A DNA stretch of 64,000 nucleotides from Flavonifractor sp. An92 (lineage in GTDB: Bacteria > Bacillota > Clostridia > Oscillospirales > Oscillospiraceae): the NCBI RefSeq assembly GCF_002159175.1, contig NZ_NFGZ01000002.1, forward strand, positions 1 through 64,000, read 5' to 3'. A model generated the notes under the pieces. It was not told where the DNA came from, did no database searches, and was given only the letters and a program-made list of their open reading frames with translations. A program made the translations under genes and the position numbers. This document shows positions 1 through 64,000 of the stretch, one piece after another. Each line of letters starts with the position of its first letter. Within the stretch, counting starts at the first letter, position 1.

Positions 1-352
<352 letters not shown>

Positions 353-1039
353 TCAGATGCCCAGCATCGTCAGCACCGTGACGACCACCGGCGGCACAGC
401 CAGGGCTGGCAGGAGATTGAGGGTCTTGATCTGCTTGATGCCCAGGATGCTCAGGCCGGAGGCCAGGATGAGCACGCCGCCGATCAGACTGATCTCGGTC
501 ATCAGCGATTCGGTGACAAAGGGCTGGATCAGGCCGGCCAGGAGATAGATGCTCCCCTGCCAGCAGAAGAGGACCACCGCGGCCAGGGCGATACCCAGCC
601 CGAAGGTGGAGGAGAGGACGATGGAGGTGATGCCGTCCAGGATGGCGTTAGTAAAGAGGTAGGTGTTGTCCCCCATCAGTGCACTCTGCATGGGACCCAA
701 AATGGACAGCGTGCCCGCGCAGTAGAGGAGAATGGCGGTGGAGAGGCCTTGGGCCAGGTCGGATCCCTTGGAGATCCGGGACAGGGCCCGGGCAAAGGCG
801 GTGTCCAGCGACAGCCGGGTGCCGATCACGCCGCCCAGCGCCAGACTGACGATAAATAAGACATGGTAGCGGGACTGGGGCATGGCCTGCACGATGGAGT
901 TGATGCCCAGGGCCGAGGCGGCCAGGCCCATGGCGTCCATCAGGATGGCCTTATACTTCTCTCCGATCCCTTTCCGCAGGGTGCTCCCCGCGAGACTGCC
1001 CAGCAGAATGGTGCTGGTATTGGCTATGGTACCGATCAT
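353..1039 (-). CDS. DUF554 family membrane protein
   Basis: The 228-residue protein is hydrophobic throughout with about six membrane segments. It begins MIGTIANTSTILLGSLAG, typical of the DUF554 family (YdfK/YqgA type), and the length fits. Members are integral inner-membrane proteins of unknown substrate; I do not assign a transport function. An AAAGGAG sits 13 bases upstream of the ATG, a slightly long spacing. The gene lies downstream of, and on the same strand as, a MerR gene, separated by a promoter with the stretched spacer that MerR proteins activate, so it is probably the regulator's target. A terminator follows directly. Confidence 0.85.
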   Translation of the reverse strand: MIGTIANTSTILLGSLAGSTLRKGIGEKYKAILMDAMGLAASALGINSIVQAMPQSRYHVLFIVSLALGGVIGTRLSLDTAFARALSRISKGSDLAQGLSTAILLYCAGTLSILGPMQSALMGDNTYLFTNAILDGITSIVLSSTFGLGIALAAVVLFCWQGSIYLLAGLIQPFVTESLMTEISLIGGVLILASGLSILGIKQIKTLNLLPALAVPPVVVTVLTMLGI

Positions 1040-1110
1040 TGCAGCATTCGCGCTCCTTTATCTGAATTTCCCCGCCGCGGCGTGCGGTGGGGATCCCTCT
1101 TGTGGGCTCC

Positions 1111-1141
1111 AGTATAAAGGCTCCAGTAACCGGAGAGTCAA
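1111..1141 (-). promoter_or_regulatory. MerR-type promoter with 19-bp spacer, upstream of DUF554
   Basis: On the minus strand TTGACT (1136-1141) and TATACT (1111-1116) are separated by 19 bp instead of the usual 17. The spacer holds an imperfect dyad (CTCCAGTAACCGGAG on the plus strand, 1121-1135). A long spacer with a central dyad is the hallmark of promoters that MerR-family activators untwist. It lies between the MerR gene and the DUF554 gene. Confidence 0.75.
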
Positions 1142-1158
1142 GCCTCTTTTTCACATGC

Positions 1159-1983
1159 TCACGCCGGGGCGATGGGCACCTGGATCTCGGTGACGAACTG
1201 GCCGGGGTCCTCGGTGAGGCCGTAGTCTACCAGGGTGAACTCCACCGCATCCCCAACGGGAGGGCGGCCCAGCCGCTCCAGCTCCGCGCGCAGGAGGGGA
1301 TAGTGGTTGGGGGCGTCCTGGTGGGTGCCGGAAAAGCGCAGCATGGCCCACGGACCGGCCGGGAGGGTCTGGAGGGTGTCCTGATCCGGGTCCTCCCCCG
1401 GCTCCACCAGGCAGAAGAGGGAGTCATAGGTCTGCCAGCTGCCCGCCAAAAATTGCTCCCGGGAGAGGGTGAGCCCCACCTTGCCCAAGAAAAAGCTGGG
1501 GGACAGGTGGGCGGAGCGCTCCAGATGCCGCAGAGGCAGCTCCAGATCGTCCCCGGCCCGCAGCGCCCGGCGCAGCACCGCCGCCAGACGCAGAGGGCGC
1601 GGCTCGATCCGCACCCGGTCCAGCAGCTCTGGGCGCAGGGCGTCCTCGATCTGGGCCACCCGGGCGGCCAGACGGGCCCGGGTCTGCTCCAGCTGGCGGC
1701 ACTGCTCCTCCACCAGGGCCTGCTGGCTGCGGAGCATGTCCAGGATGCGCGCCGGCTCCCGGCGGCGCAGATGTACCGCGATCTCCGAGAGGGGGACGCC
1801 CTGGGTGCGCAGATAGCGGATGGTGTTGAGCTGCTCGAACTGCTCGCTGGAGTAATAGCGGTAGTGGGTGTCGGCATCGACATAAACCGGCACCAGCAGG
1901 CCGATCTCGTCGTAGTAGCGCAGCGTGCGGATGTTGATCCCGTACAGGCGGGCCACTTCTCCGATCTTGAACAACTGCTGCAT
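1159..1983 (-). CDS. MerR family transcriptional regulator with GyrI-like effector domain
   Basis: Residues 1-70 form a classic MerR winged helix-turn-helix (QLFKIGEVARLYGINIRTLRYYDEIGLL and onward). A coiled-coil dimer helix rich in Arg, Gln and Glu follows at about 75-125. The roughly 150-residue C-terminus resembles the GyrI/BmrR-like effector-binding fold. Total length is 274 residues. The start at 1983 is supported by AAGGAGGG about 10 bases upstream; a longer frame to 2028 begins too close to the predicted transcription start. This architecture normally senses small hydrophobic or cationic ligands. The stretched promoter upstream of DUF554 is the likely target, and its own promoter carries an inverted repeat consistent with autoregulation. 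Confidence 0.9.
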   Translation of the reverse strand: MQQLFKIGEVARLYGINIRTLRYYDEIGLLVPVYVDADTHYRYYSSEQFEQLNTIRYLRTQGVPLSEIAVHLRRREPARILDMLRSQQALVEEQCRQLEQTRARLAARVAQIEDALRPELLDRVRIEPRPLRLAAVLRRALRAGDDLELPLRHLERSAHLSPSFFLGKVGLTLSREQFLAGSWQTYDSLFCLVEPGEDPDQDTLQTLPAGPWAMLRFSGTHQDAPNHYPLLRAELERLGRPPVGDAVEFTLVDYGLTEDPGQFVTEIQVPIAPA

Positions 1984-2030
1984 AGGGCGCCCTCCTTGTA
2001 AAAAGAGACGGCAAACGCCGTTTTGCATCC

Positions 2031-2058
2031 ATTATAATCCCTCCGCCGGGAAATGCAA
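2031..2058 (-). promoter_or_regulatory. Promoter of the MerR gene
   Basis: On the minus strand TTGCAT (2053-2058) and TATAAT (2031-2036) have a 16-bp spacer. GCAAA and TTTGC arms six bases apart (about 2009-2024) overlap the predicted start of transcription and could be an autoregulatory operator. Confidence 0.65.
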
Positions 2059-2126
2059 CGGCACAGGAGCCGGGTCTGCGGAGAAGGGCGGTCCGGGGCT
2101 TTGTGTAGACTGGACCAGAAACGAAC

Positions 2127-2174
2127 GGTTACAAACAGTTAAATTATAGGATTACATAAAAATAATTTGTAACC
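2127..2174. repeat. Inverted repeat upstream of the M60 promoter
   Basis: GGTTACAAA (2127-2135) and TTTGTAACC (2166-2174) are perfect 9-bp inverted arms 30 bases apart. They end 10 bases before the -35 box of the next gene. This could be a bipartite operator or a large loop; no regulator is known. Confidence 0.4.
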
Positions 2175-2184
2175 ATTTTTGACA

Positions 2185-2213
2185 TTGAAATCCACAGGAC
2201 CTTCCACTATAAT
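2185..2213 (+). promoter_or_regulatory. Promoter of the M60/SLH operon
   Basis: TTGAAA (2185-2190) and TATAAT (2208-2213) are separated by exactly 17 bp, about 95 bp before the start codon. This is a good vegetative sigma-factor promoter. Confidence 0.7.
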
Positions 2214-2307
2214 CTCAAATCCGGAGGGGTACGGCCCCGGCGGAACGAACCGGAAGGCCGGCCCCGGCATGGGAAGAGAACCATAGAATTGATCGGATAG
2301 AGAAAGG

Positions 2308-5300
2308 ATGAGCAGATTGAAGCACGTTCGCAGAGCGGTTTCCGGGCTTCTCAGCGTGGCCCTGACCGGCTCCCTTTGTACGACCTGGCTGCCCGCCGTG
2401 GCGGCCGCGGATACGGTGCAGACCGGCACCCAGACCCAGCAGGCTCAGGCCACCGGGTCCATCGCGCTGACCCTCGCCTTCGACCTGCCCCAGCGGCTGG
2501 ACGAGGTGAAGGACCGCGCCATCACCATGAACCTGACCGGGAACGGCAAGGACATCACCGTCTCCCTGAAGGACGGAAAGACCACCGGCGCGGAGGGCTT
2601 GAACGTCTCCGTGGAGGCGCTGAACCCCCAGAATGTGCCCCTGACCACCGAGCAGCAGATCGGCTATTATCGTGTCACGGTCTCCGGACTGCCCGCGGAT
2701 CGGGAGGCGGGCGAGGAGTATATGCTTACGGTGACCGGCACCGGCTATGCCGCCTGCACCCAGAGCGTGACCCTGCAGGACTACTCCCAGCACGTGATCC
2801 TGTCCACCGCCGACGGCACCTTCTCCCTGGGCGACTTTGACGGGGACGGCGCGGTGACCGAGGCCGACCGCACCATGCTGTCGGAGCAGCTGGGCAAGAC
2901 CACTGCCCTGGACACCTACGACCTGAACGGCGACGGTGTGGTGGACGTGACCGACCTGTCCTATGTGAACAAGCTGGTGGACGTGAGCGGCACCCCCAAG
3001 GTGCTGTCCACCGCCGCCATTGTCACCGCCACCGTGGAGAGCACGGACCTCATCGTGGAGGGCAATGTCTCCGACCTCTTTACCGGTGAGGAGACGGTGA
3101 CTCTCAAGCGCACCGAGGACGCGGAGGAGCTGGCCATCCCCATCACTCTGGAGAAGGCCACCGAGATGAGCGAGATCTCCATCACCTCTCCCAGCGGCAA
3201 CGGCGGCATTCAGGCCGGCACCGCTGAGGTGGTTTATCTGGACGAGAACAACCAGGAGCAGACCAAGAGCGTGGACTTTTCGGTTACCGCCCCTGATGGG
3301 GCCCACGCCATCAGCCGCACCGCCGGCCAGAACGTGGTGACCATCGACCTGGGCAAGAAGGTGCCTGTGAAGAAGGTCACCATCACCGTCTCCAAGGTGG
3401 AGGGCCAGAGCGGCAAGCCCGAGTTTGCCACTGTGACCCAGATCGAGTTCCTGAAGGACATCGTCTCCGACGCCGTGGCCGAGGACACCCAGGTGAAGAA
3501 CCTGGCCGCCACCGCGGGGGATGAGGAAGTCACCCTGATCTGGGACAGCGTGAAGAACGTCACCGGCTACACCGTCCAGTACGGCACCGGCAAGGATAAC
3601 CTGAACCAGAGCGTGACCAGCAGCACCACCAAGGCCACGGTCTCCGGGCTCAAGAACAACACCACCTATTACTTCCAGGTCGTCGCCACCAGCGGTGACT
3701 GGACGGGCACCCCCTCCGCGGTGCTCTCCGCCACGCCCGTGCCGGCCTCGGTGCCCGGCGCGCCCTCCGACCTGGTGGTGGAGGCGGCGGACACCGCGCT
3801 GCGCATCCGCTGGGGGAACACCAAGGACGCCACCTACTACCAGGTCTACTACCGGGAGCGGGGCGCGGAGCAGTTCCGGGCCTGGGGCGGCAATACCGCC
3901 TCCACCAGCGCAGTGATCACCGGCCTGACCAACGGCACCGAGTATGAAGTGGCCGTGAAAGCGGGCAATGTCCACGGCCTGGGCGGCTACTCCGCCATTG
4001 CGCTGGGCACCCCCGAGCGAGAGAGCTTCAACATGCCCGAGCTGCCCACCACCGGACGCCTTGAAACCAGCGAGATTACCTCCATTGTCATGGGGGATCG
4101 CAACAATGTGGACAAGAACCTGTGCCCCAACTTCGATGTGAACACCGACCTGACGGACAACGACCCCAACACCTACTGGGTGGCGGCCACCTGGTGGAAC
4201 AACAGCAGCATCACCTACACCTTTGCCTCCACGCACAGGATGAACTACCTGCTGCTGGTACCCTACCTGGACGCCGCCTATAAGAACCGCATCGACAACT
4301 ACACTATCACCCTCAAGGGCGAGGATGGGGAGACCCTGGCCACCTATTACCGCAGCGGTGTGAACATCACCGGCAGCGACTACTACATCGTCACCTTCCC
4401 TGAGACTGAGGGCGTCAAGAGCATCACCCTGGCGCTGGGCGAGAAGGCCGGCGGTCCCCGTGTGAGTATCTCCGAGATCGCTTTCTACGAGAGCGACACT
4501 CTGGCGGAGGACATCGCCAACCTCTTCTCCGACGGTACCTTTACCGCCCTGAAGGGCTCCGTGGAGGAGGCGGACATCACCGCCCTGAGCGATCGCCTCA
4601 CCACCCTGAGCAGCTTCTATATGGACCTGAACCGGCTCCGTGACGAGCTGAATCTGGCTTCCAAGCTGCTGGCGGAGGACACCAGCGCCCTGGGCCTGGT
4701 GAAGAACGACTTCCAGAGCCGCAGCACCACTGCCGCCGCCGATCAGGCCGCCGGCCAGACCGCCAGCGACTTCCAGCCCCTGGGCATCACCGCCCGGGCC
4801 GGCGCTACCGTGGCCATCTACGCCGAACTGCCCGACGACGCCACCGTCTATGTGGTGCCCACCCAGTTCTATGGTGAGTCCGGCGTGTGGAAGGGTACCC
4901 CCGTGGCCCTGGAGAACGGCCGCAACTACATCACCGTGGAGAAAATCGGCAGTCTCAGCGATACCCGCGGCGGTATGCTCTACCTGACCTACGGCGGCAG
5001 CAGACCCGAGGAGATCAAGCTCCAGATCCGGGTGCTCCAGAACGCCTGGGAGATGCCGGTGCTGGAGCTGTCCAATTGGTACGATCTGAGCGAGAGCGCC
5101 CGGAAGGACGCCATCCGCGCCTACGTCCAGACCCTGGAGACCTATGTCTCCGGTCTGTCCGGTGCGAACTTCAAGACCGACATCCGCAACGCCACCGAGA
5201 TCTCCACCCCCAGCGTGCTCCTGTCCCTCCCCGCCGATCAGGTCCTCACCGGCCTGAAGGGCGTGAACACTGATGTGGACGCCATGGTCCAGGCCCTGTA

Positions 5301-7149
5301 CGACAACATCCTGGCCTGGGAGGAGGAGCTCTTCATCGCCAACAAGGTCCAGGGCATCATCGACTCCAGCGCCGCCCTGGAGAGCTACCGCTATCCCATG
5401 ACCACCCGCCAGAACATCCGCTACATGCGCATGTTCGCCGGCGCCTTCATGTACGCCGCCGTTAACCACGTGGGTGTGGAGTATGGCTCCACTGCCGCCC
5501 TGGTCCAGGGCAAGCCCACCTCCGCCACCGGCGCCGGGCAGGCCAACGGCCTCTTCGGCTGGGGCATCGCCCACGAGATCGGCCACAACATGGACAAGCT
5601 GGGCAAGGCCGAGTGCACCAACAACATCTACTCCCTGGCCCTCCAGGCCTGGGACGGCTCCTCCATGGCCCTGAACACCCGCCTCACCGAGGACGGCCGT
5701 TGGGAGGATATCTTCAACAAGGTGGCCCAGGGCCGCCCCGGCGCTGCCAACAACGTCTTTGTCCAGCTGGGCATGTACTGGCAGCTCCACCTGGCCTACG
5801 ACGGGGCCGATGAGCCTCTGGCCTTCTTCAACGCCTTCTTCAAGGCCTGGAAGGCCGGCGACTACAGCGACTACACCTACGACGAGCGGGTGGCTCTCAT
5901 CGCCTCCAAGGTGGCGGACAAGGACCTGACCGAGTTCTTCACCCGCTGGGGCATGACCCTGGGCGAGGGCGCCAAGGCCCTTCTGGACGACTACGCCCCC
6001 GAGACCCGCGCCATCTGGTACCTGAACGACGCCTCCCGCACCTACTGCCTGGAGAGCGGCTCCGCCGCCGGCGGCACCGCCACGGTGTCCGCCTCCGTCG
6101 ATGAGTCCAAGGTGACCCTGACCATCAGCCACACCGACAGCGCCAACGTCCTGGGCTACGAGATCCGCCGTAACGGCAAGGCCATCGCCTTCACCACCAA
6201 GACCACCTATGTGGACGACCTGGGCGCTGCCAACAACCTGACCTACACCTACTCTGTGGTGCCGGTGGACAAACTGGGCAACCTGGGCGCCGAGGCCAAG
6301 GCCGAGGAAGTCCGCGTGGCCTACGACAAGACCATCGACGACAGCCTCTACAACCTGACCCGCGCCGAGAACGGCACCATCACCATTGTCATGAAGAGCG
6401 GGACTTCCGTCCCCGTCACCGGCATCAAGGTCACCGGTACCAGCCTCACCGGCACTTACACCGTAAAGGTCAAGGCCGATGCCGCTGCCGAGACCTGGAC
6501 CGACGCCAAGAGCGGCGAGCTGTCCGACAACCTGGTGGCCTATTTCAACAAGCCCGGTGTGGATTCTTCCGATACCCGCATCTGGACCTATGATGCGGCG
6601 GTGCTGGAGATCACCGGCATCCCCGCCGATGCCTCCGTGGAGCTGCTGGACTATCCCGGCGACCGCGTGGACTTCTATGAGGGCGCCACGGTGGGCGTCC
6701 TGAAGCAGGAGTACTACGGCATCCCCGCCGGTACCCTGGTCATCCTGGGCACCTACCGCGGCAACCCCGCGTACAACCTGGTCCAGATCGAGGCCCGCTA
6801 CAACACCACCCCCGAGGCGGGCGAGGTGACCAGCGTGGAGCGCAACATGAACGGCGAGCTCTACCTGCTGGCCGAGGTGCCGAAGGACGGCGCGGTCAGC
6901 GACACCAGCGACGGCTTCTTCATCTTCGTGCCCGACATGGAGAAGGAGAAGGAGCTGAACAAGGCCTCCGGCGTCACCGACACCTACCCCATTGAGATCC
7001 GCGCCGTGTTCTATCGCACCGACGATCCCAGCAGCGCCGACAGTGCGCGTGTCACCAGCCAGACCCTGTGGATCAGCTTCCCCGACGGCGGCGATGAGGA
7101 GCACCCCGTGGATCTGCCTGAGATCGTTTTCACCGGCAGTGCTGAATAA
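2308..7149 (+). CDS. Secreted M60 (enhancin/mucinase-type) metallopeptidase with dockerin
   Basis: This 1,613-residue exported protein has a signal peptide (about 1-34), then a type I dockerin (about 172-230) with two Ca loops, DFDGDGAVTEAD and DLNGDGVVDVTD. Fibronectin type III domains lie at about 396-478 and 481-569, and an F5/8C (discoidin-like) module at about 575-728. The M60 catalytic domain (about 820-1230) carries the gluzincin signature HEIGHNMDKLGKAE (from H1089). A Fn3-like domain and a tail follow. M60 enzymes cleave O-glycosylated mucin-type proteins. The ATG at 2308 directly abuts AAAGG; the in-frame TTG at 2317 has better spacing and may be the true start. The next gene encodes an SLH-anchored protein with a cohesin-like domain, suggesting surface docking rather than free secretion. 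Confidence 0.88.
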   Translation: MSRLKHVRRAVSGLLSVALTGSLCTTWLPAVAAADTVQTGTQTQQAQATGSIALTLAFDLPQRLDEVKDRAITMNLTGNGKDITVSLKDGKTTGAEGLNVSVEALNPQNVPLTTEQQIGYYRVTVSGLPADREAGEEYMLTVTGTGYAACTQSVTLQDYSQHVILSTADGTFSLGDFDGDGAVTEADRTMLSEQLGKTTALDTYDLNGDGVVDVTDLSYVNKLVDVSGTPKVLSTAAIVTATVESTDLIVEGNVSDLFTGEETVTLKRTEDAEELAIPITLEKATEMSEISITSPSGNGGIQAGTAEVVYLDENNQEQTKSVDFSVTAPDGAHAISRTAGQNVVTIDLGKKVPVKKVTITVSKVEGQSGKPEFATVTQIEFLKDIVSDAVAEDTQVKNLAATAGDEEVTLIWDSVKNVTGYTVQYGTGKDNLNQSVTSSTTKATVSGLKNNTTYYFQVVATSGDWTGTPSAVLSATPVPASVPGAPSDLVVEAADTALRIRWGNTKDATYYQVYYRERGAEQFRAWGGNTASTSAVITGLTNGTEYEVAVKAGNVHGLGGYSAIALGTPERESFNMPELPTTGRLETSEITSIVMGDRNNVDKNLCPNFDVNTDLTDNDPNTYWVAATWWNNSSITYTFASTHRMNYLLLVPYLDAAYKNRIDNYTITLKGEDGETLATYYRSGVNITGSDYYIVTFPETEGVKSITLALGEKAGGPRVSISEIAFYESDTLAEDIANLFSDGTFTALKGSVEEADITALSDRLTTLSSFYMDLNRLRDELNLASKLLAEDTSALGLVKNDFQSRSTTAAADQAAGQTASDFQPLGITARAGATVAIYAELPDDATVYVVPTQFYGESGVWKGTPVALENGRNYITVEKIGSLSDTRGGMLYLTYGGSRPEEIKLQIRVLQNAWEMPVLELSNWYDLSESARKDAIRAYVQTLETYVSGLSGANFKTDIRNATEISTPSVLLSLPADQVLTGLKGVNTDVDAMVQALYDNILAWEEELFIANKVQGIIDSSAALESYRYPMTTRQNIRYMRMFAGAFMYAAVNHVGVEYGSTAALVQGKPTSATGAGQANGLFGWGIAHEIGHNMDKLGKAECTNNIYSLALQAWDGSSMALNTRLTEDGRWEDIFNKVAQGRPGAANNVFVQLGMYWQLHLAYDGADEPLAFFNAFFKAWKAGDYSDYTYDERVALIASKVADKDLTEFFTRWGMTLGEGAKALLDDYAPETRAIWYLNDASRTYCLESGSAAGGTATVSASVDESKVTLTISHTDSANVLGYEIRRNGKAIAFTTKTTYVDDLGAANNLTYTYSVVPVDKLGNLGAEAKAEEVRVAYDKTIDDSLYNLTRAENGTITIVMKSGTSVPVTGIKVTGTSLTGTYTVKVKADAAAETWTDAKSGELSDNLVAYFNKPGVDSSDTRIWTYDAAVLEITGIPADASVELLDYPGDRVDFYEGATVGVLKQEYYGIPAGTLVILGTYRGNPAYNLVQIEARYNTTPEAGEVTSVERNMNGELYLLAEVPKDGAVSDTSDGFFIFVPDMEKEKELNKASGVTDTYPIEIRAVFYRTDDPSSADSARVTSQTLWISFPDGGDEEHPVDLPEIVFTGSAE

Positions 7150-7163
7150 GGAGGACGACACGC

Positions 7164-8453
7164 ATGCGTAAGATCTCTGCTCTGCTTCTGACCCTGGCCA
7201 CGCTGTTCTCCCTGTTGGCCGTTCCCGCCGCCGCGGCCGCCAGCCCCCAGCTGGTGACCTCCGGCACGGCGGCGGCCACCCAGGAGATCAAGCTCACCGG
7301 TATCCCCAACAATTGCCAGAGCTTCCAGGCCACCTTTACCCTCTCCAATGACAGCGCCGCTTACAGCTTTGTGGCGGACAACGGCCTGATGCTTCTGCCC
7401 GGTATTTACACCACCTATCAGCACAGCGGCAGCAGCGTGACGGTCTACGTCACTGCCAAGAGCGGCATGCTCACCGACACCGGCTCCCTCACGCTGGGAA
7501 CGGTATCCAGCGCCGACGGCAGCACCTTCACCGTCACCGGCATGTCCGGCGTGAAGCTGCTGGACTCCTACACCGGCGACATCGAGCTGGGCGGCTCGTC
7601 GGGCGGCTCCGGCAGCTCCGGCAGCAGCTCCACCGCCCGCGCCATCACCATTAAGGCCAGCACCGGCGGCTCCGTGACCGCCAGCGCCGCCCAGGCCGTC
7701 CAGGGCCGCACCATCACCCTCACCGCCACGGCCCAGGAGGGCTATGTCCTGGAGTCCATCGCGGTGACCAATTCCGCCGGGCGCACCGTGGCCCTCACTG
7801 ATTTGGGCGGCGGCAAGTACACCTTCACCATGCCTTCCTCCGCCGTCACCGTTACCGCCGTCTTTGCCGCCCAGAGCGGCGGGAACGGCGGGGCCACCGG
7901 CAGCCAGCCCTTCGTGGATGTGCCCGCCGGGGCCTGGTATGAGGAGGCCGTGCAGTACGTCTATGAAAACGGCCTGATGAGCGGCACCGGCGACGGGCGC
8001 TTCTCCCCCGAGGTGACCACCAGCCGTGCCATGATCGTCACCATCCTCTACCGCCAGGCGGGCAGCCCCGCCGTCACCGGCAGCGCCGCCTTCACCGACG
8101 TGGAGGCCGGCACCTGGTACACCGACGCGGTGACCTGGGCCAGCGCCAACGGCATCGTCTCCGGCTACGGCGAGGGCAAGTTTGGCCCCAACGATCCCAT
8201 CACCCGGGAGCAGATGGCCGCCATTCTCTGCCGCTACGCCAGCTACAAGGGGATGGATGTGACCAAGCGGGCCGACCTGTCCGCCTTTAGCGACGCCGGC
8301 CAGGTCTCCGACTACGCGCTGGAGACCATGCGCTGGGCCGTGGCCGAGGGCCTCATCACCGGGACCAGCGAGACCACCCTCTCTCCCGCCGGTTCCGCCA
8401 CCCGGGCCCAGGCCGCCCTGATCCTCATGCGCTTCGCAGCGCTGGAGGGTTAA
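7164..8453 (+). CDS. SLH-anchored surface protein with cohesin-like N-terminal domain
   Basis: The 429-residue protein has a signal peptide (1-28) and a beta-rich domain at about 29-140. That domain's hydrophobic pattern (EIKLTGIPN... FQATFTLSNDSAAYSFV) resembles a cohesin fold. A Gly/Ser linker (about 143-156) and a bacterial-repeat domain (about 157-235, ending in FTMPSSAVTVTAVF) follow. Three SLH repeats begin near 247, 307 and 372, each with a D-V-x-x-x-W-Y or A-x-x-W-A core. SLH repeats bind cell-wall polysaccharide. It starts 14 bp after the dockerin peptidase with GGAGG, so the two are surely co-transcribed. The likely role is a wall scaffold holding the peptidase; the cohesin call is by eye and is the weak link. 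Confidence 0.8.
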   Translation: MRKISALLLTLATLFSLLAVPAAAAASPQLVTSGTAAATQEIKLTGIPNNCQSFQATFTLSNDSAAYSFVADNGLMLLPGIYTTYQHSGSSVTVYVTAKSGMLTDTGSLTLGTVSSADGSTFTVTGMSGVKLLDSYTGDIELGGSSGGSGSSGSSSTARAITIKASTGGSVTASAAQAVQGRTITLTATAQEGYVLESIAVTNSAGRTVALTDLGGGKYTFTMPSSAVTVTAVFAAQSGGNGGATGSQPFVDVPAGAWYEEAVQYVYENGLMSGTGDGRFSPEVTTSRAMIVTILYRQAGSPAVTGSAAFTDVEAGTWYTDAVTWASANGIVSGYGEGKFGPNDPITREQMAAILCRYASYKGMDVTKRADLSAFSDAGQVSDYALETMRWAVAEGLITGTSETTLSPAGSATRAQAALILMRFAALEG

Positions 8454-8459
8454 GGCCCG

Positions 8460-8495
8460 AAAAAACCTCCTGTGCCATGCACAGGAGGTTTTTTT
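8460..8495 (+). terminator. Terminator of the M60/SLH operon
   Basis: A 16-bp perfect stem (AAAAAACCTCCTGTGC with its complement) is followed by a T run. It sits just after the SLH gene stop. Confidence 0.9.
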
Positions 8496-8518
8496 GTCCC
8501 TTCCCGGGGGACACCGTC

Positions 8519-8547
8519 TTGCATAAAACGACGCGGGGCCCTATAAT
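8519..8547 (+). promoter_or_regulatory. Promoter of the MATE gene
   Basis: TTGCAT (8519-8524) and TATAAT (8542-8547) are separated by 17 bp, about 50 bp before the start codon. Confidence 0.75.
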
Positions 8548-8599
8548 GGGCCTTGCCGGGTGTGTGTGCCCGCAGTGTCTGTGAAGGGGAGGGCTCTGG

Positions 8600-9940
8600 A
8601 TGACAGGGCAAGCAGCGCCGATGACCGAGGGTTCCATCGGCAAACGGATCACCTTATTCGCCATGCCCATTTTTCTGGGCAATCTGTTCCAGCAGCTCTA
8701 TAACACCGCCGATTCCCTGATCGTGGGCAACTTTCTGGGGAGCAACGCCCTGGCGGCGGTGAGCTCGTCGGGCAGCCTCATTTTCATGCTCATCGGCTTC
8801 CTGAGCGGTATGTCCATCGGCGCAGGCGTGGTGATCGCCCGCTATTTCGGCGCGGGTGACCGGGAGAACATGGACCTGGCCATCCACACCACCGTGGCCT
8901 TCGGCCTGGCGGCCAGCGTGGTCATGACCCTGATCGGCGTTCTGCTCTCCCCCCAGATCCTACGGCTCATGGCCACCCCTGAGGTGGTCATGGGGGACTC
9001 GGTGACCTATCTGCGCATCTACTTCGCCGGGTCCGTGGGCTTTGTGATGTACAACATCTTCGTGGGTATCCTCCAGGCCGTGGGGGACAGCCGCCACCCG
9101 CTCTACTATCTGATCGTATCCTCCCTGGTCAACATCGTGCTGGACATCACCTTCATCGCCGGCTTCGGCATGGGGGTGGAGGGAGCGGCCATCGCCACCG
9201 TCATCTCCCAGCTGGTCAGCGCCCTGCTGTGCCTCATCCAGCTCACGTGCCGGCAGAAGAACTGCCGCCTGTATCTGCGCCGGATCGCCTTTACGCCGCG
9301 GCTCCTGAAGCAGATCATCCGCATGGGTCTGCCCTCCGGCCTCCAGAACTCCATCATCGCCTTTGCCAACGTGGTGGTCCAGTCCAACATCAACTCCTTC
9401 GGCGAGCTGGCCATGGCCGGAGTGGGCGCCTACTCCAAGATCGAGGGCTTCGGCTTCCTGCCCATCACCAGCTTCACCATGGCCCTTACCACCTTCATCG
9501 GCCAGAATTTGGGCGCCGCGCAGTACGAGCGGGCCAAAAAGGGCGCCCGCTTCGGTATCTGGGCCACCGTGGTGCTGGCGGAGCTCATCGGCGTGGCGGT
9601 GTTCGTGTTCGCCCCCTGGCTCATCGCCGCCTTCGACTCCAATCCGGAGGTCATTAGCATCGGCGTGGCCAAGGCCCGCACGTCCACGCTGTTCTTCTTC
9701 CTCCTGGCCTTCTCCCACGCCATCTCCGCCGTGCTCCGGGGCGCGGGCCGTGCCATTGTGCCCATGACGGTGATGCTGGTCTTTTGGTGCGTGGTGCGGG
9801 TGGGCTTCCTCACCATCACCGTGCCCCTCACCCACAGCATCCTCATGCTCTACTGGGTCTATCCGCTGACCTGGGCCCTCAGTTCGCTGACCTTCCTCAT
9901 CTACTACAAAAAGGCTGACTGGCTCCACAGCCGCTTCTGA
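8600..9940 (+). CDS. MATE family efflux transporter
   Basis: The 446-residue protein has about twelve hydrophobic segments in two similar halves. The N-terminus (ITLFAMPIFLGNLFQQLYNTADSLIVG) is the standard MATE opening. MATE proteins export cationic drugs or metabolites by Na+ or H+ antiport across the inner membrane. AAGGGGAGGG precedes the ATG and the gene has its own promoter. The C-terminus (YYKKADWLHSRF) looks complete. No terminator follows: a convergent recombinase frame begins immediately after the stop, and its open frame runs back through this gene in antisense. Confidence 0.92.
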   Translation: MTGQAAPMTEGSIGKRITLFAMPIFLGNLFQQLYNTADSLIVGNFLGSNALAAVSSSGSLIFMLIGFLSGMSIGAGVVIARYFGAGDRENMDLAIHTTVAFGLAASVVMTLIGVLLSPQILRLMATPEVVMGDSVTYLRIYFAGSVGFVMYNIFVGILQAVGDSRHPLYYLIVSSLVNIVLDITFIAGFGMGVEGAAIATVISQLVSALLCLIQLTCRQKNCRLYLRRIAFTPRLLKQIIRMGLPSGLQNSIIAFANVVVQSNINSFGELAMAGVGAYSKIEGFGFLPITSFTMALTTFIGQNLGAAQYERAKKGARFGIWATVVLAELIGVAVFVFAPWLIAAFDSNPEVISIGVAKARTSTLFFFLLAFSHAISAVLRGAGRAIVPMTVMLVFWCVVRVGFLTITVPLTHSILMLYWVYPLTWALSSLTFLIYYKKADWLHSRF

Positions 9941-11353
9941 GCGCCAAACCACCGCCGCCTGGCTTCCGGTGAGACGGATCTCCCGGATGTACCGGGCGGC
10001 GGTCTGCTTTTTTTCCGCAAAGGACAGGGAAGAGAAGCGGGGCGGCCGCGCGGGTCGGGGAACACGGGCGCGGAGTGCCGTGCGCTCCCGTTCCAAGGCC
10101 TGAACGGCCCGGTCGATGTGGGCGGCGGTGACGGCACTGCTCTCGGCCAGGGCGGAAATGAGGCGGCTGATCTTTTCGTCGATGGCCCGGAGGGCCCGGT
10201 CGGTCTCCGGGTCCCGGGCGGGGGGCTCCGCCCCCTGGGTCCGCAGCCGTTCCTCCAGCTGGGCGGCCACGTCCCGCTCCAGGGCGGACAGGTCCACCCG
10301 GATGGAGGCCCGGCACACCTTCAGGTTGGAGCGGCCGCTGCACAGCAGGTAGCGCTTGCTCCCCTCCCGGTTGACTTTCACCGCGTAGCCGCAGGCGCCG
10401 CATTTCAGCAGGCCGGAGAGCCAGGTGTGCTTCCCACGGCCCTGGCCGCCCAGCTGTTGGTTGCGCTCCAGCTTGTACTGACAGGTGAGCCAGAGCTGGG
10501 CGGGGACCAAGCCCTCGTGGAGGCTCAGGGAGAAGCGGGGGCCGTCTCCCGCCCCGGCGCGGTCCCGCTTGCCCACCAGCAGTCCCCCGTGGCGGCCGTC
10601 GAAGCTTTCGGGGGGATGGGTGAGGGACACGCCACGGGCCTGGTAATAGCGATAGACCTCCCCGTCGGCCCGGACATAGACGGGGTTGTGGAGAATCCGG
10701 GAGAGAGCCACATTGTCCCACACCGCCCGCCGGGGGCCGGGGATACCGGCGGCGTTGAGAGCGCGGACCACGCTGCCCAGGGTGGCCTCCGGCGCGGCGT
10801 AGGAAGCGAACAGGGCCGCCGCCTGCCCGGCCTGTTCCCCGGGCAGAAGGGCGGGGAGGAGGTTTCCCTCCGGTCCGGGGAGCTTTCCCAGCTGAAACCC
10901 ATAGGGGGCCGGGCCGCCGGGCCAGGCCCCCAGTCCGGCGCGCTGATAGTAGTTGTCCTTCACCCGCTGGGCGGTGGTCTCCCGCTCCAGCTGGGCAAAG
11001 ACCATGATGATGTTCAGCATGGCCCGGCCCATGGGGGTGGAGGTGTCGAAGGTCTCGTGGATGGAGACGAACTCCACCCGGCAGCGGCTCAGGGTCTCCC
11101 ACAGCCGCCCGAAGTCGGCGATGGAACGGGAGAAGCGGTCCAGGCGGTACACCACGATCTTGCCGATGAGCCCCCGCTCCACGTCGGCCATGAGCCGCCG
11201 GAAGGCGGGGCGGTTGGTGTTCTTGCCGGAGTAGCCCCGGTCCTGGTAGACTTTGACGTTTTGGCCGGTCTCCCGGCGGCACAGGTCGATCTGGCCCTGG
11301 ATGGAGAGGCTGTCCGCCTTGTCCACCGACTGCCGGGCATAGATGGCGTCCAA
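8960..11353 (-). CDS. Large serine recombinase, C-terminus running on antisense to MATE
   Basis: Residues 1-150 are a resolvase-type catalytic domain (YARQSVDKADS near the start, YRLDRFSRS in the middle). A recombinase domain, a zinc ribbon (CGACGYAVKV and a downstream CSGRSNLKVC) and a coiled coil follow, as in large serine integrases. The start is TTG at 11353 with AAAGGGGGTGG upstream. Recognisable sequence ends near residue 471 (RLTGSQAAVVW), close to a usual C-terminus. The frame then lacks a stop and continues for about 326 codons to 8960, all antisense to MATE. That tail is surely not native: the original 3' end was probably lost in a rearrangement at about 9941. The enzyme may still fold. 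Confidence 0.75.
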   Translation of the reverse strand: MDAIYARQSVDKADSLSIQGQIDLCRRETGQNVKVYQDRGYSGKNTNRPAFRRLMADVERGLIGKIVVYRLDRFSRSIADFGRLWETLSRCRVEFVSIHETFDTSTPMGRAMLNIIMVFAQLERETTAQRVKDNYYQRAGLGAWPGGPAPYGFQLGKLPGPEGNLLPALLPGEQAGQAAALFASYAAPEATLGSVVRALNAAGIPGPRRAVWDNVALSRILHNPVYVRADGEVYRYYQARGVSLTHPPESFDGRHGGLLVGKRDRAGAGDGPRFSLSLHEGLVPAQLWLTCQYKLERNQQLGGQGRGKHTWLSGLLKCGACGYAVKVNREGSKRYLLCSGRSNLKVCRASIRVDLSALERDVAAQLEERLRTQGAEPPARDPETDRALRAIDEKISRLISALAESSAVTAAHIDRAVQALERERTALRARVPRPARPPRFSSLSFAEKKQTAARYIREIRLTGSQAAVVWRSEAAVEPVSLFVVDEEGQRTEGPGQRIDPVEHEDAVGEGHGDGEEAHPHHAPKDQHHRHGHNGTARAPEHGGDGVGEGQEEEEQRGRAGLGHADANDLRIGVEGGDEPGGEHEHRHADELRQHHGGPDTEAGALFGPLVLRGAQILADEGGKGHGEAGDGQEAEALDLGVGAHSGHGQLAEGVDVGLDHHVGKGDDGVLEAGGQTHADDLLQEPRRKGDPAQIQAAVLLPARELDEAQQGADQLGDDGGDGRSLHPHAEAGDEGDVQHDVDQGGYDQIVERVAAVPHGLEDTHEDVVHHKAHGPGEVDAQIGHRVPHDHLRGGHEP

Positions 11354-11413
11354 GCGGCGTCCACCCCCTTTCCCTCCAGCTTATGCGGAGGGAGCAGGGC
11401 CTTAGAAGCAAAC

Positions 11414-11455
11414 AACACCGCCCGGAGGGAAGCCATGCTCCCTCCGGGCGGCGTT
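11414..11455 (-). terminator. Terminator after the DUF1351 gene
   Basis: A strong hairpin (ACCGCCCGGAGGGA with TCCCTCCGGGCGGC) lies between the DUF1351 stop and the recombinase start. It ends the leftward radical-SAM operon. Confidence 0.7.
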
Positions 11456-11459
11456 TTCG

Positions 11460-12221
11460 TTATTCCACGCTTTCCCACTGAATTCCGGCGCGGGTGAGCA
11501 GCGCCAGGGCCTCCTCCAGCTGAGCCTGGGTGCCGGTGAGCTTCACCGTTTTGGAGAGGACCGGGCCGTCTCCGGCGGGCGGGGGCGTGACGGGACGCTC
11601 CGCCGCCTCCAGCTTCTCCCGGTAGGTGTCCAGGCCGTCAGCATTCAGGGTCTCCAGATATTTGGCGGTCAGGGCTCCGGCGTGGCTCCCGCCGGTGGTG
11701 CGGATCTGCTCCAGGTTCCAGGCCGCGGCGGCGATCTTGGCGTCCACCGCCGCCTTCCAGGTCTTGGCCGAGGTGGTCTTGTTGAGCCACTTGCGGTCCA
11801 GGAAGGCGGGGCTGTCCAGCACCTGCCGGGCCATGCTGCCCAGGGGGGCGCTCTTGTCCAGGAAGTAGGCGGCGATCTCCCCCCACTTGGCCATCTTGTC
11901 CCGCTCGTCCATCTGGTCCACGAAGGACTTGATCTGGTCCAGGGGGGCGTCGATCATGGCCAGGAGCTCCTTCACCTGGGCCTCGAAGTCGTTGTAAGGG
12001 GCCAGATAGGCCCGCTTGATCTCCTTCCGGCGGTCGTCGATGTCCTTGCGCAGGCGGGTGAGCTCCTTCTTGTCGGCCTTGGCCTCCGCCAGGGACTCCT
12101 CGCTGTACACCACGTTCTCATAACGGGCCAGGACGGCGGAGAGGGCCTCCTTCATCTCGGCAAAGTTGTCAATGGACACCAGACCCGGCTCCTGCCGGGA
12201 GATCAGCTGCAATTCATCCAT
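11460..12221 (-). CDS. DUF1351 domain protein
   Basis: The 253-residue protein is soluble and helical, with a long charged coiled coil at about 45-90 (SLAEAKADKKELTRLRKDID) and a tryptophan-containing middle region (KWLNKTTSAKTWKAAV). These are features of DUF1351, a family mostly seen in phages and prophages of Firmicutes, often near recombination genes; its function is unknown. AGGAAAGGA precedes the ATG. No other phage structural genes are present here. It is the last gene of the operon carrying the radical SAM protein, so it may have been co-opted. Confidence 0.7.
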   Translation of the reverse strand: MDELQLISRQEPGLVSIDNFAEMKEALSAVLARYENVVYSEESLAEAKADKKELTRLRKDIDDRRKEIKRAYLAPYNDFEAQVKELLAMIDAPLDQIKSFVDQMDERDKMAKWGEIAAYFLDKSAPLGSMARQVLDSPAFLDRKWLNKTTSAKTWKAAVDAKIAAAAWNLEQIRTTGGSHAGALTAKYLETLNADGLDTYREKLEAAERPVTPPPAGDGPVLSKTVKLTGTQAQLEEALALLTRAGIQWESVE

Positions 12222-12254
12222 GTTGGTCGGTTCCTTTCCTACGAAAATAGAGGG

Positions 12255-12800
12255 TTACAGGTCCGCCTCGTCCCCATCCAGATCATCCTCATCCAGGAAG
12301 GAGCGGTCCAGCTCCTTCTCATCCGGGACGCTCAGATAGCCGCCGTGGGCGCCGTCGAGATCATCCTGGTATTCCCCAGAGGCGATGTGGATGTAGCGGT
12401 CCTGAAGGCGGTCATAATAATAGGTCGACTGATAGCAGTTGTTATCGCTATAAATCTCGATCCCTTCCACCCGGATCTGGGCGATGTCATCCATGGACTG
12501 GATCTTTTTCTTGACGGAGTTGAAAAAGCGGGTCCGCTTGCCCTTGGCAACGGAGTCGCCGCCCTCCAGCTTCACCGACTGGCCCAGCAGATCCAGCATG
12601 GCGTCCACCGTGGGGCATTTGGCCAGGCGCTTGGGGCTGAGGTTGGCGTCGATCTCGCCGTAACAGCCGGGGTCGCCATAGTAGTCCTCATAGGCGTTGA
12701 GTTCCCAGTTGAGGTACTTCTTATTTTTTAACTGAATGGACACCGTGAGCATAAAGCTGCTGGAGCTGGAATTGGTGACAAAATCGGTACGGAATTTCAT
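12255..12800 (-). CDS. Uncharacterised protein with N-terminal TDFVTNSSSSSF motif (copy 1)
   Basis: The 181-residue protein starts with MKFRTDFVTNSSSSSF, exactly the first 16 residues of the protein encoded at 13910-14539, after which the two diverge completely. The body is rich in Tyr, Asp and Glu with a very acidic C-terminus. No Cys cluster, signal peptide or membrane segment beyond the short start is visible. The Ser-rich N-terminus is one I associate with many unexplained Firmicute proteins. AAAGGAG precedes the ATG. The shared N-terminus on both sides of a radical SAM gene suggests a recognition tag or leader for that enzyme, which is inference. Function unknown. Confidence 0.72.
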   Translation of the reverse strand: MKFRTDFVTNSSSSSFMLTVSIQLKNKKYLNWELNAYEDYYGDPGCYGEIDANLSPKRLAKCPTVDAMLDLLGQSVKLEGGDSVAKGKRTRFFNSVKKKIQSMDDIAQIRVEGIEIYSDNNCYQSTYYYDRLQDRYIHIASGEYQDDLDGAHGGYLSVPDEKELDRSFLDEDDLDGDEADL

Positions 12801-12815
12801 GAAAATGCTCCTTTC

Positions 12816-13889
12816 TCAGGTGGTGCGCTGGCTGCGGCGGCACAGCACGATCTCTGGTTTCAGGGGACAGCCGCCCATGCACACCTCCCGCTGGGGGCAG
12901 GTGGGACAGGCGGCGCGCAGGGGAGCGCGGAAGGCGTCAAATTGCGGGCTGTCCCAGGCCTCCTGGATGCTGTGGTCCCGGAGGGAGACGCCGTAGCGCC
13001 GCTCCTGGTCGAAGCTGCACGGCAGCATCACCAGATCGGCGGAGATGTAGCAGGAGAAGCGGGCACCCTCGCAGGTGTCCAGGGCGGCCAGCTCCAGATT
13101 GGCGCAGTGGTTCACCACGCCTGGGATGGTACAGCTGTCCAGTCCCAGCTTGTAGGGGAGGGTGTTGTGGTCCAGAAGGGCGAAAAAGCGCGCCAGCCGG
13201 GGGTCGTCGGGGTCCAGGACATTTTCCCGGCTGCCCTGGCCCACCGGCTTGTGGAGGAGGAACACCACGGCGTTGATGCCCGCCGGGAAGGTGTTGTGCT
13301 CCAGGCGGTCCAGAGCCTCGTCGATGGAGTTGCGGCCCAGGACATAGTGGATGTTGGTGCGCACCCCGGCGGCGAGCAGCATCTGAATGGCGTCCAGGGT
13401 GTAGGAGCTGCGGTACCAGCTCACCGCCACCGCGCCGCAGTACCGGGCGCACAGGGCGGCGTGCTCCTCTGTGAGGCCGAAGCCGGAGGTGGTGAAGTTG
13501 GGGACGATGTGGTGCTCCCGGCACAGGGCCAGGATCTCCCCAAAGTGCTCGTGCATGTCCGGGTCGCCCCGGCCGCCCAGGGCGAACTGGTTCACCTTGC
13601 CCGCGCACTGGCGGACGATTTCGGCGAAATCCTCCAGGGCCATGTTGGGGGCCTCCACGGTGCGGCCGCTCTGGTAGCAGCCGATCCCCGCCTTGGCGCA
13701 CAGGCCGGACTTGCCGTGGGCACAGTGGCCCATGATCCCCACGTCGATGAGGTGGGGGAAAGAGGCCATGAAGGGGTCCACCCCGGTGTCCTTTCTGTCC
13801 TCCAGGATACCGGTGCGGAGGTAGGCCCCGGTCTGGTCGTCAAAGAAGGTGAGAAAGTGGTATTTGGAGTCATATATGCGGTGTCTCAA
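12816..13889 (-). CDS. Radical SAM/SPASM protein with atypical cysteine spacing
   Basis: The 357-residue protein has an N-terminal cluster motif with Cys56, Cys64 and Cys71 (GHCAHGKSGLCAKAGIGC). The spacing is C-x7-C-x6-C instead of the usual C-x3-x2 pattern. A TIM-barrel-like body follows (NQFALGGRGDPDMHEHF, then NFTTSGFGLTEE). The C-terminus is a SPASM-like set of cysteines (MLPCSFD, then CPTCPQREVCMGGCPL, then VLC), expected to hold auxiliary Fe-S clusters as in peptide-modifying enzymes. The start is TTG with AGGAGG nine bases upstream. It lies between the two NSSSSSF proteins and is co-transcribed with a 53-residue peptide gene, so peptide or protein modification is likely. Substrate unknown. 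Confidence 0.82.
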   Translation of the reverse strand: MRHRIYDSKYHFLTFFDDQTGAYLRTGILEDRKDTGVDPFMASFPHLIDVGIMGHCAHGKSGLCAKAGIGCYQSGRTVEAPNMALEDFAEIVRQCAGKVNQFALGGRGDPDMHEHFGEILALCREHHIVPNFTTSGFGLTEEHAALCARYCGAVAVSWYRSSYTLDAIQMLLAAGVRTNIHYVLGRNSIDEALDRLEHNTFPAGINAVVFLLHKPVGQGSRENVLDPDDPRLARFFALLDHNTLPYKLGLDSCTIPGVVNHCANLELAALDTCEGARFSCYISADLVMLPCSFDQERRYGVSLRDHSIQEAWDSPQFDAFRAPLRAACPTCPQREVCMGGCPLKPEIVLCRRSQRTT

Positions 13890-13909
13890 GGCGGTTTTCC
13901 TCCTGCTTG

Positions 13910-14539
13910 TTACGAAAAGAGATCAAAGGAACACAGCTCCATGCCGGGGACTGTGTCATCGGAACCGAAGTCCTCGTCTTCGCCCTCCTCCGATTCTCCC
14001 CAATACTCCCCGCCGATGTGGATCGCCACGGCGCCCAGCTCGTCCAGGGTGGGGACGGTGTCGGTGCAGAGGGCGGTGAGCTGAGGGAGCGCCCCCAGGT
14101 AGCGGCCGAAGAGAAGGTTGTCCACTCCGCTCAGGGCCTGCTCCACGGCCTCCCGGGTGGGCTCGGTCCCGGCCAGAATGGAAAAGGCCGGGTCCTTGGC
14201 CAGAACCTCCAGCAGGGCCTGGGGCTCCAGCGCGTTCTGGGCAAAAGCGGCCGCGGCGCACAGGGATTCCGGGCGGTAGGGGCTCCGGCCCAGCTCGTCG
14301 CTGGAGATCAGGTGGAGCAGCGCCCCTGCCAGGTCGGCGGAGGTGTGCAGGGGCTTGTCCTGATAGAAGAGCTCCCCGTCTTTCCGGCACAGGCGGCCCT
14401 CCAGGAATTGACCGGCGTCCTCGGTCAGGTCCAGCTCGTCGATGAAACGGGAGGAGGCCTGGCCGTCCCGGGTGGTCAGGCGTACCGCCACAAAGGAGCT
14501 GGAGCTGGAATTGGTAACAAAATCGGTGCGGAATTTCAT
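13910..14539 (-). CDS. Uncharacterised protein with N-terminal TDFVTNSSSSSF motif (copy 2)
   Basis: The 209-residue protein shares residues 1-16 with the protein at 12255-12800; the codons differ at several silent positions, so the protein sequence is what is conserved. The rest is unrelated to copy 1: an acidic, helical body with a Glu/Asp tail (EDEDFGSDD). No catalytic motif or Cys cluster is recognised. A GGAGG site precedes the ATG. It lies directly upstream of the radical SAM gene. I infer that the common N-terminus is read by a shared partner, most simply the radical SAM enzyme, but it could be a localisation or ribosome-level signal. Confidence 0.72.
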   Translation of the reverse strand: MKFRTDFVTNSSSSSFVAVRLTTRDGQASSRFIDELDLTEDAGQFLEGRLCRKDGELFYQDKPLHTSADLAGALLHLISSDELGRSPYRPESLCAAAAFAQNALEPQALLEVLAKDPAFSILAGTEPTREAVEQALSGVDNLLFGRYLGALPQLTALCTDTVPTLDELGAVAIHIGGEYWGESEEGEDEDFGSDDTVPGMELCSFDLFS

Positions 14540-14551
14540 AGCCCGTTCCTC

Positions 14552-15091
14552 CTACTCGTCCCAGTCGTAAGGATCAAAGACCTCGATGTACTCACTCACA
14601 TCCCCGAAGGCCTCCAGGAAGTCCTGAAACTGCTGGAACTGGGCCTGGGGGGAGAATTCCTCGTCCTCTTCGTCCTCAAATTCTTCTTCATCCTCCAGCT
14701 CGCCCCGCAGGGCCAGGATGGTGTCGGTATCCAGATCAAATTGCTCCACGTCGGCACTGCCGGGGTAGGAGTAGAAATAGGAACTGCCGTACTCGTCGTC
14801 CAGATACTGGATCTCCAGCAGCATTCCCACCTGGGGGACCGCCTTCATGAGCTCGTCGGCGATGTCGGTGACGCCGTAGAGGCTGCCGGAATCCTCCTGG
14901 CAGAGGGCCAGCTCCGCCGTTCCGCCGGCGTAGGGGCTGGCGGGGGAGAGGCCGGCCTGCTCTTCCCAGAGCTGGCGGAATTCCTCGCTGATCCAGCGGG
15001 AGGCGGCGGCCTGTTCGCTGTGCAGATAGGCGTCCAACCGGGTGAGCTCCTCCTCGCTTCCGCGGAAGAGGAAGGTAAACATTCCCTGCAT
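14552..15091 (-). CDS. Acidic hypothetical protein
   Basis: This 179-residue protein of unknown function has an extremely acidic stretch at about 130-147 (ELEDEEEFEDEEDEEF) and an aromatic-rich middle (YGSSYFYSYPGSADVEQFD). It has no signal peptide or membrane segment. AGGAGG is well placed before the ATG at 15091. Its start overlaps the control region of the 53-residue gene's end (gap 11 bp), and it is followed by the copy-2 NSSSSSF gene 12 bp later, so it is tightly built into the operon. The acidity is shared with both NSSSSSF proteins. Confidence 0.65.
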   Translation of the reverse strand: MQGMFTFLFRGSEEELTRLDAYLHSEQAAASRWISEEFRQLWEEQAGLSPASPYAGGTAELALCQEDSGSLYGVTDIADELMKAVPQVGMLLEIQYLDDEYGSSYFYSYPGSADVEQFDLDTDTILALRGELEDEEEFEDEEDEEFSPQAQFQQFQDFLEAFGDVSEYIEVFDPYDWDE

Positions 15092-15102
15092 GATGATTCC
15101 TC

Positions 15103-15264
15103 CTATTTCATTCCGTACCGGTGTGCCAGGTCCTCCAGCTCCTCATCGTCGGCGCGGCGGATGGCGTCCTCGTCCAGCAGCATGGCGGGCATGCCTGCGG
15201 CAGCACCCGCCCACACCTCGTCCAACAATTTCCGGCGCAGGTCCTCGTTCTTATCGTCCGGCAT
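15103..15264 (-). CDS. 53-residue small protein, possible peptide substrate or adaptor
   Basis: The ORF starts at an ATG with AAAGGAG upstream and ends in TAG 11 bp before the next gene. It is charged and helical at both ends (MPDDKNEDLRRKLLDEVW; RRADDEELEDLAHRYGMK) around a small-residue core (AGAAAGMPAMLL). No Cys is present. Size, operon position and nearness to a radical SAM/SPASM gene fit a ribosomal peptide precursor or a small partner protein; neither is shown. Spacing and the ribosome site make it likely to be real. Confidence 0.55.
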   Translation of the reverse strand: MPDDKNEDLRRKLLDEVWAGAAAGMPAMLLDEDAIRRADDEELEDLAHRYGMK

Positions 15265-15282
15265 GAAAAACACTCCTTTCGG

Positions 15283-15708
15283 TCAAAACAGGGTCTTTTC
15301 GTTCTCGCTGAACAGCTTGTCGTTGATGGTGTCCAGCCCGGTGCCATGGAGGATGCCGTGGCTGATGATGGCATCCCGGCGGTTTTTGGGGTAGAGCTGG
15401 GCGTAGGTGGACAGCCGCAGCAGGCACTGGGTCTGTTCCAGGGTGGCGTCCAGACCGATACAGAGGCAGAGCAGCCGGTCCCGGGAGGGCTTGCGCCGCC
15501 CGGCAAAGACCTGGTGGAGATACACCTCGCTCATCCCGGACTGGCGGGCCAGGGCTGCCTTGGACAGGCGCTTGCGCTGGTAGAGCTGGCCCAGCAGTTC
15601 GGTGACGCTTTGGTTGGAAAAGTAGCGGCGGTTTTCCCGCAGGTAGGTGTCGATGTTGCTCTGCTCCATGAGCTCCTGGCTCAGGTCGCCAGTCGACTTG
15701 TACTCCAT
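15283..15708 (-). CDS. XRE-like helix-turn-helix protein
   Basis: The 141-residue protein has a Cro/C1-type HTH at about 45-75 (LSKAALARQSGMSEVYLHQVFAGRRKPSRD), preceded by a helical segment and followed by a helical tail. It is the first gene of the leftward operon and divergent from a Ser/Thr kinase-like gene. HTH/kinase pairs like this recur in Clostridia, and the XRE protein is often thought to be a kinase target or partner; that is not established here. It probably binds the 104-bp divergent region and regulates both operons. Confidence 0.8.
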   Translation of the reverse strand: MEYKSTGDLSQELMEQSNIDTYLRENRRYFSNQSVTELLGQLYQRKRLSKAALARQSGMSEVYLHQVFAGRRKPSRDRLLCLCIGLDATLEQTQCLLRLSTYAQLYPKNRRDAIISHGILHGTGLDTINDKLFSENEKTLF

Positions 15709-15722
15709 GAGCAGTCCCTCAC

Positions 15723-15751
15723 TTTACAATTTCTGAAATGTTGGCTATACT
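15723..15751 (+). promoter_or_regulatory. Promoter of the kinase/zinc-ribbon operon
   Basis: TTTACA (15723-15728) and TATACT (15746-15751) are separated by 17 bp. Just downstream, ACAACATTTGT forms a short dyad, and the surrounding bases are rich in palindromic fragments (TGTACA, AATACAATAT). This makes it a good candidate operator for the divergent XRE protein. A weaker minus-strand pair (TTGTAT, TACAGT) may drive the XRE operon. Confidence 0.65.
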
Positions 15752-15812
15752 TACTGTACAACATTTGTTCTTTTAATACAATATGCGCGCTGCATAGTGT
15801 ACAAATTTTGGG

Positions 15813-16520
15813 GTGATTCCGATTTATAACTGGCTTAGCAATGCATTGGAGCAGGAATTTGAGCTGGTGCAGACCCGTAAAGAGAGCGCTCGGGGCAGCG
15901 TCCAGCTCATCCGCCACAAGGCCACCGGTCAGCCGTTCATCCTGCGGCGGTTCACCGGAAATTCCGAGGTCTATCAGCGCCTCCTGGACTACACCTGTCC
16001 CAACCTGCCCACCATCTTTGAGGTGGCCCGGAAGGGGGACGAGAACCTGGTGCTGGAGGAGTACATAAGAGGAGACACGCTGGATTTCCTTCTCCGGGGT
16101 TCTCTGTTTTACCAGGAGGAGACCAAGCGTGTCGTGCGGCAGGTGTGCCAGGCCCTGTGGGTGCTCCACTCCATCGGGGCAGTCCACCGGGACGTGAAGC
16201 CGGAGAACATCATTCTCCGGGGAGACCAGGCGGTCCTCATCGACTTCGACGCCGCCCGCTTCCACAAGCTGGAGGCGGAGAACGACACCCAGATCCTGGG
16301 CACCACCGGCTTCGCCGCCCCGGAGCAGTACGGTCTGTCCCAGTCCGACCTGCGGGCGGACATCTACGCCGTGGGCATCCTTATCAACGTGATGCTCACC
16401 GGGGAACACCCCTCCCGCCGGCTGGTGGAGGGGCGGATGGGCCGCGTGGTGGACCGGTGTACCCACGTCAACCCTCAGCGGCGGTATAAAAATGTGCTGC
16501 GGCTGATGGAGGCCCTGTGA
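15813..16520 (+). CDS. Ser/Thr protein kinase-like protein
   Basis: The 235-residue protein is a single compact kinase domain. The catalytic loop HRDVKPENI (from about residue 124), a DFD in place of DFG (LIDFDAAR) and the APE-like motif FAAPEQYG are all present. The N-lobe is degenerate: no glycine-rich loop is obvious and the position of the invariant beta-3 Lys reads FILRRF, so Arg may replace Lys. The start appears to be GTG with only weak ribosome-site support. Its stop is one base from the next start, so translation is coupled to the zinc-ribbon genes. The likely role is cytosolic signalling with the four membrane proteins; activity is uncertain. Confidence 0.82.
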   Translation: MIPIYNWLSNALEQEFELVQTRKESARGSVQLIRHKATGQPFILRRFTGNSEVYQRLLDYTCPNLPTIFEVARKGDENLVLEEYIRGDTLDFLLRGSLFYQEETKRVVRQVCQALWVLHSIGAVHRDVKPENIILRGDQAVLIDFDAARFHKLEAENDTQILGTTGFAAPEQYGLSQSDLRADIYAVGILINVMLTGEHPSRRLVEGRMGRVVDRCTHVNPQRRYKNVLRLMEAL

Positions 16521-16521
16521 C

Positions 16522-17790
16522 GTGAGCGGGCGGACCAAGCGCTGCCCCCACTGCGGCGGGCAGCTGGCGGAGGAGGCCGCCTTCTGTCCCTACTGTGCCC
16601 GGGACATCCGCATCCGCCGGAGCGTATCGGTCCCCCTCCGCCGGTGGCTGCGGCCGGTCAAACGGGCCGCGATCCTGATGGTTTTTCTGGCGCTGGTGCT
16701 GGTGGCCGCGGCGCTCTATGAGGTACTGACCCCCAATGTGTACGACGCCTGGGGGGAGCTCACCTACACGATGGACGGAAACCCCTACCACCTGGTCCTC
16801 ACTTTCCGCAACGACACCACGCCGGAGCCGGAATGCACCGTGAAGGTGGAGGAGGGGGAAAATTACGAGCGGACCTCCAAGCTCTTCATCACCCATGTGG
16901 AGACCGGGGTGGACGCGGGGCGGATGTTCGACCAGCAGATCGCATCCACCTATGTCCGGCTGATCCAGCCCGAGAACAGCCCCTCGCCGGTCACCTGGGA
17001 GCAGCCAGTCTATCAGGGCACTCCCGCCATGGAGGGACTGATGCGCTCCTATCTGACCTTTACGGACCGGAGCCTGGGCCCGGTGGAGGTGGAGTGGACC
17101 CTTTCCATGAAAAACGGCGACACCATCCGCCTGCATCAGAAGCTGAGCTTTGAGCCGGTGGAGACCCTGGACTTTTACCCCGAGGACTACCCCATGGACA
17201 CCATGGAGGACCTGCGGGCCCTGGTGGACCGGATTGAGGCCGAGGTGCCCCTGCCCACGGTGGTGAATCTGTATCTGCCCCCGGTCTGGTATGAGGGAGG
17301 CCTCACCCTGGACGGGCGGCCCATCAACCTCTATGGGAGCGTGGACGGGCAGAACAGGCGCACCGCCTTCCTGGGAGCGGTGGCGGTGACGCCGGAGGAC
17401 GGCAGGCAGAGCATCGTGGAAAACGTCGAATTCCGGGGCGACGGCACCGGCACCGGCCTCACAGTGGAGGCGGACGGCAGGATACGGAACTGCGGCTTCT
17501 ACGGCTGGGAGACCGGGCTGCTGGTGGGTGGCGTACACTGGGCCGACCCGGTGGGCTGCTGGTTTGAGGACAACGGCGTGGGTTTCCGTTTTGACAGCGC
17601 CGGAGACTACTTCAATTACAGCTATTTTGAGGGAAACACCTTCCTCCGCAATGAGATCGCCGTGGACCTGGTGCGGGTGCCCAGAGCCAAAGAGATCAAC
17701 TTCCGGAACTGCCGCTTCTCTGACAACGGCGGCAACATCCGCAATCCGTCCGGCTACCCCATCGACATTTCCTATGCTACCTTTGAATGA
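16522..17790 (+). CDS. Zinc-ribbon, single-pass membrane protein with beta-helix exodomain (paralogue 1)
   Basis: The 422-residue protein has an N-terminal double-CxxC zinc ribbon (Cys8, 11, 22, 25), a basic linker and one membrane helix at about 49-68. A long extracellular part follows, with a beta-sandwich-like region (about 75-210) and a right-handed beta-helix (about 215-422) marked by repeated short strands such as NVEFRGDGTGTGL and NCGFYGWETGL. GTG at 16522 follows the kinase stop by one base with GGAGG upstream. Topology is inferred as zinc ribbon inside, helix outside. Paralogues follow at 18729 and 19976. Function unknown; an envelope or ligand sensor feeding the kinase is plausible. 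Confidence 0.75.
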   Translation: MSGRTKRCPHCGGQLAEEAAFCPYCARDIRIRRSVSVPLRRWLRPVKRAAILMVFLALVLVAAALYEVLTPNVYDAWGELTYTMDGNPYHLVLTFRNDTTPEPECTVKVEEGENYERTSKLFITHVETGVDAGRMFDQQIASTYVRLIQPENSPSPVTWEQPVYQGTPAMEGLMRSYLTFTDRSLGPVEVEWTLSMKNGDTIRLHQKLSFEPVETLDFYPEDYPMDTMEDLRALVDRIEAEVPLPTVVNLYLPPVWYEGGLTLDGRPINLYGSVDGQNRRTAFLGAVAVTPEDGRQSIVENVEFRGDGTGTGLTVEADGRIRNCGFYGWETGLLVGGVHWADPVGCWFEDNGVGFRFDSAGDYFNYSYFEGNTFLRNEIAVDLVRVPRAKEINFRNCRFSDNGGNIRNPSGYPIDISYATFE

Positions 17791-17804
17791 AAGGACTGAC
17801 CTCT

Positions 17805-18725
17805 ATGGAATATAAATGCCCCCACTGCGGCGCGGCTCTGCCGGAAGACGCCTCCTTCTGTCCCCACTGCGCCCGGAGCGTCCGGGACCGGAAAAACGCC
17901 AAGGCCCCCGCCCATCTGTGGCGGAAGGGGCTGAAATGGGTGCTGGTTCTGGCCCTGGTGGCTGCGGTGGGCGCGGGCACCTGGGCGCTGGGGTCTGAGC
18001 CGGCTGCCGGCGGGCTGCCCGCCGGGGAGATCACCCCGGTGGTCTTTCAGGAGGACGAGAACGGCATGGTCAAAGTGACCCCCGACCAGCTGCGGGAGTA
18101 CTTTCCCACCCTCACCGGCATCAATTTCGACACCACCTCCACCACCAGCGACAACATCGACGACTACCTGATGGAAAATCTCCAGCTGGCCCACCTGGTG
18201 TCCTCCCGGGGGGCCGCCGGTACCGACGAGGAGTGGGGCATGTTCAGCACCCGCAGCTCCGGTACCCGGGTGTGCCTCCTTATGTTCGATCGCAACACCC
18301 ACCTGATGGGCTACTTCGTCGGGGAGCCCATCCAGGTGTCGGAGGGACAGTGGCAGATGGACGTGGTGTCCTGTGACTACGACTTCACAGAGCTCTATGA
18401 GGAACAGCTCGCCGCCTTCGAGGGAAGCTGGGAGGAGGACTTTTCCAACTACATCCCGCCGGAGGAGATCGGGAGCTCCGGCGCGGTGTGGTTCCTGAAC
18501 GGCTACAACACCGGCAAGGGCCCGGTGCTGCGGGAGGACGACGCCCAGATCTACCACCTGTGGGCCCAGCTCCACGGGCCGGAGCCGGAGCGCCAGTGCC
18601 GGGAGATCGAGCGGCTGGAGGAGTTCCTGCCCGACGAGGGCCGGTGGAAGTGCTATCTGCTGCTGGATGCAGACTACGACCTGCTGGGCTACACCATGCT
18701 GGACTACCAGGGGAACGGAGGCTAA
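17805..18725 (+). CDS. Zinc-ribbon membrane protein with distinct exodomain (paralogue 2)
   Basis: The 306-residue protein opens MEYKCPHCGAALPEDASFCP, matching its neighbours, with a second CxxC, a membrane helix near residues 40-60 and an exported C-terminal region. That region is not a beta-helix but a different alpha/beta domain of unknown type. The start at 17805 was chosen because it aligns with the other paralogues and has AAAGGA nine bases upstream; an earlier ATG at 17787 overlaps the previous stop. The shared front end with a different outside domain suggests that the outer parts vary by ligand while the inner ribbon serves a common partner. Confidence 0.72.
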   Translation: MEYKCPHCGAALPEDASFCPHCARSVRDRKNAKAPAHLWRKGLKWVLVLALVAAVGAGTWALGSEPAAGGLPAGEITPVVFQEDENGMVKVTPDQLREYFPTLTGINFDTTSTTSDNIDDYLMENLQLAHLVSSRGAAGTDEEWGMFSTRSSGTRVCLLMFDRNTHLMGYFVGEPIQVSEGQWQMDVVSCDYDFTELYEEQLAAFEGSWEEDFSNYIPPEEIGSSGAVWFLNGYNTGKGPVLREDDAQIYHLWAQLHGPEPERQCREIERLEEFLPDEGRWKCYLLLDADYDLLGYTMLDYQGNGG

Positions 18726-18728
18726 GCC

Positions 18729-19961
18729 ATGGAATACAAATGTCCCCACTGCGGGGCGGACCTGCCGGAGCACGCCGCCTTCTGTCCCCACTGCGCCCGG
18801 GATATCCATCCCCGGAGAGAGGCGAAAAAGCCGGTCCCCCTGCTGAAAAAGCTGCTGCTGGGCCTGCTCATCCTGGCGGTGTTGGCCGCCGTGGGGACCG
18901 GGCTGTGGCTGGCCTTTGGGCCCAAGAGCTACGACGGCTACGGGGAGGTCCGCTACGGGGACTGGCAGATCCTGCTCGCCCTCAATGCGGATTCCTACGC
19001 TCCTGCACCGGAGGTGACGATTCCAGGCGAACCGGAAGGCCAGTACCGGGTCCCCTCCCGGCTGTTCATCAACGACGCCCATACCGGCGAGGACGCCTCG
19101 GAGGCATTTTTGGCGGAGGTGGAGGCGGTGACGGCGGAGTTCACCGGCCAGGAGGACAGCCCTTCTCCCTTCGTATGCTCCGAGCCCGCCTACAATCCCG
19201 GCGCCCCGGAGTGTCCCCTCCTCTCCCTCATCGACTTTACCGGGGAGAGCGGAACGGCGGAGCTGGTTTGGACCTTTTCCATGAAAAATGGGGACACCCT
19301 TACCCTACGCCAGACCTATGAGGTGATCCCTATTCCGGTGTACGACTACTACCCGGAGGAGCACCCCATGGACACGGCGGAGGAGCTACAGGCCCTCATC
19401 GACTCCGTCAGCGGCCAGGTGGAGGAAGCGGCCGTGGTGAACCTTCACCTGCCTCCCATTACCTATGAAGGGGGCGTCACCATCCAGGACCGGAGCCTGA
19501 ACCTGTACGGCTCCACCGAAGAGGCCGGAAACCGCACCACCTTTGCCGGTCCGGTCCGGGTGCTGGCTGCTTACAACATCACCTATTTTTACGACATGGA
19601 CTTTGTGGGGAACGGCGGCGGCACCGGCCTCTCCGGCTCCGCCCCCTTTCGGGCCACCAACTGCACCTTCACCGGCTGGGACACCGCCGTGCTGGCCTAC
19701 GGCACCAGCTGGGCCAACGTCATCGGCTGTACCTTCCAAAAGAACGGCATCGGCTTCCACTTCGACAGCACCGGAGAGTACGCCAACCACTCCATGTTCA
19801 ACGACAATCTCTTTGAGGGGAACGAGATCGCGGTGCAGCTGGACAATGTGCCCACCGACGTGGCCCTCAACTTCCAGGGCTCGGTGTTCCGGGGCAACGG
19901 GCAGGATATCGTGAATTCCTGTCAGCAGTCCCTGGATACGTCCCAGGCCATTTTTGAGTAA
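18729..19961 (+). CDS. Zinc-ribbon, single-pass membrane protein with beta-helix exodomain (paralogue 3)
   Basis: The 410-residue protein has the CPHCGADLPEHAAFCPHC ribbon, a basic stretch, and a membrane helix at about 39-60 (LLKKLLLGLLILAVLAAVG). Its exodomain is colinear with paralogues 1 and 4: both halves and the linking sequence around FSMKNGDTLTLRQTYEV are recognisable in all three. The C-terminal beta-helix shows regular turns (NCTFTGWDTAVL, GCTFQKNGIGFHF). It starts three bases after the previous stop, so it is translationally coupled. It is probably exported by its internal signal-anchor. Confidence 0.75.
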   Translation: MEYKCPHCGADLPEHAAFCPHCARDIHPRREAKKPVPLLKKLLLGLLILAVLAAVGTGLWLAFGPKSYDGYGEVRYGDWQILLALNADSYAPAPEVTIPGEPEGQYRVPSRLFINDAHTGEDASEAFLAEVEAVTAEFTGQEDSPSPFVCSEPAYNPGAPECPLLSLIDFTGESGTAELVWTFSMKNGDTLTLRQTYEVIPIPVYDYYPEEHPMDTAEELQALIDSVSGQVEEAAVVNLHLPPITYEGGVTIQDRSLNLYGSTEEAGNRTTFAGPVRVLAAYNITYFYDMDFVGNGGGTGLSGSAPFRATNCTFTGWDTAVLAYGTSWANVIGCTFQKNGIGFHFDSTGEYANHSMFNDNLFEGNEIAVQLDNVPTDVALNFQGSVFRGNGQDIVNSCQQSLDTSQAIFE

Positions 19962-19975
19962 AGGAGAGCACCCCC

Positions 19976-21235
19976 ATGGAACAAAAATGTCCCCACTGCG
20001 GCGCGGACCTGCCGGAAAACGCCGCCTTCTGTCCCCACTGCGCCAAAGACATTCATGGACGAAAAAAGCCCGGGCGGCCGGTCCCCCTGCAAAAGAAACT
20101 GCTGCTGGGCCTGCTGGCGCTGGTGGTGGTGATCGCCGCAGGGGCGGGGCTCTGCTACCTGAACCGGCCCTATGAGCCCCAGGAGTACGACGGGGAGGGC
20201 GAGGTGTACTATGAGCGCGGGGACAAGACCTACCAGCTCCTGGTGGCCTGGCCCGACGACCGCACCGCCCCCGCCGCCGACATCTACCACCAGGGCGCGC
20301 CGGACGAACAGTACCGCTGGCCCTCCCGGTGGTACGTCAACGACGCCCTCACCGGCACCGACGCCTGGGAGGAGTTCGAGCCCCTGGTGGAGAAGGTCAC
20401 CGTGGAGGTGGTCCAGGACGAGAACGCCGCGGATGAACTCACCGCCGGGGAGCCCAGCCACCAGGAGGACTACTCCCCCGACGCCGCCATGGTGTCCTCC
20501 CTGGACTTTACCGGCAATTCCGGTGAGCCCCAGGTGGTGTGGACCGTTCAAATGAAGAACGGCGACCTCATTCGGGTGCGGCAGAACATCCACATCACCC
20601 CCGTCATCACCCACGAGTACCACTGGCAGGACTACCCCATGAGCACGGCGGAGGAGGTGCAGGCCCTGCTGGACCAGATCGCCAACCAAGTCCCGTCCTC
20701 TGACCAGGTGCTCCTCTACCTGGCCCCGGGGACCTATGAGGGGGACCTGGCCTTCCACCGGTCCTACGACCTCTACGGCAGCACCGACGAGGGCGGGGCG
20801 CGCACCGTGTGGAAGGGCTCGATCTCCATGGAGGACGGGCACTACGAGTGGATCAACTACTTTTATGACATCGACTTTGTGGGAGACGGCACGGATATTG
20901 GCATCAACACCCCGGTGAAGGCCTGGCCCGTGGGCTGCACCTTCACCGGCTACCAGACCGGCGTGCTGGTCCGTGGGCAGGCCTGGGTGAACGTCACCGA
21001 GTGTACCTTCACCGGCAATGAGGTGGGCTTCCACTTCAATTCCACCGGCCAGTCCGCCTCCGACACCCGCTACTTCGACAACACCTTTACCGGCAACGGC
21101 ACCGGCATCCTCCTGGAGAGCGTGCCTACCGACATCACCATGGTCTTTGACGGCAGTACCTTCTCCGGCAATGGCACCGACCTGGACAACCGCTGCGGCC
21201 AAAGTGTGGACACCTCCAACGCCGTCTTTTCCTGA
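19976..21235 (+). CDS. Zinc-ribbon, single-pass membrane protein with beta-helix exodomain (paralogue 4)
   Basis: The 419-residue last gene of the operon has a CPHCGADLPENAAFCPHC ribbon, a membrane helix at about 42-62, and the same two-part exodomain as paralogues 1 and 3. Beta-helix turns (GCTFTGYQTGVLV, ECTFTGNEVGFHF) are very regular. AAAGGAG precedes the ATG. The high similarity to paralogue 3 in the ribbon and helix suggests recent tandem duplication. A strong terminator follows. Confidence 0.75.
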   Translation: MEQKCPHCGADLPENAAFCPHCAKDIHGRKKPGRPVPLQKKLLLGLLALVVVIAAGAGLCYLNRPYEPQEYDGEGEVYYERGDKTYQLLVAWPDDRTAPAADIYHQGAPDEQYRWPSRWYVNDALTGTDAWEEFEPLVEKVTVEVVQDENAADELTAGEPSHQEDYSPDAAMVSSLDFTGNSGEPQVVWTVQMKNGDLIRVRQNIHITPVITHEYHWQDYPMSTAEEVQALLDQIANQVPSSDQVLLYLAPGTYEGDLAFHRSYDLYGSTDEGGARTVWKGSISMEDGHYEWINYFYDIDFVGDGTDIGINTPVKAWPVGCTFTGYQTGVLVRGQAWVNVTECTFTGNEVGFHFNSTGQSASDTRYFDNTFTGNGTGILLESVPTDITMVFDGSTFSGNGTDLDNRCGQSVDTSNAVFS

Positions 21236-21252
21236 GTTTTCATGGACAGAAC

Positions 21253-21291
21253 AAAAGCCCGGGGCAGTTCGATGAACTGCCCCGGGCTTTT
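21253..21291. terminator. Bidirectional terminator
   Basis: An 18-bp perfect stem (AAAAGCCCGGGGCAGTTC and complement, 3-base loop) has A/T ends on both sides. It serves the rightward kinase operon and the leftward M14 gene. Confidence 0.92.
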
Positions 21292-21309
21292 CAGCGTTGG
21301 GGGAAGGGC

Positions 21310-24300
21310 TTATTCCGCGTCGGCGGTGAGGAGGGCGTCGGCCCGGACCAGCAGGGAGGCCAGCTCCGCGCGGGAGGCGCTGCCCTGGGGATTCAGGGTG
21401 TTCTTACCGGTGCCGGAGAGGATGCCGCTCTCCACAGCCCAGGTCATGGCGTCGGTGGCCCAGCCGCTCACAGAGGCGGCATCGGACCAGCCGGACAGGT
21501 CGCCCTCGGGGGCGGGGCTGCCGGCGTAGCGCCACAGCATGGACACCAGCTGCTCCCGGGTGAGGGTGCCGTTCATGTTGGTGCCGTCAGACACGCCGTT
21601 CTCCATGGCCCAGGTCTGGCCGGCCTCATACCAGGTGGAGCCGGTGGTGGTGTCCACGCCGGCGTAGCGGGCGAGAACGGTGACCATCATGCCCCGGGTG
21701 GTGGTGACGGCGGGACCAAAGGCGGTGGAGCTGACGCCGCTCATCAGGCCCATCTCGGTGACGGAGGAAACGGCGTCGGCATACCAGGCGCTGGAAGCCA
21801 CATCGGTGTAGTTGGCGCCGGGCAGCACGCTGGCAAAGGCGAAGTTGGAGATGAAGTTGAACTCATCCCGCTGGTGGACCTTGTTGGTCAGGGTGTTGGC
21901 GAAGAGGACCACGTTCAGGTTGGCGTTGTCCGCGCCCTTGCCCTGGTAGGAGATGGCCTGGATGGAGTCGTCCAGGAAGTCATCAAAGTGCTCGCCGTCG
22001 GCGGGGAGGAAGCCCTCCAGCAGCTCCTTGGAGCCGTCCAGCTGCACCAGCACCTGGGCGCCCTCGGGGATGGCGGCGAAGTAGCCCGCGCCGTAGCCGT
22101 AGAGGATGTTGTCGCCCTCGGCCACATAGCTGGCGGTGACGGGGGAGGCGGTGGGATAGGTCACATAGGCCAGAGCGTCCATGGCGTTGTCGCTGACGCT
22201 CTCCCACACCAGCTGGCCGTCCTGGAAGAGCTCGGTGGCGGAGCCCATGGCGTCATAGCCGCAGCCGATGTAGGGGGTGCCGCTCTTCACAGCGGCCAGC
22301 GCCTGCTCGTCCAGCTCGGCAGCGCCGATGATGAGATCGGCCTTGGAGGCGTCGTCGGTAACGGTGAAGCCCAGCAGCTCCATGGCCTGGCGGTCGTAGT
22401 TGTACTCATAGGCGCCGCTGACCAGGCTGCTCTTCACGAAGCCGGAGGTGTTGTCGGCGGGCTTGCCGGAGATGTAGACCAAGGGGGCCTTGGTGATGGT
22501 GCGGGCAGCGGGGGCCTCGTCCACACCGATGCCGGAGATCAGGTAGTCGCCGGCCACGCTCTGCCAGTCGGCGTAGGAGCACAGGAAGCTGCCGTTGTAC
22601 TCGCCCTCGGTGATGACGGACACCTTCTTGCCCGCCTTCAGCAGAGCGTTGACGGCGGCGGTGGAGTCCTCGGAGGCATTCACCAGGATGACCTGGGCAT
22701 CCTTCACGCCGGTGAAGGAGGAGGTCAGGGTGGACAGGTAGGCCTGCGCGTCCTCGTAGTCCATGGCGTCGCCGCAGGCGGCGGAGATGGTCTCGTAGGC
22801 GGCGGGCTCGGCGCACACGGCCATGTCGAAGCCGCGGGTCTTGTTGAAGGCGGTGATGCCCTCGGAGTAGAGGACCGGCCAGCCGGTGATGACGGTGCCG
22901 TCATACAGCACGCCGTTGGCCACGCTGCGCTTGGCCTGGTACATGGAGACGATCAGGGTGCCGGCGGGATACTCCACGCCGTCATAGGTGAAGGCCTTCT
23001 CAGTGAGATTCACCTTCACGCCGTTGCGGGTCAGGTACTCCATCATCTCAGCGGCGTCCTGCAGGTTGGACTGGTTGGCGCCGTCCATGGGGATGATGTA
23101 GCACTCGGGGTAGAAGTTGCCGTTCTGGCCCTCGCCGTCGTACTCGGGGCGGAAGATCTCAGCCTCGGCGCCCTCCACGTCGTACTGGTCGCAGAACCAC
23201 TGGCCCACCAGCTCATAGGCGTCGGAGTTGGCGTTGGTCACGCCGCGCTCGAAGATCTTGGTCTGGTTCAGGAGGTAGCTCTCCTTGTTCTGAGCCACAT
23301 AGTTGGACTGGCCCAGCGCGCCGTAGGCCACCAGGTCGGTAGCGGCGTCGTTATGGCTGGGCAGCTCCACCGTGTAGGCCAGAGTGCCGTGGAGCATGGA
23401 GTACTGGGGGGTGTAGCTGGTGGACATGTCGTCCCAGGGGTCCAGCCACTGGGTCTGATAGGAGCCGTCGGCGTTGGTCTCGCCGGTGTAGGACAGGTAG
23501 TCCCGCTGGGGCATGGAGTAGCTGTTGAAGGTGTCGTTGTTGGCTACCGCCGCGATGCCCAGAGCCTCGCCGCCGGACACCAGGTTCTCGGCCAGCAGGT
23601 CGTACTCAAAGTTGGGCTCGTGGGGAGGATCGCAGGGCTCGCACTGGAATTCCTTGTGCTGGCCGTGGAACTCGGTGAAGCTGACGGGGTTCCACTCTGC
23701 GATGAGCTGGGTCATGTTCTGGGTCTCGGCCTGGGTCTGGAAGGAGTTGTCGCGGTTCAGGTCGAAGCCGCCGGAGGAGGTACGGGTCACATAGGTGCGG
23801 CCCTCCACGTTCTCCTCGGGCACGATGAGGAAGAACACGTCGTCCAGGAGCTCGTCCATGTTCACGTTGACGGTCTCCACATTATAGTACTTCTCCAGGT
23901 CCAGCTTGGAGGAGGTGGTCCAGGGGGAGACAGGGCCCTCCTCGTCGGTGGCCTTGAGGAAGCCCAGGTAGGTGCTGTCCTCCGCCACCAGGTCGGGGAC
24001 GGCGATGCTGCCCTCCTGGCCGGCGGGGCCCATCTGCTCGGCCAGAGTGGCCTCGCCCTCGGCGGTAAAGCCGGTGAGGTTGTCGTAGGAGATGGTGTTG
24101 CTCTCGCTGGCGGCGGCCTCCACCAGCATCCAGGCGAACTTCAGCACGCCGTCGGGGGCGGCCACCTCATTGGCGTGGACGTTGGAGTAGAGCACGGGGA
24201 CCTGATAGTCGCCCAGGGTGCCGTTCTCGATCTTCTGGATGAGGGCGGAGGGATCGTTCTCGGCCTGCTCCTTGATCTGCTGCCACTTCTCCACCGCGGC

Positions 24301-25059
24301 CTTGCTCTTGGCCACGATCAGATAGGGCATGTCCAGGCTCTCCATGCCGTTGTCGCCCTGGCTCATACCCATGGACTCCTGGACCACATAGAGGTCGGTG
24401 TTCTCCTCGGCGAAGGCCACCAGCTCGTCCATGCTGTCGTAGATCTCCTGCATGGTGTTGAAGTCGTCATAGGGGGTGATCTTGACGCCTTCCACCGCGC
24501 CCAGCACGGTGCCGTCGGCGGCGGTGGCGGTCAGGTCGTACCAGCCGCACAGGTCCAGATAGGTGCCGCCGTTGGTCTGGTAGCCCCGCAGGTTGTTGGG
24601 CAGGTCGGCGAAGAGGTCATAGTAGTAGTCGTTGGCAAAGGTCACCTTCAGATAGACCTGGCCGTTCTGGGTGACTGCCTCGGTCTTGACGTCGGTGAAG
24701 AGGTGGCCGGTACCGTCCTTCAGGGTCCAGGAGTCCAGAGGACCGCCCTGGGTGTGGTTGGGGAAGAGCTCCGGGTCCACATAGCCGGAGGCCTCGTCGT
24801 AGTCCAGGGACCAGACCACCGTCTCAGCGGCGGCCTTGGCCTCCTCCTCGGTCAGGTCTACCGGGACCATGGCCTGGAAGGTGCGGGCGTCGCACAGGCT
24901 GATATAGTTCTCGCCGCCGTCGCCGGAGGTGTTCTCAAACGGGGCTGCGGGAGTGGTGCTGTCCTCTGCGGCGGCCGCGGAGACCACGCACAGAGACAGC
25001 AGGAGGGCCAGCGCCGTCATCAGAGACAGCAGCCGCCCAAGGGACGTTTGCTTGTTCAT
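21310..25059 (-). CDS. SLH-anchored M14 family zinc carboxypeptidase
   Basis: This roughly 1,249-residue exported protein has a signal peptide ending near AAAAEDS, an N-terminal beta domain and an M14 catalytic domain. The zinc motif HANE lies near residue 295, the third ligand (FTEFHGQH) near 464, and the catalytic Glu in YTVELPS near 564. A long accessory region follows, then three SLH repeats (about 1073-1249). M14 enzymes trim C-terminal residues from peptides; SLH anchoring places it on the wall, probably with the M60 peptidase in protein feeding. Two ATGs (25059 and 25071) are possible and I chose 25059 for the cleaner signal peptide; ribosome-site support is weak for both. Confidence 0.85.
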   Translation of the reverse strand: MNKQTSLGRLLSLMTALALLLSLCVVSAAAAEDSTTPAAPFENTSGDGGENYISLCDARTFQAMVPVDLTEEEAKAAAETVVWSLDYDEASGYVDPELFPNHTQGGPLDSWTLKDGTGHLFTDVKTEAVTQNGQVYLKVTFANDYYYDLFADLPNNLRGYQTNGGTYLDLCGWYDLTATAADGTVLGAVEGVKITPYDDFNTMQEIYDSMDELVAFAEENTDLYVVQESMGMSQGDNGMESLDMPYLIVAKSKAAVEKWQQIKEQAENDPSALIQKIENGTLGDYQVPVLYSNVHANEVAAPDGVLKFAWMLVEAAASESNTISYDNLTGFTAEGEATLAEQMGPAGQEGSIAVPDLVAEDSTYLGFLKATDEEGPVSPWTTSSKLDLEKYYNVETVNVNMDELLDDVFFLIVPEENVEGRTYVTRTSSGGFDLNRDNSFQTQAETQNMTQLIAEWNPVSFTEFHGQHKEFQCEPCDPPHEPNFEYDLLAENLVSGGEALGIAAVANNDTFNSYSMPQRDYLSYTGETNADGSYQTQWLDPWDDMSTSYTPQYSMLHGTLAYTVELPSHNDAATDLVAYGALGQSNYVAQNKESYLLNQTKIFERGVTNANSDAYELVGQWFCDQYDVEGAEAEIFRPEYDGEGQNGNFYPECYIIPMDGANQSNLQDAAEMMEYLTRNGVKVNLTEKAFTYDGVEYPAGTLIVSMYQAKRSVANGVLYDGTVITGWPVLYSEGITAFNKTRGFDMAVCAEPAAYETISAACGDAMDYEDAQAYLSTLTSSFTGVKDAQVILVNASEDSTAAVNALLKAGKKVSVITEGEYNGSFLCSYADWQSVAGDYLISGIGVDEAPAARTITKAPLVYISGKPADNTSGFVKSSLVSGAYEYNYDRQAMELLGFTVTDDASKADLIIGAAELDEQALAAVKSGTPYIGCGYDAMGSATELFQDGQLVWESVSDNAMDALAYVTYPTASPVTASYVAEGDNILYGYGAGYFAAIPEGAQVLVQLDGSKELLEGFLPADGEHFDDFLDDSIQAISYQGKGADNANLNVVLFANTLTNKVHQRDEFNFISNFAFASVLPGANYTDVASSAWYADAVSSVTEMGLMSGVSSTAFGPAVTTTRGMMVTVLARYAGVDTTTGSTWYEAGQTWAMENGVSDGTNMNGTLTREQLVSMLWRYAGSPAPEGDLSGWSDAASVSGWATDAMTWAVESGILSGTGKNTLNPQGSASRAELASLLVRADALLTADAE

Positions 25060-25115
25060 TCCGTTCACCATTCTCTCTCTCAAAATATCGGATACAACCG
25101 ATTGTTATGCTAAGA

Positions 25116-25144
25116 ATGGTACCACCGGTGTTGGATGGTGTCAA
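25116..25144 (-). promoter_or_regulatory. Promoter of the M14 gene
   Basis: On the minus strand a consensus TTGACA (25139-25144) and TACCAT (25116-25121) are separated by 17 bp. ATCGG/CCGAT arms (25087-25102) form a small hairpin in the leader. Confidence 0.6.
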
Positions 25145-25179
25145 GTATAAAAATGCATAAAACTGAAATATCAACGAAT

Positions 25180-25622
25180 TTATTTTCTGTTATACAGAAA
25201 GGTGATGAATATTCTGGATATGAGGGAGGGGATGGCCCGGGCTGTGACGCGGCGGGGACTTGAAGTGGTATGGAGACCTTCCACGTCCCACTGGATGGGC
25301 TCCATGCCCAGGGAGCGGATGGCGGAGATGACCTGATCGTTGTACTCGCCAAACGGCGGGCGGATCAGGGTGGGCCGTACGCCGGTGACAGCCTCGATCT
25401 TGTCGTTGCAGGCCTCCACCTCATCACAGATCTGCTGGGTGGAGAGGGAGTTGAAGTGGGGGTGGGTGTCCGAGTGGTTCATCACCTCGTGCCCCGCATC
25501 GTGGAGGGCCTTCACCGACTCAGGGTATTTGTCCACCCACTCGCCCACCACGAAGAAGGTGGCCTTCACCTGATATTTCTCCAGAATGTCGATGAGCTGC
25601 TGGGTATCCTCGTTCCCCCAGG
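25180..25622 (-). pseudogene. Polysaccharide deacetylase, middle fragment (broken at both ends)
   Basis: From WGNEDTQQLIDILEKYQVKA to SLGMEPIQWDV (about 25275-25622) the frame encodes the core of a NodB-type deacetylase, including the conserved HSDTHPHF and RPPFGEY motifs. The 5' end is missing here but is found at 58253-58440 on the same strand; the two join in frame at CCTGGGG. At the 3' end family sequence stops at QWDV (about 25275), where DSLDWK-like sequence is expected, and unrelated codons run to a stop at 25180. I did not find the missing last ~75 residues in the window. The gene is thus split by the 32.6-kb insertion and separately truncated. Confidence 0.85.
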
Positions 25623-25642
25623 GTGATGGAAGATTGCGGCCC
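25616..25642 (+). repeat. Left att half-site / terminal inverted repeat
   Basis: After CCCCA the inner arm reads GGGTGATGGAAGATTGCGGC. Its partner, read on the minus strand inward from 58255, is GGGTGAGGTGTGATTGCGGC. Sixteen of these 20 positions match, including an unbroken GATTGCGGC. Confidence 0.75.
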
Positions 25643-25672
25643 AGAGCGGGAGGGCATCCTGTGGAAAAGAAT

Positions 25673-25710
25673 ATGCCCGGAACTCTGGCCGAGACCAGAG
25701 TTCCGGGCAT
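25673..25710 (-). terminator. Terminator after the GH123-like gene
   Basis: A 16-bp perfect stem (ATGCCCGGAACTCTGG and complement) is followed on the minus strand by TTCTTTTCC. It sits just inside the left end of the element. Confidence 0.8.
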
Positions 25711-25716
25711 TTGACG

Positions 25717-27384
25717 TTATCCGCAGTGGGCGGCGATCTCCCGGTTGACCCGCCGGCGCAGGTCCAGGAGCCAGGCGTCCGACTTGGGGTAGACCTTGAA
25801 GGTCAGGGGCTCTCCCAGACCGTCCTCAATGAGCTCCAGGACGTGCTCCCGGCTGGTGAGGGACTCCAGCAGGCGCAGGGCCCGCAGGTCGCACAGGGCT
25901 TCATAGAACACCATCTGCCGGATGGACTCCTCCGGCGCGCCGTCAGGGCCGGGGTACACCAGGAAGGGGTCCCCGGAGGGGAAGGCGTAGTCGGCATCGG
26001 TGACCTGATAGGGGTCGATGTGCCGGTAGGAGAACTGGCTGTTGTAGAAGTTGTAGCCCCAGTGGAGGAAGCCGATGATGTCGAACTTGTAGAGCTGGAC
26101 GCCGATAATCCGGTTACGGGCCGAGGGCATGGCCATAAAGCGGTTGGAGACCTCCACGCACTGTCCGGTGCAGTAGTAGGTCCACATGTCGGTGAGGCCG
26201 TGGGCCAGGAATTCCTCGATCTCGTTGTTGCCGGGGATGGGCTTTTTTACCAGACCGTGGCGGTAGAACTCATAGCTGGACAGGGCGTCGAAGGTGAGGA
26301 AGCCGTCCAGATAGCCGTCAATGGACTCCTTGGCGGCCCGGTAGCTCTCCAGGTGCTGCTCCCGGGGCTCGTCGGAGAGGTGGAAGTAGGTGCGCTCGGC
26401 GATGCCCTCCTCCCGCAGGACCGCGGTGAGCTGGGGCAGCAGCTGGTGGAGGAAGGCGGTGTAGGCCCCCACCGCGCTGGTGTGCCAGCCGAAGATGGTC
26501 TGCTGCTCGCCGTCCACCGTGGCCACCACCTTGGGGGGATAGACCGCCCCCCACTGGGAGAAGAGATGGCTCATCTCGAACCACTCCATGCCGTAGGAGC
26601 GGCAGAAGTGGATCCAACGGCGCAGGAGGGAGAAGTCGAACTCGTACTGGTCCTCTCCCGTCACAGTCACGCCCACCAGCTGGGTGGTGGTGCGCTCCTC
26701 TCCCACGGCGGTGTCCAGGGGCAGGGTGAAGAGGGGGGTGAGGATCATGTTGCCCCCGCGCTTGCGGTACTGCTCCAGGAAGCGGCCCAGCACCGGCCAG
26801 AATTCCTCCGAAAAGGGCTCCAGGTGGTAGTAGTCACACAGACAGTCGGTGTGCAGCCACTCCGTGTGGATGAGGGTCTGGGGCGGCAGAGCGGCGGGGA
26901 GGACGGTAATGCGGGTCTCCACCGCGCAAACCTCCTCCTCATCCTTTACCAGCGCGGCCTTGATGGGCACGGTGCCGGCGGGAAAGTCCTCCGGCACCTC
27001 CAGGTCCACCCACACGCTGCGCCAGCGCTGGGCGCAGACGGTGACCTTGCCGTCCTCCAGGTCCCGCAGCAGGTCGGGATAGAGGCCGGAGGCGGTGCTC
27101 AGGTAGTTGTCATCGGTGCGTGTATTGCAGGCCTTGCCCACGGGGACCAGCTCCACGCTGCGCACGCGCAGATGCTCCGCCGCCGGAGAGTCCAGGCGCA
27201 GCTTCAAAATCTCCTTGCGGAAGCCGCTGCCGATGTAGGCGATCTGGAAGGACACGGTCTCCCCCCGCAGGGCGGTCAGAGCGGTGCACTCGGGCCGGTA
27301 GACCGGCTCCTGGTCGGGAAACACCTTCTCCAGCGCGCTGAGGAGCTTCATCCGGTACACAGCGGGCTGCATGAAATCAGGCAT
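25717..27384 (-). CDS. DUF4091 / GH123-like glycoside hydrolase
   Basis: The 555-residue protein has an N-terminal beta-sandwich (about 1-165) followed by a TIM-barrel-like domain. The pair FHLSDEPREQH (about residue 325-335) matches the Asp-Glu catalytic pair of GH123-type N-acetylgalactosaminidases and the related DUF4091 family. No signal peptide is visible, so it acts inside the cell on imported glycans. AAGGAGG is ideally placed before the ATG. It is the last gene of an operon with two sugar permeases and a binding protein, so its substrate is probably the sugar they import, possibly a HexNAc-containing oligosaccharide. The family is clear; the substrate is inferred. Confidence 0.8.
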   Translation of the reverse strand: MPDFMQPAVYRMKLLSALEKVFPDQEPVYRPECTALTALRGETVSFQIAYIGSGFRKEILKLRLDSPAAEHLRVRSVELVPVGKACNTRTDDNYLSTASGLYPDLLRDLEDGKVTVCAQRWRSVWVDLEVPEDFPAGTVPIKAALVKDEEEVCAVETRITVLPAALPPQTLIHTEWLHTDCLCDYYHLEPFSEEFWPVLGRFLEQYRKRGGNMILTPLFTLPLDTAVGEERTTTQLVGVTVTGEDQYEFDFSLLRRWIHFCRSYGMEWFEMSHLFSQWGAVYPPKVVATVDGEQQTIFGWHTSAVGAYTAFLHQLLPQLTAVLREEGIAERTYFHLSDEPREQHLESYRAAKESIDGYLDGFLTFDALSSYEFYRHGLVKKPIPGNNEIEEFLAHGLTDMWTYYCTGQCVEVSNRFMAMPSARNRIIGVQLYKFDIIGFLHWGYNFYNSQFSYRHIDPYQVTDADYAFPSGDPFLVYPGPDGAPEESIRQMVFYEALCDLRALRLLESLTSREHVLELIEDGLGEPLTFKVYPKSDAWLLDLRRRVNREIAAHCG

Positions 27385-27399
27385 GGGAATTCCTCCTTA

Positions 27400-28221
27400 T
27401 TACTTCATCCCGCTCATGGTGATCCCCTTGATGAGGTATTTCTGGAAGATGAGCAGGATCACGATCATGGGGACGATGATGATAGCCGCCACCGCCATGG
27501 TGGCCGACAGGTCCTGCTGCCGCCCGGTGTCAAAGATCACAAGGCCCAGGGGCAGCGTCATCCACTCCTTACTGTTGAGCATGATGAGGGGGTTGAGGTA
27601 GTCGTTCCAGGTGCCCATGGCGCTGAAAATGCCCATGGCGCCGATGGCCGGGCGGATGTTGGGCAGCACCACATGCCAGTATACGCCTAAAGGACCACTG
27701 CCGTCGATACGGGCGGCGTCAAAAAGATCGGTGGGGATCTCGCTGATGAACTGGCGGCTCAGGAACACCGAGAAGGGGCCCACCAGATGGGGGATGATGA
27801 GGGCGCCCAGGGTGTCGAAGAGGTGGAGCTTCTGCACCATCAGGTAGCGGGGGATCATAGTGACCTGCCCCGGGATCATCATGGTGGCCAGCAGCAGGAG
27901 GAAGAGGAGCTTCTTCCCCCTGAACTCATACCGGGCAAAGACGTACCCGATGAGGGTGCCGGTGAGAATGACGATCAGGGTGAGCACCACTGTGACGAAC
28001 ACGCTGTTGAGGAACCAGCGCCCGATGGGGGCGTACTCAAAGGCGCTGCGGTAGCCCTCCAGAGTCCACACCTCGGGCCAGAAGCCGGTGCGGTTGACGC
28101 GGATCTCCGCATTGGATTTAAAGGAGGTGAGGATCATCCACACCACCGGATAGAGCATCACCGCGCTGAACACCGTGAGGAAAATACTGATGAGGGCGTG
28201 GATGGGTCGGACACGTTTCAT
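27400..28221 (-). CDS. Carbohydrate ABC transporter permease (MalG/UgpE type)
   Basis: The 273-residue integral membrane protein has six helices. It carries the EAA-like loop for ATPase contact (ISEIPTDLFDAARIDGSGPLGVYWHVVLPNIRPAI). The C-terminus, IFQKYLIKGITMSGMK, is the standard end for this class. Upstream is the partner permease with a 12-bp gap; downstream the GH123-like gene follows after 15 bp. No ATPase gene is in this operon, so it probably shares a multitask ATPase such as the one encoded at 36625. Confidence 0.9.
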   Translation of the reverse strand: MKRVRPIHALISIFLTVFSAVMLYPVVWMILTSFKSNAEIRVNRTGFWPEVWTLEGYRSAFEYAPIGRWFLNSVFVTVVLTLIVILTGTLIGYVFARYEFRGKKLLFLLLLATMMIPGQVTMIPRYLMVQKLHLFDTLGALIIPHLVGPFSVFLSRQFISEIPTDLFDAARIDGSGPLGVYWHVVLPNIRPAIGAMGIFSAMGTWNDYLNPLIMLNSKEWMTLPLGLVIFDTGRQQDLSATMAVAAIIIVPMIVILLIFQKYLIKGITMSGMK

Positions 28222-28233
28222 AGCTGCACCTCC

Positions 28234-29109
28234 CTAATAGTCCCAGTTGGCCCGCAGCATCCGGTTTTGGAACAGCGAGACCGCCAGGATCATCAGGAAC
28301 AGCACCGTGGACATGGCCGAGGCATAGCCCATGTCGTAGTCCCGGAAGCTGGTCTGATAGATGTAGTTGGTCAGCACCATGGCGCTGTCGTTCATGCCGC
28401 CGTTGGGGGCCAGGACCCGGAACTGGGCGAAGTGCTGGAAATAGTCCACCACCGTCATGATGGTCACAAAGGCGAAGGTGCGGCGCATGAGGGGGAGCGT
28501 GATCTTGATGAACTTGCGGAAGGGACCGGCCCCGTCCAGGTCGGCGGCCTCCTCCAGCTCCTCGGGTACACCCTCCAGTCCGGCGGTGAAGAGGATGGTG
28601 TTGTAGCCGATGTCGGACCACAGGGTAAAGACGATGATGATGGCGAACAGGGGCCAGGTGGTGGTGTACCAGTTCACCGACGAGCCGCCCAGGAGCTTCA
28701 CCAGCTGATTGAGCAGTCCCGCCTTGGTGTCCAGGATGCCGTGCTTCCAGATGAGGGCGGTGCCCACCTTGGGGGCCACACAGGGGATGAAGATGGCCAC
28801 CCGCAGCGCCACCCGCAGCCACCGCCAGGGCACCGCGAAGATCATGCGGGCCAGGAACATGGACAGTACCATATTGAGGGCCACCGCCACCACGCAGAAG
28901 ACCAGCGTATTCACCAGCGCATGGCGGAAGGTGCTGTCCTCCAGCAGCTTGAGGTAATTGTCCAGCCAGACAAAGGGTTGAACGCTGTTGACCGGGTTGT
29001 AGTCGAAGAAGGAGATCCCGATCCCGTAGAGCACCGGGAAGAGGGAGAAGAGCCCGATAAACAGATAGGCCGGAATGAGGACGGCGGCCACGAAACGGTT
29101 ATTTTTCAC
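28234..29109 (-). CDS. Carbohydrate ABC transporter permease (MalF/UgpA type)
   Basis: The 291-residue protein has six or seven membrane helices and the N-terminal signature AVLIPAYLFIGLFSLFPVLY. The EAA loop (EELEEAADLDGAGPFRKFIKITLPLM) is intact. It forms the heterodimeric channel with the next permease. It is co-transcribed with the binding protein at 29190, separated by a hairpin that would lower permease expression relative to the binding protein. Confidence 0.9.
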   Translation of the reverse strand: MKNNRFVAAVLIPAYLFIGLFSLFPVLYGIGISFFDYNPVNSVQPFVWLDNYLKLLEDSTFRHALVNTLVFCVVAVALNMVLSMFLARMIFAVPWRWLRVALRVAIFIPCVAPKVGTALIWKHGILDTKAGLLNQLVKLLGGSSVNWYTTTWPLFAIIIVFTLWSDIGYNTILFTAGLEGVPEELEEAADLDGAGPFRKFIKITLPLMRRTFAFVTIMTVVDYFQHFAQFRVLAPNGGMNDSAMVLTNYIYQTSFRDYDMGYASAMSTVLFLMILAVSLFQNRMLRANWDY

Positions 29110-29131
29110 AACAAACCTCCCTTGCAGAAGA

Positions 29132-29159
29132 AAAACAGGGGGCGGATGCCCCCTGTTTT
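29132..29159 (-). terminator. Partial terminator between binding protein and permeases
   Basis: The hairpin AAAACAGGGGGC with its complement (4-base loop) lies between the binding-protein gene and the permease pair. This arrangement usually gives extra binding protein while letting some transcripts through. Confidence 0.7.
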
Positions 29160-29189
29160 ACCGTGATCTGCGGGCGAAACGGACGGCGA

Positions 29190-30530
29190 TCAGTTGTAGC
29201 TGAGCATGCACTGCGCGCTGATCTCTGCCGAGCACTGCTCCAGCTGCTCCCGAACGTCCAGCGACTCGTCCTGGCACAGGTTGATAAAGGTCTGGTTGAA
29301 GATCTTCCGCATGGCGGAGGTGTTGTAGGGACCCATCCACTGGCCGTAGGGCATGATGTCCAGGATGAAGGCGATGTCGGGCATGGCCTCCAGGTAGGTC
29401 TCATTGGTCAGCAGGGACTTGCGGGGAGGCAGCTGGTTGCAGGCGATGTTGTGCTCCACCAGGTTCTCAGGCTGGCTGAAGAACTTGACGAACTCCCAGG
29501 CCGCGTCCACATTGCCGCCGTTCTTGGGGACGATGATGCCCCAACCGGTCTCGGAGGCGAAGGCCATGGTCTCGCCGTACTGGGGCACGGGGACGTACTC
29601 AAAGTCCACGCCCTGGGTGAGGCCGTAGCCGTCGGTGCCCTCACCGATGGCCCAGGTGCCCACCGAGCTCATGTAGCCGTTGCCGGAGTACACGTCGTTG
29701 AAGCAGTACTCACCGGCGGTCAGGTTGTCCAGGTCGCACTCGCCGTCCCGCACCATGCTGAGGATCTCCTCCATGGCGGTGACGCCCTCGTCGGTGGCGA
29801 AGTTGACGCTGTTGTCCTCCATGATGTACTGGCCGCCCTGCTGGAGGATCATAGCCAGATAGTTGCAGATCAGAGCGTCGCTGTCGATCATCTCAAAGCC
29901 CTTGGTGGTGACGATGTCGCCGTCCTGCACGGCCACCTGCTTGGAAATGGTGCGCAGCTCCTCCCAGGTGGTGGGATAGCTCAGACCGGCCTCGTCAAAG
30001 AGCTTCTTGTTGACCACCATGCCGCCGTACTCCAGATTGTACTCCATGGGCACGCCGTAGAAGGTGCCCTCCTTGGTGTAGATACCCAGAGTGGGCTCCA
30101 GATAGTCCTCCTTCATCTCGGCAGCCAGATCATCGGGCACCGGGCTCAGGCCGTCGGTCTCCACAAAGGCGGGGGCCATGCCGCCCCACACCGCCACGAT
30201 GTCGGGGCAGTCCTCGGTGGCGGAGGTCAGCGCGGTCTGGATCTTGTCGCTGTACACCGACATGGGGTAGGAGACCACCTCCACCTCGTACTCGGGGTGC
30301 TCGGCCTCGAACTTGTCCGCCATGTTGTTATAGGCTTTGATCCAGGGCTCATTCTCGTGGCACCAGAAGGTGAGCTTGGTCTTTTCCGTGGAACCGGAGG
30401 GGGCCGAGCTGTCCTGGGGCGCCGTAGAGCCGGTGGTGCTGCCGCCGCCGCAGGCGGCCAGGGCCGCGGTCATGCTGATCGCCAGGGCTGCCGCCCCGAT
30501 GCGTTTGAGTACCGTTGTCTTGCTGTTCAT
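29190..30530 (-). CDS. Sugar ABC transporter substrate-binding lipoprotein
   Basis: The 446-residue protein has a lipoprotein signal peptide ending in LAACGGG (Cys near residue 27), then a Ser/Thr/Pro-rich tether and a family-1 solute-binding domain (KLTFWCHENEPWIKAYNNMADKFEAEHPEYEVEV). It captures a carbohydrate outside the membrane and delivers it to the two permeases downstream. GAGGAGG precedes the ATG. A good promoter lies at 30604-30633. The GH123-like enzyme in the same operon hints at an amino-sugar oligosaccharide ligand. Confidence 0.92.
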   Translation of the reverse strand: MNSKTTVLKRIGAAALAISMTAALAACGGGSTTGSTAPQDSSAPSGSTEKTKLTFWCHENEPWIKAYNNMADKFEAEHPEYEVEVVSYPMSVYSDKIQTALTSATEDCPDIVAVWGGMAPAFVETDGLSPVPDDLAAEMKEDYLEPTLGIYTKEGTFYGVPMEYNLEYGGMVVNKKLFDEAGLSYPTTWEELRTISKQVAVQDGDIVTTKGFEMIDSDALICNYLAMILQQGGQYIMEDNSVNFATDEGVTAMEEILSMVRDGECDLDNLTAGEYCFNDVYSGNGYMSSVGTWAIGEGTDGYGLTQGVDFEYVPVPQYGETMAFASETGWGIIVPKNGGNVDAAWEFVKFFSQPENLVEHNIACNQLPPRKSLLTNETYLEAMPDIAFILDIMPYGQWMGPYNTSAMRKIFNQTFINLCQDESLDVREQLEQCSAEISAQCMLSYN

Positions 30531-30603
30531 TCCAAATTCCTCCTCATTGTTCCGGCCCGGTACGACCCGACCGGACCTAAGAGTCCCGAAACTCTTAAGA
30601 ATT

Positions 30604-30633
30604 ATTTTAATGGGAGGAGTCTGGTTTCGTCAA
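30604..30633 (-). promoter_or_regulatory. Promoter of the first sugar ABC operon
   Basis: On the minus strand TTGACG (30628-30633) and TAAAAT (30604-30609) are separated by 18 bp. Immediately downstream CTTAAGAGT and ACTCTTAG form a hairpin or operator (about 30583-30600). Confidence 0.6.
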
Positions 30634-30643
30634 ATTGGATTCC

Positions 30644-31501
30644 TCAATAGAACGAGCCCGCACTATTCGTATCTTGAATATTTGTCAGCTCGTCCACCGG
30701 CAGGATGCCCTTGCCCATGCCAAAGTTCATGCCCTGCATGATGTAGGGCTTGGCGCGGCGCTGGAGAGAGGTGTCCTCGGGATAGACCTCTTTGTCGGGG
30801 CGGATCTTCCCGTAAAGCCGCCGCTCCATGTCCGGGAAATGATAGTCCACCCCATAGACGTGGAACAGACTGCGGAACCACAGAATGGAACTCTGGCCCG
30901 GGTCCAGCACCAGATCCAGCGCCGGGGAGAGCATCCAGGAGAAACAGGCGAAATACCGCAGTTCCGGGCCAAAAAAGTCCTTTGCACGGCGGAAAGAGTT
31001 CAGAACATCCCTGCGGGTCAGCCCGGGCCCCTCGGGGATGTGGACATCCACCACCGGGGTCCCCGCCGGCAGGACCGCCCCGTTCAGGCGGATGTCCTCC
31101 AAAGTCCGGGAGGCCTCAAATTCCAGACGCCCCAGGCGGAAGAGGGTGGCGTCCACCGCGTGGGAGAGCCAGCGGTACTCCCGCAATCCACAGCGCCCCT
31201 CCGTGCGGTGGAAAAACCCGCACCACAGCGTCAGGTCCCGGAAGGTGTCCAGGTAAATGGCCTCATCTGCGCCACGGTCCAGAAAGCGGGGGAGGGCTTC
31301 CGCAGCCAGGCGCACATACAGGGCCATGGCCCGCATCTCCGTGTCCGGAGCCGCCTCCAGGGCTTCATAAAATCCGGCGCGGTCCTGTTCGTAGCGTTCC
31401 TTCCAGGTCTGCCACTCCGCCTGACTCAGGGGAAATTCCCGCACCAGACCGGCTTCTTCCGGGGGGAAACCGATCCCCGCCATCAGGGTATCCATATCCA
31501 T
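30644..31501 (-). CDS. Acyltransferase domain protein (NAT_N / GNAT_C type)
   Basis: The 285-residue soluble protein has the two-part layout of clostridial proteins annotated as acyltransferase-domain proteins: an N-terminal helical domain (about 1-110) and a C-terminal GNAT-like domain with VDVHIPEGPGLTRRDVLNSF. The substrate is unknown. The ATG at 31501 was preferred over an upstream ATG because AGGAG lies at the right distance. It has its own promoter and lies between the sugar operon and the recombinase, so it could be element cargo rather than part of the sugar pathway. Confidence 0.7.
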   Translation of the reverse strand: MDMDTLMAGIGFPPEEAGLVREFPLSQAEWQTWKERYEQDRAGFYEALEAAPDTEMRAMALYVRLAAEALPRFLDRGADEAIYLDTFRDLTLWCGFFHRTEGRCGLREYRWLSHAVDATLFRLGRLEFEASRTLEDIRLNGAVLPAGTPVVDVHIPEGPGLTRRDVLNSFRRAKDFFGPELRYFACFSWMLSPALDLVLDPGQSSILWFRSLFHVYGVDYHFPDMERRLYGKIRPDKEVYPEDTSLQRRAKPYIMQGMNFGMGKGILPVDELTNIQDTNSAGSFY

Positions 31502-31593
31502 AGCGCTCTCTCCTCGTGGATGTTCTCGTTTGTTTTCTGCCATAGCGGAGGACCCGTTGGCCTTCCGCAGTCCCTCTGCAAGCGTCTAAGGAC

Positions 31594-31623
31594 AATATAG
31601 CGCACGGCGGTGGGGAAAAACAA
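31594..31623 (-). promoter_or_regulatory. Promoter of the acyltransferase gene
   Basis: On the minus strand TTGTTT (31618-31623) and TATATT (31594-31599) are separated by 18 bp, about 95 bp before the start codon. Confidence 0.5.
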
Positions 31624-31631
31624 ATCGAAAA

Positions 31632-33155
31632 TCACAGGGCTTGCGGAGAGCAAGTATAGATGATCTCGATGTGCCCGGCTTCAAAGATCCGGATCTGCTG
31701 GATGGTCTCCGCCACGGTCAGGCGGTCCAGAGTGGTCAGCTTTCCATGCTGGAGCAGGGACTGGACCCAGGGAGAGAGAACCGATTCTGCCGTTTCCTCA
31801 AACTGCCGGAACTGGGCGGTCAGCTCCTTCTCCTGCCGCTCGTAGTCCGCCTGATAGCGCTGAAAATCCTCCCGGCGGAGCAGGCCCTCCCGGTAGTCCT
31901 CATAGGCCGCCTTTTTCAGCCGGTAGAGCCGCGCCCGCCCCAGCTCCAGCCGCTGGCGCGCTTCGGCGTCCTCTCTGGGGACCTCGTTTCCCTCCTCCTC
32001 GGCCAGCGCCCGGAGGTCCTGCACCGACGCGAAGATCTGGTTCAGGTCATCCAGCACGATTTGCTCCAAAATGGCGTGGGAGATGCGGTGACGGGTGCAG
32101 ACTGTGGACCCATACCGCTGATAGGAGCCGCAGGTGTAATCGATCCCGCCCCCGCGCCGGGTCTTGACCATGGCCCGCCCACAGTCCCCACAGCGGAGAA
32201 ACCCGGCAAAGGGGCTCTGTTCCTGGGCAAAGCCGGGCTGCCGGGTCCGTCTGCCCAGCAGCGCTTGGACCCGCTCCCACTGTTCCGGCCCAATGATGGC
32301 CTCGTGGGTGTCCGAAACCACGGTCCACTCCGAGCGGTCCCGCTGGACGGCCTTGCCGTGCAGAGTGGGGCGGGTATTCCGCCCCTGCTCCATGCACCCG
32401 GCATACATCCGGTTTTGCAAAATGCGGTGGATGGTGGCGTAGGTCCAGTAGGTGGTCTGCTCCAGCTTCCGCCCGTTGTGGTAGCGCTCCCCCAGCAGGC
32501 GCTTGTACTCGCTGGGGCTGGGGACCCCCTCGGCGTTGAGGAGCTTGGCGATTTTCACCTTTCCGTACCCCTGCTCAAAGAGGTCGAAGATCCGCCGCAC
32601 CACCTGGGCTGCGGCGGGATCGATGAGCAGATGGTTGTGGTCGACCGGGTCCTTGCGGTAGCCGTAGCTGGGAAAGGCCCCCACGAATTCCCCCCGCTGC
32701 TGCTTGGCGCGGATGGCGGAGCGGACCTTGTCCGAGATGTCCCGGGCGTATTGGGTATTAAAGAGGTTTTTCATGGGCAGGAGCAGGTCGTAACGCCCTT
32801 GGGCGCTGTCCACATGGTCGTTGACGGCGATGAAGCGCACTCCCTGGGCGGGAAAAACCCGCTCCAGGTAGCGCCCCATCTCGATGTAATCCCGCCCGAA
32901 GCGGGACAGGTCCTTGACCAGGACGCAGTTGACTTTCCCGGCCCGGATGTCTGCCTCCATGCTGCGGAAGGCGGGGCGATCAAAGTTGGTGCCGGTGTAG
33001 CCGTCGTCCTGGTAAAAGTCCACCAGATGCAATTCCGGGTGATTCTTGATGTACTGCTCCAGCAGCTTGCGCTGGTTGGCGATGCTGTCGCTCTCCGCCT
33101 TGTCGCCGTCCTCCCGGGACAGGCGCAGATAGCCCGCCGTGTTCCAGACCTCCAT
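31632..33155 (-). CDS. Large serine recombinase
   Basis: The 507-residue protein has a resolvase catalytic domain (1-150; GYLRLSREDGDKAESDSI near the start, VKDLSRFGRDYIEMG in the middle), a recombinase domain (about 165-280) and a zinc ribbon (CGDCGRAMVK, then CGSYQRYGSTVC). A long coiled coil (about 370-440) and a short tail end it: the complete layout of a large serine integrase. AAGGAGG eight bases before the ATG at 33155 fixes the start. A 38-residue ORF ends 25 bp upstream. It lies inside the 32.6-kb insertion and is its best candidate integrase, although it sits 6 kb from the nearer end. It could also mark a smaller nested element. Confidence 0.92.
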   Translation of the reverse strand: MEVWNTAGYLRLSREDGDKAESDSIANQRKLLEQYIKNHPELHLVDFYQDDGYTGTNFDRPAFRSMEADIRAGKVNCVLVKDLSRFGRDYIEMGRYLERVFPAQGVRFIAVNDHVDSAQGRYDLLLPMKNLFNTQYARDISDKVRSAIRAKQQRGEFVGAFPSYGYRKDPVDHNHLLIDPAAAQVVRRIFDLFEQGYGKVKIAKLLNAEGVPSPSEYKRLLGERYHNGRKLEQTTYWTYATIHRILQNRMYAGCMEQGRNTRPTLHGKAVQRDRSEWTVVSDTHEAIIGPEQWERVQALLGRRTRQPGFAQEQSPFAGFLRCGDCGRAMVKTRRGGGIDYTCGSYQRYGSTVCTRHRISHAILEQIVLDDLNQIFASVQDLRALAEEEGNEVPREDAEARQRLELGRARLYRLKKAAYEDYREGLLRREDFQRYQADYERQEKELTAQFRQFEETAESVLSPWVQSLLQHGKLTTLDRLTVAETIQQIRIFEAGHIEIIYTCSPQAL

Positions 33156-33180
33156 GGCTGCGCCTCCTTTTTCGGAACGT

Positions 33181-33297
33181 TCAGACACGGTGGGCCCGGA
33201 TCAGGGCGCGGAGCAGGGCCTCCGGGGTCCGGCTGCCCGTAAAACGGCGGATGATCCGCCACTTTTTCTGCGTCACTGCTGTGTTCTGTACCGGCAT
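33181..33297 (-). CDS. 38-residue basic protein upstream of the recombinase
   Basis: The ORF starts at an ATG with AAGGAGGGAG six bases upstream and stops 25 bp before the recombinase start. The product is very basic and helical (KKWRIIRRFTGSRTPEALLR). Small basic proteins next to serine recombinases can be directionality factors or simple leader peptides; no family was recognised. It shares the recombinase promoter. Confidence 0.5.
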   Translation of the reverse strand: MPVQNTAVTQKKWRIIRRFTGSRTPEALLRALIRAHRV

Positions 33298-33361
33298 ACA
33301 ACTCCCTCCTTGTCTTGATGGAGTGTATGTGCGTCCCCCTGCCAATCATACTTTAAACGGG

Positions 33362-33389
33362 ATTGTATATCTGGAGAGTTTCATTACAA
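33362..33389 (-). promoter_or_regulatory. Promoter of the recombinase unit
   Basis: On the minus strand TTGTAA (33384-33389) and TACAAT (33362-33367) are separated by 16 bp. An overlapping TTGATT with TATACA is also possible. Confidence 0.45.
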
Positions 33390-33410
33390 TCAATATGGAA
33401 AATAGCATGA

Positions 33411-33452
33411 AAACGACGCCCCCAGCGCAGATTTGCGCTGGAGGCGTCGTTT
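33411..33452 (-). terminator. Terminator of the second sugar ABC operon
   Basis: A long stem (AAACGACGCCcCCAGCGCA with its near-complement) lies directly after the second binding-protein gene. Confidence 0.8.
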
Positions 33453-33463
33453 GTTTCAGCAGA

Positions 33464-34825
33464 TCAGCTGTTCTGAGCCTCAGCCATGGCCTTTTCACCG
33501 TTGATCTGGGCGTCCTTCAGTGCGGTATCCACATCCTTCTGGCCGCTGAATACCAGGTCCAGCTGGTCGCCCAGGGCGTCCAGAGCGTTGATGCCGCCGA
33601 TGTTGCGGGTACCCTGGAAGCCGCGCTCCATGTTGTCAAAGCACATCTGCTTGATGGGCTTCTCCTCCAGGACAGCGGCAAACACCGGGTCATCCTGAGC
33701 GGACATGCGCACGGGGATGTAGCCGGTCTGGGCGGCAAAGTAGGCGGTGTTCTCGGTGGAGGTGAGGAAGCGCAGGTACTCCCAGGAGGCCTGCTTCTGA
33801 GCGTCGGAGCCGGTGTCGAAGATGGTCACATTGGTGCCGTAATAGAGCTGGTCGTCAGTCTTGTAGCCGGGCAGGGCGGCGGCGTCAATGGTGATGCCCT
33901 CCAGGGTGTCGGCCTCGATGTAGGGCAGGGCGGAGGTAGAGGCCACACACATGGCGGCCCGGCCCTGCTGCAGGGGCACGTTGGAGTTCTGGTCCTCGCC
34001 AGCCAGACGGGCCACCTTCTTCTGGAACATGCCGTTGAGGAACTCAATGGCCTCCTTGGTCTCGGGGGTGTCGAAGTAGAGCTCGTTGGTCTCCTCGTTC
34101 ATGGTGGCGCCGCCCGCCTGCTTGAGCCAGGGGGCGATGTCGGTGGACAGGTCGTTGGCAAAGACAATGCCGTAGACGTCGGGCTCGCCGTCACCGTCGG
34201 TGTCCTTGGTCAGCTTCTCCGCTGCGGCGGCCCACTCGTCCCAGGTGGTGGGGACCTCAAGGCCGGCCTCCTCAAACATGCCCACGTTGTAGTAGAGCAC
34301 CATCATGCTTTTGTTGAAGGGCATGGCGTACTGGCCGTCGCCCCAGATGCAGTCGTCCATGAACATGGCGGGGATGTCGGCGTAGTCTTCCTCGGTCAGG
34401 CCGGTCTCCGGATCATCCATGTAGGAGGTGAGATCCAGGACCAGATCCTTGTCCACATACCAGGACAGGCGGTTGGAGTAGATCTGGGACAGGTTGGGCA
34501 GCTGGTCGGCCTTGGCGGAGGCCATCAGCTTATCAAACAGGTCCCGGTAGCCGCCCTGATTCATCAGGGTGACCTTGATGTTGGGATGCTGGGCCATGAA
34601 GTCGTCGGTGATTTTCTGGATGGCCTCCTCGTTGACGCCGCTCATGGCGTGCCAGAAGGTGATCTCCACATCCTCGGTCACCTTGGTCGGGACGGTCGAG
34701 GTGGCGGGAGCGCTGGACTGAGGCTCAGCGGACGGAGCCGGAGACTCACCGGCGGAGCCGGTACCGCAGGCCGCCAGAGAGAGCGTCATCAGACCTGCCA
34801 GCAAGAGAGACATCATTTTCTTCAC
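33464..34825 (-). CDS. Sugar ABC transporter substrate-binding lipoprotein (second system)
   Basis: The 453-residue protein has a signal peptide ending LAACGTG (Cys near residue 20), a Pro/Ser/Ala tether and a family-1 solute-binding domain (EITFWHAMSGVNEEAIQKITDDF). The start is GTG with GAGGAGG upstream. It is the last gene of its operon, after two permeases, an ATPase and a TudS-like protein; this order, with the binding protein last, is less usual. Motifs around NKSMMVLYYNVGMFEEAGL fit glycerol-3-phosphate or disaccharide binders, but the ligand cannot be read from the sequence. Confidence 0.92.
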   Translation of the reverse strand: MKKMMSLLLAGLMTLSLAACGTGSAGESPAPSAEPQSSAPATSTVPTKVTEDVEITFWHAMSGVNEEAIQKITDDFMAQHPNIKVTLMNQGGYRDLFDKLMASAKADQLPNLSQIYSNRLSWYVDKDLVLDLTSYMDDPETGLTEEDYADIPAMFMDDCIWGDGQYAMPFNKSMMVLYYNVGMFEEAGLEVPTTWDEWAAAAEKLTKDTDGDGEPDVYGIVFANDLSTDIAPWLKQAGGATMNEETNELYFDTPETKEAIEFLNGMFQKKVARLAGEDQNSNVPLQQGRAAMCVASTSALPYIEADTLEGITIDAAALPGYKTDDQLYYGTNVTIFDTGSDAQKQASWEYLRFLTSTENTAYFAAQTGYIPVRMSAQDDPVFAAVLEEKPIKQMCFDNMERGFQGTRNIGGINALDALGDQLDLVFSGQKDVDTALKDAQINGEKAMAEAQNS

Positions 34826-34887
34826 GATTGGGTCCTCCTCAAAATAGATGATATTCCAAAAGGGGCGTGCCCCCTCTCAGACAGTGT

Positions 34888-35721
34888 TCAGCCCTTCAGG
34901 CCGGTGTTGCTCACCCCGCGGATGATGTACTTCTGGGTGAAGAGGTACACCACCAGGGTGGGCAGAATGATCATCAGGGAAAAGGCCATGAGGGTGTTGT
35001 ATTTCACGCCGGCCTCGGTGGAGAAGAAAGCCAACCCCACCGGCAGGGTGCGCATATCGTTGGTGTTGGTGGCGATGAGGGGCCACAGGTAGGAATTCCA
35101 GCTGTTGATGATCTTCAGCAGGGCGATGGACACCACCGTGGGCCGGGACATGGGCACCAGCACGGTGAAGAGATAGCGCAGATCCTTGCACCCGTCCACC
35201 CGGGCGGCCTTGTGGAAATCCTCGGGGATGCTGGAGAACTGCTGCCGCAGCAGGAAGATGGAGAACACGCTGGCACACCAGGGCAGGGCCAGGGCTTTGT
35301 AGGTGTCCACCCAGCCCAGCTTGGCCAGGGTGACGAAGTTGGGGATGACCAGGATCTCCCCTGGCACCATCATGGTGGCTACCAGGAGGAGAAAGAGGAC
35401 CTCCCGCCCCCGGAACCGGAGCTGGGAAAAGGCGAAGGCAGCCAGAATGGTGGTAATGAGCTCACCGGTGGTGATGAGCACGGTGACGATGACGCTGTTG
35501 CAGAAGTAGCGCAGGAAGGGGGCGGATTCAAAGGCCTCCACATAGTTCTCCCACTGGATGCGGGAGGGCAGCCACTTGGGCGGCATGAGCAGCACCTCGG
35601 CCGAGGGCTTGAGGGAGGTGAGGATCATCCATACAAAGGGCAGGAGGATAAAGGCCGCGCCGGCCACCAGGATCAGATAGGTGGCCGCCCGGACTAAGCA
35701 CCGGCGGAGCTTGGTACTCAT
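34888..35721 (-). CDS. Carbohydrate ABC transporter permease (MalG/UgpE type, second system)
   Basis: The 277-residue protein has six membrane helices and the EAA loop (IPEDFHKAARVDGCKDLRYLF). Its C-terminus, FTQKYIIRGVSNTGLKG, is standard for the class. Its ATG overlaps the upstream permease stop (ATGA), so the two are translated together. It pairs with the permease at 35718. Confidence 0.92.
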   Translation of the reverse strand: MSTKLRRCLVRAATYLILVAGAAFILLPFVWMILTSLKPSAEVLLMPPKWLPSRIQWENYVEAFESAPFLRYFCNSVIVTVLITTGELITTILAAFAFSQLRFRGREVLFLLLVATMMVPGEILVIPNFVTLAKLGWVDTYKALALPWCASVFSIFLLRQQFSSIPEDFHKAARVDGCKDLRYLFTVLVPMSRPTVVSIALLKIINSWNSYLWPLIATNTNDMRTLPVGLAFFSTEAGVKYNTLMAFSLMIILPTLVVYLFTQKYIIRGVSNTGLKG

Positions 35722-36635
35722 CGGCGTCCCTCCCTTCGGCTCCGGCTGGTGAAGAGGAACTGGAGCAGGGTGATGGCAAAGATCATTAAAAACAGGACAA
35801 AGGATGCCGCCGCTGCCGAGGCAAACTCCCAGTGGCGGTAGAATTTTGTGAAAATATAGTAGACGATGGTCAGCCCGCTCTTCAGGGGGCCCGGGTCGTT
35901 GGAGTACATCACATAGACCTCGTCAAAGGTCTTGAACACGTCGATGACGGTGGTGATGGACAGAAAGACCAGGGTGGGCTTGAGCATGGGGATGGTGATG
36001 TGGAAAAAGCGGCTCAGTCCCCGGGCACCATCCACCCGGGCGGCGGCGTAGTAGCGCCGGTCGATGCCCTGGAGCCCGGCCAGCAGGATGATGACCCGGT
36101 AGCCCAGGCCCTTCCACACGGCCAGCACCACCAGGATGGGGATGGTCATATCCGGGGTGGTGAGCCAGGCCACCTTGGAGATGCCGAAGAGCTTCAGCAC
36201 GCTGTTGACCAGGCCGAAATCCTTGTTGAGCATCCAGGACCAGGCGATGGACACCGCCACCATGGAGGTGACGAATGGGAGAAAGTAGATGCTCTGAAAT
36301 ACCCGGCGCAGGCGGATGTTGGAGTTGAGGAGCACCGCAAAGACCAGGGACACCGCGATGGACAGCGGGGCGGCCAGGACCACCAGAATACAGGTGTTTT
36401 GGATGGCCAGGGCAAAGTCTGCGTCGTGGAGCAGGTTGACAAAGTTATCCAGCCCCCACTCGTACACCGTGTCGGTCAGATAGTCGAATTTCGTGTAAAA
36501 ACCCATCAGAAAGGATTTGAACACCGGATAGATCTGAAAGACCCCCAGGATGAGCAGCGCAGGCAGGAGATAGAGCCATGCTTTCAGCCCGCTGCGCCGC
36601 GCCCACACCCGGAGGGGAAGACGCTCAGAGCCCAT
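35718..36635 (-). CDS. Carbohydrate ABC transporter permease (MalF/UgpA type, second system)
   Basis: The 305-residue membrane protein has the N-terminal signature AWLYLLPALLILGVFQIYPVF and a typical EAA loop (YAAARVDGARGLSRFFHITIPML). It overlaps the ATPase gene by 11 bp and the next permease by 4 bp, so the set is one translational unit. Confidence 0.92.
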   Translation of the reverse strand: MGSERLPLRVWARRSGLKAWLYLLPALLILGVFQIYPVFKSFLMGFYTKFDYLTDTVYEWGLDNFVNLLHDADFALAIQNTCILVVLAAPLSIAVSLVFAVLLNSNIRLRRVFQSIYFLPFVTSMVAVSIAWSWMLNKDFGLVNSVLKLFGISKVAWLTTPDMTIPILVVLAVWKGLGYRVIILLAGLQGIDRRYYAAARVDGARGLSRFFHITIPMLKPTLVFLSITTVIDVFKTFDEVYVMYSNDPGPLKSGLTIVYYIFTKFYRHWEFASAAAASFVLFLMIFAITLLQFLFTSRSRREGRR

Positions 36636-37698
36636 GGGCGCCGCCCCCTTCCTCCGGCCTGGCAGGGAACAGGTGCAGCTGCTTCACCGCCAGGGGGAGT
36701 TCCTCCCCCACCCGGTAGTCGTGGTCCCAACTCAGGCAGGCGGTGAGCTGGTGTGGACCGGCCGCCAGCTTCAGGTAGACCTCCTTGCCCAGGGGCTGGA
36801 TGGCGGTGATGGCGGCGGTACAGAAGCCCCTCTCCGCCACATAGAGGTCCTCGGGCCGGATGCCCAGCACCGCCTTGCCCGCGATGCCCTCCCGGCAGGG
36901 GCGCAGCCGGTCCAGCGGCAGGCGCCAGTCCGGCGCGCCCTCCACAGTGACGATTTCTCCGTCATAGGTGCAGGGGACGAAATTGATGGGGGGATTGCCC
37001 AGAAAACCGGCGGTGAACTGATTGGTCGGCCGGCGGTACATCTCCTCCGGGGTGGCGTACTGCTGTACCCGGCCGTCCCGCATCAGGAGGATGCGGTCGG
37101 AGATGCTCATGGCCTCCTCCTGGTCGTGGGTGACAAATACAGTGGTGATGCCCAGCTTTTTCTGCAAGGCTCGGATGTCCTCCCGCAGCTCGATGCGCAG
37201 CCGGGCGTCCAGGTTGGAAAATGGCTCGTCCAGCAGCAGGATCTGGGGTTCCTTTACCAGAGCCCGGGCGATGGCCACCCGCTGCTGCTGTCCGCCGGAG
37301 AGCTGGCCTGGCTTGCGGCGGAGCAGCTCCGTGAGCTGGAGCATTTCGCCCATTTCCTCGGCACGCTGGCGGCGCTGAGCCCGGGGGACCCGGCGCATTT
37401 TCAGGGGAAACATGATGTTTTCCAGCACCGTCATGTGGGGGTAGAGGGCGTAATTCTGAAAGACCATGCCGATGTCCCGGTCCTCCACGGGGATGTGGGC
37501 CATGGGGCGGTCGCCGAAGTAGATCTCGCCCTGGGTGGGCGGCTCCAGCCCGGCCACCATGGACAGCGTGGTGCTCTTGCCGCACCCTGAGGGGCCCAGC
37601 AGGCAGATGAGCATGCCCTCCTCAATGACCACCGACAGATCGTCCACGGCCACGGTATTCTTAAAATGCTTGCTCACATGTTCCAGACGGATGTTCAA
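36625..37698 (-). CDS. Sugar ABC transporter ATP-binding protein (UgpC/MsmX type)
   Basis: The 357-residue protein has Walker A GPSGCGKST, Q-loop MVFQNYALYPHMTV, signature LSGGQQQRVAIARAL, Walker B ILLLDEPFSNLD, and a C-terminal OB-like regulatory domain (about 240-357). It energises the permeases of this operon. Because the first sugar system in the element lacks an ATPase, this protein may serve both, as MsmX does in Bacillus; that is inference. Its ATG overlaps the TudS-like stop. Confidence 0.93.
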   Translation of the reverse strand: MNIRLEHVSKHFKNTVAVDDLSVVIEEGMLICLLGPSGCGKSTTLSMVAGLEPPTQGEIYFGDRPMAHIPVEDRDIGMVFQNYALYPHMTVLENIMFPLKMRRVPRAQRRQRAEEMGEMLQLTELLRRKPGQLSGGQQQRVAIARALVKEPQILLLDEPFSNLDARLRIELREDIRALQKKLGITTVFVTHDQEEAMSISDRILLMRDGRVQQYATPEEMYRRPTNQFTAGFLGNPPINFVPCTYDGEIVTVEGAPDWRLPLDRLRPCREGIAGKAVLGIRPEDLYVAERGFCTAAITAIQPLGKEVYLKLAAGPHQLTACLSWDHDYRVGEELPLAVKQLHLFPARPEEGGGAHGL

Positions 37699-38282
37699 GA
37701 CTGTCGTCCCTCCTGTGTTCCGTTGAGCAGGTCGTAAAGCGGCTGGATGTCCCGGCTGTCCAGTCCCACCATGGGCAGGTCAATGCCCGCCTGAGCCAGG
37801 AGCTCCGACAGCTCCTCCATCAGCACCCCCATGCCGGGCGTGCTGTGGACCTGCCCCACCGCCTCAAAAAGGTCTCCACGGCCGGACAGCTCGCCCCCCC
37901 AGGGACCGGAGCAGGTGCGGGACACCCCGCAGCTGGGGCTGCCCTCGATGCCCACCACGCCGAGCACCCGGTAGTACATCCCTTCCCGGGGATCAAGATA
38001 GGCCTGGAGCTGCCGGACTACCGGCTCCAGGAGCCGGCGGCAGTGGGCCCGGAAAAAGGGGTTGTCGAACTGCTCCCGGGTGTGGCCCCAGCGGCTGGGG
38101 CCGTACAGGGTGAACTCCGGGCAGGGCAGCTGGATCAGCTGTATCCCCTGCTCCAGAGCGTATTGCAAAAAGGTCAGCCGGGGCGCCTCGTCCGGCGGGC
38201 GGCGGGTGCTGCCCGGGTAGCGGACCTTGGCGGCGGTGTTGAGCATACAGTGACTGACCAGTAAAATCGGCTTGGGTTTCAT
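37695..38282 (-). CDS. TudS-related putative desulfidase (CD3072-like)
   Basis: The 195-residue protein starts KPILLVSHCMLNTAAKVR and has a second cysteine in PCPEF and a GIEGSPSCGVSRTCSG motif, matching the DUF523-like/CD3072 group related to thiouracil desulfidase TudS. These proteins use three cysteines to hold a 4Fe-4S cluster. It is the first gene of the sugar ABC operon and overlaps the ATPase start by 4 bp, which is an odd partner for a transporter. It may remove sulfur from an imported thio-compound, or its function may be quite different. Confidence 0.75.
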   Translation of the reverse strand: MKPKPILLVSHCMLNTAAKVRYPGSTRRPPDEAPRLTFLQYALEQGIQLIQLPCPEFTLYGPSRWGHTREQFDNPFFRAHCRRLLEPVVRQLQAYLDPREGMYYRVLGVVGIEGSPSCGVSRTCSGPWGGELSGRGDLFEAVGQVHSTPGMGVLMEELSELLAQAGIDLPMVGLDSRDIQPLYDLLNGTQEGRQS

Positions 38283-38359
38283 GGTTCCTCCTGCCGCATC
38301 GGCAACGGAATAGGGAGCGAGCGGGGGGCGATCACCGGGCCCTCCCGATCCCGGTTTTC

Positions 38360-38389
38360 ATTATAACGAGGGTGTCGGAAAATGTACAA
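38360..38389 (-). promoter_or_regulatory. Promoter of the second sugar ABC operon
   Basis: On the minus strand TTGTAC (38384-38389) and TATAAT (38360-38365) are separated by 18 bp. Confidence 0.6.
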
Positions 38390-38443
38390 TTCGTCTATTC
38401 GATAATTTCTTGGGCGGATTATAGAAAATTTACATATTATCTC

Positions 38444-38472
38444 TTGCATTTGACAGAAAAATGAGGTATAAT
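38444..38472 (+). promoter_or_regulatory. Promoter of the HAD/phosphatase pair
   Basis: TTGCAT (38444-38449) and TATAAT (38467-38472) are separated by 17 bp, about 50 bp before the HAD start. It is divergent from the sugar ABC operon promoter. Confidence 0.7.
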
Positions 38473-38523
38473 TTAATCTTAAAAATATTTCCTCTTGCGG
38501 GTTGCGCCCAGAATGGGGGTTTT

Positions 38524-39363
38524 ATGAACACCATATTTCTCTCCGATCTGGACGGCACGCTGTTGGATGATGGGGCCTGCCTCCCGGTATCCGTGCGCCA
38601 GGAACTGGCCGGACTGCTGGAGCGCGGGCTCCCTTTCACAGTGGCCACCGGGCGCACCCACCTGTCGGTGGGACCTATCTTCCAGGGGCTGCCCATGGCG
38701 GTGCCCTGGGTGCTGATGAACGGCGCTCTGATCCTCGCGCCCGGCGACGGAGCAGTGCTGGACCGGGTCCCCCTGGGCAAGGCCGCCTGGAGCGAGCTGG
38801 TCCGGGCGGAGGAGGAGCTGGGCCTGTCCGGGCTGCTGCTGGGAACGGCGGGAGACCGGCTGTATGCCACCCTGGGCGGGACATGTACCCCCATCTGGGA
38901 GGCATTCTTCCGCCGCAACCATGTGACCGGCCCCCCGCCGGTGTCCGCCGGACGGGCGGAGGACTGGGATGGGGAGGACCTGCTCTACGGCATTTACATC
39001 CACCCCCAAATGGGGCTTCTGACGGAGCTGGCCCGACGACTGACCGCACAGGGCGGGTTTCAGGTGGACCTCTATCGGGACCGGTATGACCGGGACACCT
39101 GCTGTCTGGAGCTTTACAGCGCCGCGGCCTCCAAGGGCCGAGCGGCCGAGACCCTGCGGCGGCTCACCGGAGCCCGGCGGCTGGTGGCCTTCGGAGACGG
39201 CGAGAACGATCTGCCGCTCTTTCAGGTCTGTGACGAGTGCTATGCGGTAAAAAACGCCGCCCCTGAGGTGAAAGCGGCGGCCCACGGCGTGATCGGAAGC
39301 TGTGAGGAAGGCGGCGTGGTCCGCTACTTGGAGAGGAGATGGCGGAATGAAGGAATGGTTTGA
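38524..39363 (+). CDS. HAD-IIB (Cof-type) hydrolase
   Basis: The 279-residue protein has motif I SDLDGTLLDDG, motif II in TVATGRTHLSVG, and motif IV VAFGDGENDLPLF, with a C2B cap between. These are the Cof-type phosphatases acting on sugar phosphates or nucleotides in the cytosol. The ATG at 38524 was chosen because the family starts here; a longer frame to 38461 would begin inside the promoter. It overlaps the next gene by 17 bp. With the sugar transporters alongside, a sugar-phosphate substrate is plausible. Confidence 0.85.
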   Translation: MNTIFLSDLDGTLLDDGACLPVSVRQELAGLLERGLPFTVATGRTHLSVGPIFQGLPMAVPWVLMNGALILAPGDGAVLDRVPLGKAAWSELVRAEEELGLSGLLLGTAGDRLYATLGGTCTPIWEAFFRRNHVTGPPPVSAGRAEDWDGEDLLYGIYIHPQMGLLTELARRLTAQGGFQVDLYRDRYDRDTCCLELYSAAASKGRAAETLRRLTGARRLVAFGDGENDLPLFQVCDECYAVKNAAPEVKAAAHGVIGSCEEGGVVRYLERRWRNEGMV

Positions 39364-40432
39364 GGTGCCCTGTCCGGAGCAGTCGATCGCCGCGCTGGCC
39401 TGCTCCCTGCTGGCGGTCTATGGTTGTTCCGCGCCTAATCCCACCCTCCCACAGGTGGACCGGTGGCTGCAGGGCGGAAAACGGAATCGGGTGCTGCTGC
39501 TGGCCGACGGGCTGGGCTATGGGCTGCTCCAGACCCACCTGCCGCCGGAGTCCTTCCTCCGCCGCCACTGTGCGGGCACCCTCTCGTCGGTGTTCCCCCC
39601 AACCACGACAGCGGCTGCCACCGCGCTGGAGTCCGGCTTGTTTCCTGCCCAGAGCGGCTGGCTGGGCTGGAGCGTCTACTGGCCGGAGCTGGGAGACAAT
39701 GTCAACCTCTACCCCAACACCACCTCACAGGGGGAACCCGCCGCACCCATCCACCTGGGGCGGACATTTCTGCCCTTCCAGACCCTGACGGCTCAGATCG
39801 GAGCCACTGGTGTGGAGGCGACTGGGCTGGAGGCGAACGACCCGGAGGAGGTCTTTCCGCAAATCGAGGATCTGTGCCGACAGCCGGGGAATCATTTCAT
39901 CTATGCCTATCTGAGCCGACCCGACGGGCTGCTCCACCGCCACGGCTGTTCCGCGCCGGAGGTGACGGAGTGGCTGCGCCGCCTGGATGGGGCGCTGGCG
40001 GAGGCCATGGAGAAGTGGCCGGATACCCAGCTGATCCTCACGGCTGACCACGGTTTTCTGGACCTGGAGGGCCGCTGCCTGGAGGACGAGCCCGAGCTGA
40101 TGGACACCCTGGAGGGGCTTCCGTCGGTGGAACCACGGGCGCTGTGCTTCCGGGTGCGCCCGGGGAAGGAAGAGGCATTTCGGGCCGCCCTGAAGCGGGC
40201 TGTGGGGGAGAGCTACGACCTCTACACTCGGCAGGAGGTGCTGGAGCAGGAGCTCTTCGGCCCAGGGCCCTGCCACCCCCGCTTTTCGGGGATGCTGGGG
40301 ACCCACCTGGCGGTGGCCCGGACCGCGCTGACCTTGTTCCCCACCCGTTCCTACCTCCAATCCATGGTGGCCGGACACGGCGGCATGACCCCGCAGGAAC
40401 TCACGGTTCCTCTCATTTTGGCCGAGTGTTAA
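39347..40432 (+). CDS. Alkaline-phosphatase-superfamily hydrolase (nucleotide pyrophosphatase-like)
   Basis: The 361-residue protein carries the superfamily metal and nucleophile motifs: LLLADGLGYG, FPPTTTAAATALESG (nucleophilic Thr), YLSRPDGLLHRHG, LILTADHGF and GHGGMTP. No signal peptide is seen. Such enzymes hydrolyse phosphodiesters, phosphonates or nucleotide-sugar bonds. It overlaps the HAD gene by 17 bp and is co-translated, so the two probably act in sequence on one phosphorylated compound. GGAGA precedes the ATG. Confidence 0.82.
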   Translation: MKEWFEVPCPEQSIAALACSLLAVYGCSAPNPTLPQVDRWLQGGKRNRVLLLADGLGYGLLQTHLPPESFLRRHCAGTLSSVFPPTTTAAATALESGLFPAQSGWLGWSVYWPELGDNVNLYPNTTSQGEPAAPIHLGRTFLPFQTLTAQIGATGVEATGLEANDPEEVFPQIEDLCRQPGNHFIYAYLSRPDGLLHRHGCSAPEVTEWLRRLDGALAEAMEKWPDTQLILTADHGFLDLEGRCLEDEPELMDTLEGLPSVEPRALCFRVRPGKEEAFRAALKRAVGESYDLYTRQEVLEQELFGPGPCHPRFSGMLGTHLAVARTALTLFPTRSYLQSMVAGHGGMTPQELTVPLILAEC

Positions 40433-40436
40433 ATAC

Positions 40437-40477
40437 AAAGAGATCGCCGCAGATTCAAAATCTGCGGCGATCTCTTT
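40437..40477. terminator. Bidirectional terminator
   Basis: A 19-bp perfect stem (AAAGAGATCGCCGCAGATT and complement, 3-base loop) lies between the phosphatase and the convergent ornithine-cyclodeaminase-like gene. Confidence 0.92.
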
Positions 40478-40495
40478 TCGCTTGTTCCGATAGGC

Positions 40496-41488
40496 TCAGA
40501 CCAGCCGGAGGAGCTGTCCCATGCCACGGGCCAGGGCACGGCGGTACACCGTGGCGGCGCAGCGCACGTCGTGGGCCCCCAGGCCCATGTGGGTGGAGAC
40601 AATCACTTCATCCTCCCGCTCCCGCCCGGCCACCCGGCCGGTGAGCAGCTCCGTCATGTCGCCGTATACGTCCGCCATGGACAGCGTGCCGCCGGGGTTG
40701 AGGCGGGGGCTCTCCAGAATGTCGTGCTGGTCGGTGACGCAGTAGCCCAGATACCACTTGTCGGCGGCCCTGGCAATGGCGGGCTCCAGGTCCCGGAAGC
40801 CCTCGATGCCGATGACCGTCATGCCGGGGCGGAGCTGGGCGGCGGTGACCAGAGGCTCCCGGGCGCCGGAGGCCATCAGCACCAGATTGCTGCCGTAGAG
40901 GGTCTCCTCCGGGGTGGCGCACAGAACCACTTCCACCCGACCGGCGTACTGGTCCCGCACCGCCTCCATGGGGCCCCGGCTGCGGCTGAAGAGCCGCACC
41001 TGCTTCAGGGAGGGGAAGCCCTCCAGAAAGCCCGCGATCCCCGCGCAGGCCTGGGCCCCGCAGCCAAAGACCGAGAGAATTTCCGGGTCGGGGTTGGCCA
41101 GGTGTTTGGCCTGCACCACGCCGTGGCCCCCGGCAGTGCGCATGGTGGTGATGTTGGTGGCTCCCACCAGGGCGATGGGCGAGCCGGTGGCCAGGTCGCT
41201 GAGGATGACCAGGTTGCCGTGGCTGAAGGGATAGCCCGGCAGGGGAGCGGAGTAGGTGTCGATCCACTTCACGCCGGACACGCCCTCGTGCCGGAGGACG
41301 GCGGGCATGGAGTGGAAGTTGTTTTTCTGGTCCTCGTCGGCGTAGAGCATGACCATTTTCCCCACCGTCACATCCCCCAGGCCGATATGGCGGAAGGTGT
41401 CCTCCGCCGCGGCGATGGCGTCGGCAGGGGTGAGGAGAGCGAGCACGTCGGCCTCGTTGAGAAAGAGCAGTTCTTCTTTGGGCATCAT
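40496..41488 (-). CDS. Ornithine cyclodeaminase/mu-crystallin family protein
   Basis: The 330-residue protein is colinear with the OCD/mu-crystallin family. It has an N-terminal dimer domain (LFLNEADVLALLTPADAIAAAEDTF) and a Rossmann fold with VFGCGAQACAGIAGF (about 130-160). Members include ornithine cyclodeaminase, ketimine reductases and alanine or opine-type dehydrogenases using NAD(P). AGGAGG precedes the ATG. A strong hairpin separates it from the Mo-enzyme operon, so expression may be lower or separate. With the opine-dehydrogenase-like gene at 51802 it suggests imino or amino acid chemistry in this cluster. Confidence 0.85.
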   Translation of the reverse strand: MMPKEELLFLNEADVLALLTPADAIAAAEDTFRHIGLGDVTVGKMVMLYADEDQKNNFHSMPAVLRHEGVSGVKWIDTYSAPLPGYPFSHGNLVILSDLATGSPIALVGATNITTMRTAGGHGVVQAKHLANPDPEILSVFGCGAQACAGIAGFLEGFPSLKQVRLFSRSRGPMEAVRDQYAGRVEVVLCATPEETLYGSNLVLMASGAREPLVTAAQLRPGMTVIGIEGFRDLEPAIARAADKWYLGYCVTDQHDILESPRLNPGGTLSMADVYGDMTELLTGRVAGREREDEVIVSTHMGLGAHDVRCAATVYRRALARGMGQLLRLV

Positions 41489-41502
41489 GGCGGTACCTCC
41501 TT

Positions 41503-41546
41503 AAAATGAAAATTCCGCGGCCCCGCCGCAGGGGGCGGAGCCGCGG
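41503..41546 (-). terminator. Terminator after the ferredoxin-like subunit gene
   Basis: A GC-rich hairpin (CCGCGGCcCCGCC with GGCGGaGCCGCGG) is followed on the minus strand by AATTTTCATTTT. Confidence 0.75.
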
Positions 41547-41559
41547 AGCAGAACAGGAC

Positions 41560-42084
41560 TTACTTTTTCCGCAGGTGGAGCTGATCGATGAGGGCGCTGC
41601 AGGCCTTGTTGCTGCCGCTGGCCTGATACTCCTCCTCGGTGACGCAGGTGAGGGCGCCAAAGGAACAGGCCCGGACGCAGGCGGGCTGGAGGCCGTTTTT
41701 CACCCGTTCGTTGCAGCCGTCGCACTTGACCATCTTGCCGTCGCTCTTGCGATAGCGGGGAGCCCCGAAGGGGCAGGCCATGGCGCAGCTCTTGCAGCCG
41801 ATGCAGTTGGTGTTGTCGTAGACGGTGAAGCCGGTCTCCGGGTCCTTGCTCAGGCACCCCACCGGGCAGGCGTCGATGCAGGGCGCGTCGGTGCAGTGCA
41901 TGCAGGCGGCGGAGAGGTAGGCGCAGTAGACGCCCCCGTCGGCCAGCTCGATCTCGTTGTCGAAGGTCTTGCGGTAGCAGGCCTCGCCGGCATCGACGTC
42001 GATGTCATTTTGATCCATGCAGCCGATCATGCAGGCCGAGCAGGCGCAGCAGCGGTCGGGATCAAATACAAATACGTGTTTCAT
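41560..42084 (-). CDS. 4Fe-4S dicluster subunit of a molybdopterin oxidoreductase
   Basis: The 174-residue protein carries four cysteine clusters (CCACSACMIGC, CMHCTDAPCIDACPVGC, CIGCKSCAMACPFGAP, CDGCNERV plus ACVRAC) able to hold four 4Fe-4S centres, as in DMSO-reductase-type beta subunits. There is no membrane anchor, so electrons pass to a soluble partner. The ATG at 42084 overlaps the Mo-subunit stop and has AGGAGG seven bases upstream, so I prefer it to the longer frame at 42102. It should carry electrons between the Mo subunit and the flavoprotein. Confidence 0.9.
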   Translation of the reverse strand: MKHVFVFDPDRCCACSACMIGCMDQNDIDVDAGEACYRKTFDNEIELADGGVYCAYLSAACMHCTDAPCIDACPVGCLSKDPETGFTVYDNTNCIGCKSCAMACPFGAPRYRKSDGKMVKCDGCNERVKNGLQPACVRACSFGALTCVTEEEYQASGSNKACSALIDQLHLRKK

Positions 42085-44240
42085 CACTTGACCTCCTGAC
42101 ATTTGCGGATCTGGCAGCGCATCCCCTTGAAGCCGGGATAGCCCGAATAGGGGTCCAGATGGTTCCGGCCGATGAGCTCGTTGACGTTGGCCTCGGTGTA
42201 GCCGTGGAGCATCAGGATCACGCCGGGCTTGGTCTTATGGGTGGTCTTGACGGTGGCCTGGATGGCGCCGTAGGGGCTGGACAGCTCCACCACGTCTCCG
42301 GCGGACAGACCCAGGCGGCGGGCGTCGTCGGTGTTGACCTCACAGGTGGGCTTGGGGCACAGGCTGCGCAGCCACGGCGTCTCGTGGGTGCGGGAGTGGA
42401 TAGCGTGGGGGAGCCGCGCGCCGGTGCAGAGGTAGAAGGGGTACTGCTCCGCCGTCTCCGGGTCGTTCTGGTCGGAGAGGGAGTCATAGTAGCTGGGCAG
42501 GGGGTCCAGGCCGTACATGGGGTCGATCTTGGCGATGGCGGTGGAGTAGAACTCGAACTTGCCCGTGGAGGTTTTGAAGCCATTTTTCAGGCAGTTGCCG
42601 GGCTGGGCGGGCCACTTGGCCACCGGCACCTTGACGGGCAGCTCGCTCTTCTTCAGCTCGTCCAGGGTGACGCCGCAGCCGTCGAAGATCCACTCCATGC
42701 AGGCGTCGTAGCCGCCCTTCAGGTACTCGTCGTCCAGGTCCATCACCCGGGCCAGCTCACAGAGGATGTCCACATCGGACTTGGACTGGTAGAGGGGCGG
42801 GATGACCGGCTGGGTGTAGGTGAGGTAGCCGCCCTGGTAGGCCTTCACCTCGCCGCGCTCCACGGAGGAGCAGGCGGGGAGCACGATGTCGGCGTACTTG
42901 GCGGTCATGGTCATGAAGAGGTCGGTGTCCACGAAGAAGTCCAGCTTCTCCTTCATCACGTCCAGCAGGCGCTGGGTCTGGGGGAACATCTTGGCGTTCA
43001 TGCCCAGAGCAAAGATGGCCTTGATGGGGTAGGGGTCCTCCTCCTCCATCTGGCGCAGCAGGTCCATGGCCTGGAACTCGTCGAACTGCGCGTCCCACAG
43101 GGGGAAGCGGTCGGCGCCGATGCGCTTCTGGCCGCCGGGATAGCGGTCGGAGCGGAACTCGTTTTCCCGGGACTTGAAGCCGGCGGGTTTGTGGAGGTAG
43201 GTGGGGGGATTGGGGACGTTGCCGCCGGCCCGGTCAAAGTTGCCGGTAAGGGCGGACAGGCACACGATGGCCCGGTGGGCGTTGAAGCCGTTGATGTGGT
43301 GGACCAGGGCGGAGGCGGAGTAGTTGGTGCAGGCCGGGCCGTTGGTGGCGTAGAGCTTGGCGGCCTCGTAGATCTCCTCGGGAGTCAGGCCGGTGATGGC
43401 GCTGACCTTGTCCAGGGGATACTGGTCCACCAGGGCCTTGTATTCCTCGAAGCCGTAGGTGTACTGATTGACATAATCCATGTCGGCCCAGCCGTTGTCA
43501 ATGATGACCTTGGCCATGCCCAGGGCCAGAGCGCCGTCGGTGCCGGGGTTGATCTGGAGGAAGAGGTCGGCCAGATTCTTGGCCGCGGGGGTCTGGCGGA
43601 TGTCGATGATGATGACCTTGCCGCCACGCTCCTTCAGCTTGCGCACGCCCTCCACCGAGAGGTGGGCGGAGTAGTAGCCCTCGTAGTTCCAGCCCAGGAA
43701 GGTGTTGGCGTGGCCCATGTCGGGGCCCGCGCCGCAGCCGGCGGTGACCTTGTCGGCGATGACCTTGGAGGCGCTGCAGGTGCTGTCGTCGGTGCCAAAG
43801 TTCACGCTGCCGAACACATGGGCGAAGCGGTGGAACACCGGGCGGTACCACTTGCAGTAGCCGCTGAAGAAGGCCACCGAGTGGGGGGAGTACTGCTCCT
43901 TGACGGCGTTGAGCTTTTCCGCGATGATGGCATAGGCCTCGTCCCAGGTGATGGGCTCGAACTTGCCCTCGCCCCGCTCGCCCACCCGGCGCAGGGGGGT
44001 CTGGATGCGGTCCTTGCGGTAGACGTAGTTGCGCAGGCTGGAGCCCTTGGTGCAGAGCTTGCCGCGGTTATAGGGGTGCTCCCGGGTGCCCTCCACCCGG
44101 ATGATCTCCCCGTCCTTCACATAGCAGTCCACGCCGCAGTGGTGGCCGGGGCTGCAGATGGCGCACAGAGACCGGCGCACCTCGATCCCGGTGTCCGGGC
44201 CGGGGATCTTGGCCTTGATTTTCTTTTCCAGTTCAGTCAA
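42084..44240 (-). CDS. Molybdopterin-dependent oxidoreductase, catalytic subunit
   Basis: The 718-residue DMSO-reductase-family protein begins with a 4Fe-4S motif (CAICSPGHHCGVDCYV, then GKLCTKG). Pterin-binding regions follow (FLGWNYEGYYSAH; a late HAIHSRTHETPWLRS) and a candidate Mo-ligand region TDDSTCSASK near residue 150. No Tat signal is present, so it is cytoplasmic, like acetylene hydratase or some gut dehydroxylases; length (about 720) also fits that group. The start is TTG with GGGAGGG upstream and it overlaps the flavoprotein stop. Reaction unknown. The three-gene set implies an NAD(P)H-linked reduction or hydroxylation of an organic substrate. Confidence 0.88.
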   Translation of the reverse strand: MTELEKKIKAKIPGPDTGIEVRRSLCAICSPGHHCGVDCYVKDGEIIRVEGTREHPYNRGKLCTKGSSLRNYVYRKDRIQTPLRRVGERGEGKFEPITWDEAYAIIAEKLNAVKEQYSPHSVAFFSGYCKWYRPVFHRFAHVFGSVNFGTDDSTCSASKVIADKVTAGCGAGPDMGHANTFLGWNYEGYYSAHLSVEGVRKLKERGGKVIIIDIRQTPAAKNLADLFLQINPGTDGALALGMAKVIIDNGWADMDYVNQYTYGFEEYKALVDQYPLDKVSAITGLTPEEIYEAAKLYATNGPACTNYSASALVHHINGFNAHRAIVCLSALTGNFDRAGGNVPNPPTYLHKPAGFKSRENEFRSDRYPGGQKRIGADRFPLWDAQFDEFQAMDLLRQMEEEDPYPIKAIFALGMNAKMFPQTQRLLDVMKEKLDFFVDTDLFMTMTAKYADIVLPACSSVERGEVKAYQGGYLTYTQPVIPPLYQSKSDVDILCELARVMDLDDEYLKGGYDACMEWIFDGCGVTLDELKKSELPVKVPVAKWPAQPGNCLKNGFKTSTGKFEFYSTAIAKIDPMYGLDPLPSYYDSLSDQNDPETAEQYPFYLCTGARLPHAIHSRTHETPWLRSLCPKPTCEVNTDDARRLGLSAGDVVELSSPYGAIQATVKTTHKTKPGVILMLHGYTEANVNELIGRNHLDPYSGYPGFKGMRCQIRKCQEVK

Positions 44241-45510
44241 TGGAAATCCCTCCCAAAAAGTGGATGAAGCTGTCGGGGAAGCCGTTCTTCTGCAGCTGGC
44301 AGACGGCGGACAGGTCCGGCTTGGCGTGCGGATTCTCGATGGACTTGATGAAGAGGTTGCGCACCAGGCCGTTGCTGCCGGCGGAGCCGATCATGTTGAT
44401 GCACACGATGGCGTCTCCCCGCCGGACCGCCCGGATGTAGTAGCGTTCGTCCTCGTACTCGTAGACCTGGTCGCTGTCGGTGCAGGCCGACACATCGCCC
44501 AGGCAGATGAAGTCATAGTCCAGATAGTGGGCCAGGTTGCACAGGATGTTGGCGTCGAACTCCGCCGCGCCGCCGGCCATGTTGGTGCCGGCCACGGCGC
44601 CCTGCTTGCAGGCGTTGTACCAGATGCCGATGTTGCGGTGCTGGCCGCTCTGGATGTCCACCGCCTCGCAGCAGTCACCGGCGGCGTAGATGTGGGGGCA
44701 GTTGGTGGCCATGCGGCGGTCCACCGTGATCCCCCGGCCCTGGGCCAGGCCGCTGTCCTTCAAAAAGCCGGTGTTGGTGCGCACACCGATGCACACCGCC
44801 ACCAGGTCAGCGGAGAAGCGGCTGCCGCTCTGCATGATGGCGGTGAGACGGCCGTTCTCGTCGGCCTCAATGTGGTCCAGCATCTGATTGCAGGACACCG
44901 TGACGCCCCGCGCCTCCAGATCCTTCTGGGCCCGCTGGGCGGTGGAGGGGAAGGCGGCCACATAGAATATCCAGGGTGCGCCGTCCACCAGGGTGCAGGG
45001 GATGTTCCGCTCCACCACGTCCTCCACCACCTTGATGCCCACCCAGGAGGCGCCGATGACCAGGGCGTCCTTCACCTTGCCGCTGTCCAGTAGGTTCTTG
45101 AGGCCCACGGCGTCGTCCACGGTGCGCATCTTGATGACCCCGGGCAGGTCCAGCCCGGGGATGGGGGGCATGACCGCCGAGGCGCCGGTGCTGATGAGGA
45201 CTTCGTCAAACGGCACCTCGCTGCCGTCGGAGAGCCGCAGGGTGCGGGAGTCGCCTGCCAGACCGGTGACGGGGCAGTTGGGGTGGAGCTCCAGGCGCAG
45301 GTCGGCGGCGATGTGCTCCAGATCTCCGAAGGGGAAGAGGGCCTCGTAGGGCAGGGAGCCCTTGACGTAATAAGTAGTGAGCATGGGGTTGTAGGGGGCG
45401 AATCCGGTGTCGGAGTACACGTGGATCTCCCCCGCCGGGTCCCGCTCCCGGATGGCCTTGGCCGCGTGGTAGCCCGCGCCGCCGAAGCCCACGATGGCAT
45501 ATTTTTTCAT
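44233..45510 (-). CDS. FAD-dependent pyridine nucleotide-disulfide oxidoreductase
   Basis: The 425-residue protein has an N-terminal FAD Rossmann motif (AIVGFGGAGYHAAKAI), a mid NAD(P)-binding region (LVIGASWVGIKVVEDVVERN) and the C-terminal FAD motif (IYAAGDCCEAVD). No redox disulfide pair like that of classic disulfide reductases is obvious, so it probably acts as an NAD(P)H:ferredoxin-type electron entry for the Mo enzyme. It overlaps the Mo gene by 8 bp. Confidence 0.87.
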   Translation of the reverse strand: MKKYAIVGFGGAGYHAAKAIRERDPAGEIHVYSDTGFAPYNPMLTTYYVKGSLPYEALFPFGDLEHIAADLRLELHPNCPVTGLAGDSRTLRLSDGSEVPFDEVLISTGASAVMPPIPGLDLPGVIKMRTVDDAVGLKNLLDSGKVKDALVIGASWVGIKVVEDVVERNIPCTLVDGAPWIFYVAAFPSTAQRAQKDLEARGVTVSCNQMLDHIEADENGRLTAIMQSGSRFSADLVAVCIGVRTNTGFLKDSGLAQGRGITVDRRMATNCPHIYAAGDCCEAVDIQSGQHRNIGIWYNACKQGAVAGTNMAGGAAEFDANILCNLAHYLDYDFICLGDVSACTDSDQVYEYEDERYYIRAVRRGDAIVCINMIGSAGSNGLVRNLFIKSIENPHAKPDLSAVCQLQKNGFPDSFIHFLGGISID

Positions 45511-45561
45511 AGGTTCCTCCCAGAAATACAGGTTTCCCCGTGCCGCAGCACAGGAGAAGCC

Positions 45562-45592
45562 CAGCGACCGGCCCGGGGGCCGGCCGCTGGGG
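45562..45592. other. GC-rich hairpin between flavoprotein and PrpD genes
   Basis: CAGCGaCCGGCCC pairs with GGCCGGcCGCTG, and a weaker outer pair GTTTCCC/GGGAAAC surrounds it. There is no T tract, so this may be an mRNA-processing or stability element between two operon parts. Confidence 0.35.
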
Positions 45593-45606
45593 ACAGACCG
45601 GGAAAC

Positions 45607-47082
45607 TCAGCCCAGCAGGCCGGACAGGGAGGCGATATCCTCCACCGTCTCGATGCTGCACAGCACCTCCAGGGCCTTCTCAATCTCCTCGGCGGAGAGG
45701 GCGGGGGCGGCCTGGATGCGGAAGCGGTCGGCGAACTGCTCCCGGGTCATCATGTTGTCGGGGTGGCCGGGGTGGCAGTCCATGCTCTTCTCCAGGACGC
45801 GGCCGTCCTTCAGGCGGACGGTGACGTGCTTCATGGGGAAGCCGGTCTCCTCCCGGAACATCTTGAAGCAGGACATGGGGGACTCCTCCGGGGAGGGGCC
45901 GGGCTTGACCCGCTTGGCCAGGGCGATGGTCTTGGGGTTCTTCATCTTCTCCGGGGTGTACCAGTGGGCGCCGGGGTGGGGATCGTAGAGGTAGGAGGCC
46001 ACCACGAAGGGGATGGAGAACTGGGCGTGGGTCACCGAGGTGAAGCCCTCGTCGGGGGCCCACATGCGGGCCTTCACCGGGGGATCGACGATGATCTCCT
46101 CCACGTCGTCGGGGCCGAAGCCGTGCTCCTGCACCAGGTCGTGGATGATCTCCAGGGGGGTCTGCACCCACATGTTGGCGGGCCAGTGCTTCATCAGGGT
46201 GCGCATGATGAGGTAGCGCTCCCCCAGGTCCTTGGTCAGCCAGGAGAGGTCGGCCTCGCCGGAGCGGATGGTGGTCTCGCCGGAGCCGTTGCTGCCGTCG
46301 TCGCCGCAGATGACGCCGGTGTAGCACCGGGGCTCATCCAGGGCGTCCCGGTTGTTGCGGATGCCCTTCTCCACCGCCTTGGCGATGCAGAAGCCGTCCC
46401 GGGCCCGGTAGCCGTGCTCGTAGTGGTAGAAGTCGGACATGGTGGTGGCGTGGTAGGCCACGGGGAGGGTGGAGCACTCACAGCCCATGCCGATGGCCTG
46501 GTTGATCTTGCGGGCGTCAAAGCCGTAGAGCTTGGCGATGGGGAGGATGCAGCCGAAAATCTGCCAGCTGGTCAGGCCCCAGCCCTTCTTCTTCCAGCGC
46601 TCGTCGGAGGGCTGCACCGCCATGGCGATGCGCTGGTAGACCTCGTAGCCCGCCACGATGGCGGTGATGAGGTCCTTGCCGCTCTTGTGGCGCTCCTCGG
46701 CGGCCAGCCAGGCGCAGGGAATGACGCCGGCGGCGGGGTGGCCGGTCCAGGAGCAGTCCTCCCAGTCCAGGGCGTCGGTGGTGGTGCCCAGGGCCAGCGC
46801 GGCGTTGATGGCGGCCATTTTGCCGCCGCCGCCCCAGACGGTGGTGGTACCGCCCTCGCCGCCGTTGGCCTCCCGGGCCATTTTAATCACTTTGTTGTAA
46901 ATAGGGGTGCCCTTGGACGCCAGCGCCACGCCCACGGTCTGGAGAAGGATCATCTTGGCACGCTCCACCACCTCGGCGGGGATGTCCTCATACTTGAGGT
47001 TCTCCGCGTACTCACTCAGCTGCTGGGTGTAGGTGGTGGGGGTGAGGAAATGGTTGTCTTTATACAAGCGATTGTACCGCAT
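45607..47082 (-). CDS. MmgE/PrpD family protein (copy 1)
   Basis: The 491-residue protein has the family's helical N-terminal domain with DALDWEDCSWTGHPAAGVIP (about 100-125), which holds acidic active-site residues and a His, and the small C-terminal lid domain. MmgE/PrpD enzymes include 2-methylcitrate dehydratase, aconitate decarboxylase and iminodisuccinate epimerase. Copy 2 lies directly upstream at 47120 and differs throughout, so the two probably act on different compounds or as a heteromer. Its neighbours (maleate-isomerase-type proteins, dicarboxylate carrier) point to an organic di- or tricarboxylic acid. Confidence 0.87.
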   Translation of the reverse strand: MRYNRLYKDNHFLTPTTYTQQLSEYAENLKYEDIPAEVVERAKMILLQTVGVALASKGTPIYNKVIKMAREANGGEGGTTTVWGGGGKMAAINAALALGTTTDALDWEDCSWTGHPAAGVIPCAWLAAEERHKSGKDLITAIVAGYEVYQRIAMAVQPSDERWKKKGWGLTSWQIFGCILPIAKLYGFDARKINQAIGMGCECSTLPVAYHATTMSDFYHYEHGYRARDGFCIAKAVEKGIRNNRDALDEPRCYTGVICGDDGSNGSGETTIRSGEADLSWLTKDLGERYLIMRTLMKHWPANMWVQTPLEIIHDLVQEHGFGPDDVEEIIVDPPVKARMWAPDEGFTSVTHAQFSIPFVVASYLYDPHPGAHWYTPEKMKNPKTIALAKRVKPGPSPEESPMSCFKMFREETGFPMKHVTVRLKDGRVLEKSMDCHPGHPDNMMTREQFADRFRIQAAPALSAEEIEKALEVLCSIETVEDIASLSGLLG

Positions 47083-47119
47083 ACGCTACCTCCTGCTTCG
47101 GCAATGTTGTAGACCGGGC

Positions 47120-48499
47120 TTAGTGGAAGAACGAGGGGAGCACCGAGGCGTCCTCATACTCGTCCAGATGGCAGATGCACTCCAGCGCGCCCTCGGTCTG
47201 CTCCGGCGAGAGCACATTCCGGGTCTCCAGACGGAAGCGGTCCTTGAACTCGTCCCGGGTGAGCATGTAGTGGGGGTGTCCGGGGTGGGTGAAGGCGCTC
47301 TCCACATACTCGGTGCCGTCCTTCATGCGGACGATCATGAACTTTTCGGGGTGCTTGCCGTCGATGAGGTCCTTGATGAACTTCATGCCGGTCATCTTCA
47401 CGAAGCCGTCGGCCTTGACCTTGTTCATCAGCGCCACAATCTTCGGGTCCTTCATGGTCTCGGGCTGATACCACACGGCGCCGGGCTCGGGGTGGTACAT
47501 GGCGCAGGCGGCGGCGTAGGGGATGGAGAACTGGGCCTGGGTGATGGACTCGTAGCCGGTGTCGGAGTACCAGTGGCGGAAGGCCACGGAGGGGCGGATG
47601 ATGATCTCTTCGATGTCGTCGGGGTTGAAGCGGTTCTTGGTGACCAGACGGGAGGCCAGCTCCGCGTAGGTCTGGACGAACACGTTGGCGGGCCAGTGCT
47701 TGACCAGCAGCATGTCCATCATCATCCAGTGCTCGCCCAGCTCCTTGGTGAGCCACTCGGGCTCCTGATAGCCGCAGTGGACCAGGTAGGCGGTGGGGTC
47801 GTCAAAGGCATCCTCCATGTTCTCGATGCCCTCGATGGCGGTCTTGACCATGGTGATGGTGCTCTCGGCCCGGAAGCCATAGAGGTAGTTGAGGGAGTCG
47901 GACATGGTGATCTCGTGGACGTTGGCGGGAATGATGGCGCAGGCGGTGCCGATGCCGAACACCTGATTCATCTTCTCCTCGCTCAGGTCCAGCAGCTTCA
48001 TGAGGACGGCCAGGTTGCCGAAGATGTTGTAGCTGACGATGTTGCTCCGGCCGGCCAGGGCCACCCGCTGGTAGACCTCATAGCCCGCCACGATGGCGGT
48101 GAGCATGTCCTTGCCGCTCTTGTGCAGGACCTCGGTGGCGATGACGGCGGTGGGGATGACACCGGCGGAGGGGTGGCCGGTGACCGAGCAGTCCTCCCAG
48201 TCCAGGGTGTCGCCCATGGTGCCGGCGGTGAAGGCGGCGGCCTCCCAGCTCACCTTGGCGCCGTCGGCCCACAGGGTGGCGGTGCCCTCGCTGCCGGGGG
48301 ACATCTCCTTGGAGATGGCGATGGCGTCCTTGACCTGCTGGAGCTGGGCGCTGCACAGGCTCACGCCCACGGTCTGCATGACCATCATCTTGGCCTGCTC
48401 GATGACCATGGGGGGGATGTCCTCATAGCGCAGGGTTTTGATGAAATGACACAGCTGCTTGGTGCGGTCGGTGGTGATCTCATGTACGTTGAAACCCAT
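47120..48499 (-). CDS. MmgE/PrpD family protein (copy 2)
   Basis: The 459-residue protein is homologous to copy 1 over its length, with TLDWEDCSVTGHPSAGVIP as the matching active-site region. It is about 30 residues shorter, mainly in the middle. A ribosome site (AGGAGG) precedes the ATG. It is co-transcribed with copy 1 and with the two maleate cis-trans isomerase-family genes upstream. Presence of two tandem PrpD-type enzymes is unusual and suggests successive dehydration or epimerisation steps. Confidence 0.87.
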   Translation of the reverse strand: MGFNVHEITTDRTKQLCHFIKTLRYEDIPPMVIEQAKMMVMQTVGVSLCSAQLQQVKDAIAISKEMSPGSEGTATLWADGAKVSWEAAAFTAGTMGDTLDWEDCSVTGHPSAGVIPTAVIATEVLHKSGKDMLTAIVAGYEVYQRVALAGRSNIVSYNIFGNLAVLMKLLDLSEEKMNQVFGIGTACAIIPANVHEITMSDSLNYLYGFRAESTITMVKTAIEGIENMEDAFDDPTAYLVHCGYQEPEWLTKELGEHWMMMDMLLVKHWPANVFVQTYAELASRLVTKNRFNPDDIEEIIIRPSVAFRHWYSDTGYESITQAQFSIPYAAACAMYHPEPGAVWYQPETMKDPKIVALMNKVKADGFVKMTGMKFIKDLIDGKHPEKFMIVRMKDGTEYVESAFTHPGHPHYMLTRDEFKDRFRLETRNVLSPEQTEGALECICHLDEYEDASVLPSFFH

Positions 48500-48533
48500 A
48501 TCGGATCCTCCTTTTGTCGCTTGGGGCGCTGGC

Positions 48534-49259
48534 TCAGATGGTGAAGAGCTTGCCCAGGCCGGGCAGCTTGTCGTTGACGCGGCTGTGCCGCAGGCAGGCC
48601 CAGAGGCTGGCCTGGTGGCTGGTGATGACCGGCATGCCCAGGTCCTCCTCCAGGATCTGCACCAGCTCCATGGTGGCCAGACCCATGCAGCTGAGGAAAA
48701 AGACCTCGGCGCCCTCGGTCTTGAGCTTCTTGGCCTGGCGGTAGAGGAAATACTTGCTGGGGTGGCTGAACTCGCCCACCTTGTTGAAGCCCACGCCGGT
48801 GATGGAGGTGACCTCCAGACCGTTGTCCTCCAAAAACTTCTTTTCCGCCTGGTTGGTGTCCTCCGGATAGGGGGTCATCACCACGGTTTTATTGAGGCCC
48901 AGGGCCCGGAAGGCCTCCAGCACGGCGGTGCTGGTGGTGAGGCCGGGGCAGCCGCTGGCCCGCTCGATGCGCTCAATGCACTCCTGGTCAAAGCCGTAGC
49001 CCTTGATGCAGCTGCCGGAGGTGCAGCCGAAGAGCACCACGTCGTGGGGCTTCTTGGCGTACATCTTGGCGGCCTCCTCCAGCTGGTCGGAGAGGTAGAT
49101 GAGCCCCTCCGGCGTGGGGCCGGGGAAGGAGAGGCGGGTGCTGTCGAAGGAGACGCCGTAGGGGGCGTATTTGTTGAAGGCGTATTCCACCTGGTCATCC
49201 AGGGGGGCGATGACGCCGATCCGGGCCCGCAGGCTGTACATGCCATCTCTGTAATACAT
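48534..49259 (-). CDS. Maleate cis-trans isomerase family protein (copy 1)
   Basis: The 241-residue protein belongs to the Asp/Glu racemase superfamily with the two catalytic cysteines visible: VVLFGCTSGSCIKG (about 75-90) and FFLSCMGLATME (about 190-200). In this family (maleate isomerase, arylmalonate decarboxylase) the cysteines isomerise or decarboxylate an unsaturated or malonate-type acid. AGGAAAGGG eight bases before the ATG at 49259 fixes the start; the longer frame to 49352 is spurious. It is about 50 percent similar by eye to copy 2. Confidence 0.87.
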   Translation of the reverse strand: MYYRDGMYSLRARIGVIAPLDDQVEYAFNKYAPYGVSFDSTRLSFPGPTPEGLIYLSDQLEEAAKMYAKKPHDVVLFGCTSGSCIKGYGFDQECIERIERASGCPGLTTSTAVLEAFRALGLNKTVVMTPYPEDTNQAEKKFLEDNGLEVTSITGVGFNKVGEFSHPSKYFLYRQAKKLKTEGAEVFFLSCMGLATMELVQILEEDLGMPVITSHQASLWACLRHSRVNDKLPGLGKLFTI

Positions 49260-49282
49260 CGAATCAACCCTTTCCTGTATGA

Positions 49283-50002
49283 TCAAAGCGTGAACAGCTT
49301 GCCCATCTTGGGCACCACCGCGCCCACGCGGCAGTGGCGCAGGGCGCTCCACAGGGTGGCCTGGTGGCTGGTGACCACCGGGACCCCCAGGGCGGTCTCC
49401 AGTTCGTCCACGATCTCCATGGTGCTCAGGCCCATGCAGCTCAGGAAGAAGGTGTCGGCCCCCTTCAGGTCCATCTTCATGGCGTTGCGGTAGAGGAAGT
49501 ACTCGTCACAGGCCTCCATCTTCCGCCCGTCGCAGCGGACATAGCTCACGTCCATGCCCACGATATTGGTGACGGCAAAGCCGTTATCTTCCAAAAATTT
49601 CTTCTCCGCGTCGTTGGTGGCCTGGGGGTAGGGGGTGAGGACCGCTACCTTTTTGCTTCCCAGAGCCCGCAGCGCCTCCAGCACGGCGGTGCTGGTGGTG
49701 AGACCGGGCTTGCCGCTGGCCCGTTCGATCTGGCGGATGCACTCCTGATCCCAGCCGAAACCCTTGATGCAGCTGCCGGAGGTACAGCCAAAGACCACTA
49801 GGTCGGCGTCGTAGTTCTTATAAACTGCGGCGGTGGCCTCCAGCTGGTCGGTCAGAATGGCCAGCCCTTCGGGGGTGGGGCCGGGGAACTGGATCTTCAT
49901 GGAGGAGAAGGAGACCCCCTCCGGCGCATAGATGTGGAATGCGTGCTCGGCATTTTCGCTGATGGGGGTAATGAGACCGATCTTCGCTCTCCAACCGTAC
50001 AT
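49283..50002 (-). CDS. Maleate cis-trans isomerase family protein (copy 2)
   Basis: The 239-residue protein has the same paired cysteine motifs as copy 1 (VVFGCTSGSCIKG and FFLSCMGLSTME). It is the first gene of the leftward operon that runs through both PrpD genes and the Mo enzyme. The ATG at 50002 follows AGAAAGGAAG; a GTG six bases earlier is possible. The longer frame to 50131 lacks a ribosome site and its extra residues look non-coding. Confidence 0.87.
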   Translation of the reverse strand: MYGWRAKIGLITPISENAEHAFHIYAPEGVSFSSMKIQFPGPTPEGLAILTDQLEATAAVYKNYDADLVVFGCTSGSCIKGFGWDQECIRQIERASGKPGLTTSTAVLEALRALGSKKVAVLTPYPQATNDAEKKFLEDNGFAVTNIVGMDVSYVRCDGRKMEACDEYFLYRNAMKMDLKGADTFFLSCMGLSTMEIVDELETALGVPVVTSHQATLWSALRHCRVGAVVPKMGKLFTL

Positions 50003-50298
50003 GTGCACATCTTCCTTTCTCTTAGGCGGTCGCGTACAGACAGCGGCACAGCAGCAGGACGTCGACCTCTCGTTGCATCTATTAAATACCAAGTGGGCCG
50101 GACCTGGCAATTTGGGTTTTTTGCTACCCAATACCCGGAATTCGAATGGCGGTTTCCAGTACTTCGGCTTGTCCCTGGCCGGAAAAACATGCTACCATAA
50201 ACCTGCACAGCAGACCGGGCTGCCTCCGAGGCAGCCCGGTGATTTCAGGACAAGATGATGGCCTCTCTGGATCAATGAGACGAGAAAGGAAGGATCCC
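50003..50298. promoter_or_regulatory. Divergent control region between isomerase and DASS operons
   Basis: This 296-bp stretch has no gene. A 12-bp perfect hairpin (ACCGGGCTGCCT with its complement, 50214-50240) lies in the leader of the rightward gene, without a T tract. Candidate promoters are weak: TTGTCC with TACCAT (50169-50198, 18-bp spacer) rightward, and TTGCCA with TATTTA leftward. ATTCGAAT near 50139 is a small palindrome. Confidence 0.45.
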
Positions 50299-51777
50299 AT
50301 GTCCCATCCAGTGACGACGGCCAAGAACGGCTATAAGCCCATCCAATATGTCCACATCGCCATTACCCTGCTTCTGATGTTCGGTTTTGGCTTTCTGCCC
50401 CCCTTTTCCACCCTGACCCCTGTGGGCATGAGGCTCCTGGGTGTATTTCTGGGCGTCATCTACGGCTACTCCACCTGTGAGGTGATCTGGCCGTCCCTGT
50501 TCGCCTTCATCGCCTTCGGCCTGAGCGGCTATGTGGATATGAACACCGGTATCGCCTCCATGCTGGGCGGCTCCACCGTGTTCCAGATCATCACCCAGTA
50601 CTTTACCGCCGGCGCCATCGTGATCTACGGCTTCGGCAAGTGGTTTGTCCGCTGGTCCCTGTCCCAGAAGGTGTTCAAGGGCAAGCCCCTCTTCTATACC
50701 TGGTGCTTTATGTTCATCTTCATGTGGACCGGCATCGTCATCAGCCAGATCCCCATGGCTCTGCTGCTCTACGCCGTGTGGGGCGACATCGCCGACTCCT
50801 GCGGCTATGAGAAGCACAGCACCTTCCGCTACTACGGCTTCGGCGGCATTCTCCTGTCTCTGATGATGGGCGGCGCCATGATCCCCTACAAGAGCTGGCA
50901 GCTGGGCCTGGCCAACACCTGGCTCCAGGTCACCGGCGGGGCCATCAACCTGGGCTTCATGTTCCTCATCACCGGCATCTGCGGTACCATCATCATCACC
51001 GCCTATGTGCTATTGGGCGCCAAGCTCTTCAAGGTGGACTTCAGCATCATGGAAGGCTTCAATGTGGAGAAGCTGGGGGAGGAGAGCAAGCACCTGCGCC
51101 CCCGCACCAAGCGCATTCTGGTGGTCTACCTCATCACCATGCTGCTGGCCATCTTCGCCGGTACCTTCCTCAATAACCCCCTGTCCGACTTCCTCAACAA
51201 CACCCTGACCACCGGCGGCCTCTACTGTGTCTGCTCCGCCATCCTGATGGTCCTGCCCAGCGGCGAGGGCGATGGCCAGGCCGCCATCCACTTCAACGAC
51301 ATCAAGCACTCCGACTCCGCCGTGAGCTGGCCCGTCATCCTCATGTGCGCCGTCACCATCCCCCTGGCCACTGCCCTCACCAACGAGGCCACCGGCGTGT
51401 TGCCCTGGCTCACCGGCATCTTCACCCCCATCTTTGAGGGCCGCGGTCCCGTCTTTATCCTGATCTTCACCATCGTCGTGATGCTGATCCTCACCAATGT
51501 GGGCTCCAATATCGCTTTCGGCGGTGCCATGATCCCGGTGGTCTCCCCCTTCGTCATCGCCTCCGGTATGAACCCGGTGGTGGCCGGAGCTGCCCTCATC
51601 TGGAGTGCCAACATGGGCCTCATCCTGCCCGGCGCCTCCGCCCCCGCCTCCATTTTCCACGGCCGCAGCGAGCTCCCCAGTGCCAAGCTCCGCACCCAGG
51701 TGGTGCTCTTCTCCGCCGCGCTGCTGCTGGTGGTGTCCATTGTGGTGTTTACGGTCTTTTATCTGCTGACCGCCTGA
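50299..51777 (+). CDS. DASS/SLC13-type organic acid transporter
   Basis: The 492-residue protein has about twelve hydrophobic segments and the two re-entrant motifs expected of the divalent anion:sodium symporter family, including a late GSNIAFGGAMIPVVSPF. The family imports di- and tricarboxylates with Na+. The ATG at 50299 with AAAGGAAGGA upstream is preferred over the longer frame from 50146. It is followed 24 bp later by an opine-dehydrogenase-like gene. As the only carrier in the cluster, it likely imports the acid processed by the divergent isomerase/PrpD/Mo operon. Confidence 0.82.
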   Translation: MSHPVTTAKNGYKPIQYVHIAITLLLMFGFGFLPPFSTLTPVGMRLLGVFLGVIYGYSTCEVIWPSLFAFIAFGLSGYVDMNTGIASMLGGSTVFQIITQYFTAGAIVIYGFGKWFVRWSLSQKVFKGKPLFYTWCFMFIFMWTGIVISQIPMALLLYAVWGDIADSCGYEKHSTFRYYGFGGILLSLMMGGAMIPYKSWQLGLANTWLQVTGGAINLGFMFLITGICGTIIITAYVLLGAKLFKVDFSIMEGFNVEKLGEESKHLRPRTKRILVVYLITMLLAIFAGTFLNNPLSDFLNNTLTTGGLYCVCSAILMVLPSGEGDGQAAIHFNDIKHSDSAVSWPVILMCAVTIPLATALTNEATGVLPWLTGIFTPIFEGRGPVFILIFTIVVMLILTNVGSNIAFGGAMIPVVSPFVIASGMNPVVAGAALIWSANMGLILPGASAPASIFHGRSELPSAKLRTQVVLFSAALLLVVSIVVFTVFYLLTA

Positions 51778-51801
51778 TTTTAAAAGGAGATGTTTCCAAC
51801 T

Positions 51802-52872
51802 ATGATCGAGCGTATTACTGTCATCGGCGCCGGTTCCACCGGCCATGCTGTGGCCGGCGTTATGTCCATGCGGGGCTTTACCGTGACCCTCTACGACCAT
51901 GAGCGTTTCCAGAAGGAGCTGGACGCCGTGCGGGAGCTGGGCTTCATCCAGCTGCGGGGCAAGATCCGCGGCATCGGCAAGCCCGCCTGCGTCACCAGTA
52001 ACCCGGCTGAGGCTATCAAGGGCGCGCAGGCCATCTTTGTGGACGTACCCTCCGACCGCCACGAGGAGGTGGCCCGGGCCATCGCCCCCTATCTGGAGGA
52101 CGGCCAGCACATCCTCATCATCCCCGGCAACCTGGGCTCCTTCGTGTTCCGGAAGGTCTTTGACGAGCTGGGCGTCACCGCCAAGGTGACCCTCACCGAG
52201 AAGGAGGGCAACTTCTGCCCCTGCCGCCTCTCCGCCCCCGCCGAGGTCACCGTGGGCCTGCCCCTGAACCTGAAGGGCAAGGTGGCCTCCCTCCCCGCCT
52301 CCGATACCGAGCGGGTGCTCAAGGACCTGGAGGGCGTGGTGGAGTACAGCGCCAACCGCAACGTGTTCGAGGGCGTCATCAACGCCGGCAACGTCATCAA
52401 TCACATCGCCAGCACCGTCCTCTCCGCCGCTGAGATCGACCACAAGGGCGAGAAGTACTCCCTCTTCAAGTACGCCTTCACCCCCGCCGTGGTCCACTGC
52501 ATCCGCAAGATCGCCGCCGAGCGGGCCGCTGTCATCGAGGCCATGGGCATGACCGTCCACGGCAATCCCACCGGCATGATCGACAAGGTGCTCCACCTGG
52601 AGGACCACCCCGAGGTCCACGTCTTTTACGAGTACATGGACGGCCCCTACGCCCTGGATCACCGCTACCTCCACGAGGACTGCGGCTGCGGCGGCGCCTT
52701 CGCCCTGTCGGTGGCCAAGCGCCTGGGTCTGGAGATGCCGGTGCTGGAGTCCTTCCTGGGTGTGGCCGGCGCCATCAACGACCGGGACTATATCCACGGC
52801 GGCCGGACGCTGGAGAATCTGGGCTTCCCGGCGGAGATGACCCTGGAGGAAATTTACGAGAAGATCTCCTGA
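51802..52872 (+). CDS. NAD/NADP octopine/nopaline dehydrogenase family protein
   Basis: The 356-residue protein has an N-terminal Rossmann fold (ITVIGAGSTGHAVAGVMSMRG) and the C-terminal helical domain of opine dehydrogenases, with the conserved H in the NVINHIAS region (about 205). The family reduces an imine formed from an amino acid and a 2-oxo acid, or the reverse. The ATG at 51802 has AAAGGAGA at good spacing; an ATG at 51790 directly abuts the same site and is rejected. It is transcribed with the DASS carrier, so its substrate may be the imported compound. The exact opine is unknown. Confidence 0.83.
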   Translation: MIERITVIGAGSTGHAVAGVMSMRGFTVTLYDHERFQKELDAVRELGFIQLRGKIRGIGKPACVTSNPAEAIKGAQAIFVDVPSDRHEEVARAIAPYLEDGQHILIIPGNLGSFVFRKVFDELGVTAKVTLTEKEGNFCPCRLSAPAEVTVGLPLNLKGKVASLPASDTERVLKDLEGVVEYSANRNVFEGVINAGNVINHIASTVLSAAEIDHKGEKYSLFKYAFTPAVVHCIRKIAAERAAVIEAMGMTVHGNPTGMIDKVLHLEDHPEVHVFYEYMDGPYALDHRYLHEDCGCGGAFALSVAKRLGLEMPVLESFLGVAGAINDRDYIHGGRTLENLGFPAEMTLEEIYEKIS

Positions 52873-52892
52873 TCCATACGGCTTATCCAAAT

Positions 52893-52937
52893 CCCCCCGC
52901 ACAGCCTCTCAGCAGGCTGTGCGGGGGGATTGTTTTT
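52893..52937 (+). terminator. Terminator of the DASS/opine operon
   Basis: A 14-bp perfect stem (CCCCCCGCACAGCC and complement) is followed by ATTGTTTTTT. Confidence 0.92.
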
Positions 52938-52974
52938 TGGATAGAAAGTGCGGGGGCGTGCATTGGCAGCCCAG

Positions 52975-53024
52975 AAAAAATCCCCTTATGAGGGCCCGGT
53001 TGATACCGGGTCCCCATAAGGGGA
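52975..53024 (-). terminator. Terminator of the M20/DUF5058 operon
   Basis: A 20-base arm pair (TCCCCTTATGaGGgCCCGGT with ACCGGGtCCCCATAAGGGGA) lies after the M20 stop. On the minus strand TTTTTT follows. Confidence 0.9.
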
Positions 53025-53044
53025 AAGGAGTGGTGAAGTGTGAT

Positions 53045-54235
53045 TCAGTGTTCCTCCAGCCAGCGCTTGGCCAGGTAGGCCATGGCGGCAGTTCCAATGT
53101 ACAGGGGCTCTTCTTTCAGGAGCACTTTGGGGTTGTGCATGGGATATTGGGCGCCCTCTGCCGCGCTGTTGACGGCCAGGCCGACCTGGATACCGGGTAC
53201 TCTGGCGAGAACATTGCCGAAGTCCTCGGAGGCCATACCAGGCTCTCCATGCTTTTCCGCGACGCCGGCCTCTCCGACCAGCTCGCGGAAATAGCGCAGC
53301 GCATCCGCGCGGACAGCGGCATCGTTGTAGAGAGGGGAACAGCCGCCCAGTACGGTGAAGTCCACATCGGCCTGCAGCGCAGCGCCTACGCCGGTCAGAA
53401 TGGCCTCCATGCGCTTCAGACAGCGCTGGCGGACCTGTTCGTCAAAGGTGCGCAGCGTGCCTTCGATGACTGCCGTATCCGGGATGATGTTCGGGGCCTT
53501 GCCGCTGTGGAAGGAGCCCTGCGTCAGAACCGCGGTGTCTTTGCTGCCCAACTCACGGGCGTTGATCTGCTGCAGCGCCACCAGGATATGGGCGGCCACT
53601 GCGATGGGGTCGATGGTCTGGGAGGGGTAGGCACCGTGGCCGCCCTTTCCGTGTACCGTGATGCGGTAGCTGTCACAGGAGGCCAGGGCGGCGCCTGCAT
53701 CTGCGATGGACAGGGTGCCGCTGGGGAAGGGAGCCAGCCCGTTGACATGCAGGGTGATGGCGGCGTCCACCTTGGGGTTTTCCAGGACGCCGGCCTGGAG
53801 CATGCGCTCGGCACCGAGAAAGACCTCTTCGCCGGGCTGGAACATCAGCTTGACTGTGCCGCGGAGCTCGTCCTCGTGGGCCTTGAGCAGTGCGGCGACC
53901 CCCAGGAGCATGGCGGTATGCATGTCATGGCCGCAGGAGTGGGCACAGCCATTTTCGCTGGCAAACGGGAGCCCGGTCTCCTCCTTCATGGGGAGGGCAT
54001 CCATGTCGGCCCGGAGGAGGATGCAGGGCCCCTCCTTTTTGCCGCCCAGCAGGACCACCAGACCGCTGTCGCAGATCTCTTCCGGGGTACAATGGAGCTC
54101 GAGAAGCCGTTTTTTCACATAGGCCACCGTTTCCGGCAGCGTGCCTCCGACTTCCGGGTGTGCATGAAGCCAACGGCGGTCCTGGACCAACCGTTCCTGG
54201 AGCTCCTGCGCTTCTTTCAGAAAGGGATTCATCAA
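53045..54235 (-). CDS. M20 family amidohydrolase
   Basis: The 396-residue protein has metal motifs HSCGHDMHTAMLLG (about 100-113) and PGEE (about 137), a lid/dimer domain in the middle, and a late SEDFG. It belongs to the M20D group (hippurate or N-acyl-amino-acid hydrolases), cytosolic. A ribosome site (AGGAGG) precedes the ATG. It is the last gene of an operon with two membrane proteins, which probably import its amide substrate (an N-acyl or peptide-like amino acid). Confidence 0.9.
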   Translation of the reverse strand: MMNPFLKEAQELQERLVQDRRWLHAHPEVGGTLPETVAYVKKRLLELHCTPEEICDSGLVVLLGGKKEGPCILLRADMDALPMKEETGLPFASENGCAHSCGHDMHTAMLLGVAALLKAHEDELRGTVKLMFQPGEEVFLGAERMLQAGVLENPKVDAAITLHVNGLAPFPSGTLSIADAGAALASCDSYRITVHGKGGHGAYPSQTIDPIAVAAHILVALQQINARELGSKDTAVLTQGSFHSGKAPNIIPDTAVIEGTLRTFDEQVRQRCLKRMEAILTGVGAALQADVDFTVLGGCSPLYNDAAVRADALRYFRELVGEAGVAEKHGEPGMASEDFGNVLARVPGIQVGLAVNSAAEGAQYPMHNPKVLLKEEPLYIGTAAMAYLAKRWLEEH

Positions 54236-54267
54236 ATGACACCTCCTAAAGAATCAGACGAAGAGGG

Positions 54268-55008
54268 TTATTTCTGCTCCGCGCGGTCCTCACGGGCTCC
54301 ATTGACGCGGTAGACGATGTAAGCGATCAGGATCGTGACGGCGATGGAGCTGGTGGTACCGAAACGGCCCAGAATGGGGGCGATACCGGTCTGGACGAGG
54401 ATGAAGATGAGCACGCCGGGAACGATCCAGCGCAGAGTCTTGAGCACGCCGTACTTGCTGACGCGGAAGGACAGCAGAGCGCCGATCAGAGAGGGGATCA
54501 CGTAATTGAAGGCGTCCAGGACCACAGCGGGGAGCATGGGGATGAACCAGTTGCCCAGCAGGACGACCACGAGCAGCAGGAGAAGGTTCACATATACCGA
54601 CACCGCCACGGCGATGGTGGTAATGATCTGACCCTTGGGGGTGGTGATCTCCACGTTGTAGATGTTCTGCACCGAGCGCGCCACAGGCACGCGGATGTTC
54701 TTGGTGTTACCGGCAAAATAGCTCATATAGAGCGAAGCGGCGCCGATGACGGGGAACCAGGTAAAAGGCTCCGCGATCCACATGCCCACAAACATGGAGG
54801 CGATGCTGGCTGCCGCCGCAATGTAGGTGGAGGCGGGCAGCTGGAATCCCATGACAAAGTAGAGGAACAGAATGGGCAGGAAGGAGAGGAAAAAGGCGAT
54901 GACCATGGTGGAACGGCCGATGACATGGACTTTATCGCTATACGTCGTGTTGAAATCCTGGATGACCTCCGGGCTTTCCTGTACAGAAGTATTGGTATTC
55001 TGGCTCAT
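54268..55008 (-). CDS. Membrane protein, partner of the DUF5058 protein
   Basis: The 246-residue protein has about six membrane segments and a soluble N-terminus of some 30 residues (MSQNTNTSVQESPEVIQDFN). I do not recognise the family. It starts 15 bp after the DUF5058 gene with GGGAGGG upstream, and the M20 gene follows. The constant three-gene layout suggests that both membrane proteins form one transporter for the M20 substrate. The cytosolic start and basic C-terminus are compatible with either orientation. Confidence 0.7.
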   Translation of the reverse strand: MSQNTNTSVQESPEVIQDFNTTYSDKVHVIGRSTMVIAFFLSFLPILFLYFVMGFQLPASTYIAAAASIASMFVGMWIAEPFTWFPVIGAASLYMSYFAGNTKNIRVPVARSVQNIYNVEITTPKGQIITTIAVAVSVYVNLLLLLVVVLLGNWFIPMLPAVVLDAFNYVIPSLIGALLSFRVSKYGVLKTLRWIVPGVLIFILVQTGIAPILGRFGTTSSIAVTILIAYIVYRVNGAREDRAEQK

Positions 55009-55023
55009 ATGGGTCCCTCCCGT

Positions 55024-55737
55024 TCAGTTCATGATAAGATGAGTCAATTCGCCGCCGATCATGCCGCAGACCATTGCGATGGCCATGGTCCACTCTTTCA
55101 GCTTGGGGTGGTTGCTCTTCTGGGCGAGGACTCCGACGCCCAGCGCACAGAAAAGACCCACAATGATGGTGACCGTGTTGGGAACGCTGGCGCTGCCCTG
55201 CTCCAGAGCCCAGTAACCGATAAAGCCCATCTCAGCACCCATACTCAGCATGGGGATAAAAGAGCGCTTTTTCTGGGAGGCCTTGATCATGGCCTTGTCC
55301 AGCGGCTTGCAGGTGATGAGCAGGTGAATGAAATAGGGAGCGCTGGCGATGGTCATGCCGAACAGGGCCACTGTCATGGCCGCCTCGGTAAAGTTGGCGT
55401 CGCCAAAGGAGAGACCCATGGACTCCACGGCGATATTGGCGTTGAGAAGCTCAAAGTCGGCAGCACCAATGACGCCGCAGCGCATGAAGGTGACCACAGA
55501 GCCGACAATCGGAATCAGGGAGAGGACGACGACCATAGCGGAAAAGGCAGGGCCGATGGTCCCAACGGCGCTGGTTTTTACCGCTTCGCGCAGTTCAGCC
55601 GAGGTGTAGAGTTGGTGCTTGCGGTTGAATTTCAGAGCATGCCGCAAAAACAGAGTCGCCTGAAGTACGACAAACAAAATCAGAATAGCGGCAAAGGGCA
55701 GAATAAGGGTGTTTACTCTGCTGACAGGATCTGACAT
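55024..55737 (-). CDS. DUF5058 family membrane protein
   Basis: The 237-residue protein has about six membrane segments, begins SRVNTLILPFAAILILFVVLQ and has the conserved middle region of DUF5058 (SAMVVVLSLIPIVGSVVTFMRCGVIGAADFE). The family is uncharacterised and commonly sits beside M20 peptidases in Clostridia. AAGGAGGAG precedes the ATG at 55737; the longer frame to 55983 adds non-coding-looking residues and is rejected. A transporter role is inferred from context only. Confidence 0.78.
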   Translation of the reverse strand: MSDPVSRVNTLILPFAAILILFVVLQATLFLRHALKFNRKHQLYTSAELREAVKTSAVGTIGPAFSAMVVVLSLIPIVGSVVTFMRCGVIGAADFELLNANIAVESMGLSFGDANFTEAAMTVALFGMTIASAPYFIHLLITCKPLDKAMIKASQKKRSFIPMLSMGAEMGFIGYWALEQGSASVPNTVTIIVGLFCALGVGVLAQKSNHPKLKEWTMAIAMVCGMIGGELTHLIMN

Positions 55738-55973
55738 AATAACTTCTCCTCCTTTGTGAGCTGCGTGGGGATATTTCTGGGACGATGTCCGATTCCCACA
55801 CCGTTTCTCCCTTTGCTGTCCGGACAGCAGGTCGATTGCTTGTGATTCTATAACAGCATGGCCATGCTTGTTACCCTTGACACGTGGGTACTGCGACCCA
55901 GAGGCGGTGTTGTTTTCATCCGAGGAGTTCATGCAACATTGCCGGAAGAGAGGTGGTATACAAGTTTGATAAT

Positions 55974-56002
55974 AGTTAAGCATACAACTAGAATGGTGTC
56001 AA
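55974..56002 (-). promoter_or_regulatory. Candidate promoter of the DUF5058/M20 operon
   Basis: On the minus strand TTGACA (55997-56002) and TTAACT (55974-55979) are separated by 17 bp. It lies about 235 bp before the DUF5058 start, leaving a long leader in which I see no gene. Confidence 0.45.
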
Positions 56003-56013
56003 AATCTGAAATT

Positions 56014-56028
56014 TGATATCCCATATCA
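56014..56028. promoter_or_regulatory. Palindrome TGATAT-CCC-ATATCA, likely LysR operator
   Basis: A perfect 6-bp dyad with a 3-base centre lies between the divergent DUF5058 and LysR promoters, 12 bp upstream of the leftward -35 box. LysR proteins bind 15-bp interrupted dyads of this kind, with T at one end and A at the other. Confidence 0.5.
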
Positions 56029-56125
56029 GAAAATATTGTAGCCAAGGAATGAGTTGATCAGCAAAAAAAGTCGTAAAATATAAAAAGGTAAGAAAAATAA
56101 TCGGAATTCACGATCTTTGCTGGAA

Positions 56126-56154
56126 TTTACAATCCAATCTGAGCAAGGTATAAT
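56126..56154 (+). promoter_or_regulatory. Promoter of the LysR pair
   Basis: TTTACA (56126-56131) and TATAAT (56149-56154) are separated by exactly 17 bp, 47 bp before the first LysR start. Confidence 0.75.
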
Positions 56155-56201
56155 GAGGAACAACGGATACGTCATACAAGCGATCATGGAGAAGATTTGG
56201 G

Positions 56202-57197
56202 ATGAAATTGGAAATTTTTCGCTATATATTGGAGGTGGATCGCCTCCATTCCATCTCGGCGGCCGCCCGGTCCCTCCACATCCGGCAGACCACGTTGAGC
56301 GCAGCGGTGAAGAGTGTGGAAGAGGAGCTGGGCTATCCCATTTTTCAGCGCACGCCCAGCGGGGTGGCGGCCACCCAGCCCGGCGAGCAGTTTCTGGCCC
56401 TGGCCTGGGAGATCCACATCAAGTATGAGGAGCTCCTCCGCCTGAAGCAGCGCACCACCGAGGGGGGACCTACTGTGCACCTGCTGCTCCCACCGTCGGT
56501 GATGGCCTGCCTGCCCCTGCCGCTGACCCGGCTCTACGGCCAGTTTGAACTGCGGGGCAATCTGAGCTTTGAGGAGTGCCTGAGCGTGGAGGTGGGTAAC
56601 CGGATTGCGGCGGGACATGCCAATCTCGGTCTGGCCTATCTGACGGAGGAGAACATCCGCCAGTACGAGGCTGAGACGGCCAGCGGGACTCTGCGCCTTC
56701 AGCGCCTGCTGTGGGACCGCATTGAGCTGCTGGTGGCCAGGACCCACCCGCTGGCCGGACTGGAGCGGGTGGATATGGACCAGCTCTACAACGAGCGCCT
56801 GGCCACGGAAAAAACAGTGCGGGACGACGCGATCCTGGGCAAGCGGCTGCTGAAATGGAACAAGGTCACCAAGTTCACCGATGTGGATCTGATGAAGCAG
56901 GCTATTCTGGAGCAGCAGATGATCGGGTTCCTGCCCCGCTACACGCTGCTCTCCGAGGGCAACGCCTCCGAGATGTCCCGCTTCTCGGTGGTGCCGGTGG
57001 AGCACACCGAGCGGGAAAATCGCCTGGCCCTGTGCCTCATCCAGCGCGAGGAGCGGGTTCTGGGCTACCAGGAAAAGATTCTGAGCTCCTGTATTCAGGA
57101 CTATTTCAGTCAGTTCTGCCGGGAGCACCCGGGATTCGGAGAGGAGGGCGTGGAGCATGCGGATGGAGCATCTTCAGTACCTGATCGAGATCAATAA
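56202..57197 (+). CDS. LysR family transcriptional regulator (first of an overlapping pair)
   Basis: The 331-residue protein has an N-terminal winged helix (IFRYILEVDRLHSISAAARSLHIRQTTLSAAVKSVEEELGYPIF) and a C-terminal periplasmic-binding-like effector domain, with the usual LysR length plus a short tail. It is divergent from the DUF5058/M20 operon with a perfect palindrome between them, so that operon is its likely target. Its last 41 bp overlap the second LysR gene. Confidence 0.88.
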   Translation: MKLEIFRYILEVDRLHSISAAARSLHIRQTTLSAAVKSVEEELGYPIFQRTPSGVAATQPGEQFLALAWEIHIKYEELLRLKQRTTEGGPTVHLLLPPSVMACLPLPLTRLYGQFELRGNLSFEECLSVEVGNRIAAGHANLGLAYLTEENIRQYEAETASGTLRLQRLLWDRIELLVARTHPLAGLERVDMDQLYNERLATEKTVRDDAILGKRLLKWNKVTKFTDVDLMKQAILEQQMIGFLPRYTLLSEGNASEMSRFSVVPVEHTERENRLALCLIQREERVLGYQEKILSSCIQDYFSQFCREHPGFGEEGVEHADGASSVPDRDQ

Positions 57198-58095
57198 CTA
57201 TCACTCCATATCGGCGGCCGCCCAGGCCCTCTACCTGAGCCAGACCACCCTCAGCGCCATTCTGAAAGGGGTGGAGGAGGAGCTGGGCTTTCCCATCTTC
57301 CTGCGCACACACAACGGCGTACAGCCCACCACCGAGGGGGAGGAGGCCCTGGCCCTGATCTGGGAGATCCTCTCCCGCTATGAGGAGATTCAGGGCCTGG
57401 GCGGGGCGGATACCTCCCGGCGGCCGGTCCCCATCCTCCTCTCGCCCACCATCAACGAGGCCCTCAGCCTCCCCCTCAGCCGCCGCTTTCTGGAGCGGGA
57501 GCCGGAGGGCAATCTGGAGTTCCACATCGAGGTGGGGGACGAGATCGGTAACCGCATTCTGAACAATGACGGCAACATCGGCGTGACTTACTACACCCAG
57601 CGCCACCTGGAGGAATACCGGGCCATCGCGTCCAAATACCAGGTGGAGGTGGAGGTCCTGTGCCGGGATAAGCTCTACCTCCTCATGCGCCGGGACCACC
57701 CGCTGGCCGGGCGGCGCAGCATTTCGGTGGACGAGCTGTGTGATCTGAATTTTGCCATTCTGGCCCATTTCAACACCCAGGAGGACTCCATCGCCCAGCC
57801 CCGCTACCTGGGCCACGGCAACCGCTACACCACCTTCCCCAATGTGACCCTCCTGAAGCGGGCGGTGTGCAGCGGAAATGTGGTCTCTCTTCTGAGCGGC
57901 TATGCCATCCAGCACGGCAGCGAGAACTGCCCGGAAGAGCTGCTGGGCATTCCCCTGACCGGCACCCGAGAGGAGAACGCCATTCTGATGTGCCTCATCC
58001 ACCGCCCCGACTCCAGCGTGCGCTACCAGGAAAAGGTGGCCATCCAGTGCATCAAGGAGCATTTCGCAGCCCTGGACTGGCGAGAGAGCACCTGA
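57157..58095 (+). CDS. LysR family transcriptional regulator (second of an overlapping pair)
   Basis: The 312-residue protein is a paralogue of the preceding regulator: the HTH (IEINNYHSISAAAQALYLSQTTLSAILKGVEEELGFPIF) matches it closely, with lower similarity in the effector domain. GGAGG eight bases before the ATG at 57157, inside the first gene, supports the 41-bp overlap. It was probably created by tandem duplication. A strong terminator follows, so the two form a closed unit. Confidence 0.88.
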   Translation: MRMEHLQYLIEINNYHSISAAAQALYLSQTTLSAILKGVEEELGFPIFLRTHNGVQPTTEGEEALALIWEILSRYEEIQGLGGADTSRRPVPILLSPTINEALSLPLSRRFLEREPEGNLEFHIEVGDEIGNRILNNDGNIGVTYYTQRHLEEYRAIASKYQVEVEVLCRDKLYLLMRRDHPLAGRRSISVDELCDLNFAILAHFNTQEDSIAQPRYLGHGNRYTTFPNVTLLKRAVCSGNVVSLLSGYAIQHGSENCPEELLGIPLTGTREENAILMCLIHRPDSSVRYQEKVAIQCIKEHFAALDWREST

Positions 58096-58103
58096 CCACA
58101 AAC

Positions 58104-58144
58104 GCCCCCGATCCCACGGCCTGGGATCGGGGGCTTGCTGTTTT
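58104..58144 (+). terminator. Terminator of the LysR pair
   Basis: A 13-bp perfect stem (GCCCCCGATCCCA and complement) is followed by TTGCTGTTTT. Confidence 0.88.
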
Positions 58145-58232
58145 GGGGCACGTTCCGGTGGCGAAACGGGCAGAATTATGCTATTCTAAAAGAAAGGAGA
58201 GCATCTGTGTGATCCGGACCTGCTGCGGGAGA

Positions 58233-58259
58233 GGAGCCGCAATCACACCTCACCCCAGG
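58233..58259 (-). repeat. Right att half-site / terminal inverted repeat
   Basis: Read on the minus strand inward from 58255, the arm is GGGTGAGGTGTGATTGCGGC. It is the inverted partner of the left arm at 25621, with CA (58256-58257) as the centre. The outer CCCCAGG (58253-58259) is shared with the left junction. Confidence 0.75.
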
Positions 58260-58440
58260 CCGCGTCGAAAGAGATGGAGATCATCTTCTGATCCCGCTCC
58301 ACGCTGTAAATGGGCAGCTGTCGGGTGGTGGCGGACACTCCCACCACCGCCGGATGGTTCACCACCGCGAAGATGGCGCAGGCGGCCAGCGCGCACAGGA
58401 TCAGGGTGACCACGCGGCGGCGCAGGATGATGCATTTCAT
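58243..58440 (-). pseudogene. Polysaccharide deacetylase, 5' fragment
   Basis: The frame encodes a signal-anchor (MKCIILRRRVVTLILCALAA) and runs through LPIYSVERDQKMISISFDAAWG, the conserved opening of sporulation-type (PdaB-like) polysaccharide deacetylases. It then breaks off into EV and a stop. AGGAGG lies before the ATG, so the gene start is native. The missing continuation NEDTQQ begins at 25613 on the same strand, 32.6 kb away. Joining the two at CCTGGGG gives ...AWGNEDTQ... in frame. If an intact copy is needed for spore cortex or wall change, this strain must have another or have lost the function. Confidence 0.85.
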
Positions 58441-58542
58441 AAGCGTACCTCCTCAAAGCACTTTTTCTTACGATATGTGCGGGAAAAGAGGGTTAGCACC
58501 GGGAGAGAGGGGGACAAACCTGGCTGACTGCGCAGAAAAAAC

Positions 58543-58564
58543 ACGGAGAAAATTCCGTCTCCGT
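58543..58564 (-). terminator. Hairpin upstream of the deacetylase start
   Basis: ACGGAGA and TCTCCGT form a stem, followed on the minus strand by TTTTTT. It could end a leftward transcript or act as an attenuator in the deacetylase leader. It almost touches the -35 box of the rightward tdh promoter. Confidence 0.45.
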
Positions 58565-58566
58565 AC

Positions 58567-58595
58567 TTGACAGGCGGGCCGTTCCATTGTATATT
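58567..58595 (+). promoter_or_regulatory. Promoter of the tdh-kbl operon
   Basis: A consensus TTGACA (58567-58572) and TATATT (58590-58595) are separated by 17 bp, about 55 bp before the tdh start. Confidence 0.8.
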
Positions 58596-58650
58596 GTCCA
58601 TAAGAAAAAGACGAAAAAACCTAGAATGTTTATGATAGGAGGACATAAAG

Positions 58651-59685
58651 ATGCAAATGATGGACGCATTGGTCAAGACCGCCCCCGGTGTGGGCCTGGA
58701 GCTGCGCCAGGTGCCCGTGCCCGAGCCCGGACCCGGCGAGGTCCTCATCAAGGTGCACAAGACCGCCATCTGCGGCACCGACGTGCACATCTACAACTGG
58801 GACCCCTGGGCCCAGCTGCACATCAAGCCCCCCATGGTCATCGGCCATGAGTATGTGGGCGAGATCGCCAAGCTGGGCGCCGGCGTCACCGGCCTGACCG
58901 TGGGCCAGCGGGTCAGCGGCGAGGGCCACATCACCTGCGGCCACTGCCGCAACTGCCACAACGGCAACATCCAGTGGTGCAAGTACACCAACAGCGTGGG
59001 CGTGGACCGGGACGGCGCTTTCGCCGAATACGTCTGCATCCCCGAGTCCAACGTCATCATCATCCCCGAGAACCTGCCCGAGGACGTGGTGGCCTTCTTT
59101 GACGCGGTGGGCAACGCCACCCACACCGCCCTCATGTGGAACCTGGTGGGCGAGGATGTGCTCATCACCGGCGCCGGCCCCATCGGCATCATCGCCGCCG
59201 GCATCTGTAAGTACGCCGGTGCCCGCCGGGTGGTCATCACCGACGTGAACGACTACCGCCTGGAGCTGGCCCGCAGCATGGGCGCTGACGCCGCGGTGAA
59301 CGTGGCCCGGGAGGACCTGAACGCCGTCATGCAGAAGCAGGGCCTGGTGGAGGGCTTCGACATCGGCCTGGAGATGAGCGGCAACGGCAGCGCCCTGGAC
59401 CAGATGGTGGGCGTCATGCGCAACGGCGGCAAGATCAGCCTCTTGGGTATCTCCAACAAGCCCGTGCCCATGGATATGAACAACATCATCTGCAAGGGCC
59501 TGACCCTCCAGGGCATCTACGGCCGCAAGATGGACAACTGGCACCAGATGTCCTACATGGTGCAGGGCGGCCTGGACCTGAGCCCGGTCATCACCCACCG
59601 CTACCACTACACCCAGTTCCAGGAGGGCTTCGACGCCATGAACAGCGGCAAGTCCGGCAAGGTCATCCTGGACTGGACCAAGTAA
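58651..59685 (+). CDS. tdh: L-threonine 3-dehydrogenase
   Basis: The 344-residue zinc-dependent medium-chain dehydrogenase oxidises L-threonine to 2-amino-3-oxobutanoate with NAD+. Catalytic zinc ligands Cys41 (AICGTD) and His66-Glu67 (GHE) are present, as are the structural-zinc cysteines 96, 99, 102 and 110. The Rossmann motif is LITGAGPIGIIAAGI. Length matches the E. coli-type enzyme. AGGAGG eight bases upstream fixes the ATG at 58651. It is followed 18 bp later by kbl, the next pathway step. The codon bias is very strong, suggesting high expression. Confidence 0.95.
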   Translation: MQMMDALVKTAPGVGLELRQVPVPEPGPGEVLIKVHKTAICGTDVHIYNWDPWAQLHIKPPMVIGHEYVGEIAKLGAGVTGLTVGQRVSGEGHITCGHCRNCHNGNIQWCKYTNSVGVDRDGAFAEYVCIPESNVIIIPENLPEDVVAFFDAVGNATHTALMWNLVGEDVLITGAGPIGIIAAGICKYAGARRVVITDVNDYRLELARSMGADAAVNVAREDLNAVMQKQGLVEGFDIGLEMSGNGSALDQMVGVMRNGGKISLLGISNKPVPMDMNNIICKGLTLQGIYGRKMDNWHQMSYMVQGGLDLSPVITHRYHYTQFQEGFDAMNSGKSGKVILDWTK

Positions 59686-59703
59686 AAAAGGAGGATACGG
59701 GCC

Positions 59704-60891
59704 ATGAAATCCGCACTCAAGCAGTATCAGGCCACCCTGGAGCAGATCCGCCAGGAGGGCACCTACAAGAACGAGCGCATCATCACCACCCCCCAGCGCT
59801 CCCGCATTGACACCACCGCCGCCAAGCGGGTGGTGAACATGTGCGCCAACAACTACCTGGGCCTGTCCGACCGCCCCGAGCTCATCGAGGCCGCCAAGGC
59901 TAGCTATGACCAGTGGGGCTTCGGCCTCTCCTCCGTCCGCTTCATCTGTGGCACCCAGGCCATCCACAAGGAGCTGGAGCAGAAGCTCAGCGAGTTCCTG
60001 GGCATGGAGGACGCCATCCTGTACTCCTCCTGCTTCGACGCCAACGGCGGTCTCTTCGAGACCCTGCTGGGCCCCGAGGACGCGGTGATCTCCGACGAGC
60101 TCAACCACGCCTCCATCATCGACGGCGTGCGCCTGTGCAAGGCCAAGCGCTACCGCTATAAGAACAACGACATGGAGGACCTGCGCCGCCAGCTGGAGGA
60201 CGCCCGGGACAGCGGCTGCAAGGTGAAGCTCATCGCCACCGACGGCGTGTTCTCCATGGACGGCTACATCGCCAACCTGAAGGGCATCTGCGACCTGGCC
60301 GACGAGTTCGACGCTCTGGTCATGGTGGACGACAGCCACGCCGTGGGCTTCATGGGTGAGCACGGCCGGGGCACTCCTGAGCACTGCGGCGTGATGGGCC
60401 GGGTGGACATCCTCACCGGCACCTTCGGCAAGGCTCTGGGCGGCGCCTCCGGCGGCTACACCGCCGCCCGGAAGGAGATCGTGGACCTGCTGCGCCAGCG
60501 CAGCCGCCCCTACCTCTTCTCCAACACCGTGGCTCCCGCCATCTGCGCCGCTACCCTCAAGACCCTGGAGCTGCTGACCTCCTCCACCGAGCTGCGGGAC
60601 CGGGTGCATGAGAACGCCCGCTACTTCCGCGCCGAGATGGAGAAGCTGGGCTTCGACCTGCTGCCCGGCGAGCACCCCATCGTCCCCGTCATGCTCTACG
60701 ATCCCAAGGTGGCCAATGAGTTCGCCGCCCGGATGCTGGAGAAGGGCGTCTACGTGGTGGGCTTCTGCTATCCCGTGGTGCCCAAGGGCCGCGACCGCGT
60801 CCGCACCCAGATCTCCGCCGGTCACACCAAGGAGGATCTGGACTTCGCCGTAAAGTGCTTCGGCGAGGTGAAGAAGGAGATGGGCCTGTAA
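59704..60891 (+). CDS. kbl: Glycine C-acetyltransferase (2-amino-3-ketobutyrate CoA ligase)
   Basis: The 395-residue alpha-oxoamine synthase splits 2-amino-3-oxobutanoate with CoA into glycine and acetyl-CoA. The PLP site ([15 protein letters not shown], Lys near 245) and the upstream [15 protein letters not shown] loop are intact. AAAAGGAGG precedes the ATG. With tdh it forms the complete threonine-to-glycine route, a source of acetyl-CoA for fermentation. A bidirectional terminator follows. Confidence 0.95.
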
Positions 60892-60972
60892 GGCAAAATC
60901 TGACTGAAAAAATCCCACGCACGGCCCATGCAGAGACCGTGGTCCGGTTCGACCAAATTTCTTCAAATGTAT

Positions 60973-61014
60973 AAAAAACGCCGCCTGCGGTTTATTCCGC
61001 AGGCGGCGTTTTTT
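60973..61014. terminator. Bidirectional terminator
   Basis: An 18-bp perfect stem (AAAAAACGCCGCCTGCGG and complement, 6-base loop) lies between convergent kbl and the M42 gene. Confidence 0.93.
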
Positions 61015-61037
61015 GCAGTACCGAAAAGAAGCGTCAA

Positions 61038-62078
61038 TCAGGCCAGATCCAAATAGAGAGCGGCCAGCTTCATGGTGTTCAGAAGGCCGTGGAGGTGGGT
61101 ACGCTCCATGCCGTGAGAGCCGTACACACCGGGACCGATCAGAGCGGCAGGGGTATCGTGTCCGCTGTGCCAATAGGCACTGGCGTCCGAGCTGTACCGG
61201 GGGTAGATGTCCAGTGCGAAGTCCACATTGTTTTCCTCCGCCAGCTGGACCAGACGGGAGACCATGCCGTAGTCGTAGGGGCCACAGCTGTCCTTGGCGC
61301 AGATGGAAACCTGCTCCTCAGTACAGGTCAGATCATCACCCACGCAGCCCATATCCACCACCAGCAACTCTTCCACATCCTCAAATATGGCCGAAGCGCC
61401 GTGGCCCACTTCCTCGTAGACTGTGAAGGAAATTTCAGTATGGAAGCGGGGCTTGACGTTGGCGTCCTTCATCAATTTCAGGAGGGTGATGAGCAGGGAG
61501 ACACTGCCCTTGTCATCAATAAAGCGGGACTTCAGATAACCGCGCTCGGTAAAGGTAGTCTTGGGATCGAAGCAGATAAAGTCGCCGGGACGGATGCCCA
61601 GAGCGAGCACGTCTTCCTTGGAATGGACAAGTTCATCCAGAGTGACCGCCATGTTCTTTTCGTCCCGGGGACGAGTGGAGGCGTCCGGAAACACATGAAT
61701 GGCGGGGGAGAGGGAGAGGATCGTGCCGGTATAGCAGGCTCCGGACTTGGTATAGATCCGGCAATATTCACCCTCCAGAGAGGGGAGCAGAGGGGCGCCA
61801 AGGGCGGTAAACATCAACCGGCCCTGGTCGGTGATGGAGCGCACCATCAGGCCGAGGGTATCCAGGTGCGCGCACATTCCCACGCGGCGGGACTCATCCC
61901 GGCCCTCGATGGAGACGACCAGATTTCCTTTTCTGGTACGGCGGGTGGGGTAGCCGATGGACTGCACCAGCGCTTCTGCCTGATCCAGGGCGGATTGGGT
62001 AAATCCGGTAGGGCTGTCAGCGGACATGAGGGTGTGCACGGTTTGTTTTAGAAAATCAATCCCACTGTCAAAGTTCAT
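61038..62078 (-). CDS. M42 family glutamyl aminopeptidase-type metallopeptidase
   Basis: The 346-residue protein has metal motifs CAHLDTLG (about 70) and EEVGHG (about 215), with RFIDDKGS between; these are typical of M42 (TET/FrvX-like) peptidases that assemble into dodecamers and trim peptides in the cytosol. A ribosome site (AGGAGG) precedes the ATG. It is divergent from a GntR regulator and close to a peptide-binding protein gene, which suggests a peptide-use unit under that regulator. Confidence 0.9.
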   Translation of the reverse strand: MNFDSGIDFLKQTVHTLMSADSPTGFTQSALDQAEALVQSIGYPTRRTRKGNLVVSIEGRDESRRVGMCAHLDTLGLMVRSITDQGRLMFTALGAPLLPSLEGEYCRIYTKSGACYTGTILSLSPAIHVFPDASTRPRDEKNMAVTLDELVHSKEDVLALGIRPGDFICFDPKTTFTERGYLKSRFIDDKGSVSLLITLLKLMKDANVKPRFHTEISFTVYEEVGHGASAIFEDVEELLVVDMGCVGDDLTCTEEQVSICAKDSCGPYDYGMVSRLVQLAEENNVDFALDIYPRYSSDASAYWHSGHDTPAALIGPGVYGSHGMERTHLHGLLNTMKLAALYLDLA

Positions 62079-62099
62079 AGAAACCTCCTATTTTTTCTG

Positions 62100-62129
62100 T
62101 TTGGTGACCTCATTATATGAATTTGGTGA
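62100..62129 (-). promoter_or_regulatory. Promoter region of the M42 gene with direct repeats
   Basis: A minus-strand TATAAT (62112-62117) lies between two copies of TTTGGTGA (62100-62107 and 62122-62129), whose starts are 22 bp apart, two helical turns. No good -35 box is seen, which would fit an activator-dependent promoter. Confidence 0.4.
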
Positions 62130-62187
62130 ACAAAACGAGGTATGAAATAAAGTGCACAAAAAAATCTGAAGAAACTTTCTATATTTG

Positions 62188-62216
62188 TTGAAAACACAAT
62201 CGAAATGTGGTATATT
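62188..62216 (+). promoter_or_regulatory. Promoter of the GntR gene
   Basis: TTGAAA (62188-62193) and TATATT (62211-62216) are separated by 17 bp. Confidence 0.7.
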
Positions 62217-62234
62217 AATGCCAACAAGATTGTA

Positions 62235-62248
62235 GATTGTATACAATC
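62235..62248. promoter_or_regulatory. GntR/FadR-type operator
   Basis: GATTGTATACAATC is a perfect 14-bp palindrome about 20 bp downstream of the -10 box. A TTGTATACAA core is the typical site for GntR proteins of the FCD (FadR) group, so autorepression is likely. GATTGTAGATTGT just upstream may be a second half-site. Confidence 0.65.
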
Positions 62249-62340
62249 TTCTTTTCTAATCTACATCGAAGCATGGTAAAAGTCAATATACAAAACAAAC
62301 TTTCTATAAAAATGCAAAGATATATAGGGGAACAGCAAAA

Positions 62341-63030
62341 ATGGCTGAAATTCAGTTTAAAACATTACGCGAGCGGGTAGCGGATGCAATTCGGATGAAG
62401 ATTTTGAGCGGCGAACTGCAGCCCGGAGCCCGGATCGTGGAGCAGGATCTCTCCAATGAGCTTGGCGTGAGCCGGGCGCCTGTGCGTGAGGCCCTGCGGC
62501 AGATCGAGGAGGAGGGCCTGATCGAGTACACCCGGAATGTGGGGTGCTCGGTCAAGCGCGTGACCGATGTGGACCTCTATGAGATCTATCTGCTCCGCGC
62601 CACCTATGAGATCCTGGCGGTCAAACTTTGTGAAGGAAGGCTGGCACCGGAGAGCCTGCGGCAGATGGAAGAAGCCCTGGAAAAAATGAAAACTCTGGAG
62701 GAACAGGACTTCCACGCCTCGATCTCCTATGACAATGACTTCCACGAGGGAATTATCCGTCAGGTAGGACTGCCGCGGCTGGCGAAAGTGTGGAGCCAGC
62801 TCAATTCCGGCAACATCATCACCTATTATACCGGTAGTACGGACCATGCAGCTTCGACCAAGCGGCAGTATCCCATCCATAAAGAACTGTACGACGTGTG
62901 CTGTACCGGAAATATGCAGGACATCTGCGATGCGATTATGGACCACTACATGCTCACTACCCGCCGCCGTATGGTGGAGCAGGGCATGGATGCGGAGCAT
63001 TTCCAATTTGGGGTCAAGATTCGGTTGTAA
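62341..63030 (+). CDS. GntR family regulator with FCD ligand domain
   Basis: The 229-residue protein has an N-terminal winged helix (LRERVADAIRMKILSGELQPGARIVEQDLSNELGVSRAPVREALRQIEEEGLI) and an all-helical FCD domain (about 85-220) with the metal-binding pattern of Asp and His residues (NDFHEGIIRQ, MDHYMLTTRR). Such proteins usually sense an organic or amino acid. It lies between the M42 peptidase and a peptide-binding lipoprotein, both likely targets. The operator at 62235 suggests autoregulation. Confidence 0.9.
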   Translation: MAEIQFKTLRERVADAIRMKILSGELQPGARIVEQDLSNELGVSRAPVREALRQIEEEGLIEYTRNVGCSVKRVTDVDLYEIYLLRATYEILAVKLCEGRLAPESLRQMEEALEKMKTLEEQDFHASISYDNDFHEGIIRQVGLPRLAKVWSQLNSGNIITYYTGSTDHAASTKRQYPIHKELYDVCCTGNMQDICDAIMDHYMLTTRRRMVEQGMDAEHFQFGVKIRL

Positions 63031-63113
63031 TTCACGGCAAAGCGGGATCCCCGCGCCAGTGGCTGCACCGGTTTTGGTAAGTAGCAATCAGAGTGATGAA
63101 AGGGGAAAAGAAC

Positions 63114-64000
63114 ATGAAAGCAAAACGACTGTTAACCTCGCTCCTGGCCCTGGCTATGATAGCCGGTCTGACCGCCTGCGGCGGTGAAGACAGCGGCACG
63201 GCGGAGCAGACGCTGGTCACTTCCCTGGCGGAGGAGCCGGCTACCCTGGATCCGTCTCGGTGCAACGATGTGGTAGGCGACACCATTCTGATCAATGTCA
63301 TGGAGCCTTTGATCCGCATTCAGGAGAACGAAAACGGCGAGAATGTGCCCACTGGCGCCGGCGCAGAGCGCTGGGAATCCAATGAGGACGGCTCGGTGTG
63401 GACCTTCTATCTGCGGGACAACACCTGGAGCGATGGTGAGCCGGTGACCGCTGAGGACTATGTCTATGGTATCCAGCGCATCCTGGACCCCGAGGTGGGC
63501 TCCCCCATCTCCTTCCTCCTGTCCGACTGCATCAAGAACGGCAACGCCGTCAACCTCGGTGAAATGCCGGTCAGTGAGCTGGGCGTGAAGGCTCTGGATG
63601 AGAAGACTCTGGAGATCACCCTGGAGGGCCCCACTCCCTACTTCCTGTCCCTGGCCTACAGCAAGGCCATGTACCCCGCCCGTCAGGATATTGCAGAGTC
63701 TCTGGGTGACACCTATGGCGCCGATGCCGCCGGCCTGGTCTTCAACGGGCCCTTTGTGGTGACTCAGTGGACCCACAACTCCCAGTTTGTGCTGGAGAAG
63801 AACGACTCCTACTGGGACAAGGACAATGTGTCTCTGGACTCCATCACCTATATGATCATGGGCGATGAAAACTCCCGCTACAACTCCTTTGAAAACGGCT
63901 CTCTGGAGATCGTCACCGTGGGTCAGCCTGAGTGGATCGACCGTTTCAACCAGAAGGACAACGTGACCTTCACCGAGTATGTGACTCCCTCCGTCCGCTT
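63114..64000 (+). CDS. Peptide ABC transporter substrate-binding lipoprotein (cut by window end)
   Basis: The frame is open from the ATG at 63114 to the last base, at least 295 residues. It has a lipoprotein signal ending LTACGGE (Cys near 22) and a family-5 (OppA/DppA) binding fold: EPATLDPSRCNDVVGDTILINVMEPL, then WTFYLRDNTWSDGEPVTAEDYVYG. AAAGGGG precedes the start. Members bind oligopeptides outside the cell. Permease and ATPase genes probably follow beyond the window. Confidence 0.92.
   Translation, partial: MKAKRLLTSLLALAMIAGLTACGGEDSGTAEQTLVTSLAEEPATLDPSRCNDVVGDTILINVMEPLIRIQENENGENVPTGAGAERWESNEDGSVWTFYLRDNTWSDGEPVTAEDYVYGIQRILDPEVGSPISFLLSDCIKNGNAVNLGEMPVSELGVKALDEKTLEITLEGPTPYFLSLAYSKAMYPARQDIAESLGDTYGADAAGLVFNGPFVVTQWTHNSQFVLEKNDSYWDKDNVSLDSITYMIMGDENSRYNSFENGSLEIVTVGQPEWIDRFNQKDNVTFTEYVTPSVR

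Follow-up and report, generated by a model that had tools for sequence, protein, structure and literature searches.

Two otherwise unrelated proteins, encoded on either side of a radical SAM gene, begin with the same 16 residues. Why is this N-terminus kept identical, and what does it have to do with the enzyme? The question is raised by one locus in the window, i.e. the whole stretch of 64,000 nucleotides of Flavonifractor sp. An92 that was analysed. A preliminary description of the locus proposed that the shared N-terminus is a recognition tag for modification or targeting.

The radical SAM locus

The locus encodes a radical SAM/SPASM enzyme and two tagged proteins, A and B (Table 1). Both tagged proteins open with MKFRTDFVTNSSSSSF, with 16/16 residues identical, whereas their bodies have no significant similarity (blastp E 0.49). 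The flanking arrangement and the identical N-termini are thus as first described. The preliminary description also placed four further genes in the operon. A DUF1351 gene downstream and the genes of the acidic and the small protein upstream were found as described, but the XRE gene does not belong: it and the neighbouring kinase gene are kept at the same site in the operon-free genus relatives G006 and G007, and we therefore regard it as backbone outside the system.

Table 1. Features of the radical SAM locus in the window
Feature	Position	Strand	Remarks
Large serine recombinase	9970..11353	-	end of accessory stretch; Resolvase, Recombinase and Zn_ribbon_recom all above cut-off
DUF1351 protein	11460..12221	-	downstream, same insert; PF07083 121 bits, cut-off 27.8
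Tagged protein B	12255..12800	-	181 aa; tag is residues 1-16
Tag of protein B, MKFRTDFVTNSSSSSF	12753..12800	-	
Radical SAM/SPASM maturase	12816..13889	-	357 aa, TTG start; between both tagged genes
Tagged protein A	13910..14539	-	209 aa; tag is residues 1-16
Tag of protein A, MKFRTDFVTNSSSSSF	14492..14539	-	
Acidic protein	14552..15091	-	179 aa; upstream, same gene run; membership uncertain
Small protein	15103..15273	-	56 aa from GTG, 53 from ATG; upstream; membership uncertain
Accessory stretch	about 9942..15282	.	missing from the same site in genus relatives G006 and G007; flanking genes conserved
XRE gene	15283..15708		kinase gene beyond it

The only family match of protein A is phrog_7397, over residues 1-21 (E 0.3). 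Relatives of the body of protein B occur in loci L010 and L020, both tagged and adjoining an enzyme gene. The acidic protein has no family match at E < 0.1 in family-model searches, and none of the compared loci from other genomes encodes a relative of it. Small ORFs that precede the enzyme gene in L011 and L012 share 28% and 25% identity, respectively, with the small protein. Neither a leader peptidase nor an exporter was found among the 7 window proteins scanned, nor was a STAND NTPase found among the window proteins scanned. The accessory stretch also holds a large serine recombinase gene that the preliminary description did not list.

The N-terminal tag

The tag comprises about 16 N-terminal residues with the consensus MK[IVF][RK]xDFVTNSSS[ST]S[FY], in short form about MKIRTDFVTNSSSSSF. 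The two window copies differ silently at 3/16 codons (R4, V8 and S15, the last as TCC or AGC), and all six Ser codons are in use at S11 and at S12 in a list of 265 tagged proteins. Selection acts on the tag peptide, not on the DNA, as was proposed at the outset. With at most 3 mismatches allowed, a 29-base degenerate tag pattern has two matches in the window and none in 100 shuffles.

The pattern behind the 265-protein list demanded K2, R or K at position 4, a residue set at positions 6-9 and N10-S11-S12; the invariance of all these positions in that list is therefore imposed. The tag of L244 is MRIRTGFVSNSSSTSF, and K2 is thus not absolute. In the model of a protein of tagged family 0, residues 1-10 of the tag have a mean pLDDT of 50 and every later 10-residue block at least 91, i.e. 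the tag is predicted to be a disordered tail in this one confident model. A 24-aa tag peptide searched alone against phages with tblastn gave only chance-level matches (2 records, E 5); short queries rich in Ser have little power or are filtered out.

The radical SAM/SPASM enzyme

The AF2 model of the window enzyme (pLDDT 92.8) has about 45 N-terminal residues ahead of the barrel. The top Foldseek and VIA-align rows are radical SAM enzymes, and the fold matches SuiB (Z 26.6), SkfB (Z 24.0) and anSME (Z 22.1). The predicted fold is thus of the peptide-maturase type. The cluster loop is C56-x7-C64-x6-C71 instead of the canonical CxxxCxxC; relatives have Cx5Cx3C or the canonical Cx3Cx2C, and C56 and C71 are invariant across 28 aligned rows. 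PF04055 scores 25.4 bits, below its cut-off of 29.5. Further conserved cysteines are C253, C273, C291, C328-x2-C331-x5-C337-x3-C341 and C350. The SPASM domain is recognised by PF13186 (24.1 bits, cut-off 21.5), and the C328 to C341 stretch fits CX2CX5CX3C; TIGR04085 falls slightly short (26.4, cut-off 27). Pfam and NCBIfam gave no match to an RRE or PqqD.

Tag and enzyme occur together

The tag profile (E<=1e-4) and the enzyme profile (E<=1e-20), run separately, match the same 10 of 398 genomes of the phylum (Fisher p 4e-20). At 11/11 tag places in the phylum, the enzyme gene is included in the retrieved locus, which spans no more than about 3 kb. Among 295 genomes of the order, 12 strong tag places (E<1e-7) fall in 7 genomes, and 7/7 have the enzyme; 23 weaker tag matches (E 0.003-0.09) were excluded as chance. 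Twenty loci were fetched for weaker matches (L027-L046), and 6 hold a look-alike, 5 of them inside frames and the sixth, MRKTHFTTNSSSESW in L039, opening a 27-codon frame. Each of the 32 viral tag loci lies on an enzyme-bearing contig, some of these contigs being near-copies, and one of the tags (L081) sits on a frame just 21 codons long. The motif thus stands with this radical SAM subfamily far more often than chance would place it, which the preliminary description had put forward as a check.

Searching with the enzyme first gave the same picture. The tag is found in 75/80 viral loci, and within the 79 new ones, several of them near-copies, it accompanies 61/65 distinct enzymes. Two tagless viral loci (L179 and L190) have at least 3.4 kb on each side of the enzyme gene; the remaining 3 come from short contigs or from the end of a contig. 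The tag is also present in 15/17 bacterial loci, counting that of the window, and plasmid and phage records reached via the enzyme alone also pair the two. A viral scan with the window enzyme as the sole query found no relative; the enzyme profile was needed to find any.

In a set of 95 loci chosen for having both genes, 265/265 tag genes share the strand of the enzyme gene. Three members of this set (L001, L021 and L196) are overlapping copies of the window locus. A tag widespread without the enzyme, which the preliminary description named as evidence against its reading, was not seen in any of the searched sets of 295, 398 and 201 genomes, sampled from the window's phylum and from Chloroflexota; the profiles were built from tags at loci found via the enzyme, and could miss unlinked tag variants. 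These genome counts rest on profile E-values and not on the pattern behind the 265-protein list.

Tag and enzyme distances are correlated over the 95 loci (Mantel r 0.48, 0/2000 permutations), the covariation coming from few independent events, with 5 label changes on the tree. Tag residue 4 varies with the cluster spacing: 19 K and 6 R with Cx3Cx2C, 3 K and 40 R with Cx7Cx6C, and 0 K and 17 R with Cx5Cx3C, 10/95 rows being other or unread.

Phage, plasmid and STAND contexts

Tag and enzyme are found in cultured T4-like phages (RB16, RB43 and relatives), large phage contigs, Clostridia, Chloroflexota and alphaproteobacterial plasmids. The E. coli phage RB16 and phage phi5 encode the enzyme plus two tagged proteins, the tagged genes being about 20 kb off. 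In RB16 the enzyme is RB16p156, and the tagged proteins are RB16p106 and RB16p111. In L229, L230, L235, L236 (annotated SMEK proteins), L238, L239, L240 and L244 the operon contains a STAND NTPase gene; L237 is a repeat of L236. In this branch, the gene of an Avs-like STAND NTPase, whose N-terminus is SMEK or trypsin-like, precedes those of the tagged protein and the enzyme. The operon of Rhodobacter sp. CZR27, for one, encodes a SMEK-STAND protein, a middle protein, a tagged protein and the enzyme. The 6/6 STAND proteins scanned (L229, L235, L238, L239, L240 and L244) match Avs2 models at 2e-16 or better. An MBL-fold gene lies ahead in L238 and L239, with matches to LmuA models (6e-78 and 2e-55) and Avs1a models (4e-77 and 2e-42). 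In L242 and L243, transporter-like genes adjoin the enzyme gene.

Outside the STAND branch, L009 and L010 contain DISARM or RM-type genes, and L008 and L011 contain WYL regulators; we report their occurrence alone and claim no link to defence.

A proposed tag-directed modification system

A tag-directed radical SAM protein modification system is the best explanation of these data, and we consider it likely. Since tag and enzyme co-occur at nearly every place examined, the enzyme very probably recognises and modifies the tagged proteins. We infer, with good support from this co-occurrence, that the tag is where recognition or modification takes place, in line with the original proposal. We likewise infer that the enzyme acts on the tag, and put forward which residue it may change, and to what effect, in the same conditional sense.

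In brief, the tag of about 16 residues would be a flexible N-terminal tail fused to many unrelated bodies. The enzyme, usually one per genome, would bind it in cis or in trans and most likely make a radical modification inside it, probably in the zone T9-N10-S11-S12-S13, while K2/R4, D6 and F7 would serve for docking or as a second site. What a tagged protein does would be set by its body and would depend on the locus: phage proteins, partners of Avs-like STAND proteins, BRCT proteins and perhaps ESX-like proteins. If so, a 16-residue tail, portable among bodies, steers radical chemistry on whole proteins, and many unannotated 'hypothetical' genes gain a common biochemical hypothesis. A literature search found no paper on this tag-enzyme system.

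A bolder version, which we regard as doubtful, is that a single enzyme alters a universal tail shared by dozens of unrelated proteins, perhaps stapling it to a conserved C-terminal W, HH or CNHMG, and that the products serve both phage infection and STAND-type immune operons.

The C-termini also bear on an alternative in which the tag is merely a docking leader, as in RiPPs, and the enzyme modifies another site, probably the extreme C-terminus. Several tagged families have conserved ends: SHH in family 0 (last H in 29/29), CNHMG in 8/8, and a C-terminal W in 8/8 different STAND-type loci. H is the last residue in 6/66 family representatives compared with 4/484 of the remaining viral-locus ORFs (p 3e-4), and G is within the last four in 26/66 compared with 111/484 (p 0.006), several patterns having been tried. 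The enzyme also resembles SuiB, a Lys-Trp cross-linker. However, the large families 1, 2, 4, 6, 7 and 10 have no clear C-terminal conservation, the C-termini of proteins A and B are unlike the conserved ends, and no core-freeing peptidase was recognised among the neighbours scanned, save for the trypsin-like domain that some STAND proteins carry as a fusion. We consider such a leader unlikely. A universal C-terminal partner motif was rejected, as only some families show one.

A second alternative has some other factor read the tag as a targeting or assembly peptide, with the enzyme making something else in the same pathway. The bodies are highly diverse, as with targeting signals, and a tagged gene can lie far from that of the enzyme, as in RB16. 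Against this, the sequences of tag and enzyme covary, on few independent events, and an unsystematic look at the neighbours, which vary by locus type, brought out no third gene that always accompanies the two. This reading is quite improbable.

Could the tagged proteins instead be one fast-evolving family, with the N-terminus as its slowest part? The 265 distinct proteins have a median length of 141 aa (10-90% range 111-206), and 262 bodies cluster into 66 families, the other 3 proteins having been left out as too short. Many bodies continue after the tag with a hydrophobic F[IV][IV], which in the single model built begins a beta strand, and P0001 and P0002 are possibly remote relatives (21% identity, tag included). 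Yet 0/153 pairs among the 18 largest body families reach an hhalign probability of 50, and the BRCT-bearing bodies and others of about 500 aa are plainly unlike the rest. The bodies thus appear mutually unrelated by profile comparison, which leaves paralogy of all tagged proteins unsupported. The fold does not explain conservation of the tail either, as the tail is disordered in that model. Common descent is very unlikely. The fold of family 0 itself gave no convincing match (best E 0.39 in the PDB and 0.25 in BFVD), and a second structural look gave Z of at most 3.8.

A DNA- or RNA-level signal, such as a recombination site or translation element, would suit a repeat at gene starts in tandem operons but is practically ruled out by the silent codon differences and the six Ser codons at S11 and S12.

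Comparison with known systems

Parts of the proposed system are already catalogued in phages. PHROG 7293 (phage radical SAM) and PHROG 7397 (phage protein) match the RB16 enzyme and RB16p111 end to end, and the window enzyme matches PHROG 7293 at E 4e-21. They are listed as separate families of unknown function, and the tag is unnamed there.

The likeness to the AVAST/Avs and bNACHT antiphage STAND systems and to Lamassu is confined to one branch, where an Avs-like STAND NTPase gene lies ahead of the tag and enzyme genes; the window operon has no STAND gene. To our knowledge, known Avs systems have neither a radical SAM gene nor a tagged protein.

Like the enzyme described here, anSME is a SPASM enzyme with a matching fold; it modifies Ser or Cys within a short motif of a folded protein. 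The motif here is, in contrast, N-terminal, Ser-rich and common to unrelated proteins, and the anSME model TIGR03942 scores only 11.5 on the window enzyme (cut-off 349).

The RiPP maturases SuiB, SkfB, CteB, PqqE and ChlB have the same radical SAM and SPASM fold over most of the model (Z 21-27), and the alignments of SuiB and SkfB begin at model residue 1. RiPP radical SAM/SPASM maturases recognise the substrate by its N-terminal part. Here the candidate substrates are whole proteins of 66 body families, often several per genome, and not short precursors: 181 and 209 aa in the window. Unlike in RiPP clusters, no leader peptidase was recognised among the neighbours scanned, and the window enzyme gave no RRE match in Pfam or NCBIfam and has an unusual Cx7Cx6C cluster spacing.

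The ProcM prochlorosins and the proteusins combine one enzyme with one conserved N-terminal leader and hypervariable C-terminal cores. In the system proposed here, what varies is a long and probably folded protein, not a short core.

The operon in the window

According to the preliminary description, two proteins in the window have identical first 16 residues with silent codon differences and surround a radical SAM/SPASM gene, and both points were confirmed. The two proteins start with MKFRTDFVTNSSSSSF (the tag), and the DNA encoding it differs silently at codons 4, 8 and 15, the last being TCC versus AGC, from different Ser codon classes. Their bodies, i.e. the remainders of the proteins, have no significant similarity (blastp E 0.49). 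The protein encoded between them (the enzyme) scores 24.1 bits for SPASM (cut-off 21.5) and 25.4 for radical SAM (cut-off 29.5).

The operon had also been described as including an acidic protein, a 53-residue peptide, DUF1351 and an XRE regulator. The first three stand in the gene run, the peptide as a 53/56-aa ORF; the XRE gene is ruled out as a member. Two genus relatives (G006, G007) lack the operon and retain its flanks: a MATE gene at one end and, at the other, XRE (70-72% identity) and kinase (78-85%) genes. The accessory stretch is thus as given in the table. Past the kinase gene, four consecutive genes with a common zinc-ribbon-like start (CPHCGxxLxExAxFCPxCA) and differing C-terminal parts make up a separate paralogous array.

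Positions of features in the window and in other loci (L numbers)
Sequence	Feature	Position	Strand	Remark
Window	accessory stretch	about 9942-15282
Window	large serine recombinase	9970-11353		beyond DUF1351
Window	DUF1351			121 bits; after tagged/enzyme gene run
Window	tagged protein B	12255-12800	minus	181 aa; tag at 12753-12800
Window	enzyme	12816-13889	minus	357 aa, TTG start; between tagged genes
Window	tagged protein A	13910-14539	minus	209 aa; tag at 14492-14539
Window	acidic protein, 53/56-aa ORF			upstream in gene run
Window	zinc-ribbon-start array	16522-21235
Window	ORF resembling second large serine recombinase	31632-33188		judged by sequence
L063 (viral)	ORF containing enzyme	2644-4980
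L166 (viral)	ORF containing enzyme	4438-6774
L167 (viral)	ORF containing enzyme	4429-6789
L168 (viral)	ORF containing enzyme	1458-3317
L081	tag on 21-codon frame	6001-6066
L082	RB16p106 body	1084-1551
L230	SMEK gene	2530-5143
L009 (bacterial)	DISARM-like and other genes	2-4877
L010 (bacterial)	DISARM-like and other genes	3761-7395

Co-occurrence of tag and enzyme

A protein starting with the tag was found in 15 of 17 bacterial loci collected by the enzyme (5 found in 60 genomes searched, the window's own locus among them, and 12 from genome contigs). In one of the others (L005) the enzyme match is weak and partial (E 1e-4), and in the second (L017) the contig stops about 220 bases past the enzyme gene. 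From 247 viral enzyme relatives 80 loci were kept, and 75 of these have the tag; the 79 new ones (all except L069) hold 65 distinct enzymes, 61 with a tag. Three tagless viral loci (L118, L133, L146) are short contigs or meet contig ends. L179 and L190 are true misses over the sequence covered, which extends at least 3.4 kb to each side of the enzyme and has no tag.

Starting from the tag, a viral scan gave 32 loci: 29 include the enzyme, truncated at the contig end in one of them, and the other three have it elsewhere on their contig. The preliminary description had proposed checking whether tagged proteins sit beside this radical SAM subfamily beyond chance. They do: read with the limit that the tag-search profiles were built from enzyme-linked tags, the tag (E<=1e-4) and the enzyme (E<=1e-20) each match ten of 398 phylum genomes, the identical ten (Fisher p 4e-20), with the enzyme in the fetched locus for all 11 tag places; 295 order genomes hold 12 strong tag places (E<1e-7) in seven genomes, all seven with the enzyme, and the tag occurs in two of 201 Chloroflexota genomes, both with the enzyme. 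In the 95 loci with both genes, the 265 tag genes all share the strand of the enzyme, and in 53 of these loci the distance from a tag gene to the enzyme gene is at most 100 bases. Eight tagged genes occur in one phage locus (L115), and a second enzyme gene is present in genome G069.

E. coli phage RB16 and Enterobacter phage phi5 each encode the enzyme and, about 20 kb off, two tagged proteins (MKIRSGFVSNSSSSSF). Matching records in the phage collection number 172 for the enzyme, 174 for RB16p106 and 175 for RB16p111 (the RB16 tagged proteins), with nearly the same organism make-up, as compared by totals and not record by record. In Vibrio phage D479 a tagged protein precedes the enzyme gene by about 1.4 kb, and in L081, one of the 32 viral tag loci, a perfect tag opens a 21-codon frame (MKIRTDFVTNSSSSSFVTFHI) lying 0.6 kb ahead of an incomplete enzyme gene. 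Enzyme relatives occur in seven plasmid records; in the five examined (L237 repeats L236), the gene immediately preceding the enzyme always encodes a tagged protein.

The enzyme and the tag tail

The enzyme was modelled from a 27-row alignment (mean pLDDT 92.8, pTM 0.91). Its closest solved structure is SuiB (Z 26.6, rmsd 3.5, 323 aligned), followed by SkfB (Z 24.0), anSME (22.1), ChlB with leader (21.3) and PqqE (21.2). Foldseek agrees on these neighbours, and a profile search puts SkfB first (E 3e-5). All five modify peptides or proteins, and the enzyme model is like them in fold, i.e. of the peptide-maturase type. In four viral loci the enzyme lies inside ORFs of about 620-790 aa, which suggests that a large additional N-terminal part is fused to it.

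A 25-row alignment of the largest tagged family, which has 29 members and includes RB16p111, gave a model with mean pLDDT 93. Residues 1-10 average pLDDT 50, and the first strand begins at residue 13; neither PDB nor BFVD yielded a convincing match to the fold. As the tail is disordered in this model yet is the most conserved part, the prediction points to its recognition by a partner.

The cluster loop was compared with tag residue 4 over 95 rows, 10 of them other or unread. Residue 4 is R in 40 and K in 3 with Cx7Cx6C enzymes, R in 17 and K in none with Cx5Cx3C enzymes (14 with an extra Cys inside the loop), and K in 19 and R in 6 with canonical Cx3Cx2C enzymes. By these counts K4 is nearly confined to canonical loops; the converse is false, as canonical loops also occur with R4. 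Tag distances correlate with enzyme distances (Mantel r 0.48, reached by none of 2000 permutations). The K/R label requires 5 changes on the tree, versus 21.5 when shuffled, so independent covariation events are few.

We suggest that the enzyme would dock on the tag tail and would then modify it, and we consider this reading likely. It is rather unlikely that the tag is only a leader, with the chemistry at the C-terminus; in favour of this, the last residue of the tagged protein is Trp in 8 of 8 STAND-branch loci (see below). Reading of the tag by another factor is still less probable.

The tag as a modular peptide

We collected 265 distinct full-length tagged proteins with a pattern that itself imposes conservation at several tag positions. 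With the first 20 residues removed, 262 of them form 66 families, and none of the 153 pairs among the 18 families of at least four members reached hhalign probability 50 (highest 13.6). The tag is modular across bodies, which include BRCT proteins and proteins of about 480-580 aa, and common descent of the tagged proteins is a very improbable account of it. The body of RB16p106 has a 3e-10 match to PHROG 132, a family labelled head-tail adaptor; this tag may therefore have been joined to a phage protein family of which tagless members also exist. All six Ser codons occur at S11 and S12; selection acts on the tag as a peptide, and a DNA-level signal is hardly credible.

Gene neighbourhoods and comparison with known systems

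Full-text literature searches gave no paper on the tag or its pairing with the enzyme, the sole match to the motif letters being a food-peptide paper; most subscription papers and bioRxiv preprints lie outside this coverage, and novelty is thus not proven. Passages in three papers describe an Aeromonas giant phage with many radical SAM genes, termed highly unusual (PMC12390700), and a T4-like marine phage with 12 (PMC5332604), and mention QueE (PMC3468402).

L247, L249, L252 and L016 share the order of a protein of about 285-357 aa, the enzyme and a tagged protein of about 480-580 aa. L248 has this order too, with one stop counted inside its enzyme match. The next gene, where the sequence extends that far (L016, L247, L248, L249), encodes about 312-324 aa; in L247 its product weakly resembles ESX EspG chaperones (25.9 bits, cut-off 27). 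L242 and L243 have, judged by sequence, apparent iron ABC-transporter-like genes after the enzyme and tagged gene, and the C-terminal tails of their tagged proteins contain Cys. In L009 and L010, DISARM-like (DrmA, DrmD), methyltransferase and EcoRII-like genes are found at most 5 kb from the enzyme, an observation on these two loci.

Unlike the window operon, which has no STAND gene, one branch has the conserved order of a STAND NTPase, a middle protein of 120-145 aa (in L229 an unannotated frame of 80 aa was all that was seen), a tagged protein of 131-138 aa and the enzyme. This order is found in Agrobacterium, Rhizobium and Rhodobacter plasmids (L229, L230, L235, L236), in three loci of the window's phylum (L238, L239, L240) and in one Chloroflexota locus (L244). 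The STAND N-termini are SMEK in L229, L235 and L244 and trypsin-like in L238 (above the Pfam cut-off) and L239/L240 (just below). In L230 the SMEK gene is apparently split into two overlapping ORFs relative to L235 and is possibly broken. Scans of six STAND proteins gave Avs2 model matches for all of them (2e-16 or better), and in L238 and L239 an MBL-fold protein matches models of LmuA (6e-78, 2e-55) and Avs1a (4e-77, 2e-42).
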